Shown: one piece after another, positions 1 to 39,143 of the stretch | Numbering within the stretch: position 1 is the stretch's first letter | How the letters are laid out: each line of letters starts with the position of its first letter | Assembly (NCBI GenBank): GCA_018241185.1 | Contig: JAFEEH010000239.1 | Location: 1-39,143, forward strand | Direction of reading: 5' to 3' | Source of the DNA: Pseudomonadota bacterium | Lineage (GTDB): Bacteria; Pseudomonadota; Gammaproteobacteria; Burkholderiales; Burkholderiaceae_C | DNA: 39,143 bases | Notes under the pieces: generated by a model | What the model saw: only the letters and a program-made list of their open reading frames with translations | Databases searched by the model: none | Told to the model about the DNA's origin: nothing | Position numbers and translations under genes: made by a program

Positions 1-14
1 AGATCTACAACCAA

Positions 15-91
15 GAGCGACCGCACCTGTCGCTCAAAATGCGAACGCCCGATGCTGTGCACCGGGCGTCTGTGGCCGGCTGAACGCCGGC
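15..91. other. cluster of three short inverted repeats at the left edge
   Basis: No gene is visible in bases 1-152. Three perfect stems lie in tandem: 15-21 with 29-35 (7 bp), 45-51 with 63-69 (7 bp) and 75-80 with 86-91 (6 bp). They lie just beyond the stop of the IclR gene, so they may end its transcript or that of a gene left of the window. None is followed by a convincing T-run, so intrinsic termination is only a guess. Confidence 0.3.
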
Positions 92-152
92 TGTTTGGGT
101 GTCAACGCAATTCAGGACGGGTCACCAGGATCGGATGTCCGCATCGCCGCCT

Positions 153-992
153 TCAGGCCGCGCGCGTGGCCTCCGCATCCGACGAGTGACCGGCCGCCGG
201 CGCTGCCGTGCCGGGGCCGCCCACATGGCCCAGGGCGCCCGAAATCTCGTTGGCGGTGGCCTGCAGCTTGGGCAGCCAGCCATCATCCAGTCGGTCGGCC
301 GGCGCGGAGATCGACAGGCCAGCCACCAGCTTGCCTTGGTCGTCGTAGATGCCGGCCGCCATGCAGCGCACGCCCAGTTCCAGTTCTTCGTTGTCGCGCG
401 CGATGCCGTACTGCCGCGCCTTGGAGAGTTCGCGCTCCAGGATCGGCAACTGCGTGATGCTGTTGCGTGTGTGCCCGGCCAGGCCGGTGCGGGTGGCGTA
501 GCTGCGCACGCGCTGCGGGTCATCGGCCGCCAGAAAAAGCTTGCCGGTGGAGGTGAGGTGCAGCGGCGCCCGGCCGCCGATGGCACGGACCACCTGCATG
601 CCCGACCGCTCGCTGTAGGCACGTTCGATGTAAACGATCTCGTCACCCTGGCGCATGCTGAGGTTGACCGGTTGCTGGGTCAGCTTGTGCAACTCGCGCA
701 TGGGTGACAGCGCCGCGTCGCGCACGTTCAGCCGCGCCTTCACCAAGTTGCCCAACTCCAGCAGCCGCATGCCCAGCCGGTAGCTTCCCGCTTCGGGCCG
801 ATCGACGAAGCGGCCGACGGCAAGGTCGTTGAGGATGCGGTGCGTGGTGGAGGGGTGCAGGCCGGTCTTTTCGCTGATCTCCTTGAGCGAAATCGCCTCT
901 TCGCGCGAGGCCAGCACATCAATCAGGGCGAACATCCGCTCGATCACCTGGATGACAGGGGTGGCGGGGACGTCAGCGTTGGCTTTTCTCAT
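153..992 (-). CDS. IclR-family transcriptional regulator
   Basis: A 279-residue protein with the IclR layout: an N-terminal winged helix-turn-helix (roughly residues 12-75, with LKEISEKTGLHPSTTHRIL as the recognition region) and a C-terminal effector domain (about 90-260). The ATG at 992 is preferred over an upstream GTG at 1016, because the family usually begins shortly before the helix-turn-helix. The effector domain keeps the typical TSTGKLFLA and NEELELGVRC segments. Such proteins usually control catabolism of aromatic or short-chain acids and bind a small carboxylate. The target cannot be inferred, because the neighbour at 1023-1772 is housekeeping and the left flank is missing. The Ala/Gly-rich tail of about 25 residues is probably disordered. 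Confidence 0.9.
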   Translation of the reverse strand: MRKANADVPATPVIQVIERMFALIDVLASREEAISLKEISEKTGLHPSTTHRILNDLAVGRFVDRPEAGSYRLGMRLLELGNLVKARLNVRDAALSPMRELHKLTQQPVNLSMRQGDEIVYIERAYSERSGMQVVRAIGGRAPLHLTSTGKLFLAADDPQRVRSYATRTGLAGHTRNSITQLPILERELSKARQYGIARDNEELELGVRCMAAGIYDDQGKLVAGLSISAPADRLDDGWLPKLQATANEISGALGHVGGPGTAAPAAGHSSDAEATRAA

Positions 993-1022
993 GGGATGGC
1001 GCGGGATGAGACACACGCCATT

Positions 1023-1772
1023 TTATCTCGTGAAATTTTGTGGCGCTTGCCACTGGCCATCGAGCAGGAGTTCGTGTGGGACGAAGCGCGCCTTGTAGTC
1101 CATCTTGGCGCTGTCGCCAATCCAGTAGCCAAGGTAGACGTGCGCCAAGCCGAGCTGGCGCGCCTGTGCGATCTGCCACAGCACGCCGTAGGTGCCGTAA
1201 GCGGCGCCACTCTCGGGTTCGTAGAAGGTGTAGACCGCCGAGATGCCGTCGTTCAGCACGTCGAGGATAGACACCATTCTCAGCGCACCCGCGCTGCCGT
1301 CGGCCAGCGTCTCGCGGAACTCGACCAGCCGCGAGTTGACGCGGCTTTGCAGCAGGAACTGGGTGTACTGGTCGATGCTGTCGTGGTCCATGCCACCGCC
1401 GGCGTGACGGCCGTTCTGGTAGCGCAAGTACAACTGGTAGTGCTCGGGCACGAAGCACAGCTTGAGCACGCGGGCCTGCAGCGTGGCGTGCTGCTTCGCG
1501 GCGCGGCGCTGGCTGCGTGTGGGCCGGAAGCGATCGACGAGCACGCGCAGCGGCACGCAGGCGCGGCAGCCGTCGCAGTACGGCCGGTAGGTGAACATGC
1601 CGCTGCGGCGGAAGCCGCCGAGCACCAGGTCCGAGTAGGCGTCGTTGTTGATGAGGTGGCTGGGCGTGGCCACCTGCGAGCGGGCCTGGCGGTCCGGCAG
1701 GTAGCTGCACGGATACGGCGCCGTCGCGTAGAACTGCAGCGTCTGGAGCGGAAGGTCCTTGAGGTGCGTCAC
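1023..1772 (-). CDS. aspartate/glutamate leucyltransferase (Bpt)
   Basis: Transfers leucine from Leu-tRNA to proteins with N-terminal Asp or Glu, marking them for ClpS/ClpAP (bacterial N-degron pathway). The 249-residue length is normal. The N-terminal cysteine motif of the ATE/Bpt family is present as [12 protein letters not shown] (Cys66, Cys69, Cys72), with an earlier Cys22 in YPCSYLP. The C-terminal acetyltransferase-like fold carries [21 protein letters not shown] start at 1772 is chosen because it gives the usual MTHLKD-type N-terminus; no ATG fits. It lies 28 bp after aat, so the two transferases of the same pathway are probably cotranscribed. Confidence 0.95.
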
Positions 1773-1800
1773 GGGGAAACCGGGAGGGCGTCGCGCGGGA

Positions 1801-2598
1801 TCACTCGGGTCGAGGCGGCAGGAGTTCGTTCCAGTATACGGGCTCGAAACGCCACGCCGGAGGGGGCGGCAGCACCCGCGCCGCGTCCACATGGGCCAGG
1901 AAGCGGCTGCGTGGCCACTCGCGCGCACCCAGGCTCGCGAGGTGGCGCGTGTTCTGCTGGCAGTCGATCAGGCCGATGCCGTGGTGGCGGCAGAAGCAGA
2001 CCAGGGCGGCGAGGGCGATCTTCGAGGCGTCGGTACGGTGCGCGAACATCGACTCGCCGAACATCGCCCGCCCGATCGCCACCCCGTACAGGCCGCCCAC
2101 CAACTCGCCGTCGACCCAGGTTTCGACGCTGTGGGCATGGCCGGCGCGGTGCAGCCGGGTGTAGGCCTCGACCATCTCCGCGACGATCCAGGTGCCGGAC
2201 TGCCCCTCGCGCGGTGCCTGTGCGCATGCGGCGATAACCCGCTCGAAGGCGTGGTCGACGCGGATCTCGCAACGCCCGGCATCGGCGCGAAAGGCCTGAA
2301 GCCTCTTGCGCAGCGAGCGGTGCAGCCGGAACTCGGCCGTCGGCAGCACCATGCGCGGGTCCGGGCTCCACCAGAGGATGGGTTGCTCGTCGCTGAACCA
2401 CGGAAAGATGCCGTGGCTGTAGCTGTCCAGCAGGGTGTCCACGTCGAGTGCACCGCCGCCGGCCAGCAGGCCGGGCACCGGATCGTCCTGCGTCCAGGCG
2501 CTGGCCACCGGCGGGAAGGGCTGGCCGGGCTCGAGCCAGGGCAGGGGGCGGGAACGGGCGGTCAAGGGCGGGACGAGGTCGGAGCGCCCGATTCTCAC
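1801..2598 (-). CDS. leucyl/phenylalanyl-tRNA--protein transferase (Aat)
   Basis: Adds Leu or Phe to proteins with N-terminal Arg or Lys, creating N-degrons read by ClpS. Family signatures are clear: [47 protein letters not shown] and FGESMF, and the [12 protein letters not shown] segment near the C-terminus. No ATG is available. The GTG at 2598 gives 265 residues and has a weak GGGA upstream; a TTG at 2565 is the alternative and gives a more typical N-terminus but no ribosome site. First gene of the aat-bpt pair; the upstream gap to pobA holds a dispersed repeat copy. Confidence 0.93.
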
Positions 2599-2647
2599 CG
2601 AGCGTCGTTTCCCGGCTGCCCACCGACGGGCATTCGCCTGCACCGCG

Positions 2648-2715
2648 TGCTATCAGAACAATAGCTGCTCACGCAAGCTGGGCGGGCGCTGGAGGCCGAT
2701 TTCTTCCAGATTTCC
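2648..2715 (+). repeat. dispersed 65-bp repeat, copy A (intergenic)
   Basis: Lies between aat (start 2598) and the stop of pobA (2732). It begins with TGCTATC, runs through CAATAGCTGCT and GGCGGGCGCTGGAGGCC, and ends in a T-rich stretch. It aligns without large gaps to copy B (11552-11618, same orientation) and copy C (23780-23845, opposite strand). The first 17 bases form a small GCTAT/ATAGC dyad. I associate this element with Comamonadaceae genomes from memory. It separates two unrelated transcription units and contains no gene. Confidence 0.75.
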
Positions 2716-2731
2716 GTCGTAACTTGCCGGC

Positions 2732-4027
<1,296 letters not shown>

Positions 4028-4061
4028 TGCTGCCGTTCACCGACTTTCGATTGCTGCTTCC

Positions 4062-4832
4062 ATGACCATCGCCAAAGCCGATTTCATCGAAGGCATCGCC
4101 AAGGGCATGGCCGTGCTGGAGAGCTTCGACACCGAGCGCCAGCGGCTCAACGCCACCTTGGCTGCGGAGAGGGCCGGCATCACCCGCGCTGCGGCCCGGC
4201 GTCACCTGCTCACTCTCGCCCATCTGGGCTACCTCGAAACCGACGGCGGCTACTTCTGGATGGCACCCAAGGTGCTGCGTTTTTCGGGCAGCTACCTCTC
4301 GTCGTCGCGACTGCCGCGCGCGCTGCAGCCCACACTGAACCGGCTGGCGGCGCAGACGGGTGAGTCTTTCTCGGCCGTCGTGCTCGACGGCGAGGAGGTC
4401 GTCATCGTGGCGCGCAGCGGTGCCTATGGCATGCCCACCCGCGTACTGGCCTACGGCCTGCATCTGGGCGCACGGCTGCCGGCGCACGCCACGTCCACCG
4501 GTCACGTGCTGCTGGCGGCGCTGTCGACGCCGCAGCTCTCACACTGGCTCAAGGGTCGTACGCTGGCGCGGCTCACGCCGCACACCATCACGCAGGCGCG
4601 GCCGCTGCGCCAGACTCTCGCGCAGGTGCGCAAGCAGGACTACTGTTTCGCGAGCGAGGAACACGAACTCGGCGTGCAGGCCCTGGCCGTCCCGCTGCGT
4701 GACATGCGCGGGCGCACCGTGGCGGCACTCAACGTGGTGCTGTCCGGCGCCCGCCATTCGGAGGAGGCGCTGCAGCGCGACATGCTGCCGCTGCTTTTCG
4801 ACGCGGCACGCGAGGTGCGCGCCATACTTTGA
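4062..4832 (+). CDS. IclR-type regulator of pobA (PobR/PcaR-like)
   Basis: 256 residues beginning MTIAKADFIEGIAKGM, the typical start of the PcaR/PcaU/PobR branch of IclR proteins that govern 4-hydroxybenzoate and protocatechuate metabolism. The winged helix-turn-helix spans about 10-75 and the effector domain about 85-255, with ARLPAHATSTGHVLLA and EEHELGVQALAVPLRD as family segments. The ATG at 4062 is chosen over upstream in-frame codons because it gives this canonical start. Its divergent position from pobA, with 148 bp holding symmetrical repeats, argues that it activates pobA in response to 4-hydroxybenzoate and controls its own expression. Confidence 0.9.
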   Translation: MTIAKADFIEGIAKGMAVLESFDTERQRLNATLAAERAGITRAAARRHLLTLAHLGYLETDGGYFWMAPKVLRFSGSYLSSSRLPRALQPTLNRLAAQTGESFSAVVLDGEEVVIVARSGAYGMPTRVLAYGLHLGARLPAHATSTGHVLLAALSTPQLSHWLKGRTLARLTPHTITQARPLRQTLAQVRKQDYCFASEEHELGVQALAVPLRDMRGRTVAALNVVLSGARHSEEALQRDMLPLLFDAAREVRAIL

Positions 4833-4894
4833 CCTCCGCCTGAACTTCGGCCGTTCCGACGCGCTCGAATCCTTCTTTCTTCAAGGGAACGCCC

Positions 4895-5554
4895 ATGCGC
4901 CTGCTGCTGCTCGAAGACGACGTGATGATCGGTGAAGCCGTGCTCGATCTGCTGCGGGCCGAGCAGTACGCCGTCGATTGGGTCAAGGACGGCGAGACCG
5001 CCGAATCGGCGCTGCGAACGCAGCAATACGACCTCGTGCTGCTGGACCTGGGCCTGCCACGCAAGGATGGCCTCGAGGTGCTGCGCGGCCTGCGGGCGCG
5101 CAAGCAGCGCATGCCGGTGCTGATCGCCACGGCACGCGACTCGGTGCAGCAGCGCATCGAAGGGCTCGATGCCGGTGCCGACGACTACGTGCTCAAGCCC
5201 TACGACCTCGACGAACTGCTGGCCCGCATTCGCGCGCTGCTGCGTCGCGCCTCCGGCCGAGCCGAGCCGGTGTACGAGCACATGGGCGTGGCCATCAATC
5301 CCAGCACGCGCGAGGTGACGGTTGAGGGCCGCTCCGTCGTGCTGTCGGCGCGCGAGTGGGCCGTGCTGGAGCCGCTGATCGCTCGCCCGGGCATGCTGCT
5401 GTCGCGCCAGCAGCTCGAAGAGAAGCTCTACAGCTGGAAGGACGAGATCAGCAGCAATGCGGTGGAGGTCTACATCCACGGCCTGCGCAAGAAGCTCGGT
5501 GCCGACCTGATCCGCAACGTGCGCGGCGTGGGCTACATGGTGCCCAAGGAATGA
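4895..5554 (+). CDS. OmpR-family response regulator (QseB-like)
   Basis: 219 residues: receiver domain at 1-115 with acidic pocket Glu7-Asp8-Asp9, phosphoacceptor Asp51 in LVLLDLGLP and the conserved Lys in LKPYD; then an OmpR-type winged-helix DNA-binding domain (about 125-218) ending RNVRGVGYMVPKE. The ATG at 4895 follows AAGGGAA at good spacing. It overlaps the kinase gene by 4 bp (ATGA), so the pair is translationally coupled. Sequence style matches the QseB/PmrA/TctD group, which leaves the signal and target genes open. It sits 62 bp after pobR, but nothing else links it to aromatic metabolism. Confidence 0.93.
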   Translation: MRLLLLEDDVMIGEAVLDLLRAEQYAVDWVKDGETAESALRTQQYDLVLLDLGLPRKDGLEVLRGLRARKQRMPVLIATARDSVQQRIEGLDAGADDYVLKPYDLDELLARIRALLRRASGRAEPVYEHMGVAINPSTREVTVEGRSVVLSAREWAVLEPLIARPGMLLSRQQLEEKLYSWKDEISSNAVEVYIHGLRKKLGADLIRNVRGVGYMVPKE

Positions 5555-6918
5555 GGGGACCGACCACCGCGAGCGGGGCGCCTCGCCGCGTGGGCTCGCT
5601 GCGTGCCCGCCTGCTGTGGTTCCTGCTGGCGGCCATCGTGCTGGCGGGTGCCGTTCAGGCCCTGGTCACCTACCGCACGGTGCTGCGGGAGGCCGACGAG
5701 ATCTTCGATTACCACATGCAGCAGATGGCGATGTCCCTGCGCTCCGGCCTGCCACCCAGCGCCGCCGTGAGCGGTCTCGGTGGCGGCGAGCAGAACTTCG
5801 AATTCGTTGTGCAGGTGTGGACCGTGGACGGCGAACGCATCTTCGAGTCGGCGGAGGAAGCCGCGCTGCCGCAGCGTGCGGTGCTGGGCTTCTCCGACGT
5901 CCGCGCGCGCGGCACCACCTACCGCGTCTTTTCCCTTCAGGCGCGAGGCCTGGTGATCCAGGTCGCGCAGGACATGGCCGCTCGCCGGCAGATGGCCGGC
6001 ACGCTGGCGCTGCGCACCGTGGGTCCTGTGGTGCTGATGGCGCCACTGCTCATGCTGGTGGTCTGGTGGGTGGTGAGCGGCTCGCTGGCACCGGTGGCGC
6101 GCGTGCGGCGGCAGGTGGCGACGCGGCAGGCCGACGACCTCTCGGCGGTGAGCGAGGAGGGCCTGCCCGAGGAGGTGCGCCCGCTGGTGCACGAGCTCAA
6201 CCTTCTTTTCGATCGCGTGCGCCATGCCTTCGAAGCGCAGAAGCACTTCGTTGCCGACGCGGCCCACGAGCTTCGCTCACCCCTGGCAGCGCTCAAGCTG
6301 CAGGTGCAGGGCCTGCAGCGGGCGCAGGACGACGGCGCTCGCGAGATCGCGGTGCAGCGCCTGTCGGCCGGCATCGACCGCGCGACCCGTCTGGTCGAGC
6401 AGTTGCTCGCACTGGCGCGGCAGGAGGCCAGCGCGGCCGCCGGCGCGCCGGGCGAGCCGGTCGACCTGGTGCAGGTCGCGCGACTCGCGATCGGCGACGT
6501 GGTGCCCGCGGCGCAGGCGCGTCGCATCGACGTGGGCCTGGGCCGCGCCGACGCCACGACCGTGCAGGGCCATCCCGAAGCGCTGCGCATGATGGTGCGC
6601 AACCTGGCCGACAACGCCGTCAAGTACACGCCCGAAGGCGGCCGGGTCGATGTGGAGATCGAAGCGACGCCGGCCGGCATCGAACTGCACGTGGAAGACA
6701 GCGGGCCCGGCCTGCCGGAGGGCGAACGCGAACGTGTGCTCGATCGCTTCTACCGATCAGGCGAGCCGCAGGCTCCGGGCAGCGGCCTGGGCTTGGCCAT
6801 CGTGCGCTCGGTGGCGCAATTGCATGGCGCGGCCGTGCGTCTCGAGGCCTCGTCGCGCCTGGGCGGCCTGCGCGCGGTAGTGCTCTTCCCGACGCCGTCG
6901 CTCAGTCGCGCGGTGTGA
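5551..6918 (+). CDS. sensor histidine kinase (QseC-like)
   Basis: 455-residue inner-membrane kinase paired with the regulator at 4895. First membrane segment at about 20-40 (LLWFLLAAIVLAGAVQALV), a periplasmic sensor region to about 155, a second segment at about 157-175 and a HAMP-like linker. The H-box FVADAAHELRSPLAALKLQ carries phosphoacceptor His239. The N-box is MVRNLADNAVKYTPEGG and the G boxes are DSGPGLPEG and GSGLGLAIV. The start codon overlaps the regulator's stop. Its 3' end overlaps the convergent ferredoxin gene by 17 bp. The short sensor domain resembles QseC/TctE proteins; the ligand is unknown. Confidence 0.93.
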   Translation: MRGPTTASGAPRRVGSLRARLLWFLLAAIVLAGAVQALVTYRTVLREADEIFDYHMQQMAMSLRSGLPPSAAVSGLGGGEQNFEFVVQVWTVDGERIFESAEEAALPQRAVLGFSDVRARGTTYRVFSLQARGLVIQVAQDMAARRQMAGTLALRTVGPVVLMAPLLMLVVWWVVSGSLAPVARVRRQVATRQADDLSAVSEEGLPEEVRPLVHELNLLFDRVRHAFEAQKHFVADAAHELRSPLAALKLQVQGLQRAQDDGAREIAVQRLSAGIDRATRLVEQLLALARQEASAAAGAPGEPVDLVQVARLAIGDVVPAAQARRIDVGLGRADATTVQGHPEALRMMVRNLADNAVKYTPEGGRVDVEIEATPAGIELHVEDSGPGLPEGERERVLDRFYRSGEPQAPGSGLGLAIVRSVAQLHGAAVRLEASSRLGGLRAVVLFPTPSLSRAV

Positions 6919-7189
6919 GTTCCGTGCGTGATGCACGGACCATTGTGATGGCGTGGAAGGGGCAGGTGAGGGCGCAGTCGCTGCAGCCGGTGCATGGCGC
7001 CGCGTCCTGAAGCACGGAGCGCTTGCGCCATCCGAAGGCCTCGAGCGCCAGCACATGAGGTTCGCACGAGGCCACGCACCAACCGCAGCCGGTGCAGCGC
7101 CCGGGATCGATCGCCGGTCGCCAACCGGGGCGCGAGCGGGCCGTCGGCGATGTCGGGATTGCAGGCTTTGCGTTGCGCATGGGCGCCAT
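6902..7189 (-). CDS. small 2[4Fe-4S] ferredoxin-like protein
   Basis: 95 residues with two CxxCxxCxxxC motifs: CTGCGWCVASCEP (Cys32, 35, 38, 42) and CTGCSDCALTCPF (Cys66, 69, 72, 76), each predicted to bind a 4Fe-4S cluster. About 23 residues separate the motifs, longer than in clostridial ferredoxins and including a basic WRKR stretch. An N-terminal tail of about 25 residues precedes the first cluster; a second in-frame ATG at 7180 would shorten it. The redox partner is not evident. It stands alone on the minus strand, between the kinase gene and tRNA-Asn. Confidence 0.8.
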   Translation of the reverse strand: MAPMRNAKPAIPTSPTARSRPGWRPAIDPGRCTGCGWCVASCEPHVLALEAFGWRKRSVLQDAAPCTGCSDCALTCPFHAITMVRASRTELTPRD

Positions 7190-7224
7190 GCTGGCACAGC
7201 GTGCGCCGCACGAGAGCTGCGGCC

Positions 7225-7258
7225 AAAGAAAAAGCCCACCATCGCGAGATGGTGGGCT
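7225..7258 (-). terminator. intrinsic terminator after tRNA-Asn
   Basis: An 11-bp perfect stem (7233-7243 with 7248-7258) closes a GCGA tetraloop. On the minus strand it is followed by TTTTTCTTT (complement of 7225-7233). It lies 25 bp beyond the encoded CCA end of the tRNA, the expected place for a tRNA terminator. A smaller dyad (7264-7268 with 7273-7277) sits between the two. Confidence 0.85.
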
Positions 7259-7282
7259 TCAAGAAGCCTGAAGGCTTTTGTT

Positions 7283-7358
7283 TGGCTCCCCGACCTGGGC
7301 TCGAACCAGGGACCTACGGATTAACAGTCCGGCGCTCTACCGACTGAGCTATCGGGGA
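7283..7358 (-). tRNA. tRNA-Asn (anticodon GTT)
   Basis: A 76-base cloverleaf read on the minus strand: acceptor TCCCCGA pairing with TCGGGGA, D-arm with TAGCTCAGTCGGTAGAGC, anticodon loop CTGTTAATC giving GUU (Asn), T-arm GGTTCGAGCC, discriminator G and an encoded CCA at 7283-7285. No intron. It lies in open DNA with a clear terminator downstream and no integrase nearby. Confidence 0.97.
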
Positions 7359-7463
7359 ATGAGCCCGCTAGTATAGCGTCAAAAACGCAGGTTCCGAAAG
7401 CAGCCCATCGATTCGCTAGAAAAGATGGGCACAGGTCGCTCGCTCGATGGCGAAGGATCGGCC

Positions 7464-8927
7464 TCAGCCGATGCGCACCGGCACGAAGATGCGGTCGTCG
7501 CCGCGCTGGATCAGCAGCGCGACCGACTTGTCGGCTTTGGCGACCGCCTGGCGCACCTGGTCCACGCTCTTGGCCGGCGTGCCGTTGATCGCCAGCAGCA
7601 CGTCGCCGGCCTGGATGCCGGCCAGGGCCGAGGGGCCCTGCGCGTCCTCGACCACCAGCCCGCTGTCCAGCGAGGACTCGCGCTTCTCCTGCGGCTGCAG
7701 CGGCCGCAACGCGAGGCCCAGCTTGCCCTTGCCGACGGCGTCATCGGCCTTCGCGGTCTGCACCTTGTCGCTCGCATCGGCCAGCTTCGCGCTCAGTTCC
7801 TCGGGCGCGCCCTTGCGCCATACCTCGAGCGACACCTTCTGGCCCGGTGTCATTTGCCCGATGATGGCCGGCAGGTCGCCCGAGGTGACGATCGGCTGGC
7901 CGTCCACCTTCAGGATCACGTCGCCGCTTTGCAGCCCGGCCTTCTCGGCGGCGCTGCCCTTCTCGACGTTCGAGACCAGTGCGCCCTCGGGCTTGTCGAG
8001 CTTGAAGGAGTCGGCGAAGGTCTGGTTCACCTCCTGCACCGACACGCCCAGCTTGGCGTGGCTGGCCTTGCCGGTCGCCACGATCTGGTCCTTCACCTTG
8101 GTCGCGATGTCGATCGGGATCGCGAAGGACACGCCCTGGTAGCCGCCGCTGCGGCTGTAGATCTGCGAGTTGATGCCGACCACTTCGCCGCGTGCATTGA
8201 ACAGCGGGCCACCCGAATTGCCGGGGTTGATCGGCACGTCGGTCTGGATGAAGGGCGTGTAGCTGTCGTCGGGCAGCGAGCGGCCCTTCGCGCTCACCAC
8301 GCCGGCCGTTACGGTGTTCTCGAAGCCGAAGGGCGAGCCGATGGCCAGCACCCATTCACCGACTTTCAGGTCCTTGACGTTGCCGATCGGCACCGTGGGC
8401 AGGTTCTTCGCGTCGATCTTCAACACGGCGATGTCGGTCTTGGGATCGGAGCCGAGCACCTTGGCGCGGAACTCGCGGCGGTCGGTCAGCTTGACGGTGA
8501 CCTCCTTGGCGTCCTTCACGACGTGGGCGTTGGTCAGGATGGTGCCGTCGGGGCTGATGATGAAGCCCGAGCCCTGGCCTCGCGTCGGCACCTCGCGCTG
8601 CGGCGCCTTCGGCATGTTCGGGCCACGGAACTGCTGGAAGAACTCGTAGAACGGGTCGTTGGGGTCCAGGCCGGGGATGCCCGCCGCGCCGTCGGCCGAT
8701 GCCGTCTTGGTGGTGCCGGTGACGCTGATGTTCACCACCGCCGGGCCGTTGCGTGCCGTGATGGTGGAGAAGTCCGGCGCGGCGATGGGCGCCACCATCG
8801 GCGTGGTCACGGGCGCAGGCTGGGCGCTGGCGCGTGCGCTGGTGTAGGCACCGGCGCCGGCGGCGCCGAGCACGCCCGCCGCCGCGAGCGCGAGGACGAG
8901 GCGCTGCGGGGTGTTGATCGTCTTCAT
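7464..8927 (-). CDS. periplasmic Do-type serine protease (DegP/MucD-like)
   Basis: 487-residue HtrA-family protease for envelope quality control. An N-terminal hydrophobic segment (residues 10-30) ending in an ASA-type site suggests Sec export. The trypsin-like domain has the catalytic triad His135 (LTNAHVV), Asp165 (KTDIAVLKI) and Ser238 (NPGNSGGPLF). Two PDZ domains follow, at about 285-375 and 400-480. The ATG at 8927 has AAAGGAA upstream; the longer open frame to 8960 is unlikely. Homologues are usually controlled by RpoE-type envelope stress, but no rseAB/mucAB genes are adjacent, so this copy is solitary. Confidence 0.95.
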   Translation of the reverse strand: MKTINTPQRLVLALAAAGVLGAAGAGAYTSARASAQPAPVTTPMVAPIAAPDFSTITARNGPAVVNISVTGTTKTASADGAAGIPGLDPNDPFYEFFQQFRGPNMPKAPQREVPTRGQGSGFIISPDGTILTNAHVVKDAKEVTVKLTDRREFRAKVLGSDPKTDIAVLKIDAKNLPTVPIGNVKDLKVGEWVLAIGSPFGFENTVTAGVVSAKGRSLPDDSYTPFIQTDVPINPGNSGGPLFNARGEVVGINSQIYSRSGGYQGVSFAIPIDIATKVKDQIVATGKASHAKLGVSVQEVNQTFADSFKLDKPEGALVSNVEKGSAAEKAGLQSGDVILKVDGQPIVTSGDLPAIIGQMTPGQKVSLEVWRKGAPEELSAKLADASDKVQTAKADDAVGKGKLGLALRPLQPQEKRESSLDSGLVVEDAQGPSALAGIQAGDVLLAINGTPAKSVDQVRQAVAKADKSVALLIQRGDDRIFVPVRIG

Positions 8928-9051
8928 GGAGATTCCTTTCGCGGTGTGGGTGTGGAACACGATGCGATGGAATGTCGGGCGCAGTGCTTAGGCATGCCTT
9001 AAACCGGCCGACGCCGCGGGGTGAAGCCTGGCGCGTGCGTCAAGCAGACGA

Positions 9052-9088
9052 ACAAAAGCCGGCAGCGCGATCGCTCGCGGCTGCCGGC
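9052..9088 (-). terminator. intrinsic terminator after the small unknown gene
   Basis: A perfect 9-bp stem (9058-9066 with 9080-9088, GCCGGCAGC/GCTGCCGGC). Read on the minus strand it is followed by TTTTGTT (complement of 9051-9057). It lies 17 bp after the stop of the 75-residue gene at 9105-9332 and before the protease promoter region, so the small gene ends its own transcript here. Confidence 0.75.
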
Positions 9089-9104
9089 CGTGCCGGGGAC
9101 CGGC

Positions 9105-9332
9105 TCAGGCGGCGCGGGGGAAGCGCTCGAGCATCTGGCGGCCCAGCGAGGTGATCGCCGTGACCATGGCGGGCGGCTGGTGATGGCCGGAGAGGGTGCG
9201 GACGGGGCGCGGGATCTCGGCGCGCACATGGCCAGCCAGGATGAGCATGCGGACCGAGTCGACGTCGTCGCCGTCGGTCACGGCGATGGGGAGTCGTTCG
9301 CGCGCGAGGCGGTGCAGCAGTTCGATGGGCAT
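9105..9332 (-). CDS. small protein of unknown function
   Basis: 75 residues, begins MPIELLHRLARERLPIAV and ends MLERFPRAA. No family recognised, no membrane segment and no cysteines. Third codon positions are strongly G/C, as in neighbouring real genes, and an intrinsic terminator follows its stop. The ribosome site upstream of the ATG is poor. The middle (RMLILAGHVRAEIP) and the GHHQPPAMVTAITSLGR stretch look like a compact folded domain. It is probably a Burkholderiales-restricted conserved protein. The 125 bp to its right hold no gene. Confidence 0.6.
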   Translation of the reverse strand: MPIELLHRLARERLPIAVTDGDDVDSVRMLILAGHVRAEIPRPVRTLSGHHQPPAMVTAITSLGRQMLERFPRAA

Positions 9333-9457
9333 GGGACGGAGTATTGCGCGAGCGGCCGCCGGTGTTCACGCGAAGTCGATCAAAGCGGTACTTTTTCCCG
9401 CTTGAGCAACGGCGCTGCGCTGCACCCCCGTCGTCGGGCAGGCGCCGGGGGCCGGCC

Positions 9458-11644
9458 TCAGAGCGACGCCGTCAACCCGAGCCGCAGCGTCCGCGGCGCG
9501 CCGGGGAACAGGTAGACGTGTCCGTACTGGTTGGGCGACTCCTTCCAGTAGCGGCGGTCGAACAGGTTCTCCACGCCCAGCGTCCAGGTGGTGGCCGTGC
9601 GGCCGATCTTCGTGTCGTAGCGCAGGGCGGTGTCGACGCGCGTCCAGGCCGGCAGGCGCAGGCTGCCGTCGGCCAGCACGTTGCGCCGGCCCTCGCGCGA
9701 GAGCAGCGCCTGCAACTCGAGCCCCGGCACCGCGGCCACGCGGTAGGCGGCCCGCAGGCGCCAGACCTGGTCTGGCACGTTGACCGGGTGCTGGCCGTTG
9801 ATCTCTGGCGAGAAGCTGCTGCCGCGACGCTTGGCGTCGATGAAGGTGGCGCCGCCGGCCAGCCGCCAGGGGCCGCTGGCCCACTGCACGTTGGCCTCCA
9901 GCCCCCGGTGGCGCGCTGTGCCGTCGTAGCGGCCGGTGCACTCGGCGCCCGTGTTCTCGCAGGCGTCGATGTTGGTCATCGGCCGCACGATGTCGAAGTA
10001 CGCCAACTGCCAGTTCAGGCCCTGCGCCGGGTCGCCGCTGCCGCCCTTGAGGCCCAGTTCCCACTGCCGAGAGGCCAGCGGCGGCAGCGCCTCGCCGGCG
10101 TTGGTGTACTGCTGCGGCTTGCCGGGCACGAGCTGCGACTCCACGCCCTTGCCCCAGCTGGCGTAGGCCATCAGCCCGGGTTGCAGGGCATAGCTGAGTG
10201 CGACCCAGGGCGTGGTCACGCCGTCCTTGTAGCCGGTCGGCCGCGTCCCGTCGGTGCGCACGCTGTCGCGCGCGAACTGCGTGTGGCGCACGCCCACCCA
10301 GGTGGTGAAGCGGTCGGTCCAGCGGATCGCGTCCTGCACCGAAACCTCGGTGGACCGCTCGTCGCGGTTGGTGTTGGGCGAGGTCAGCGTGGGGTCGGCC
10401 GGCACGATGGCGGTGCCCCACACGTTGCCGCTGCCCACGTAGTTGTAGGCCTGGTCCTGGAAGCGGTTGCGCACGCGGCTGGCCAGCAGGCCGACGCTGA
10501 GGTCGTGCTGCACGCTGCCGGTGGTGAAGCGGCCCTTCAGGGCCAGATTGCCCGCGGTCTGGCGGCGGCGCTCGTTCTCGCTGCGAAAGTCGTAGAAGTC
10601 GAAGCTGCCGTCCGAGCAGTAGCGGTCGTAGCGCTCTTCCATGCTGCAGCCGAAGGCGTAGGCCAGCCGGTCGTCGCTCTTGAGGCGCTGCTGGCCGATC
10701 TGCGCGCTCCAGCGCCAGTCGGCATTGAGCGCCTGCGTGAAGCGCACCGTGCCGGTGAAGGCATCGAAGACCGACGGCTGCGACCACGCCTGGTTGTTGA
10801 GGTTCAGCCGCGGGTCGCCCGCGCGTGGCAGCAGGTTGCCCAGCAGGCTGAAGCCGTTCTGGCTCGGCTGGGCCTTGTGGCTGGATTCGAACTCGGCCTC
10901 CAGCAGCGAATCGCGCGTGAGGCGCCAGTCGGCGGCGAGCGAGAGCAGGTGCCGGTTGCCGTCCAGGTCGAAGGTGCGCGGCTTCAGCTGTTCGCTCACC
11001 ACGTTGAGCCGGTAACCGAACTGCCGATCCGCGCCGAAGCGCCCGCCCAGGTCGACGGCACCCAGCAGGCTGCCGCGGCCCGAGACCTCGGTGCGCACCT
11101 CGCGCAGGTCCTGCTCGGTGGGGCGCTTCACGACGTAGTTCACCAGCCCGCCGGGCGCGCTGGTGCCGGCCTGGATGCCGCTGGTGCCGCGCAGGATCTC
11201 GACGCGCTCCTTGTTGTCCAGCGGGATGGCCGTCTCGGCGCTGATCGGCAGGCCCTCGCGCCGGTAGTTGAAGCGGTTGTCCAGCACGAAGCCGCGCACG
11301 CTGAGGAAGTCCCAGTACCCGGCGGAGTTGTACGCGTCGGTGACCGAGGCGTCGAATTGCGTGAGGTCGGCCAGGCGGCGAGCCCCGCTGGACTGCAGCT
11401 CGGTGCTGTCGATCACCGTGGCCGAGATCGGCACGTCCTTCAGCGGCAGGTCGCCGAAGCCGCTCACGTCGGCCGAAGGCGGCGCGCCGCGCTCGTCGAT
11501 GGTGACGGCGGGCAGGGTGTCGGCCGCAGGCGCTTGGGCATGGGCGGCGTTTGCTATCAAAACAATAGCTGCCAGCGCAAGCGGGGCGGGCGTTGCAGGC
11601 CTTTTTGGCTTGAGATTCGGGAGAAGACGGTGCGGAATCGCCAT
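9458..11644 (-). CDS. TonB-dependent outer-membrane receptor under TPP-riboswitch control
   Basis: 728 residues: signal peptide (about 1-37, ending AAHAQA), plug domain (about 60-190, with SVRGFVLDNRFNYRREGLP and VEILRGTSGIQAGTSAPGG) and a 22-strand beta-barrel with ENLFDRRYW near the end. By sequence it looks like a ferric-siderophore receptor. However, a TPP riboswitch on the same strand lies 84 bp upstream, and thiamin genes precede it, so thiamin or its pyrimidine precursor is the more likely cargo. It carries possible disulfide pairs in barrel loops (CSMEERYDRYC; CENTGAEC). The last residue is Leu rather than the usual Phe. Residues 9-31 are encoded by a dispersed repeat (copy B). The ATG at 11644 has no clear ribosome site; a GTG at 11698 is possible. 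Confidence 0.9.
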   Translation of the reverse strand: MAIPHRLLPNLKPKRPATPAPLALAAIVLIANAAHAQAPAADTLPAVTIDERGAPPSADVSGFGDLPLKDVPISATVIDSTELQSSGARRLADLTQFDASVTDAYNSAGYWDFLSVRGFVLDNRFNYRREGLPISAETAIPLDNKERVEILRGTSGIQAGTSAPGGLVNYVVKRPTEQDLREVRTEVSGRGSLLGAVDLGGRFGADRQFGYRLNVVSEQLKPRTFDLDGNRHLLSLAADWRLTRDSLLEAEFESSHKAQPSQNGFSLLGNLLPRAGDPRLNLNNQAWSQPSVFDAFTGTVRFTQALNADWRWSAQIGQQRLKSDDRLAYAFGCSMEERYDRYCSDGSFDFYDFRSENERRRQTAGNLALKGRFTTGSVQHDLSVGLLASRVRNRFQDQAYNYVGSGNVWGTAIVPADPTLTSPNTNRDERSTEVSVQDAIRWTDRFTTWVGVRHTQFARDSVRTDGTRPTGYKDGVTTPWVALSYALQPGLMAYASWGKGVESQLVPGKPQQYTNAGEALPPLASRQWELGLKGGSGDPAQGLNWQLAYFDIVRPMTNIDACENTGAECTGRYDGTARHRGLEANVQWASGPWRLAGGATFIDAKRRGSSFSPEINGQHPVNVPDQVWRLRAAYRVAAVPGLELQALLSREGRRNVLADGSLRLPAWTRVDTALRYDTKIGRTATTWTLGVENLFDRRYWKESPNQYGHVYLFPGAPRTLRLGLTASL
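11552..11618 (+). repeat. dispersed 65-bp repeat, copy B (inside the receptor gene)
   Basis: Closely matches copy A (2648-2715): TGCTATCAAAACAATAGC, GCGCAAGC, GGGCGGGCGTTGCAGGCC, then a T-rich end. It lies antisense inside the TonB receptor gene. Read on the coding strand it specifies residues 9-31, the basic region and hydrophobic core of the signal peptide. Confidence 0.75.
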
Positions 11645-11727
11645 GACGTGTTCGAAGACGCGATGGCAGGTGGGCGGAATGCGTGGGCCTCGAGGCACAG
11701 GCGAGAGAGGCTGTGCGGCCGACGGAT

Positions 11728-11806
11728 CTGCTTCCCTGCGCGAGGATTACCTCAATCAGGTTCAAAGGGACTCTCTCAGTCCACCTCGCGGTGAACACCC
11801 CTAGCG
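11728..11806 (-). ncRNA. TPP riboswitch (THI element) upstream of the TonB receptor
   Basis: Read on the minus strand it contains the conserved THI-box parts in order: GCTAGGGGTG, a variable P3 arm, ACTGAGAGAGTCCC, TTTGAACCTGATTGAGGTAAT and GCGCAGGGAAGC, with GCT/AGC closing P1. It starts 43 bp after the thiE stop and ends 83 bp before the receptor ATG. A 50-bp core (11731-11780) is identical to that of the second riboswitch (17201-17250). The expression platform is unclear; a 6-bp stem (11695-11700 with 11711-11716) lies between aptamer and gene. Confidence 0.95.
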
Positions 11807-11807
11807 G

Positions 11808-11838
11808 CCCCGGCGCGGCGACATGCGCTGCGCCGGGG
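11808..11838. other. GC-rich hairpin between thiE and the TPP riboswitch
   Basis: A perfect 9-bp stem (11808-11816 CCCCGGCGC with 11830-11838). It begins 10 bp after the thiE stop and directly precedes the aptamer. No T-run follows on the minus strand, so transcription may continue from the thi operon into the receptor gene. Confidence 0.5.
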
Positions 11839-11848
11839 TGGGCGGAGT

Positions 11849-12793
11849 TTAGCGGCCCGGGGCCGACGGGTGCTGGGCGATGGCGTCCATCAGCGCGCGC
11901 GCAGCGCCTTCGGGATCGTCCGCGCCGACGATGGCCCGCACCACCGCCACCGAGCCCACGCCGGCGGCCATGGCGGCCGGCACGCGTGCCACGTCGAAGC
12001 CGCCGATGGCGACCAGCGGGTAGCCGCGCATCAGTTGCGCATAGCACTTCAGGCGTGTGAGGCCCTGCGGCGCCGTCGCCATCTGCTTGAGCGTGGTCGG
12101 GAACACGGCGCCCAGCGCCAGGTAGCTCGGGCTCACGGCGTCGGCGCGCTGCATCTCGGCATAGCCATGGGTGCTCACGCCCAGGCGCAGGCCGGCGCGG
12201 CGAATCGCGTCGACGTCGGACTCTGTGAGCGCGTCCAGGTCTTCCTGCCCCAGGTGCACGCCATAGGCACCGGCCTCGATGGCGGCCTGCCAGTGGTCGT
12301 TGATGAAGAGCAGGGCCGGCGTGCCCTGCACGGCGGCGACGGCGGCGCGCACCTCGGCCTGCACGGCCCGCGCGTCGCCGGACTTGAAGCGCAGCTGCAC
12401 CGTCGGCACGCCGGCGCGCGCCATGCGGCCGACCCAGTCCGCGTCGGGCAGCACGGCATACAGGCCGAGCTGAGCGGGGCAGGGTGCGAAGGCATCGTCG
12501 CGTGCCTGCGGCGGAAATTCGCGCAGATCGAAGTCCACCGGCGTGGCGGGCCAGCGCTGTGCCTCGAACAGGCCCAGTCGCCGGCTCTGCGCCTGCCACG
12601 CACGCGCGAGGCACTCGGCATCGGCCTCGATGAAGCCCAGCAGCGCGGCGGCCTGTCGCACGCCGCGGTAGATCGGATCGTCCGAGGCATAGTGCTGCGG
12701 CACCACCGGCGGATGCGCGCCGAAGCGCGGCAGGTGTGCCGTGAGGATGGCCATCGCAATGCTGTTGGCGTCTTGGGTGTTCATGCGCGTCAT
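11849..12793 (-). CDS. thiamine-phosphate synthase with N-terminal extension (ThiE)
   Basis: Joins HMP-diphosphate and thiazole phosphate to thiamin phosphate. The TMP-synthase barrel covers about residues 107-310, with [55 protein letters not shown] and VAIGGFD. At 314 residues it is about 100 longer than standard ThiE. The extra N-terminal region ([18 protein letters not shown] onward, including [21 protein letters not shown]) matches nothing I recognise. The ATG at 12793 overlaps the thiG stop by 4 bp; a second ATG at 12784 would also serve. Last gene of thiO-S-G-E. Confidence 0.9.
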
Positions 12794-13608
12794 CCGTGGT
12801 GGTGCCAGAAAGGTGTGCCCAGCACGGGCGTGCTGGGTTGCGCATTGTCGGCGGCGGCCATCGCCCCGGCCCGGCGCGCCGTGCGGCCGGCCTGCACCGC
12901 GTCGGCAAAGGCGCCGGCCATCGCGACCGGGTCCTGCGAGAGTGCGACCGCGGTGTTGAGCAGCACGCCGTCGTAGCCCCATTCCATGACCTGGCAGGCG
13001 TGCGAGGGCAGGCCCAGGCCGGCATCGACGAGCATCGGCACGTCCAGGCGCTCGCGCAACATCTGCAGTGCGTAGGGGTTGACCGGCCCGCGGCCGGTGC
13101 CGATCGGCGCCGCCCAGGGCATTACGGCCTGGCAGCCGACGTCGACCAGCCGCTGGCACAGCACCAGGTCCTCGGTGCAGTAGGGCAGCACCTGGAAGCC
13201 GTCGGCGATGAGCAGCCGCGCCGCCTCGACCAGGTTGAGCGTGTCGGGCTGCAGGGTGTAGTCGTCGCCGATCAGCTCGAGCTTGAGCCAGGGCGTCTCG
13301 AAGACCTCGCGCGCCATCTGCGCCGTGGCGATCACCTCCTGGATCGTGTGGCAGCCCGCAGTGTTGGGCAGCACGGGCACACCCAGCCGCCGGAGCAGGC
13401 CCCAGAAGTCGCCGCCCGCGGCAGCACCGTCGGACGCCGCACCCTGGCGCCGCAGCGAGGCGGTGAGCATGGCGGGCCGGGCGCGCTGCACCGCGGCCTC
13501 CAACACGTCGGGCGAGGGGTAGCGCGCCGTGCCAAGCAGCAGGCGGCTGTCGAAGCGCTGGCCGTAGAGCACCAGCGCGTCGTCGTGGGTCGCTTCGTCG
13601 ATGCGCAT
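12790..13608 (-). CDS. thiazole synthase (ThiG)
   Basis: Forms the thiazole phosphate ring from deoxyxylulose 5-phosphate, the ThiO product and ThiS thiocarboxylate. 272 residues, with the Schiff-base lysine likely Lys109 in [10 protein letters not shown]. Other family segments are [47 protein letters not shown] and [20 protein letters not shown]. Starts 3 bp after thiS and overlaps thiE by 4 bp. A low-complexity insert (about 55-66, [12 protein letters not shown]) and a tail ending PFWHHHG are unusual but outside the core. Confidence 0.96.
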
Positions 13609-13611
13609 CGC

Positions 13612-13809
13612 TCAGCCTCCGGTCACGGGTCGGATGACCTCGACATCGTCGCCGTCGTTCAATTCCCGCTGGGCGTAGGCCGAGCGCGGCACGAACTCGC
13701 GGTTGACCGCGGCCGCGAAAGGCGGCTGCGGCGCCAGCAGCGCGATGGCCTCGGCCAGGGTGGCGGGCGCGTCGAGTTCGCGCGGCTCGCCGTTGAGCAG
13801 GATGTTCAC
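13612..13809 (-). CDS. sulfur carrier protein (ThiS)
   Basis: 65-residue ubiquitin-like protein ending in the required Gly-Gly (PVTGG), which is activated by adenylation and carries the thiazole sulfur as a thiocarboxylate. The start is GTG at 13809, overlapping the thiO stop by 4 bp (GTGA). The first residues (VNILLNGEPREL) form the expected beta-hairpin. The activating ThiF-like enzyme is not in this window. Confidence 0.93.
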   Translation of the reverse strand: MNILLNGEPRELDAPATLAEAIALLAPQPPFAAAVNREFVPRSAYAQRELNDGDDVEVIRPVTGG

Positions 13810-14927
13810 GTCACAGTCTCCTCGTCGCCGCAGCGACCGTCGGTCTCGATGTCGATCTCGAATTCGCGTGCCAGCGTCGGCACTTCGCCGGCCAGGCATT
13901 GCCAGGCGGCGTCGAGCAGGGCAGGCGCGATCATGAACCCGTGGCGGTACAGGCCGTTGACCTGCAGCACGCGCGGTCCGCGCCAACGCAGCGCGGGCCG
14001 GTTGTCGGGCAGGGTGGGGCGGCACTGCGTGGCGATCTCCACGATGCGCGCCTCGCCGAAGCCCGGGTGCACCGCATAGGCGGCGCTCAGCAGTTCCATC
14101 GTCGAGCGCACGCTGGCGGGCGACAGGTCCTGCGATTCGATCTCGGTCGCGCCGATCACGAACAGGTGGTCCGGCTTGGGCGCGATGTAGAGCGGGTAGC
14201 GCGGATGCACCAGCCGCGTGGGACGGTGCAGTTCGACGTCGGGCGCATGCACGCGGATCACCTCGCCCCGCACCCCGCGCAGTTGCGGCCACTCGGTGCG
14301 GGCGCCCAGGCCGCGGCAGTCGATCACGCGGGCGTCGGGTCCGGGTGCGAAGTCGTCGGGCGAGCGGGGGCTGTGCCAATGCAGCGTCACCCGGGTGTCG
14401 GCTTCCAGCGCCGCGCGCAGCGCATCCAGCAGGCCGCGATTGTCGAGCTGGCCCTCGCCCGGCAGCCACCAGCCGCGCATGAAGCGTCCGGCCAGCGCGG
14501 GCTCCAGGGCCGCGAGCGCAGGCGCGTCCAGCATCTGCATCGGCGCCAGGCCGTCGACGGTCGCCTGCGTGCGACGCAGCGTGCCCGCCAGGCGCTCGGC
14601 CTCGGCGGCATCCTGCCGATGCCAGACGATCAAGGTGCCCGCCTGCTGGAAGAACACCGGCTGCGGCAGCGTGGTCAGCAGCTGCGGCCAACGTCCGAGG
14701 CTGTGCAGCCCCATGCGCACGAGTGCCGGCGGTGCGATGGCGGATTCGGCCAGCGGCGCGAGCATGGCGGCCGCAACGCGTGCGGCGGCCTGGTCGGCCT
14801 CGGGCCCGCCCGCATCGTGGACCGACACCTCGCAGCCGGCGCGTGCCAAGGCCAGCGCCATCAGCCGGCCCATCAGCCCGGCGCCGAGAACGTGGGCCAG
14901 GCGAAAGGGCAGAACAGCGCCGTTCAT
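13806..14927 (-). CDS. glycine oxidase-type FAD protein (ThiO)
   Basis: Oxidises glycine to iminoglycine for thiazole formation. 373 residues of the DAO family, with the dinucleotide motif HVLGAGLMGRLMALALARAG near the N-terminus, IDCRGLGAR in the middle, and VLQVNGLYRHGFMIAPALL as the C-terminal FAD contact. The ATG at 14927 has AAGGGGG upstream. Only 35 bp separate it from the divergent thiD start at 14963, leaving no space for a riboswitch leader. First gene of the thiO-S-G-E operon. Confidence 0.94.
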   Translation of the reverse strand: MNGAVLPFRLAHVLGAGLMGRLMALALARAGCEVSVHDAGGPEADQAAARVAAAMLAPLAESAIAPPALVRMGLHSLGRWPQLLTTLPQPVFFQQAGTLIVWHRQDAAEAERLAGTLRRTQATVDGLAPMQMLDAPALAALEPALAGRFMRGWWLPGEGQLDNRGLLDALRAALEADTRVTLHWHSPRSPDDFAPGPDARVIDCRGLGARTEWPQLRGVRGEVIRVHAPDVELHRPTRLVHPRYPLYIAPKPDHLFVIGATEIESQDLSPASVRSTMELLSAAYAVHPGFGEARIVEIATQCRPTLPDNRPALRWRGPRVLQVNGLYRHGFMIAPALLDAAWQCLAGEVPTLAREFEIDIETDGRCGDEETVT

Positions 14928-14962
14928 GCAACCCCCTTGCGGCCGTGGCCGATAATTTTTCG

Positions 14963-15829
14963 GTGAGCACACCTTCCTCGTTCCCCGCACCGGCGTCGCG
15001 CTACGTCCGCGTCCTGTCCATCGCCGGCTCCGACAGCGGCGGTGGCGCCGGCATCCAGGCCGACCTCAAGACCTTCGCTGCGCTGGGCTGCTATGGCATG
15101 ACGGCGATCACCGCGCTCACGGCGCAGAACACGCGCGGGGTGAGCGGCATCCACGCCGTGCCGCCGGCCTTCCTGAAGGCGCAGCTGCAGGCGGTGATCG
15201 AGGACATCGGCGTCGACGCCGTCAAGCTCGGCATGCTGCACGCGCCCGAGGTGGTGGAGGTGGTGGCCTGGGCCATCGACCATTACGGCCTGCAGCGCGT
15301 GGTGCTCGACCCGGTCATGGTCGCCACCAGCGGCGACCGGCTGATCGCACAGGAGACGGTGCAGGTGATGGTGCGCGAACTGTTCCCGCGTGCCACCGTC
15401 GTCACGCCCAACCTCGACGAGGCGGCCCTGCTGGTGAGCCACGGGATCGTCGAGGCGGACGACATGGAAGGCGCTGCCGCCGAGCTGCTCGCGCTGGGTG
15501 CGAACGCTGTGTTGCTCAAGGGCGGCCATCTGCAGGGCGACGAGGTCGTCGATCTGCTGGCCAGTCGCGATGCGACGCCGCTGCGCTGGCATGCGCAGCG
15601 CATCGTGAGCCGCAACCTGCACGGCACCGGCTGCACGCTCTCCTCGGCCATCGCCTGCGGGCTGGCCCGCGGCGACGACCTGCCGCATGCGGTCGGTGCC
15701 GCGCATGCCTATGTGCAGTCGGCCATGCGTGCCGGTGCGCAGGTGGCCACGGGGCAGGGCCACGGGCCGCTCAACCATGGCTTCGCGCCGCAGCCAGCGC
15801 AGCTGGTGCCACTGCACGTGCGCGCGTGA
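14963..15829 (+). CDS. hydroxymethylpyrimidine (phosphate) kinase (ThiD)
   Basis: Phosphorylates HMP and HMP-P to HMP-PP, the pyrimidine substrate of ThiE. 288 residues, ribokinase fold: SIAGSDSGGGAGIQADLKTF (substrate loop), LDPVMVATSGDRL, TPNLDEAALL, LLKGGH, and HGTGCTLSSAIA (anion hole with catalytic Asp/Cys region). A GTG at 14963 is the best start; no Shine-Dalgarno is visible, and a GATAAT lies seven bases upstream (14951-14956), so the transcript may be leaderless. Opposite in strand to the other thi genes; its 3' end overlaps the permease gene by 59 bp. Confidence 0.93.
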   Translation: MSTPSSFPAPASRYVRVLSIAGSDSGGGAGIQADLKTFAALGCYGMTAITALTAQNTRGVSGIHAVPPAFLKAQLQAVIEDIGVDAVKLGMLHAPEVVEVVAWAIDHYGLQRVVLDPVMVATSGDRLIAQETVQVMVRELFPRATVVTPNLDEAALLVSHGIVEADDMEGAAAELLALGANAVLLKGGHLQGDEVVDLLASRDATPLRWHAQRIVSRNLHGTGCTLSSAIACGLARGDDLPHAVGAAHAYVQSAMRAGAQVATGQGHGPLNHGFAPQPAQLVPLHVRA

Positions 15830-17105
15830 GGCGCGCCAGCACGAAGGTTGCCGCCAGCGTCGGCAGCGCCGAGCCGGCCTCGGGGGCCCAGGCCGCGAGG
15901 CCGTGGTACAGGGCGATGCCGCCGATCCACAGCAGCGCCGCCACGGGCTCGACGCGCCGCGCGGTCGGGGCGGCGTCGCCGCTGCCCAGGCGCCCGAGGA
16001 TCACGCCGTACAGCGGCACGAACACCGAACTCAGCATGAGCAGGAAGGGCTCCAGCGTGTGCATGGGCAGCACCAGCGCCAGCCCGGTGCACAGCAGCGC
16101 CAGGCCCAGGCCCCAGCGCCGCACGCTCCAGCGCGGGCGCAGGCTGTGGGCCGACACGGCGCCCGAATAGACGTCGCCGTACGCGTTGTCCAGTTCGTCG
16201 ATGAGGATCAGCCCCAGCGCGACCAGGCCGCCCTGCGCCAGCAGCAGCGCGGTCACCAGGCCGGTGCCCGGCTCGGCCACGCTGACCACCATCACGCCCA
16301 GCGCATAGCACCAGATGTTGGCCACCGCATAGCCCAGCCAGGTGCCGCCGAAGGCACCGCCGAGGCCACGCGTCGCGCGCCGGCCGTGGCGTGCGTAGTC
16401 GGCCACCAGCGGCAGCCAGGACACGGGCATCGCGATCACCAGATCCATCGCGCCGAACAGCCCCATGCTGCCGTCGCCGGGCCGCGACCAGAAGGCCGCC
16501 CAGCCCTGGGCATGCAACCGGGTTGCGAACTGCCAGCTCAGCCACAGCAGCGAAACGATCACAAGCGGCAGGCCGAAGCGGCTGACGAAGCGGCGAACCA
16601 ACGTCACCATCGAGCCGCCCAGGAGGCCCAGCAATACGGCACCCCACAGCAGGGTGGGCAGCAGCGTGCCGAGCCAGCCTGGGGCGGTCCATCCGGTCGC
16701 CTGTGCGGCGATGGCCTGCGTGCCTTCGCGCATCACGACCAGTTCGAAGGTGGTCCAGCCGATGAGCTGCGCGATGTTCAGCAGCACCGGCAGGCGCGCG
16801 AAGGCGCCGCCGTAGGTGGCATGCATCAGGCCGGCGCTGGCCAGCCCGCTCTGGCAGCCCAGGCGCGCCGTCCATGCCAGCAGCCCGGCACCGATCGCCG
16901 AGCCCCCCACGATCGCGAGCGCGGCGTCGCGCGTACCGACTGCGGGCACCAGGTAGGCGCCGATCTGCATGACCAGCAGCCCGACGCCGAGGCTGAACCA
17001 CAGCGAGGCGTGGTCGTGCCAGCGGAACACGCGCTGCGCGTCGGGCAGCGGCGTCAGGGCTTCGTTGAGGGCCGGCGGGACGGCCGGCTCGGTGTGGATC
17101 GCCAT
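15771..17105 (-). CDS. NCS1-family permease, probable HMP transporter (CytX-like)
   Basis: 444-residue inner-membrane protein with about 12 hydrophobic helices, related to cytosine/purine permeases. Recognisable parts are FRWHDHASLWFSLGVGLLVMQIGAYL near the N-terminus, SWLPLVADYARHGRR in the middle and IDELDNAYGDVYSGAVS. A TPP riboswitch precedes it by 93 bp and it sits in a thiamin locus, which points to hydroxymethylpyrimidine (or thiamin) as substrate, as for CytX proteins. The ATG at 17105 has GGAG upstream. It is convergent with thiD. Confidence 0.88.
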   Translation of the reverse strand: MAIHTEPAVPPALNEALTPLPDAQRVFRWHDHASLWFSLGVGLLVMQIGAYLVPAVGTRDAALAIVGGSAIGAGLLAWTARLGCQSGLASAGLMHATYGGAFARLPVLLNIAQLIGWTTFELVVMREGTQAIAAQATGWTAPGWLGTLLPTLLWGAVLLGLLGGSMVTLVRRFVSRFGLPLVIVSLLWLSWQFATRLHAQGWAAFWSRPGDGSMGLFGAMDLVIAMPVSWLPLVADYARHGRRATRGLGGAFGGTWLGYAVANIWCYALGVMVVSVAEPGTGLVTALLLAQGGLVALGLILIDELDNAYGDVYSGAVSAHSLRPRWSVRRWGLGLALLCTGLALVLPMHTLEPFLLMLSSVFVPLYGVILGRLGSGDAAPTARRVEPVAALLWIGGIALYHGLAAWAPEAGSALPTLAATFVLARLTRARAVAPAALAAARSHG

Positions 17106-17197
17106 CGATTTGCTCCGTGCAAAGTCATGGCAGGTGGGCGGTTTCCGGCATGGACGGTCGATGGAGACGGGTCTCTGCCGGAGGTCGGCAGCCGGAT

Positions 17198-17286
17198 CGG
17201 CTTCCCTGCGCGAGGATTACCTCAATCAGGTTCAAAGGGACTCTCTCAGTCGGCGCCTGCAGCGGCAGGGCCAACACCCCCAGCGA
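17198..17286 (-). ncRNA. TPP riboswitch (THI element) upstream of the CytX-like permease
   Basis: On the minus strand it reads GCTGGGGGTG, a GC-rich P3 arm longer than in the other copy, ACTGAGAGAGTCCC, TTTGAACCTGATTGAGGTAAT and GCGCAGGGAAGC. Positions 17201-17250 are identical to 11731-11780. Just upstream on the transcript a GCCCGGC/GCCGGGC hairpin lies in 17288-17310. The permease ATG is 93 bp downstream. Confidence 0.95.
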
Positions 17287-17353
17287 ACGCCCGGCATGAG
17301 GGCCGGGCAAGGCGCATGTTAGCGCTTCCCGCGCTGCCCTTGACGACCGCGGC

Positions 17354-18949
17354 CTAGTCCGCGGGCAGGCCGGCCTCGGCGAGCCATCGTGCCGCCGCTT
17401 GCATCTGGCGCCGATGGGCGGGCGCGGTGGCGGCGGGCATGCGGCGCAGGAATTCCGCGACGCTGCGAAAGGGGGAGCGCGTGCGCAGCACCGCGACCCA
17501 CTGCGTGGCCAGGGCGTCCTGCCCCAGCATCCGGGCCGCCACGGCGCCGACCGCATAGGGGGTGGGGAAGGCAGGATTCACGGCCATGGCGCGCTGCGCG
17601 GCGTCGAGCGCGGTGGCCGCGTCCTGTCGGGCAAGTGCACTCCAGCCCAATGCGAGATGCCACACGGCGCGCAGCGGCTCGCGCGGGCTGAGTGCGAAGG
17701 CGCGGTCGCACAGGGAAGCCGCTTCTTCCGGGTGCCCCAGGCGTGTGCGCACCAATGCCAGCAGCCCGAAAGCCGGCGCGAACGAGGCCGAGAGCCTGAG
17801 GCAGTGGCGCAATGCTTCTTCGGCGCGCACCGTCTCGCCGCGCGAATAGGCGATGAGGCCCAGCACATAGTGAGCGTCCGGTTCGTCGGGCGCGAGGTCG
17901 AGCGCGCGCTCGGCATGGCCCATGGCTGCGTCCAGAGGCAGCTTTTCCGCCGTGGCGCCCGGCGCCGATTCCCAGTCGAACTGGGCCGCGCGCCAGGCAG
18001 CGCTGGCGAGGCAGACTTCGGCCAGGGCACAGCCGGGGTCGCCGGCGAGCGCCTGCCGCGCCCAGGCCTGGGCGCGCAGGTTCGTGGCCTGCGATTCGGG
18101 CCGTGCGAACAGCTCGACCCAGGCGCGCGCCGCCAGGTCGCGTGCCGACGCGTGCGGGGGCGCGTTGGCCGCGTCTGCGCCAGGGGTGCGTGCGTGGAAC
18201 TCGAAGGTCAGGGTGCGGGCCAGCCGTCCGACCACGATGTCCGCGGCCTGCGTCCACTGGCGCGCTTTCAGCTCGATCGTCTCTGTCCAGGTCTGGCGCT
18301 GGCTCGGTCCGTCGATGAGTGCCACCTCGATCCACAGGCGCTCGCCGGGCACCTGGCGCACCCGTCCGTCGACCACGCAACGCACGCCCAGTTCGCGGGC
18401 CAGCTCGGCGGCGGACCTGCCGCGCTCGCCGTAGCGCAGCATGGTGCCGCGCGCCAGCACGCTGAGCTCCCCGTGGCGCGACAGCTCGCCGATCAGGCGG
18501 TCGGTGAGGGCCGGCGGGATGAAGTCCAGCGCGGGCTCGACCCCGATGGCCTCGAAAGGCAGCACGGCGATGGAATGCGCATCGAGCGTAGGCTCGGTCG
18601 CGTGCTGTACCGGCCAGCGCAGCCGGTAGCCCTTGCGAGGCACCGATTCGATCGCCTCGCGCCCCTCCGCATCCCGGCCCAACAGCTTGCGCAGGCGAGA
18701 CACGCCCTCGTAGAGCGAACTGGGGGTGACGACCACGCCGGCCCACACGGTGGCCAGCAGCGAAGACGCCGGCACCACCGCACCGCTGGCGCGCGCCAGC
18801 ACCAGCAGAAGCCGCATGGCACGCGGCTCGAGCTTGTGCGAGGTGCCGTCGCGCTCGATCCGGTCGGCCAGCGCGAGCACCGTCCAGTCGCCGATGCGCA
18901 GCGCGCCATCCGGCTCGCCTCGCGGCGGTTCGTCAGAGGTGGAGGTCAC
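17354..18949 (-). CDS. winged-helix regulator with TolB-like and TPR regions
   Basis: 531 residues. An OmpR/CadC-type winged helix lies at about 18-115 (LEPRAMRLLLVLARASG, GVSRLRKLLG, SVPRKGYRLRWPV). A domain at about 125-245, starting SIAVLPFEAIG, resembles the TolB/adenylate-cyclase-associated fold. The C-terminal 270 residues are helical with TPR-like repeats (DAHYVLGLIAYSRGE; WHLALGWSALARQDAATAL). No membrane helix separates the domains, so unlike CadC it should be cytoplasmic. A GTG start at 18949 is the only good choice. Divergent from the Bug protein gene with 107 bp between, suggesting it may control that gene. The inducer is unknown. Confidence 0.85.
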   Translation of the reverse strand: MTSTSDEPPRGEPDGALRIGDWTVLALADRIERDGTSHKLEPRAMRLLLVLARASGAVVPASSLLATVWAGVVVTPSSLYEGVSRLRKLLGRDAEGREAIESVPRKGYRLRWPVQHATEPTLDAHSIAVLPFEAIGVEPALDFIPPALTDRLIGELSRHGELSVLARGTMLRYGERGRSAAELARELGVRCVVDGRVRQVPGERLWIEVALIDGPSQRQTWTETIELKARQWTQAADIVVGRLARTLTFEFHARTPGADAANAPPHASARDLAARAWVELFARPESQATNLRAQAWARQALAGDPGCALAEVCLASAAWRAAQFDWESAPGATAEKLPLDAAMGHAERALDLAPDEPDAHYVLGLIAYSRGETVRAEEALRHCLRLSASFAPAFGLLALVRTRLGHPEEAASLCDRAFALSPREPLRAVWHLALGWSALARQDAATALDAAQRAMAVNPAFPTPYAVGAVAARMLGQDALATQWVAVLRTRSPFRSVAEFLRRMPAATAPAHRRQMQAAARWLAEAGLPAD

Positions 18950-19056
18950 GGCGTGGTGCGCGGACGAGGGATGTGGCCGATCTTAAGAAAAGCCCAAGAT
19001 CCGTCCAGTGCCGGGCGCGCACACTGGCTGTACACCCTCGAACTTCGGAGCTCGCC

Positions 19057-19998
19057 ATGCCATCCCTTCGCCGTCGACATGTCCTGCTGTGCGCGCTGTG
19101 TGCCGCCGGTGCCACCTTCCGCGCCGCGGCACAGGCAGCCCACGCCACCGTGGTAGTGCCATTTGCGGCCGGCTCGGCGCCGGACACGGTGGCACGCCTG
19201 CTGGTCGAGCCCATGGCCGCCGAGCTCGGCATGCCGGTGGTGGTGGAGAACCAGCCCGGCGCGGGCGGCATGGTCGGGGTCGCGCATGTCGCGCGCGCCA
19301 CGGCGGACGGCCGCACCGTGGTGCTGTCGGGCGACGCCGCGCTCGTCATGCCCGACCCGCAGGGTCTGCGCCGCTACGACCCGGTGCGTGACCTGGCACC
19401 GGTCTCGCGGCTGGTCGCCACGCCCAATGTGCTGGTGGTGGGCACCGGCCTCGGCGTGAGCGATCTCGCGGGGCTGATGGCCTGGGCACGGTCGCAGCCG
19501 CCGGGCACGGTGAGCTATGCGTCGGTCGGTGCGGGAACCTCCTCGCACCGCGGCGGGCGGTTGCTGGCCCGGCGCCTGGGGGTGCCGCTGGCGCATGTGC
19601 CATACGCGCAGAGCCCGCTGCCGGACGTGGTCGCGGGCCGTGTGAGCCTCTTCTTCGCCAACGTGGCGACGGCGATGCCGCTGGTGCGCGAGGGTCGGCT
19701 GGTCGCACTCGGCGTGGCGTCCGCCCAGCGTTCGCCGATCGCGCCGGAACTGCCGACCTTGTCGGAGGCCGGACTGCCGGACTTCGAATCCGCCGCCTGG
19801 TTCGCGCTGCTCGCCCCCGCGGGCACGCCCGGCATTGCGCTGGAGCGCTGGCAGAGGGCGGCCCGCGCGGCGATGGGATCGACCGCCGTGCGCGTCCGCC
19901 TCCAGGCCTTGGGCATCGAACCCGTCGGCTCCACGGCCGCGGAGCTGCGCACGACCATCGAGCAGGAAACGCGTCGCTGGGCCGCGCTGGCCGAGTGA
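19057..19998 (+). CDS. Bug-family periplasmic solute-binding protein
   Basis: 313 residues of the tripartite tricarboxylate transporter receptor (Bug/TctC) family, very numerous in Burkholderiales. The N-terminus (LRRRHVLLCALCAAG) is a signal peptide with a Tat-like RRR start. Family segments are VVVPFAAGSAPDTVAR, VVVENQPGAGGMVG, SYASVGAGTSSH, LAHVPYAQSPLPDVVAG and LGVASAQRSPIAPELPTLSEAG. These proteins bind small carboxylates. No tctAB membrane genes are nearby, so it is an orphan that borrows a transporter or acts as a sensor. GGAG precedes the ATG at 19057. Confidence 0.9.
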   Translation: MPSLRRRHVLLCALCAAGATFRAAAQAAHATVVVPFAAGSAPDTVARLLVEPMAAELGMPVVVENQPGAGGMVGVAHVARATADGRTVVLSGDAALVMPDPQGLRRYDPVRDLAPVSRLVATPNVLVVGTGLGVSDLAGLMAWARSQPPGTVSYASVGAGTSSHRGGRLLARRLGVPLAHVPYAQSPLPDVVAGRVSLFFANVATAMPLVREGRLVALGVASAQRSPIAPELPTLSEAGLPDFESAAWFALLAPAGTPGIALERWQRAARAAMGSTAVRVRLQALGIEPVGSTAAELRTTIEQETRRWAALAE

Positions 19999-20005
19999 GG
20001 CGACG

Positions 20006-20338
20006 ATGGCCATCTCCCCCGCCGCCGTGGCGCGCGCCGCCCGCGATCCGCTGGCCCCGGCGTGCCTCTATGCCCGTGCTCTGGCCTGGGCCTTCACGCT
20101 GTTCAGTTCAGCCCGGGTCGTGGCCTACGTGCCGACGATCTGGGCGCTCTGGCACAGCGGCGACTCGCAGCAGCACTCGCTGTTCACGTGGATCACCTGG
20201 ACCGGTGCCAACGCCACCATGGCGCTGTGGTTGTGGGAACAGAATGGGCGGCGCCCGTCGCGCGCCGTGGTGGTCAGCCTGTGCAACGCGGTGATGTGCG
20301 CCGCGACGCTGGTGCTGATCGTCGCGCTGCGCCACTGA
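20006..20338 (+). CDS. small three-helix membrane protein of unknown function
   Basis: 110 residues with three predicted membrane segments (about 25-47, 57-75 and 88-108). The pattern YVPTIWALWHSGDSQQHSLF followed by ANATMALWLWEQNGRR recalls half-transporters of the PQ-loop/SemiSWEET type, but the resemblance is weak and no function is claimed. It starts 7 bp after the Bug gene and is likely cotranscribed with it. Convergent with the GNAT gene at 20369. Confidence 0.7.
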   Translation: MAISPAAVARAARDPLAPACLYARALAWAFTLFSSARVVAYVPTIWALWHSGDSQQHSLFTWITWTGANATMALWLWEQNGRRPSRAVVVSLCNAVMCAATLVLIVALRH

Positions 20339-20368
20339 GTGCCCGATACCGGCACGTTGCGAGGCCGC

Positions 20369-20962
20369 TTACTCTGCCAGCGCCTTGCGCAACCGGGTGA
20401 GCCGGGCGTCGTGCGGATCGCGCTGCACCGTGAAGCCCAGCGCACGTGCCAAGCCGATCATGGGCGCGTTCTCGTGCAGCGTGACGTCGGACAGCTCGCG
20501 CACGCCCGCTGCGCGAGCCGCCTCGACCAGGCGCGAGAGCAGCACGCGCGCCAGTCCGCGGCTCTGCCAGGCATCGGCCAGCACGATGGCGAACTCGGCG
20601 CTGCCGCGAGCGGCGGCCCGCGCATCGACGCTGGGCGCGTAGCGTGCCACGCCGACCTCGGTCTGTACGCCGTCCACGCAGGCGATCGCCACCAGGGCCA
20701 GCGCATGCGGGTAGTCGGTTTCGGTCATGCGCTGCAGCTCGTCGGGCTGGGGCATGCGCGGCGACAGCAGGCGCATGTAGCCGGTGTGCGGCGAGAGGCC
20801 ACGCACGAAGCGTGTGTGTCGCGGCAGGTCCTGCGGCCGGATGGGACGCAGGGTGACCGGCGTGCCGTCACGCAGGCTCAGGTCTTCGACGAGCGCCTGC
20901 GCCCAGTCGGGGAGGTCGGGGCGGGCGCCGCAGTCGCCGGCGAATTCGCGGTCGGCATCCAT
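20369..20962 (-). CDS. GNAT-family N-acetyltransferase
   Basis: 197 residues. After a variable 25-residue N-terminus comes the GNAT core: VTLRPIRPQDLPRHTRFVRG, GVARYAPSVDA, AEFAIVLADAWQSRGLARVLLSRLVEAARAAG in shorter pieces (the Q/RxxGxG/A acetyl-CoA motif is QSRGLA), and HENAPMIGLARALGF. It resembles the acetyltransferase domains that modify protein lysines (Pat-like C-terminal domain), but the substrate is unknown. The ATG at 20962 is the first plausible start. Confidence 0.85.
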   Translation of the reverse strand: MDADREFAGDCGARPDLPDWAQALVEDLSLRDGTPVTLRPIRPQDLPRHTRFVRGLSPHTGYMRLLSPRMPQPDELQRMTETDYPHALALVAIACVDGVQTEVGVARYAPSVDARAAARGSAEFAIVLADAWQSRGLARVLLSRLVEAARAAGVRELSDVTLHENAPMIGLARALGFTVQRDPHDARLTRLRKALAE

Positions 20963-21041
20963 CGCATCGGGCCAGATCGGGCCATCCAGTATGCGAAGCG
21001 CGGCGGGCGCGGTGCAGCGGGTTTGTGCCGGGGGCGGCGCG

Positions 21042-22070
21042 TCAGCTGTGCGGCACGCCCAGCAGCTCGTGCAGCCGCGTGCTGGTCGTCGTGTACTGCA
21101 GCGGCGGCACCTTGCCGTCGAAGACGATCTCGGCGGCGGCCCAGGCGGCCAGCGTGGCCTCGTGGAAGCCGCAGACGATGAGCTTCTTCTTGCCCGGGTA
21201 GGTGTTGATGTCGCCCACGGCAAAGAGGCCGCGCTCGCGTGTCTCGTAGCGCGCGGTGTCGACCGGCACCTGCTTGCGCTCGAGTTCGAGGCCCCAGTCG
21301 GCGATCGGGCCCAGGCGCGGCGAGATGCCCTGGCAGACCACCAGCGCATCGAGTCGCAGCACGACGGTCTGCCCTTCAGGCGTGGCGATGACGAGCTGCC
21401 GTCCGTCGAAGGCGCCCGGCTGGCCGATCACGAGGCGGATGTCGCCGGCGTCGATGCGTGCGCGCAGCCGCGCCACCGCCGCCTCGTCACCCCGGAAGGC
21501 GTCGCGCCGGTGCAGCAGCATGACCTCGCGCGCCACGCCCACCAGCGCCAGCGCGGTCTCGACCGCGGCCTCGTCACCGCCGTGCACGACCACGGACTGG
21601 CTGGCGAAGCGGCTGAAGTCCGACGGGTGATAGAAGAGTTGGCGACCCTCGTAGGCCTCGGCCCCGTCGACGCCGAGCTTCTTGGGCACGAAGGCGCCCA
21701 CGCCGGCGGCGAGGAAGATGGTCCTGACGAGGAAGGTCTTGCCTCCGGTGGTGCCGGCACGCCAGCGGCTGTCGGGTTCGCGTACGAGGGTCGATACCTG
21801 CTCGCCCAGGTGCATCGGCACCTTGAAGGGCGCGAGTTGCGCGAGCAGCGCCTGCGCCAGCCCGCGGCCGGTGGTCGCGGGGGTGCCGGGAATGTCGTAG
21901 ATGGGTTTGTCGCCGTACAGCTCGACGCACTGGCCGCCCGCGTGGGACAGGGCGTCGACGATGTGGCAGGGGATTTCGAGCAGGCCCAGCTGGAAGGCCT
22001 GGAACAGCCCCACCGGTCCGGCGCCGATGATCAGCGCATCGGTTTCGATCGGTGCTGCGGTGTCGTTCAC
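21042..22070 (-). CDS. ferredoxin--NADP+ reductase, thioredoxin-reductase-like type
   Basis: 342 residues, FAD protein of the YumC/TrxB-like FNR group: FAD motif GAGPVG (16-21), GGQCVELYGDKPIYDIPG, a second Rossmann motif VVHGGDEAAVETAL for NADPH, and GLFAVGDINTYPGKKKLIVCGFHEA. The redox CxxC of true thioredoxin reductase is absent, which identifies it as a ferredoxin reductase. It begins 10 bp after the 7Fe ferredoxin gene, its expected partner, and ends the cluster that starts with the sulfate genes. Confidence 0.92.
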   Translation of the reverse strand: MNDTAAPIETDALIIGAGPVGLFQAFQLGLLEIPCHIVDALSHAGGQCVELYGDKPIYDIPGTPATTGRGLAQALLAQLAPFKVPMHLGEQVSTLVREPDSRWRAGTTGGKTFLVRTIFLAAGVGAFVPKKLGVDGAEAYEGRQLFYHPSDFSRFASQSVVVHGGDEAAVETALALVGVAREVMLLHRRDAFRGDEAAVARLRARIDAGDIRLVIGQPGAFDGRQLVIATPEGQTVVLRLDALVVCQGISPRLGPIADWGLELERKQVPVDTARYETRERGLFAVGDINTYPGKKKLIVCGFHEATLAAWAAAEIVFDGKVPPLQYTTTSTRLHELLGVPHS

Positions 22071-22080
22071 CAGGGCCGGC

Positions 22081-22410
22081 TTACTTGATCAGCTCGCCGA
22101 TCTTGCCCGTCTTGTCCTTCCACTCGTCGGCGTCGGGCAGCGCGGGCTTGCGCTTGGTGATGCTCTTCCAGCCGTCGGCCACGGCCAGTTCGGCATTGAG
22201 CTTGATGAAGGCCAGCTGATCAGCCGGGAGATCTTCCTCGGCGTAGATCGCATTGACCGGGCATTCGGGGATGCACACGGCGCAGTCGATGCACTCGTCC
22301 GGATCGATCACCAGCATGTTCGGCCCCTCGCGGAAGCAATCCACCGGACACACGTCGACGCAATCGGTGTATTTGCAGCGGATGCAGTTCTCGGAGACGA
22401 CGTGGGTCAT
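22081..22410 (-). CDS. 7Fe ferredoxin (FdxA)
   Basis: 109 residues. The first cluster motif (Cys9, Cys17 and the distal Cys50) fits a 3Fe-4S centre; Cys21, Cys40, Cys43 and Cys46 fit a 4Fe-4S centre. The sequence ([20 protein letters not shown] and [17 protein letters not shown]) is typical of FdxA. The C-terminal 50 residues form the helical cap of seven-iron ferredoxins. It lies 42 bp after cysN and 10 bp before the ferredoxin reductase. It is a likely electron carrier to the sulfite reductase at 26356, though FdxA also serves other pathways. Confidence 0.95.
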
Positions 22411-22452
22411 GGCGCTATGGCTGGTGAGGCGGGTCGGGGAAAACCCGGCATT

Positions 22453-23850
22453 TTAAGGGCTCGGCGCAGGCTGTGCCGGCGCGCGGACAAGCACGGCCGC
22501 CGAGGTGCGGTGCGAGGCCGTGTCGACCAGCACCATCGACCCCAGCGCGCGCGACTGCGTGAAGGGCAGCACCGCCAACGGCTGCTGCAGCGCAAGCACC
22601 ACCTCGCCGATGGCATTCGGCTCCAGCTGCGTGGCGGCTTCGGCCTCCAGCGTGTTGACGTTCAGCCGGTGCGCAATGCGCGTCACCTTGGCCTTGACCC
22701 AGCGGTGGCCCTGCAGCGCCCAGTACACGCGGCCCGGCACCAGCGGCTCGTCGTCGAGCCAGGCCACGGTGGCGGTGATCTCGCGCACGGGCTGGAAGGC
22801 CTCGGGCTCGAGCAGCCAGTCGCCGCGCGACACGTCCACCTCGCGGTCGAGCACGATGCCGGCGCTGTGGCCGGCGTGCACGCCGCGCTCCTGGCGCGTA
22901 TGGGTGAGCACGCGCGCCACGGTCGCATGCTGCCCGCTGGGCAGGATGGCGATGCGCTGGCCCGGCACGACCTGGCCGCTGGCCACGCGGCCCCAGAAGA
23001 TGCGGCGGCCCTGGCTCGTATCGGAAGATCCGGAGAACTTTTCGACCCATTGCACGGGAAAGGCAAAGGGCACGGCTTCGTCCTGCGACGTGACCGGCAG
23101 GCCCTCGAGCAGTTCGAGCAGGCTCGGGCCCTCGTAGCCGGCCCAGCCGGTGCTGCCTTCGCGGTGACGCGAGGTCACGTTCCAGCCCTTGAGGGCCGAC
23201 ACCGGCACGATGGCCGTGAGCTGCACGCCGGCGGCTTGCGCGAAATCGTTCAGTGCGGCGCTGATGCGCTCGAAGGCCAGCTCTGCGTCGTCGATGGCAT
23301 CGAGCTTGTTCACGGCGACCACGATCGACTGCACGCGCAGCAGGTGCGCCAGCAGGGTGTGGCGGCGGGTCTGCGGCAGCAGGTCGCGCACGACGACTTC
23401 GCCGTCGCCCACCTCGGCGGCCCACTTGAGCTTGGTCGCGTCGACCAGCACCACCGCGGCATCGGCGCTCGACGCGGCCGTGACCATGTTGCGCGTGTAT
23501 TGCTCGTGGCCCGGCGCGTCGCCGATGATGAACTTGCGCTTCGCGGTCGAGAAGTAGCGGTAGGCGACGTCGATCGTGATGCCCTGTTCGCGCTCGGCCG
23601 ACAGGCCGTCGGTCAGCAGGGCGAGGTCGGTTTCGCCGTTGCGTTGCACGCCGGCCAACTGGTCCTGCAGCACCGTCTTGCTGTCCACCAGCAGGCGCCC
23701 GATCAGCGTGCTCTTGCCGTCGTCCACGCTGCCGCAGGTGATGAAGCGCAACGCGGTGCCGGTGTCGCCTTGGGCGGCGGATTCAGAGCCAAAAGTGCCT
23801 GCAGCGCCCGCGGTGTCTGCGCGAGCAGCTATCGAATTCGTAGCAGTCAT
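22453..23850 (-). CDS. sulfate adenylyltransferase subunit 1, GTPase (CysN)
   Basis: Works with CysD to make adenylyl sulfate from sulfate and ATP, driven by GTP hydrolysis. 465 residues, EF-Tu-like: G1 GSVDDGKST (40-48), G3 DAPGHEQ, G4 NKLD, then two beta-barrel domains. No APS-kinase domain (CysC) is fused. The start ATG shares one base with the cysD stop (TGATG). Residues 3-24 are encoded by dispersed repeat copy C, giving an Ala/Thr/Ser-rich N-terminus unlike that of the E. coli protein. Confidence 0.95.
   Translation of the reverse strand: MTATNSIAARADTAGAAGTFGSESAAQGDTGTALRFITCGSVDDGKSTLIGRLLVDSKTVLQDQLAGVQRNGETDLALLTDGLSAEREQGITIDVAYRYFSTAKRKFIIGDAPGHEQYTRNMVTAASSADAAVVLVDATKLKWAAEVGDGEVVVRDLLPQTRRHTLLAHLLRVQSIVVAVNKLDAIDDAELAFERISAALNDFAQAAGVQLTAIVPVSALKGWNVTSRHREGSTGWAGYEGPSLLELLEGLPVTSQDEAVPFAFPVQWVEKFSGSSDTSQGRRIFWGRVASGQVVPGQRIAILPSGQHATVARVLTHTRQERGVHAGHSAGIVLDREVDVSRGDWLLEPEAFQPVREITATVAWLDDEPLVPGRVYWALQGHRWVKAKVTRIAHRLNVNTLEAEAATQLEPNAIGEVVLALQQPLAVLPFTQSRALGSMVLVDTASHRTSAAVLVRAPAQPAPSP
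23780..23845 (-). repeat. dispersed 65-bp repeat, copy C (inside cysN)
   Basis: On the minus strand it runs from TGCTACGAATTCGATAGCTG through CGCGGGCGCTGCAGGCACTTTTGG to GAATCC, aligning with copies A and B. It lies in sense orientation and provides cysN codons 2-24. Confidence 0.7.
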
Positions 23851-24833
23851 CAGAAATATCCGTCCTTCTTGCGCTTCTCCATGGAAGCTTCCGAGGTCTT
23901 GTCGTCCATGCGCGTCGCGCCGCGCTCGCTCACGTCGGCGGCCAGCGTCTCGATCACCACGTCGCCGGCATCGGCGGCCAGGCTCTCGACCGGCGCGGTG
24001 CAGGTGATGTCGCCCACGGTGCGAAAGCGCACGTTGCGCACTTCGACCGTCTCGCCGTCGCGGGGCGGCGTGAGTTCGGTCACGGGCATCAGCAGGCCCT
24101 TGCGCTCGACCACTTCGCGCGGGTGCGTGTAGTAGATCGAGGGCAGTTCGATCTGCTCGCGCTCGATGTACTGCCACACGTCCAGCTCGGTCCAGTTGCT
24201 GATGGGGAATACGCGGAAGTGCTCTCCCGGCGCCAGGCGGGTGTTGAACAGCGTCCACAGCTCGGGGCGCTGGTCCTTGGGCTGCCATTGGCCGAAGGCG
24301 TCGCGGTGCGAAAAGATGCGCTCCTTGGCGCGGGCCTTTTCCTCGTCGCGGCGCGCGCCGCCGATCAGTGCGTCGAAGCGGAATTCCTCGATGGCTTCGA
24401 GCAGCGTGACCGACTGGTGCACGTTGCGCGACTCGCCCGGATGCGCCAGGCGCACCGTGCCGCGCGCCATCGAATCCTCCACGCTGCGCACGATGAGCTC
24501 CGCGCCCAGTTCCTTCGCGCGGTGGTCGCGGAAGGCCGTCACTTCGGGGAAGTTGTGGCCCGTGTCGATCATCAGCAGCGGGTAGGGCAGGCGGCCGGCG
24601 CCGAAGGCCTTCTCGACGCACTTGAGCAGCACCAGCGAGTCCTTGCCGCCCGAGAAGAGCAGCGTCGGGCGCTCGAAGGCGGCTGCGACCTCGCGCAGGA
24701 TGAAGATCGCTTCTTCCTCGAGCGCGTCGAGGTGGGTGTTGGACAGGCGGGCAGGCGAATGCATCGTCGTGGCGGCTTGCAGCAGGTCGGGTTCGGTGCG
24801 GGCGTTCATGGGGTCGGGGTCGGGAGCGGACAT
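23850..24833 (-). CDS. sulfate adenylyltransferase subunit 2 (CysD)
   Basis: ATP-pyrophosphatase subunit that adenylates sulfate. 327 residues, with the PP-loop SGGKDS at 61-66 in LLFSGGKDSLVLLK, LMIDTGHNFPE, ALIGGARRDEEKARAKER, FPISNWTELDVWQYI and YYTHPREVVERKGLL, ending KKDGYF. The ATG at 24833 gives a 40-residue N-terminal tail; later ATGs at 24809 or 24764 are possible. It overlaps cysN by one base. An inverted repeat of about 100 bp separates it from cysH. Confidence 0.95.
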   Translation of the reverse strand: MSAPDPDPMNARTEPDLLQAATTMHSPARLSNTHLDALEEEAIFILREVAAAFERPTLLFSGGKDSLVLLKCVEKAFGAGRLPYPLLMIDTGHNFPEVTAFRDHRAKELGAELIVRSVEDSMARGTVRLAHPGESRNVHQSVTLLEAIEEFRFDALIGGARRDEEKARAKERIFSHRDAFGQWQPKDQRPELWTLFNTRLAPGEHFRVFPISNWTELDVWQYIEREQIELPSIYYTHPREVVERKGLLMPVTELTPPRDGETVEVRNVRFRTVGDITCTAPVESLAADAGDVVIETLAADVSERGATRMDDKTSEASMEKRKKDGYF

Positions 24834-24935
24834 CCGTACGCGAAGGGCGCGAAGGTCACGCGAAGGACGCAAAAAAATTACTTGGAGGTTCTTTCGCGTG
24901 TTTTGCGAAACCTTCGCGACCTTCGCGTATGGAGG
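24834..24935. repeat. long imperfect inverted repeat between cysH and cysD
   Basis: The left arm (about 24835-24875) holds repeated CGCGAAGG units beginning TACGCGAAGG. The right arm (about 24892-24935) is its near complement, ending CCTTCGCGTA. They flank a short AT-rich centre (24872-24890). The arms align over about 40 bases with a few mismatches and would form a large hairpin on either strand. It fills almost the whole cysH-cysD gap. It could reduce read-through or protect the cysH message end. Confidence 0.7.
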
Positions 24936-24942
24936 TCCGATT

Positions 24943-25563
24943 TCAATGGCTCAGATGCAGACCGCACTCGCGGTTGTCTTCGCCCTTGGTCGGGTCCACG
25001 TAGTCGAAGTTGTTGGGCAGGCCGTGCTTTTCGCAGTACGCGTACAGGTCCTTGGACGACCAGTGCAGCAGCGGGGCGACCTTGATCAGGCCGTCGGGGT
25101 TGATGCTGACGGGGTCCATCTGTGCGCGCACGGCGGTGTCGGCGGCGCGCAGGGCGGTGAACCAGACCTTTGGTGCGGTCTCGCGCAGGGCGCGGGCGAA
25201 GGGCTCGAGCTTCACCTCTTCGGTGAAGGCCGAATGGCGCGGGTCGTCCAGCGCGGGCGTCGGGCCGTCCACGGCTTCGCGGTGCGCGCGCGAGCGAAGC
25301 GGAAGGTAGATCTTCAGGTTCAACTTCAGCTGCTTCGTCACTTCGTCGGCGAAGCGGTAGGTGGCCTCGGTGTTGTAGCCGTTGTCCATCCAGACCACCG
25401 GCACGTCGGGCTGGACCTGCGTCACCAGGTGCAGGATCACGGCTTCGAAGGGTCGGAAGTTGGTCGTGACGATGGCCGGCTGATTCAAGCCGAGGGCCCA
25501 GTCGACCAGGCCCTCGGCGTTGCGGCCGAGGCGGTCGTTGATGTCTGCAAGATCGATGCTCAT
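24943..25563 (-). CDS. phosphoadenylyl/adenylyl-sulfate reductase family protein (CysH), atypical
   Basis: 206 residues. It aligns with PAPS reductases through VTTNFRPFEAVILHLVTQ, VPVVWMDNGYNTEATYRFAD, LKLNLKIYLPL, VWFTALRAADTAVRAQMD, KVAPLLHWSSKDLYAYCEKH and the C-terminal ECGLH with the catalytic cysteine. The paired cysteines that bind 4Fe-4S in APS reductases are absent, which argues against an APS reductase. It is about 35 residues shorter than E. coli CysH, lacking the usual YLSVGDTHTT loop. Position in the cys cluster with its own promoter module supports a role in sulfate reduction, but which substrate it uses is open. Confidence 0.85.
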   Translation of the reverse strand: MSIDLADINDRLGRNAEGLVDWALGLNQPAIVTTNFRPFEAVILHLVTQVQPDVPVVWMDNGYNTEATYRFADEVTKQLKLNLKIYLPLRSRAHREAVDGPTPALDDPRHSAFTEEVKLEPFARALRETAPKVWFTALRAADTAVRAQMDPVSINPDGLIKVAPLLHWSSKDLYAYCEKHGLPNNFDYVDPTKGEDNRECGLHLSH

Positions 25564-25620
25564 GGGTGCGATTCGTTGAAGCGGGTCGCCGTGCGCAATG
25601 CCTCAGCACCCGAGGCCCGC

Positions 25621-25738
25621 ACTTTAGGGAGCACCCTTATGAAAGCAAACGATCTTTTAGTTCGCGCTTTATGCGGATAAGCAAATGCGCCAGTGTTCAT
25701 GCGGCTTCCCGCAGGATCGGCGCGCGAATCCGGATAAG
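25621..25738 (-). promoter_or_regulatory. cysH promoter with CysB-like activator module
   Basis: On the minus strand: -35 TTGCTT (complement of 25643-25648), 16-bp spacer, -10 TAAAGT (complement of 25621-25626), about 58 bp before the cysH ATG. Upstream lies the dyad TTATGCGGATAA (25669-25680) and a second GGATAAG at 25732-25738. The GGATAAG copies are 57 bp apart, exactly as in the cysI module, and about 60 bp are near-identical between the two. A LysR-type activator such as CysB is the natural candidate. Confidence 0.7.
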
Positions 25739-25790
25739 GCGGGGAGGCAGGGGAGCCCGGATCGCGGATGGCGTCCAAGAACACGCGTGC

Positions 25791-25846
25791 GTTCACGCCG
25801 AGCTTGTCGAAGCGCCCCGCAGGACTTCGACAAGCGCAGTCCGAAC
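25791..25846. repeat. imperfect palindrome with an 11-bp core (CTTCGACAAGC type)
   Basis: GCTTGTCGAAG (25802-25812) and CTTCGACAAGC (25825-25835) form a perfect 11-bp stem with a 12-base loop. Flanking bases extend it imperfectly from GTTC at 25791 to GAAC at 25846. Elements with this core are common between genes in many proteobacteria. It sits in the 403-bp gap between DUF934 and cysH, which contains no gene. Confidence 0.7.
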
Positions 25847-25903
25847 GGCGGGTTGCTGATCGCGACCTGGTGTCAGCGGCAGATCGTCACGAACGTGACG
25901 AAT

Positions 25904-25937
25904 TCGGCCGCCAGGCCCGTCTGGCGGGCGCTGGCGG
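25904..25937. other. strong GC hairpin after the DUF934 gene
   Basis: Arms GGCCGCCAGGCCCG (25904-25917) and CGGGC-G-CTGGCGGCC (25923-25937) pair over 14 bp with one bulge. It lies 30 bp beyond the stop of the cysI-DUF934 transcript but has no T-run on that strand. The right arm plus flank (GGCGGGCGCTGGCGGCCGATT) matches dispersed repeat copy A with one mismatch, so it may be a remnant of that element. Confidence 0.5.
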
Positions 25938-25966
25938 CCGATTGCACTTTTCGTTTTCGGGGCGGT

Positions 25967-26359
25967 TCAGTCGCGTGCGAACAGCGGCTCGGGCTGCTGC
26001 GCATCGCCCTGGTAGTAGGCAGCGAAGCGGTCGAACTGGCGTTGCGCGGCGGAGGCGTCCACGCCTTCCTTGAGCACGGCGCTGGAGAAGCCCGTGCGCT
26101 GCATCTGCACCAACTGGTCGATCAGCACGTCACCCGTGGCGCGGATGTCGCCGGTGAAGCCCAGGCGCCGGCGCAGCAGGAAGGCCTGGCTGTAGGCGCG
26201 GCCGTCGGTGAATTTCGGGAACACGAGGTCGATGCGCTCGACGTCCTGCAGGCAGTTCTCGATCGCGAGCGGATCGGCGTCGTTGGCGAGCTGCAGCACC
26301 TTCGGGTCGCCGTCGTCGACGTGTTCCTCGGCGGCCAGGATCTTCAGCGTGCGGTTCAT
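25967..26359 (-). CDS. DUF934 family protein, sulfite-reductase-associated
   Basis: 130 residues. Proteins of this family almost always follow a nitrite/sulfite reductase hemoprotein gene and are thought to aid assimilatory sulfite reduction; the biochemical role is not established. Typical segments are IENCLQDVERIDLVFPKFTDGRAYSQAFLLR (in pieces), RRRLGFTGDIRATGDVLIDQ and QMQRTGFSSAVL. It overlaps cysI by 4 bp (ATGA), so it is translationally coupled. Confidence 0.9.
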   Translation of the reverse strand: MNRTLKILAAEEHVDDGDPKVLQLANDADPLAIENCLQDVERIDLVFPKFTDGRAYSQAFLLRRRLGFTGDIRATGDVLIDQLVQMQRTGFSSAVLKEGVDASAAQRQFDRFAAYYQGDAQQPEPLFARD

Positions 26360-28137
26360 GCCGACACCTCCTCGGCCTTGAAGCGCGCACCGTTGGCGGC
26401 CGCCTTGAACGGATCGTGGCCCACGCGGCGCAGCGTGTCGATGAAGGTCTCGCCGGCGTTGCGGGTGTCGCGGTAGGTGTTGAGCACCGCCTCGATCACG
26501 TCCGGCACCTCGGCCGCAGAGAACGAGGGGCCGACCACCTTGCCGGCCTGCGCCGGGCCGCTCAGGTCCGAACCATCGGAGCCCGCGAGCGTGACCTGGT
26601 ACCACTCCTTGCCGTCCTTGTCGACGCCGAGGATGCCGATGTGGCCGCTGTGGTGGTGCCCGCAGCTGTTGATGCAGCCGCTGATGTGCAGGTCGATCTC
26701 GCCCAGGTCGTCGAGTTCGTCCAGGTCCTGGTAGCGCTCGGTGATGGCTTCGGCCACGGGAATCGAGCGCGCATTGGCCAGCGCGCAGAAGTCGCCGCCG
26801 GGGCAGGCGATCATGTCGGTGAGCAGGTGCACGTTGGCGCTGGCGAAGCCGGCCGCGCGGGCGGCGAGCCACAGGGCGTGCAGGTCTTCGGCGTGCACCC
26901 AGGGCAGCAGCACGTTCTGGTCGTGCGTCACGCGCACTTCACCGGCCGAGAAGCGGTCGGCCAGCGCGGCCACCGTGTCGAGCTGGTCGGCGTTCGCATC
27001 GCCCGGCGCCTGACTCAGTCGCTTGAAGGACAGCGTGACGGCGCGCAGGGCGGGGTTCTTGTGCGGTGCCACGTTGCGCTGCAGCCAGCGCGCGAACTGC
27101 ACGTCGTCGGCGGCCTGTTCGCGCAGGGCGGCCTCGGTGGCCTCGGCGCTCTGGTACACGCGCTGCGCGAGGGCAGGCGGCACGAAGGAGGCGGCCACGC
27201 GGTCGAACTCGGCCTGCGTGATGGTGTGCGGTGCGCCGTCGTGCGCGACGATCTGCTGGTACTCGGCCTCGACGTCGTCGATGTAGCGCTGGCCCTCGGC
27301 CTTCACCAGGATCTTGATGCGGGCCTTGTAGATGTTGTCGCGGCGGCCGTAGCGGTTGTAGACGCGGATCACGGCCTCGAGGTAATTCATGATCTGCTGC
27401 CAGGGCAGGAACTCGCGCAGCACCGTGCCCACGATCGGCGTGCGGCCCATGCCGCCGCCCACCTGCACGCGGAAACCGATCTCGCCCGCGTCGTTCTTGA
27501 GCAGCTTCAGGCCGACGTCGTGCCAGCCGGTGGCAGCGCGGTCCTCGGCGGCGCCGGTGATCGCTATCTTGAACTTGCGCGGCAGGAAGGCGAACTCGGG
27601 GTGCAGCGTGCTCCACTGCCGCATGATCTCGGCGTAGGGGCGGGGGTCGACCACCTCGTCGACCGCCACGCCGGCGCGCTCGTCGCTGGTGATGTTGCGG
27701 ATGCAGTTGCCGCTGGTCTGGATGCCGTGCATGTCGACCGAGGCCAGCAGGTCCATCACGTCGGCCGACTTGGCCAGCGGGATCCAGTTGTACTGGACGT
27801 TCTGCCGCGTGGTGAAGTGCGCGTAGTGCGTGGGCAGCTTGTGCGAGCCCAGCTTGCCCTGGGTCTCGATGGCGGTCTTGTAGACCTCGGCCTCGGGCTC
27901 GTCGTACTCGCGCGCGATCTTCGCGAGCACGCGCAGCTGGCGGCTGCTGAGTTCGCCGTAGGGCACGGCCACGCGCAGCATCGGCGCGTAGCGCTGCACG
28001 TACCAGCCGTTCTGCAGGCGCAGCGGGCGGAACTCGTCTTCGGGCAGCTTGCCCGCTTGCCAGCGCTCGAGCTGGTCGCGGAATTGCGCGGCCCGAAGGC
28101 GCACGAACTGGCGGTCGAAATCTGTGTACTGGTACAT
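26356..28137 (-). CDS. assimilatory sulfite reductase hemoprotein (CysI-type)
   Basis: Six-electron reduction of sulfite to sulfide. 593 residues with two ferredoxin-like half domains and the siroheme/4Fe-4S cysteines Cys445, Cys451, Cys488 and Cys492 (ACPGGDFC and SGCINSCGHHHSGH). The TSGNCIRNIT segment near 141-150 binds siroheme. No flavoprotein subunit cysJ is nearby; the sequence fits the ferredoxin-linked nitrite/sulfite reductase class. It could in principle be a nitrite reductase, but the cys context makes sulfite far more likely. First gene of the cys cluster, with a CysB-like promoter module upstream. Confidence 0.93.
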   Translation of the reverse strand: MYQYTDFDRQFVRLRAAQFRDQLERWQAGKLPEDEFRPLRLQNGWYVQRYAPMLRVAVPYGELSSRQLRVLAKIAREYDEPEAEVYKTAIETQGKLGSHKLPTHYAHFTTRQNVQYNWIPLAKSADVMDLLASVDMHGIQTSGNCIRNITSDERAGVAVDEVVDPRPYAEIMRQWSTLHPEFAFLPRKFKIAITGAAEDRAATGWHDVGLKLLKNDAGEIGFRVQVGGGMGRTPIVGTVLREFLPWQQIMNYLEAVIRVYNRYGRRDNIYKARIKILVKAEGQRYIDDVEAEYQQIVAHDGAPHTITQAEFDRVAASFVPPALAQRVYQSAEATEAALREQAADDVQFARWLQRNVAPHKNPALRAVTLSFKRLSQAPGDANADQLDTVAALADRFSAGEVRVTHDQNVLLPWVHAEDLHALWLAARAAGFASANVHLLTDMIACPGGDFCALANARSIPVAEAITERYQDLDELDDLGEIDLHISGCINSCGHHHSGHIGILGVDKDGKEWYQVTLAGSDGSDLSGPAQAGKVVGPSFSAAEVPDVIEAVLNTYRDTRNAGETFIDTLRRVGHDPFKAAANGARFKAEEVSA

Positions 28138-28209
28138 CGTGTGGCGGTCGGAAGGCCCGTCGGGAGGTGGCGGCGCGGCCGCAGGCGCCAGCCTTCGGAG
28201 GAAGGCGGA

Positions 28210-28327
28210 ACTCTAGGGGCAGCGCTTATGAAAGCAAACGATTTTCTGGTTCGCGCCTTATGCGGATAAGCATATGCACCAGCAACCATGCGGGTTGCAG
28301 GCCCTTGGACGCCGCTTGCCGGATAAG
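28210..28327 (-). promoter_or_regulatory. cysI promoter with CysB-like activator module
   Basis: On the minus strand: -35 TTGCTT (complement of 28232-28237), 16-bp spacer, -10 TAGAGT (complement of 28210-28215), about 73 bp before the cysI ATG. The dyad TTATGCGGATAA is at 28258-28269. GGATAAG copies at 28264-28270 and 28321-28327 are 57 bp apart. The block matches the cysH module closely, including the shared CGTTTGCTTTCATAAG. Confidence 0.7.
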
Positions 28328-28353
28328 GGCGGCGGGGGCGCGAACCCGCGATT

Positions 28354-29910
28354 CTAGGAAGTGCCCGCCCGGCCTGCAGGCGTGCCCGAACCGGCCGAGA
28401 GGTCGGCCTGGATCTCCTCCAGCCGGCGCCCGCGCGTCTCCACGCCGGCGAGGCCCAGCAGCAGCGCCGCCACGGCCATGGGCACGGCGATGAGCGTGGC
28501 CGACAGCGCCAGGTGGCCGAACACGCCCAGCACCCCGAAGCCCGCGCCGATGATGCCGCCGGCCTTGGAGCTCGCGGCGATCAGGCCTGAGCCGGTGCCG
28601 CGCAGGTGCACCGGGTAGATCTCGGCGGCGTAGGGGATCAGCATCGCGATCACACCGCTGGCGCTGAGCAGCAGCAGCGCCGTGGCCGCCACCATCGCGG
28701 CCGGCGACTGCACCCGCAGCACGGCAATGACGCCGAAGACGGCCAGCGCGAAGGCGGTGAGGGCGATGAAGAGCACCAGCGCCTTCACGCTGCTCCAGCG
28801 GTGGTAGAGCCAGATCACGAGCGCGGTGCCGGGCAGCGCCAGCAGGGCCGAGCGCGCGAGCAGCGCGTTGGCCGCGCCGGTGTCCATGCCCATCGCGCCC
28901 AGGTTGGTAGGCAGCCACAGCAGGAAGCCGAAGTTCGCCAGGCCCCAGGCCAGGCCGCAGACGATCAGGCCCCAGGTGATGCGCGCATGCGGCCCGCGCA
29001 GCAGCGCGCGCACGCCGCCGGCCGGGGGCTCGGGCTCTACCACGACGGCGGCGTCGGTCGGTGAGGCGGTCGCTGCGGCGCCCGAGAAACGCGCCAGCAC
29101 CGCACGGGCCGCGTCGGGCAGCCCCGCGTTGGCCAGGAAGCGCGGCGACTCCGGGATGTAGCGCCCCAGAAAGATGATCAGCAACCCGGTGGGCAGGCCC
29201 AGCAGCCACAACGCGCGCCAGCTGAACAGGGGCACCAGCAGGTCGGCCGAGCCGGCGGCCAGCAGGTAGCCGGCCGAGGTGCCGATGCCGCCCAGCGCCA
29301 CCAGCAGCCAGCCGCGATGCGCGGCGGGCACGGTCTCGGCCATCAGCGTGAAGGCGATCGGCAGCAGCCCGCCGGCCGAGGCGCCCATGAGGAAGCACAT
29401 CGCCAGGTTCCAGCCGAAGGTCGGCATCGCGCCGCAGATGGCGGTGCCGATGAACATCAGCGCCGACAGCAGGATCGCCGAGCGGCGCCCGAACATGTCG
29501 GCCAGCCGGCCCCAGAGCACCGAGCCCACGGTGGTGCCGGTGAGCGCGACCAGCGCGAGGATGCCGGCCGTTTCCTTGCTGATGGCGTATTCGCGCGTCA
29601 TGCCCGGCATGACGAAGCCCAGCGTCGCCGGCTTGAGCACGTCCACCGCCAGCGCGACGACCAGCACCACGACAAGCTTCCAGTGCTCGGCATTGAGCGG
29701 CACGCCGTCGGCCAGGTGGAACTGCAGCGGCTGCGCAGGGTGAAGGCGCGCACGCAGCTGGGCGATGCGCGGCATCAGCCCGTAGGCCGCCAGCAGCACG
29801 CCCAGCGGGATCATGGCCATGCCCACGAGCATGGGCGCGTCCATCTCCATGCCCACCATCTCGTAGCCGGTATGGCGGCCCATGAGGAACATGGGCGCGT
29901 GCGCGAGCAC
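28354..29910 (-). CDS. MFS transporter with frameshifted N-terminus
   Basis: 518 residues from a GTG at 29910. Major-facilitator motif A is present ([13 protein letters not shown]), a second copy-like [10 protein letters not shown] follows helix 6, and about 12 core helices plus two N-terminal hydrophobic segments are visible, ending [11 protein letters not shown]. The GTG lies inside what looks like the first membrane helix. The same frame continues upstream ([15 protein letters not shown]) but meets a stop without a standard start codon. An ATG at 30020 with AGGA at good spacing is in another frame; one extra C in a run of seven (29973-29979) would join them. So this is either a broken gene, a phase-variable one or a sequencing error. 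Substrate unknown. Confidence 0.75.
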
Positions 29911-29972
29911 GCCGCCGATGATCGCGAGGCAACCGGCCCAGAAGGCCAGCGGATGGTGCAGGGAGAAGTCGT

Positions 29973-29979
29973 GGGGGGG
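29973..29979 (-). other. poly-C tract at the frameshift of the MFS gene
   Basis: Seven C residues on the coding strand. With eight, the well-initiated frame from 30020 ([16 protein letters not shown]) runs straight into the transporter frame. The tract is therefore the probable site of a deletion, slipped-strand switch or base-calling error. Confidence 0.65.
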
Positions 29980-30049
29980 AGCGCAACGCGGGAGGGGGAC
30001 GATGGCGGCGGGGCCCGCATGCTACGCGGTCCTGCCGCCGGCGCATCGG

Positions 30050-30817
30050 TCAGCGGCACATCGGCCAGCCGCCGACCTCCAGGTGGAAATGGTCGGCATG
30101 CACCGCGTTGTAGCCGGGGCCCAGTACCCCGTCGAAGCTGCGGCAGGCGCCGGCCTGCAGGTCGAACAAGAAGGCCTGCACCGGGTCGGCGGCGCCGCGC
30201 CCGTCGGACCAGGGCCGTGCGGCATCGCGCCGCAGGACCAGCGTGCGCCCGCCTTCGAGCGTGACGCCCGAGACGTCGAGCGCATCGGCGGTGGCATGGC
30301 GGCTGCGGCGCCCCGTCGCACGCCCGTCGCCACTGTTGATGTCGCGGCACGCATAGCTGCCCAGGTGCTGCACCGAGGTGGCCGGCCGCCCGAAACGGCG
30401 GCGCGCCAGCGGCTGCAGTTCGTGCCGCTCCCACAGCGCGAAGGACAGGGCGGCGCGGCAGCTCAGCAGTGTGGGTGTGCCCAGGGCCACCTCGCGGCCG
30501 GCGCGCAGGCGCACGGCGTTGTCGAGCCCGCAGCCGCGCTGCAGCGGGCGGTCGGGCACGGGGTCGAAGCGCAGGCCCGCGGCCTGCAGCGCCACCAGGC
30601 AGGCGGCCGGGTCGGCGCGCGTGCGCCGCAGCTTCAGCGGCGTGAGCCAGTTGGGCGCCTCTGCCACATCCAGCGGCGCGAAGGGATCGTGGCGCGGCGG
30701 CAGCGTGAGCAGGCCGGCTCCTCGCAAGCCCCACACCGCGGCCGCGGCCGACAGCGCCATCGCCAGCAGCCAGGGCCGGCGGCGGCGAGGGCGTGGCGAG
30801 CCGGGATCGGTGGGCAT
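30050..30817 (-). CDS. extensin-like C-terminal domain protein
   Basis: 255 residues. A basic N-terminus (RPRRRRPW) and a membrane segment ([21 protein letters not shown]) suggest anchoring in the inner membrane facing the periplasm. The extensin-like domain follows at about 60-255: [59 protein letters not shown] and [16 protein letters not shown]. The His/Asp pattern recalls D-Ala-D-Ala metallopeptidases, so a cell-wall role is possible but unproven. The ATG at 30817 lies at the edge of a diverged repeat copy. It ends 29 bp before the ATG at 30020. Confidence 0.85.
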
Positions 30818-30818
30818 G

Positions 30819-30880
30819 GATTTGAAGGAAAAGTGGCCGTAGCGCCCGTCGGGCGTGCGTGGAATGCTATCAAAAGAGAA
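30819..30880 (-). repeat. diverged dispersed repeat, copy D
   Basis: On the minus strand CTTTTGATAGC, then GGGCGCT and CACTTTTCC to AAATCC, aligning without gaps to most of copy C at roughly 65 % identity. It ends two bases before the ATG of the extensin-like gene and probably supplies its leader. The weaker match makes this copy less certain. Confidence 0.45.
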
Positions 30881-30919
30881 GCATCCGTTTCGTTGTCCCC
30901 CCGCCCGCCACAATGCCGC

Positions 30920-31438
30920 ATGGACCTCGACCTGCGCACGCTGACCCGACGCTTTGCCCAGCCGGGCCGGCTGGAGGCCATCCACCTGCGTCCCGCGCGG
31001 CGGGCGCCAGTGCAGGTGGTGCACGAAGCCACCGCCATCGCCGGCCGCGGGCTGGACGGCGACCGCAGCGCCCGGACGTCCACGCTGGGCGGCAAGCGGC
31101 AGGTCACGCTGCTGCAGGCCGAGCATCTGCCCGTGATTGCCGCGCTGGCCGCGCGTCCGCACGTGGAGGCCGCAGACCTGCGGCGCAACCTCGTGGTGTC
31201 GGGCCTGAACCTCATCGCCGCGCGTGCGCTGTTTCGCGACCAGCCGATGGTGCTGCGCATCGGCGATGCGGCGGTGCTGGAGCTCAGCGGCCCCTGCGAG
31301 CCCTGCTCGCGCATGGAGGAACTGCTGGGTCCGGGCGGCTACAACGCGCTGCGCGGCCATGGCGGCATGACCGCGCGCGTGCTCGCCGGTGGTGTGCTGC
31401 GTGTGGGCGATGCGGTGCGCTGCGAGCCGGGAGACTAG
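30920..31438 (+). CDS. MOSC-domain protein
   Basis: 172 residues. MOSC domains bind molybdenum cofactor or carry sulfur in YiiM/mARC-like proteins. Seen here are [42 protein letters not shown] and the hallmark cysteines in [16 protein letters not shown], followed by [15 protein letters not shown]. It stands alone between the divergent extensin-like gene and a convergent deacetylase gene whose stop it overlaps by 4 bp. It probably detoxifies N-hydroxylated or sulfur compounds with a YcbX/YiiM-like role; the substrate is unknown. Confidence 0.9.
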
Positions 31439-32295
31439 CGCGCGAGGCTCGAGCGAGCGAGCGCGCTGTGCGACAGCGGGCGCAGCTGCACCTGCACGTC
31501 GGCCACCTGCACCACTGGCTTCAGCAGCGCGAGCGCCGACAGTTCCCGCACCCGGGCTTCGCCCACCGCATCGCCATCGACCGCGCGCACCGAGGGGTGG
31601 CACATCAGCACATCGCCAGCGCGACCCTGTATCAACCAGGCCTGCAAGCGGCGCAGGTAGGCGCCGCGGCCGCCGTCGAAGCCGTACACGCCGAGCAGGT
31701 GGCGGCTCATGGGCAGCCCGCGGTGGCGTGCCAGCGCCTCCAGGCCGGGCCCGCCCAGCGCATGGATCAGGCGCTGCTTGGCAGGCACCTTCGGCGATGG
31801 ACCTGCAGGCCGCGTGCTGCGCAGCCACGGAAGCGCGCCGGGGTAGCGCGTCGACAGCGCCTCCACGAGTTGCTCGCGCACGCCCGGCAACTGGTGCACA
31901 TGGCGGTGGCCGTCGACGTGCGCGGGCGCACGGCCCATGGCCTGGTCGAAGCGGTCGAGCTGTGCGTCGATGGCGGCGCGCACGGCCTTCAGGTCGAGCT
32001 GGCGCGCCAGGCTGCGCAGGACCAGGCCGCGCAGCGGCGCCTCCGCGGGCGAGGCGTCCACGGCCGTGAGGTCCAGGTGCAGGCCGACGTCGGCCTGCGT
32101 CGGCGGCAGCACGCGCAGGCGCCGGGCGCCGGGCAGCCAGGCTGAACGCAGCACCATGCAGCTGGTGGCCGTGACGGCGCCGCGCTCGATCAACGCCAGC
32201 ACGGCCTGGTTGACCCCCTCCGACAGGCCGTAGTCGTCGGCGCAGATGCACAGGGTGCGGGCTTCACCGGCTCCGTCCTGGGCGAGCCAGCTCAT
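31435..32295 (-). CDS. YdjC/ChbG-HpnK family deacetylase (NaxD/LgmC-like)
   Basis: 286 residues of the metal-dependent carbohydrate deacetylase family. Metal and catalytic residues are visible: Asp20-Asp21 in CADDYGLS, His73 in GLHLDLT, and His126, His130, His132 and His134 in [12 protein letters not shown]. Family members deacetylate N-acetyl sugars; NaxD acts on undecaprenyl-phosphate-linked N-acetylgalactosamine. It overlaps the ArnT-like gene by 4 bp and is last in an operon with a polyprenyl glycosyltransferase and a lipid A-type transferase, which supports the NaxD-like role over chitooligosaccharide or hopanoid functions. Confidence 0.85.
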
Positions 32296-33890
32296 GCGGG
32301 CGCTCCTGCGAGCGAGGCGGCGCCCGGCGTGTCGGCGTGGGACAGGCAGTCTGCAGCTTCACCGGGCTGCCCGTCGTGACGCCACACGGCGATGTGGGCG
32401 TTGGACGTGACCGGTGTCATGCCCAGCACCCACGGCGCGAAGGCCTGGGCGTTCGTCGGGCCGATGACCCAGCTGCGTCCTGCGGCGCACACGGCCGCCG
32501 GCTGCGCCTCGATCGGCTGCAGGAGCCGCGTCGCAGCGTCGGCGTCGAAGCCGGCGGCGTCGGCCAGCTCCTTGCGCCAGTTGTCGCTCGCCTGCGCCAC
32601 CTCGGGCCGCCAGTCGGCCGCCACGACCACCGGCGCCGGCATGCGCCAATAGAAGGGCAGCTCGTAGAAGTACTGGTCCAGCATGACCACCCGGTCGCCC
32701 GGCGCCACGGCCTGGCCGGCCGGCAGGCGAAGGGTGGCGTCGGGCGGCGTGCCGAGGCGGGCCGCCAGCACCACGCTGCCCAGGCACGCCAGCGCGGCAG
32801 CGCCGACCGTCGCTCCGAGCAGGCGGCGGCCGGTCGGCCCGGTGGCGGCGCGTCCGGCGAAGCGCGCGATGCCGGCGGCCAGCGGCGGCAGGGCGGGCAG
32901 CACGTAGCCGATGAGCTTGGAGCGGGGCAGCGAGAAGAACAGAACGACCACCACGGCCCAGGCCAGCATGAGCAGGTCGACGTCGTCGAGCCGGCGGCGC
33001 GCCAGGCCCGGCTCGCCCGCCGGCCGCCGCCTGGCGGCCAGCAGCCACGCCGACCATGGCAGGCACAGGCCCAGCAGCACCGGCAGGTAGAACCAGAAGG
33101 GGTGCTCGTTGTTGAAGCCGCTCGCCGCGAAGCGCCGGAAGTGCTGGGTGATGACGAAGTAGTCGAAGAAGGCCGGAAAGTGCCGCTGCATGGCGACGAA
33201 CCACGGCCCGGCGATCGCGAGCAGCAACAGCCAGCCCGGCCACCACGCGGCCAGCCGCAGCACGCGCGGCCGCCGGCTGATCAGGGCCCAGAGCCCGTAC
33301 ACGCCCGCCGGCAGCACCACACCGATCAGGCCCTTGGCCAGCAGCCCCAGCGCAGCGGACGCGAAGGCCAGCGCCAGCGCACCGCGCCAGGGCCGGTTGC
33401 GCTCCCAGGCCATGGCGGCGTCCGCGGCCGCCAGCACGCAGGCGCCGATGCAGCCGGCCACCAGCATGTCGAGGTTGGCGAACTGCGCCCCCACGTAGAA
33501 GAAGGGTGCGCTGCACAGCATCGCCGTCGCCAGGCGGGCTTGCGCGCGCGAGACGTGACGGCGCAGGAACCAGAAGAGCGAGCCCGCCGCCATCCAGGCG
33601 CCCACCAGCGAAGGCAGCCGCGCCACCCATGGATGCGGACCCGCGACGGCCATGGCCGCGGCGCCGATCCAATAGAAGAGCGGCGGCTTGTGGAAGAAGG
33701 GCAGCCCGTTCAGGCGCGGCACCAGCCAGTCGCCCGACTGCAGCATCGCGTAGGCCACGCCGGCGTAGCGGCCCTCGTCGGGCGACGTCAGCGGCCGCCA
33801 GCCGATGCTCAGCGCCAACCAGAGCGCCGCGACGAGCAGGAAGGTCGCATCGCCGCGCGCGCCGCGTGGCCGCGGCGGCGCGGGGGTCAT
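32292..33890 (-). CDS. ArnT-like lipid A glycosyltransferase (GT83/GT39)
   Basis: 532-residue polytopic membrane protein of the PMT/ArnT fold. The periplasmic-loop acidic motif is SPDEGRYAGVAYAML (Asp38-Glu39), then LNGLPFFHKPPLFYW, followed by about 11 membrane helices and a periplasmic C-terminal domain. ArnT-type enzymes move a sugar from undecaprenyl phosphate to a lipid A phosphate. The arn genes for aminoarabinose synthesis are absent, and a deacetylase gene follows, so a hexosamine is more likely than aminoarabinose. ATGA overlaps join it to both neighbours. Confidence 0.88.
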   Translation of the reverse strand: MTPAPPRPRGARGDATFLLVAALWLALSIGWRPLTSPDEGRYAGVAYAMLQSGDWLVPRLNGLPFFHKPPLFYWIGAAAMAVAGPHPWVARLPSLVGAWMAAGSLFWFLRRHVSRAQARLATAMLCSAPFFYVGAQFANLDMLVAGCIGACVLAAADAAMAWERNRPWRGALALAFASAALGLLAKGLIGVVLPAGVYGLWALISRRPRVLRLAAWWPGWLLLLAIAGPWFVAMQRHFPAFFDYFVITQHFRRFAASGFNNEHPFWFYLPVLLGLCLPWSAWLLAARRRPAGEPGLARRRLDDVDLLMLAWAVVVVLFFSLPRSKLIGYVLPALPPLAAGIARFAGRAATGPTGRRLLGATVGAAALACLGSVVLAARLGTPPDATLRLPAGQAVAPGDRVVMLDQYFYELPFYWRMPAPVVVAADWRPEVAQASDNWRKELADAAGFDADAATRLLQPIEAQPAAVCAAGRSWVIGPTNAQAFAPWVLGMTPVTSNAHIAVWRHDGQPGEAADCLSHADTPGAASLAGAPA

Positions 33891-34957
33891 GGCGCCTTCT
33901 CCCCGAGGCCCTGGCCGCTCTGGTCGCGCACGACGAAGAGCGGGCGTCCCTTGACCTCTTCGAAGATGCGGCCGACGTATTCGCCCACCACGCCGAGCGA
34001 CAGCATCTGCACGCCGATGAAGAACATCAGGCTGACGACGATGGTGGTCCAGCCCGGCACCGGGTTGCCGGACACGAGGTGATCCAGCACCAGGTAGGTG
34101 CCGTAGCCCAGGGCAGGAAGCGCCAGCACCAGGCCGAGGATGCTGATCAGCCGCAACGGCCAGGTGGTGAAGGACGTCAGGCCGTCCAGCGCCAGGTGCA
34201 ACAGGCGCAGCGCCCCGAAACGGCTTCGGCCTTGCGCGCGCGGCGCGGGCGTGTAGGGCAGGGCGACGGCGCGGAAGCCGACCCAGGCATACAGGCCCTT
34301 CATGAAGCGGCTTCGCTCGGGCAGCGAGAGCAGCGCGTCGACCACCTTGCGGTCCATCAGCCGGAAGTCGCCCGCATCCTCGGGCAGGGGAACGCGGCTC
34401 GCGGCATTGACCAGACGGTAGAACAGGTGGCTGCCCCAGCGCTTGAGTGCGGACTCGTCCGCACGGTTCTCGCGCACGGCGTACACCACCTCGGCCCCCG
34501 CGCGCCAATGGGTCACCATCGACAGGATGAGAGGCGGCGCATGCTGGAGGTCGCCGTCGAGCAGCACGACGGCGTCGCCGTGCGCCGCGGCCAGACCAGC
34601 GCTCAGTGCCGCTTCCTTGCCGAAGTTGCGCGACAGACTCAGGCAACGGAAGCCCGAGAGCTGGCACCACTCGTGCGCCACCTGTGCGGTGGCGTCGGTG
34701 CTGCCGTCGTCGACCACGATCACCTCCCAGCGCAAGCCGCTCTGTTCGAGCGTGCGTTCAAGCAGCGGGAGCAGGTGGCGCAGGTTGGCTGCTTCGTTGA
34801 AGCAGGGCACCACGCAGGACAGGCCCGGCGTGTCCTGCGGGCGCGCGGGCTGGGGCACGGGATCGGCAGCGACCGCTGCCAGGCGTGGTGGGAGCGTCGG
34901 CAGGTCGGCCGCGGCAGACGGCCGTTGACGAAGCACCGCGCCTTGCGCAGCGCTCAT
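33887..34957 (-). CDS. polyprenyl-phosphate glycosyltransferase, GT2 (ArnC/GtrB/LgmA-like)
   Basis: 356 residues. The GT-A domain has VVPCFNEAANLRHLLPLLER, VDDGSTD (Asp83-Asp84) and LLDGDLQHAPP with the DxD-type Asp134-Gly-Asp136. Two C-terminal membrane helices (about 255-325) and the ending GEYVGRIFEEVKGRPLFVV are typical of enzymes that load a sugar onto undecaprenyl phosphate at the cytoplasmic face. A 40-residue Ala/Pro-rich N-terminal tail is unusual. It overlaps PAP2 upstream and the ArnT-like gene downstream by 4 bp each. Confidence 0.92.
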   Translation of the reverse strand: MSAAQGAVLRQRPSAAADLPTLPPRLAAVAADPVPQPARPQDTPGLSCVVPCFNEAANLRHLLPLLERTLEQSGLRWEVIVVDDGSTDATAQVAHEWCQLSGFRCLSLSRNFGKEAALSAGLAAAHGDAVVLLDGDLQHAPPLILSMVTHWRAGAEVVYAVRENRADESALKRWGSHLFYRLVNAASRVPLPEDAGDFRLMDRKVVDALLSLPERSRFMKGLYAWVGFRAVALPYTPAPRAQGRSRFGALRLLHLALDGLTSFTTWPLRLISILGLVLALPALGYGTYLVLDHLVSGNPVPGWTTIVVSLMFFIGVQMLSLGVVGEYVGRIFEEVKGRPLFVVRDQSGQGLGEKAP

Positions 34958-35535
34958 GGCAGGCGCTCCTGCGTCGCTCCTGCGCCTTGCTGGATGCGTG
35001 CAAAGGCGGGCGCCAAGCGCCGTGTCGCGAGCCCCTGCAGCACCATGAACAGGCCTTGAATGGCCAGTGCAAGCACCAGCCCTGCGGCGATGTCCGAGGG
35101 GAAATGCACGCCCACATAGACCCGTGCCCAGCCAGTGGCGAGTGCGAGCAGCGCCGCTGCCGGCGCCCATCGGCGCAGGGTCGGCCGGGCCGCGAAGGCC
35201 AGCGCGATGAAGCACATCACGGTGGCATGGGTGCTGGGCATGGCGGGACTGGGGCCGTGCGCGATGTGGGCGGGGGCCAGGCCCAGCACGAAGGGCCGTG
35301 GCAGGCCGATGCGGTCCGCGAGCGCATGCGCCAGGAAGGACGCGACGCCGGCCATCGCCAGCGCCGCCAACAGATAGCCGCGGTCGCGGGGCTGGCGCCA
35401 GGCGGCCCAGCCCATCAGGGCGGCGCACAGCCAGGCGCCGCCCTCGGCAATGGCGGACGCGACGGGGAGCAGCCAGGCAGCGGGAGAGGGGCCGGCGGTC
35501 ATCAGCAGGAACAGGTGGGTGTCGGGATGTGTCAT
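34954..35535 (-). CDS. PAP2-family membrane phosphatase
   Basis: 193 residues with about six hydrophobic helices. The acid-phosphatase signature is complete enough: Arg80-Pro81 (GLPRPFVLG), PSTH at 100-103 and Arg138 with His144 and Asp148 (RVYVGVHFPSD). PAP2 enzymes remove phosphates from undecaprenyl diphosphate or from lipid A (LpxE/LpxF). In this operon it could recycle the lipid carrier or prepare lipid A; the sequence alone does not decide. Its ATG overlaps the stop of a 21-codon open frame upstream. Confidence 0.88.
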   Translation of the reverse strand: MTHPDTHLFLLMTAGPSPAAWLLPVASAIAEGGAWLCAALMGWAAWRQPRDRGYLLAALAMAGVASFLAHALADRIGLPRPFVLGLAPAHIAHGPSPAMPSTHATVMCFIALAFAARPTLRRWAPAAALLALATGWARVYVGVHFPSDIAAGLVLALAIQGLFMVLQGLATRRLAPAFARIQQGAGATQERLP

Positions 35536-35597
35536 GCGCCGCCTCGTGGACGGCGCTCGCGCCGCGCCTGAAGGCGGGATCGGAAAAGAGGATTCAT
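35532..35597 (-). CDS. possible 21-residue Arg-rich leader peptide before PAP2
   Basis: An ATG at 35597 follows GGAG with 6-base spacing. The frame encodes MNPLFRSRLQARRERRPRGG plus Ala (seven Arg in 21 residues) and stops in ATGA shared with the PAP2 start. This 4-bp overlap is the same coupling seen at every other junction of the operon. A 9-bp perfect stem (35623-35631 with 35637-35645) lies just upstream. It could be a coupling or attenuating leader; chance remains possible. Confidence 0.4.
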   Translation of the reverse strand: MNPLFRSRLQARRERRPRGGA

Positions 35598-35671
35598 GGC
35601 GGGCTCCGGCAGGAACGATCGACCGTCGCAGCCAGGCTGCGACGGGGCCTGCGGCGCAAGGCGCCGCGCGT

Positions 35672-36127
35672 TCAGCGGAAGACCAGCGGAGGCGCGAGGG
35701 CCGGTGGGTGCGCTCGCCAGGGCGCGGAAGGCGGCGGTGCGCCGCCACGGGTGCAGGGGCGTGGTGGCGGTGGCGCCGCAGACCGACGCACGCAGAGGAC
35801 CGCCTGCACCACCACCAGCGGCAAGGCCAGGGCCAGCAGCGCGACGAAAGCACCGAGGGCATCGCCGAGGGCATGCGGTGACTGCATGCCTGCACCGAGC
35901 GGGACGAACAGCGTGGTTTCATGCTCGCGCGCATGGTCGACCCGCTCGTCCTGCTCGAACTGCGTCGTCTGGCTCATGGGCCGGATGCGAAAGCCCGGCT
36001 CGTCCTCCCAGCCATCGGCACGGAAATGCACCGCGATGAAAGGCTGCAGCGCCGACAGCAGCAGCGCGCCGATCCACCAGGCCAGGCACTGGGTGGACAG
36101 CAGGCGACGCAGGCGCACGGTGGACAT
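35672..36127 (-). CDS. membrane protein of unknown function
   Basis: 151 residues. Hydrophobic segments at about 13-33 (QCLAWWIGALLLSALQPFI) and 88-110 (LGAFVALLALALPLVVVQAVL) flank a polar, charged middle that is probably periplasmic (HFRADGWEDEPG, QTTQFEQDERVDHAREHE). The C-terminal 35 residues are Pro/Ala-rich. Strong G/C third positions support coding. No family recognised. It lies 74 bp upstream of the leader frame and may head the PAP2-glycosyltransferase operon. Confidence 0.6.
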   Translation of the reverse strand: MSTVRLRRLLSTQCLAWWIGALLLSALQPFIAVHFRADGWEDEPGFRIRPMSQTTQFEQDERVDHAREHETTLFVPLGAGMQSPHALGDALGAFVALLALALPLVVVQAVLCVRRSAAPPPPRPCTRGGAPPPSAPWRAHPPALAPPLVFR

Positions 36128-36189
36128 GGCGCAATGCTAGGCGCGACGCGTGAACATCGACTGACTGCGGCGTTCAGGGTTGGGCAAGG

Positions 36190-37422
36190 TCACGCAGGTC
36201 GGCTCGCGATCAGGACGGCGTTGGTGCCGCCGAAGGCAAAGGAGTTGGACATCACATGCCGCAGCGGCGGCACCGCACGCGGCGACGGCCCGTGCACCAG
36301 GTCGATGCCGAGTGCATCGCCCGGCGCGCGCGCGCAGGCCGGCAGCCGCGCGGTCTGCATCGCATGCAATGCGCAGATCAGCTCCACCGCGCCGCCCGCA
36401 CCCATCAGGTGGCCATGCAATGCCTTGGTCGCGCTGACCGGCACGCCGCGTGCGCCGAAAACCTCGGCCAGCGAACCCGCTTCGGCCACGTCGCCCGCCA
36501 GCGTGCCGGTGCCGTGCGCGTTGACGTGACCGATGTCCGCCGGCACCAGGCCAGCATCGGCCAGCGCCGCCTTCATGGTGCGCACCTGGCCCGCGCTGTC
36601 CGGTGTGCTGATGTGCGCGGCGTCGCAACTCGTGCCATAGCCCGAGAGCAGCGCCAGCACCGGGGCGCCGCGCCGGCGCGCGGAATCCACCGACTCGACG
36701 ACCAAAGCTGCCGCGCCCTCACCGAGCGCGAAGCCTGCCCGGTCGTCGGCGAATGGACGACATACGGTACGAGGGTCGGCGTTCACGGGCGCCAGCACCT
36801 TCATCGCCTGCCAGCTCGCGATCACGCCCGGCGACAGCAGGGCTTCGTGGCCGCCGACGACGGCCATGTCGACCCAGCCCGCACGGATGGCACGCATCGC
36901 CTCGCCGATCGCCACGGCCGACGAGGCGCAGGCGCAGGCATAGCCCATCGATGCGGCTCGCGCCCCGAAGGCCATCGACAGCTCGGCCGCTGCCGCGTTG
37001 GGCATCGTGGTCAGCACGGTGGTGGGCCGCAGGCGGCGGTGTCGCGCGTAGAGCTGCTCGGTGCTCTGGTCGAAGCTGGATGCGCCGCCCATGCCGGCGC
37101 CCCAGTACACGCCCAGGCGCTCAGGCTCCACCGGACGCGCATCGCCCATGAGCCCGGCCTGCGCAGCGGCCTCGCGTGCAGCCGTCAGCGCCAGCGCGGT
37201 GCCGCGGTCGAGCGCCACGCCCGAGGGGCCGCGCACCTGCCGCTCCTCGAAGCCGGCGCAGGCGGCAGCGCCGAAGGTGAAGCGTTCCACGCCCTCGATC
37301 ACCACCTCGCGCGCCGCGACGGCGCACAGGTTGTCGGACAGCGTGTCGTGCACGGCACGGACGGTGGCCCCGAGCGGTGTCACGGCGCCCAGGCCGGTGA
37401 TGGCCAGCGGTGCGCTGTTCAT
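36190..37422 (-). CDS. beta-ketoacyl-ACP synthase (FabF-like, stand-alone)
   Basis: 410 residues of the KAS I/II fold. The catalytic triad is Cys165 (CACASSA), His303 (NAHGTGT) and His338 (KALHGHLMGAGG), and the C-terminal SNSFAFGGTNAVLI is intact, so condensing activity is likely. It begins 10 bp after an ACP gene, away from fab genes, and differs from housekeeping FabF in the lid (GTLAGDVAEA). It probably belongs to a specialised acyl product rather than primary fatty-acid synthesis. The long frame upstream of 37422 is ignored because it runs over the ACP gene. Confidence 0.9.
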   Translation of the reverse strand: MNSAPLAITGLGAVTPLGATVRAVHDTLSDNLCAVAAREVVIEGVERFTFGAAACAGFEERQVRGPSGVALDRGTALALTAAREAAAQAGLMGDARPVEPERLGVYWGAGMGGASSFDQSTEQLYARHRRLRPTTVLTTMPNAAAAELSMAFGARAASMGYACACASSAVAIGEAMRAIRAGWVDMAVVGGHEALLSPGVIASWQAMKVLAPVNADPRTVCRPFADDRAGFALGEGAAALVVESVDSARRRGAPVLALLSGYGTSCDAAHISTPDSAGQVRTMKAALADAGLVPADIGHVNAHGTGTLAGDVAEAGSLAEVFGARGVPVSATKALHGHLMGAGGAVELICALHAMQTARLPACARAPGDALGIDLVHGPSPRAVPPLRHVMSNSFAFGGTNAVLIASRPA

Positions 37423-37432
37423 CGCTCGACGC

Positions 37433-37723
37433 TCAGGCATGCGCGGGCGCAGCGCTCGCGGCGCCTCCGGCCTGCTCCTCGGCCAGACGCGCATCGATCG
37501 CGTCGCACAGGTCGCCCAGCGTGATGCCCGCTTCGCGCGGGTCCAGCCTGTCCTCGGGCAGGCGCAGGTGGAACGCGTCCTCGACCGAGAAGATGAATTC
37601 CATCAACGCCAGCGAGTCCAGGCCCAGGTCGGCCAGGGGCACGTCGCGGCGGATCAGGGACGGGTCGCAGGCGTGTTCTTCCTGCACGATGCGGGAGACG
37701 GTGGCGAAGGTGGGTGTGGACAT
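37433..37723 (-). CDS. acyl carrier protein
   Basis: 96 residues. The phosphopantetheine site is Ser37 in ADLGLDSLALMEF. The four-helix core covers about 5-83 (FATVSRIVQEEHACDPSLI, LCDAIDARLAEE), with an Ala/Gly-rich tail. It lies 4 bp after the hydrolase gene and 10 bp before the ketosynthase, so the three form one operon and the ACP most likely serves this ketosynthase. Confidence 0.92.
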   Translation of the reverse strand: MSTPTFATVSRIVQEEHACDPSLIRRDVPLADLGLDSLALMEFIFSVEDAFHLRLPEDRLDPREAGITLGDLCDAIDARLAEEQAGGAASAAPAHA

Positions 37724-37727
37724 GGCC

Positions 37728-38570
37728 TCAGCTTTCGACAGGGGAAGGAGGACGGTGGCCTTCGGCCACCGCGCGGGCGAAGTCGATCGTTTCCTGCGCC
37801 ACCTGACGGCGGTCGTTGTCGATCGAGATCATGTGGTAGCTGTTCTCCAGCACCACGGTATGCAGTGAAGCCTGCGTCAGGCCGCGGGCCAGCAGGTCGA
37901 CGTTCGACAGGCTGGCGACCTCGTCGTGGCGCGCGTGCAGGGCCAGCACCGGGCACCGGATCTGCGAGAGGCTTTGCCGCACGGCGCGGCGCAGGCGGTC
38001 GTATTCACGCAGGTGGCCCACGCCGATGGCGGCACAGCCGGCGCGCGAGATGCGGCGCTGCTGGAGTTCCTGCTCGATCCAGGCGCGCACGCGCTCGTTC
38101 TTCACGCCGTAGGGCGTGCGCTCGCGGTAGCGCCACAGGCGCCCGAGCGGTGTGTAGAGGGCCAGCGGCAGGAGCCATCCCCCGCGCCGGGCCGACCAGC
38201 CGTCCATGCGCAGCGTGGTTGACATGAGCACCAGGCCGTCGGCGCTGAGGCCCAGGCGGGCCACCGCAGCCAGCGCCAGCGAGGCGCCGGCCGAGATGCC
38301 CGCGAGCAACACGGTGCCGTATTGCCGGCGCAAGGCCTGGAACTCGTCGCAGACCCGCTCGACCCAGTCGGAGAAGCGGCCGGCGACCTGGCGCTGGCGC
38401 GAGGCATCGAAGGAATAGCCTTCGATGTGCGGTGTGCTGAAGGCCCAGCCCGCCCGGCGCAGGGCCGATTGCAGGTGCAGCAGTTCGTCGGCCGTGCTGC
38501 ACAGGCCCGGCAGCAGCAGGACCGCGCCCGAGAGGGCAGGACGAGGGCCGGAAAGGGACGATTCGATCAT
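37728..38570 (-). CDS. alpha/beta hydrolase (carboxylesterase/thioesterase-like)
   Basis: 280 residues with a complete triad: nucleophile Ser93 in the elbow GISAG, Asp in LHARHDEVAS and His in NSYHMISID. The oxyanion-hole region is LLLPGLCSTADELLHL. It resembles monoacylglycerol lipase/carboxylesterase proteins (Est30 type). Being first in an operon with ACP and ketosynthase, it could release the acyl product as a thioesterase. A cap region at about 120-175 is rich in Arg and Trp. The ATG at 38570 is the only good start. Confidence 0.88.
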   Translation of the reverse strand: MIESSLSGPRPALSGAVLLLPGLCSTADELLHLQSALRRAGWAFSTPHIEGYSFDASRQRQVAGRFSDWVERVCDEFQALRRQYGTVLLAGISAGASLALAAVARLGLSADGLVLMSTTLRMDGWSARRGGWLLPLALYTPLGRLWRYRERTPYGVKNERVRAWIEQELQQRRISRAGCAAIGVGHLREYDRLRRAVRQSLSQIRCPVLALHARHDEVASLSNVDLLARGLTQASLHTVVLENSYHMISIDNDRRQVAQETIDFARAVAEGHRPPSPVES

Positions 38571-38634
38571 TGGATGTCAGGAAATGCCGCGCCGTCGGGA
38601 TGAGCGGATGGAGCCCGGACCTTACCCATGCGGA

Positions 38635-38674
38635 CCTGAAGAAACTCCCAAGAAATCCTGAAGAGTTCTTCAGG
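38635..38674. promoter_or_regulatory. candidate operator upstream of the response regulator
   Basis: CCTGAAGA occurs at 38635 and again at 38657, 22 bp apart in direct orientation. The second copy is half of a perfect 7-bp inverted repeat (38657-38663 with 38668-38674, CCTGAAG/CTTCAGG). Direct repeats two helical turns apart are typical of OmpR-type regulator sites, so autoregulation by the adjacent gene is plausible. Confidence 0.4.
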
Positions 38675-38736
38675 CCGGCACAGCCATCGAACGGGCATAC
38701 TTTCCGCCCCGTCCTCCCGCTTCGTGGCCTCTTTCC

Positions 38737-39143
38737 ATGCGCATCCTTCTCATCGACGACGACCGCAAGGCGGCACGCGTGCTGGCGCGCGGGCTGCAGG
38801 AGGAGGGCTTCGTGGTCGACGTGGCGCACTCGGCGGAAGAGGGCGACGAGGAAGCCTTCGTCAACGACTACGGCGTGATCCTGCTCGACCGCATGCTTCC
38901 CGGCATGGACGGCCTGAGCTGGTGCAAGGCGCTGCGTGCACGCGGCTGCGCCACGCCGGTGCTGATGCTCACCGCCCGCGACGCGCTCAGCGATCGCGTC
39001 GAGGGACTGAACACCGGCGCGGACGACTACCTCACCAAGCCTTTCGCCTTCGACGAACTGATCGCCCGCGTGCGGGCGCTGCTGCGGCGCTCCGACCTGT
39101 CGCGCCCCACGGTGATGACCGTCGGCACGCTGGCGCTCGATCC
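38737..39143 (+). CDS. OmpR-family response regulator, truncated by window edge
   Basis: The first 135 residues are present: a full receiver domain with Asp7-Asp8-Asp9, phosphoacceptor Asp51 (VILLDRMLPGMDG), LMLTARDALSDRVEGLNTGADDYLTKPF in pieces, and the start of the linker to a winged-helix domain (VGTLALD). The style is that of CopR/IrlR/QseB regulators. The DNA-binding domain and any partner kinase lie beyond 39143. It is divergent from the hydrolase-ACP-ketosynthase operon. Confidence 0.92.
   Translation, partial: MRILLIDDDRKAARVLARGLQEEGFVVDVAHSAEEGDEEAFVNDYGVILLDRMLPGMDGLSWCKALRARGCATPVLMLTARDALSDRVEGLNTGADDYLTKPFAFDELIARVRALLRRSDLSRPTVMTVGTLALD

Follow-up and report, generated by a model that had tools for sequence, protein, structure and literature searches.

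The window, a 39,143-nucleotide stretch from what we take to be an environmental bacterium, probably a Xenophilus, carries on its minus strand (31435-35535) four genes encoding a PAP2 phosphatase, a GT2 glycosyltransferase, an ArnT-like transferase and a YdjC-family deacetylase (Table 1). Consecutive genes share a 4-bp ATGA stop/start overlap at all three junctions, as the first-pass annotation had reported, and a GGAG lies 7-8 bases 5' of the start codon at each. That annotation also spoke loosely of a fusion; these are four separate, overlapping genes. The overlaps suggest that they are co-transcribed and translationally coupled. For all four proteins, the best NCBIfam matches fall under the curated cut-offs.

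Table 1. Features of the PAP2-GT2-ArnT-YdjC locus and its upstream region in the window
Feature	Position	Strand	Remarks
YdjC-family deacetylase (P0004, 286 aa)	31435-32295	-	Pfam YdjC 8.3e-46; LgmC/NaxD-like position
ATGA stop/start overlap, ArnT-YdjC	32292-32295	-	
ArnT-like GT-C glycosyltransferase (P0003, 532 aa)	32292-33890	-	Pfam PMT_2/PMT 1e-12/1.8e-11; LgmB/FlmK-like position
ATGA stop/start overlap, GT2-ArnT	33887-33890	-	
GT2, polyprenyl-phosphate glycosyltransferase type (P0002, 356 aa)	33887-34957	-	Pfam Glycos_transf_2 2.1e-33; LgmA/FlmF2-like position
ATGA stop/start overlap, PAP2-GT2	34954-34957	-	
PAP2 phosphatase (P0001, 193 aa)	34954-35535	-	Pfam PAP2 3.1e-16
151-aa protein	35672-36127	-	No Pfam match; conserved upstream in Xenophilus loci L109, L134, L135
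Ketoacyl synthase	36190-37422	-	Upstream context; Xenophilus-type loci only
Acyl carrier protein	37433-37723	-	Upstream context; Xenophilus-type loci only
Alpha/beta hydrolase	37728-38570	-	Upstream context; Xenophilus-type loci only
OmpR-type response regulator, divergent	38737-39141	+	Context; 5' part only (window ends)

We treat the 151-aa gene upstream of PAP2 as context and, at most, as a candidate operon member; a Pfam search with its L109 relative likewise gave no match. The OmpR-type regulator is complete in locus L032, where it is accompanied by a sensor kinase, and the best models for the two are CztRS/CopRS, both under their cut-offs. A promoter scan of 34800-39143 returned zero promoter-like sites, and one terminator-like site against one expected by chance. 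Regulation of the operon is presumed here.

The gene arrangement is conserved. The GTDB genus of the window (Xenophilus, Pseudacidovorax) has eleven distinct quartets, all in the same order and with 4-bp overlaps at 33 of 33 junctions. Order and overlaps are not due to chance, because they are kept at 30/30 junctions (ATGA or GTGA) in the ten quartets besides the window's and at two of three in L114, the one quartet from another genus. The GT2 rows of L112, L129 and L130 are identical, and thus the ten are not equally independent.

The closest solved relatives of the GT2 are sll0501 (4.8e-85) and ArnC (7.2e-48). For the ArnT-like protein, the Pfam names refer to PMT, which fit ArnT too, and a search of solved structures with E up to 1 gives a single relative, the Cupriavidus metallidurans ArnT (5ezm; 2.2e-40). 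A protein mannosyltransferase, the other identity that had been raised for it, is rejected, since ArnT stands alone in this sequence search. Against the NCBIfam ArnT model it scores 178.8 bits (equivalog cut-off 567). In the ArnT tree, the Acinetobacter baumannii GT39 protein sits on a long branch and its placement is unsure.

Phylogenetic analysis assigns the window's YdjC enzyme to the NaxD-clade deacetylases, in a 28-row clade that includes the A. baumannii NaxD-like protein (support 100/100) and leaves three HpnK rows and ChbG outside; the group is named after an earlier tree. A grouping with HpnK/ChbG, against which the lipid A reading had been set from the start, was not found. A tree constraint placing five Xenophilus/Pseudacidovorax quartet rows with HpnK was rejected (p-AU 8.5e-31), and in the window's genome the HpnK model scores 52.7 bits, its cut-off being 232.6. 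The deacetylase is 29% identical to the A. baumannii protein and 26% to ChbG, so that the separation comes from the tree alone. Residues D20, D21, H73, D128, H130, H132 and H134, which we take to be the metal site and which had been described as intact, are invariant in an 11-row alignment including the A. baumannii NaxD-like protein and E. coli ChbG.

These enzymes recall several known systems. Published excerpts describe the Bordetella pertussis lgm cluster as four genes (lgmA-D, BP0396-0399), with lgmD reported as non-essential. By family, LgmA belongs to the GT2 enzymes and LgmC to the YdjC deacetylases. The window resembles this cluster as a four-gene GT2/transferase/YdjC set, a likeness at the level of published roles and protein families. 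lgmA, lgmB and lgmC are reported as required for GlcN on lipid A phosphates (excerpts of PMC4993483 and PMC11895810), LgmB being the sugar transferase (excerpt of PMC10743493). The Francisella FlmF2-NaxD-FlmK system, likened here by published description and not by sequence, also combines glycosyltransferases with a NaxD deacetylase: flmF2 and flmK are glycosyltransferase genes tied to lipid A galactosamine (excerpt of PMC4688374), and NaxD is described as a deacetylase (excerpt of PMC9431647). In A. baumannii (L089, CP040041), which is probably the published naxD locus judging by family and synteny and not by locus tag, YdjC, GT2, GtrA and GT39 genes lie in a row and the deacetylase shares the window's clade; unlike in the window, GtrA is present, PAP2 is absent and YdjC comes first. 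Adjoining ArnT-like, GtrA and GT2 genes are also found on C. metallidurans pMOL30 (GT39-GtrA-GT2), which differs in having no YdjC within the 18.9 kb shown and in lying among copper/silver genes.

The E. coli arnBCADTEF operon shares ArnC- and ArnT-related enzymes and an Und-P-linked amino sugar; in contrast, the window's genome has no full-length ArnA, the operon has no ArnEF, and YdjC replaces ArnD. The absence of aminoarabinose synthesis genes, claimed from the window, is borne out: none was seen in the mapped part (20006-39141), and E. coli ArnA gave three partial matches genome-wide, the best of 96.7 bits over residues 10-270, with 18.8 bits over 302-499. The whole-genome search found no full-length ArnA-type enzyme, and on this ArnA search an Ara4N pathway is rejected. 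The proposal of a lipid A amino-sugar operon is partly supported by the NaxD clade, the ArnT relative and the polyprenyl-phosphate type of the GT2, which point to Nax/Lgm kinship. The sugar (GlcN, GalN or other), the acceptor and the order of steps are predictions from these families.

The trio might instead serve a target other than lipid A phosphates, such as the LPS core, O-antigen, phosphatidylglycerol or a glycan, by the same three-component logic. GT2 and GT-C systems are described as decorating other glycans (excerpt of PMC11127046), and GlcN-phosphatidylglycerol is known in Pseudomonas (excerpt of PMC12713373). The GpgSDF system for glucosaminyl-phosphatidylglycerol, however, is described there as a GT4 enzyme with a COG3233 deacetylase, families different from the window's GT2 and YdjC, and was rejected as a match. 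Since the GT-C enzyme has no solved relative besides ArnT and the deacetylase shares a clade with a NaxD-like protein, we regard another target as unlikely, if worth keeping in view.

The PAP2 protein carries the motifs RPF, PSTH and ARVYVGVHFPSD. We file it as YbjG-like and not as a YbjG-type member, because its top NCBIfam model (PRK11837) gives 61.6 bits, under the curated cut-off of 229. Undecaprenyl-diphosphate phosphatase was the best NCBIfam model for four of the four quartet or ArnT-linked PAP2 proteins tested, each under cut-off. Compared with three E. coli PAP2 proteins, it scores 65.5 bits to YbjG, 32.3 to PgpB and 24.3 to LpxT. In an alignment of PgpB, YbjG and the window protein, the lysine of the KX6RP motif is present in PgpB and missing from the other two. 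By sequence, YbjG/BcrC phosphatases are the nearest kind of PAP2 protein, from which this one differs in falling under the NCBIfam cut-off and in being borne by an operon for a putative amino-sugar pathway. It is probably of the YbjG/BcrC-like undecaprenyl-diphosphate phosphatase type, with Und-PP as the predicted substrate.

Structure leaves room for a lipid A enzyme. Foldseek places the AlphaFold2 model (pLDDT 91.6) nearest to 5jki, a phosphatidylglycerophosphate phosphatase, and to LpxE (6ebu; E 9.2e-4, TM-score 0.76 by target length), which matches as well as the others do, and therefore the predicted fold does not point to Und-PP specifically; phmmer also relates LpxE to the protein, weakly (E 0.0068). 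Within the same amino-sugar lipid A system, PAP2 could thus act directly on lipid A, as an LpxE/LpxF-like phosphatase for the 1- or 4'-position or as a phosphotransferase of the LpxT kind, and so shape the acceptor. Francisella is described as pairing lipid A phosphatases with galactosamine addition, and the locus numbers of its lpxE and lpxF are distant from flmF2/flmK (excerpt of PMC4688374). We hold such a role to be unlikely: YbjG far outscores LpxT, none of the three NCBIfam matches is an LpxE or LpxT model, and removal of the phosphate would take away the attachment site.

The union of all four activities in one coupled unit had been called unusual. The claim that such a gene union is rare in the family is rejected: the GT2-ArnT-YdjC trio occurs in 23 of the 40 ArnT regions fetched from it, and the Bordetella lgm and Acinetobacter naxD-type loci also have four genes. 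The unusual feature is the PAP2 partner in place of the usual GtrA. Among 45 distinct trio sets, 29 have GtrA without an adjacent PAP2, 12 have an adjacent PAP2 without GtrA, four have neither and none has both; the GtrA flippase gene is thus found in 0 of 12 PAP2 quartets and in 29 of the 33 other trio loci, including L036 (Eoetvoesiella) and L037 (Paralcaligenes). The first-pass annotation had missed that GtrA is usual in related clusters and absent here. The AU test rejects a single origin for the PAP2 sets (p-AU 9.8e-5), and only two independent gains of PAP2 are found among the 45 loci; with two independent pairs, the test of PAP2/GtrA exchange has no statistical power.

So few gains would also suit an ordinary PAP2 gene that joined the operon by chance as a passenger, with no role in the pathway. 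In Variovorax paradoxus, the sister locus (L088) lacks both GtrA and PAP2, 12 of the 19 PAP2 places fetched show no match to GT2, ArnT or YdjC close by, and the whole genome holds seven PAP2 matches above the Pfam cut-off, so that the need for a dedicated one is not obvious. We nevertheless find a passenger improbable: all 12 distinct quartets begin with PAP2 and have a 4-bp PAP2-GT2 overlap, PAP2 identities in the genus fall as low as 49%, and quartet L114 is independent. PAP2 and ArnT are also neighbours in L117 and in L046 (G040), where the order is PAP2-ArnT-DedA-response regulator and the PAP2 is more distant (27% identical). A role as Und-P flippases is described for the DedA family (excerpt of PMC12826051).

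On balance, we favour, with some reserve, an Lgm/Nax-type envelope modification operon in which a YbjG/BcrC-type PAP2 phosphatase supplies undecaprenyl phosphate (Und-P) to the GT2. At the cytoplasmic face, the GT2 would load an N-acetylhexosamine from a UDP-sugar onto Und-P, and the NaxD-clade YdjC enzyme would take off the acetyl group. A flippase encoded outside the operon would turn the Und-P-hexosamine outward, and the ArnT-like enzyme would transfer the amino sugar to a lipid A phosphate, releasing Und-P. The periplasmic active site of PAP2 could make Und-P from Und-PP, giving more carrier when modification is switched on. The earlier label of carrier recycler should be adjusted: L-Ara4N transfer is described as setting free Und-P, not Und-PP (excerpt of PMC12826051), so PAP2 would supply new Und-P and not recycle the pathway's own product. 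That the operon has no flippase gene counts against this reading. The genome has a single GtrA gene, on contig C195. PAP2 and GtrA might alternatively be interchangeable fourth parts, PAP2 having been gained at least twice in lineages losing GtrA, with a pathway that works without GtrA. PAP2 could then, for instance, create Und-P in the periplasmic leaflet beside the transferase, driving exchange with the Und-P-sugar, or pair with a general flippase; we consider this quite unlikely.

In openly licensed papers we recognised no description of PAP2 in such an operon, none of such an operon in work on NaxD, FlmF2/FlmK or GtrA in lipid A, and none matching for lipid A amino sugars in Variovorax or Acidovorax. 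The PAP2 variant of the Lgm/Nax-type set would be new only if Bordetella LgmD is not a PAP2 protein. The locus extends the range known for Nax/Lgm-type systems in the Burkholderiales, and an amino sugar placed on outer-membrane lipid A would carry positive charge. It bears on two questions, the passage of Und-P-linked sugars across the inner membrane and the adjustment of carrier supply to a modification, and a compact operon with a phosphatase in place of the usual flippase gene lends itself to testing them in an environmental bacterium.

The four genes that the first-pass annotation had assigned to a lipid A hexosamine-modification operon all lie where it had placed them, and all are on the minus strand. 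Each of their three junctions in the window is ATGA, with GGAG 7-8 bases ahead of every downstream start, and a plus-strand open frame with its stop at 31438 converges tail to tail with the operon. The contig that makes up the window, C154, belongs to a 5.34 Mb genome. Of the named relatives among eight loci, those closest to it in YdjC are Xenophilus E41, at 86% identity, and Pseudacidovorax intermedius NS331, at 56%; the genus name used here follows from this kinship.

Table. Features of the operon and its upstream flank in the window.
Feature	Position	Strand	Remark
YdjC	31435-32295	-	last gene of quartet
ArnT-like	32292-33890	-	third gene of quartet
GT2	33887-34957	-	second gene of quartet
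PAP2	34954-35535	-	first gene of quartet
151-aa protein, no Pfam family	35672-36127	-	between ketoacyl synthase and PAP2; conserved in Xenophilus-type loci
Ketoacyl synthase, acyl carrier protein (ACP), alpha/beta hydrolase	36190-38570	-	row upstream of quartet
Start of divergent response regulator	38737-39141	+	two-component system also at L032:1462-3545

Of the 15 genomes in the GTDB genus to which the window belongs, 12 carry the YdjC gene; two of these (G071 and G459, corresponding to loci L033 and L032) are both assemblies of strain E41. The genus holds 11 distinct quartets, the window's included, in the order PAP2-GT2-ArnT-YdjC, with identical GT2 rows in three (L112, L129 and L130). A 4-bp overlap (ATGA or GTGA) occurs at 3/3 junctions in the window and 30/30 in the ten others. 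The twelfth quartet (L114, genome G220), from a different GTDB genus of the family, has such an overlap at 2/3 junctions. The conserved order and overlaps mark PAP2-GT2-ArnT-YdjC as one predicted functional unit.

In a search among solved structures, the closest relatives of the GT2 were sll0501 (4.8e-85) and ArnC (7.2e-48), and the sole relative of the GT-C enzyme was ArnT of Cupriavidus metallidurans (2.2e-40). This sequence search served as the check on the other grouping that the first-pass annotation had set against its proposal, an ArnT-like protein placed with protein mannosyltransferases. The YdjC metal residues described earlier as intact are kept in alignments, their assignment to the metal site being our own reading. 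Phylogenetic analysis of 37 YdjC rows (34 of the 71 rows of an earlier tree plus three HpnK rows) places the window protein in a clade of 28 rows, supported at 100/100, that includes the NaxD-like protein of A. baumannii; this group was named after the earlier 71-row tree. Grouping of the deacetylase with HpnK/ChbG, which the first-pass annotation had set against its own proposal, was not found: none of the three HpnK rows falls inside the clade, nor does E. coli ChbG, and constraining five quartet YdjC rows with HpnK was rejected (p-AU 8.5e-31). Plain identity separates these kinds less than the tree does, at 29% with the A. baumannii protein and 26% with ChbG.

Loci with YdjC, GT2 and ArnT within 6 kb (the trio) were collected from searches for ArnT (150 family genomes, 66 with a match; 40 of 95 places examined, leaving out some strong places in G074, G039, G043 and G109), for PAP2 (399 genomes, 59 with a match; 19 of 72 places examined, plus one GtrA place), within the genus (15 genomes; seven further stretches examined) and across the class (321 genomes, 30 with a match, the window's included; 20 of the 29 others examined), and further loci were added from other searches. 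The trio was present in 23 of the 40 ArnT regions of the family and, by score limits, in only 5 of the 20 class places (L137, L139, L145, L148 and L149), and is thus sporadic across the class.

From 49 trio loci in total, the duplicates L032, L135 and L034 were dropped, and the GtrA locus L068, whose GT2 is cut at a contig end, was left out of the tree set. GtrA was scored up to 2.5 kb away, and PAP2 up to 500 bases from either GT2 or ArnT. On this basis, 29 of the 45 loci have GtrA without PAP2, 12 have PAP2 without GtrA, four have neither (L053, L088, L139 and L148) and none has both; as PAP2 loci were deliberately sought, the counts do not reflect frequencies in nature. Under a looser 6-kb rule, both occur in L057 and L125. 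The PAP2 loci require two changes on the GT2 tree, where a single clade of them was rejected (p-AU 9.8e-5; the tree has four long branches, including the outgroup); an independent-pairs test of PAP2/GtrA exchange had two pairs only, so that significance was unattainable. Both genes are missing from Variovorax paradoxus L088, which is sister to the Xenophilus/Pseudacidovorax group, so GtrA may have been lost before PAP2 arrived, rather than directly swapped. That PAP2 stands in place of GtrA is a bold reading, compatible with the data and rather improbable. Fourteen genomes of the genus were searched for GtrA, three of them without the operon (G378, G457 and G465): 13 carry a single GtrA gene, the exception being G465 with two. 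In the window's genome the GtrA gene (L127) lies next to genes for a GT2 and for a large membrane protein, and could serve the operon. At L036, L037, L038, L039, L045, L048, L054 and L125, ArnT and YdjC are separated by a GtrA gene read from the other strand; for a pathway gene this layout is odd.

Against three E. coli PAP2 proteins, the window PAP2 scores 65.5 bits with YbjG, 32.3 with PgpB and 24.3 with LpxT, and its top NCBIfam model, undecaprenyl-diphosphate phosphatase, is below cut-off (61.6 vs 229). Its structural model (pLDDT 91.6) matches 5jki, LpxE and PgpB, so the substrate cannot be told from the fold. According to a passage in PMC12826051, L-Ara4N transfer liberates undecaprenyl phosphate (Und-P) rather than the diphosphate; a YbjG-like PAP2 would therefore enlarge the Und-P pool instead of recycling the pathway's own product. 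PAP2 also neighbours ArnT in L046 and L117. In L046 a DedA-family gene adjoins ArnT, which fits an Und-P supply module, although the PAP2 of that locus shares only 27% identity with the window protein; however, 12 of the 19 examined PAP2 places lack a nearby match to GT2, ArnT or YdjC. A CopK-like gene lies upstream of the L046 row (L046:499-5164), in which the genes for PAP2, the ArnT-like enzyme, DedA and a response regulator stand in that order. At L124:4009-7261, PAP2 and DedA genes are followed by those for a response regulator and a sensor kinase, and the 8 kb covered there gave no match to ArnT. G313, which also carries a quartet, has a second GT2, GT-C and PAP2 row (L111:6792-10168).

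Upstream, the three other Xenophilus-type loci with this flank covered (E41, G436 and G461) carry a divergent two-component system and the hydrolase-ACP-ketoacyl synthase-151-aa row; the window has the same row and the regulator start, and the G313 contig ends at PAP2. Neither the system nor the row was found in the flanks examined of Pseudacidovorax-type loci. From this arrangement we infer that the two-component system may regulate the operon. The L032 regulator and kinase best match models of heavy-metal regulators (CztRS/SilRS/CopRS), below cut-offs (229.8 vs 279.2 and 242.6 vs 292.55). A metal link of the operon is a possible lead. ArnT-like genes also occur near copper/silver genes on pMOL30, and a role of ArnT in heavy metal stress has been suggested by the authors of PMC7019866.

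In A. baumannii, YdjC, GT2, GtrA and GT39 are consecutive (L089); equating this locus with the published naxD is based on family and synteny. According to a passage in PMC9431647, the enzymes transporting and attaching GalN had not yet been identified; the GT2, GtrA and GT39 genes beside the NaxD-like gene (L089:4992-8799) are obvious candidates. In B. pertussis, excerpts give lgmABC as BP0397-0399 (PMC6181320), the lgm cluster as BP0396-0399 (PMC9858536) and lgmD as not essential (PMC4993483). If LgmD were a PAP2 protein, the PAP2-bearing variant would already be known. The window quartet is a genuine, conserved Nax/Lgm-type operon whose fourth partner is uncommon.
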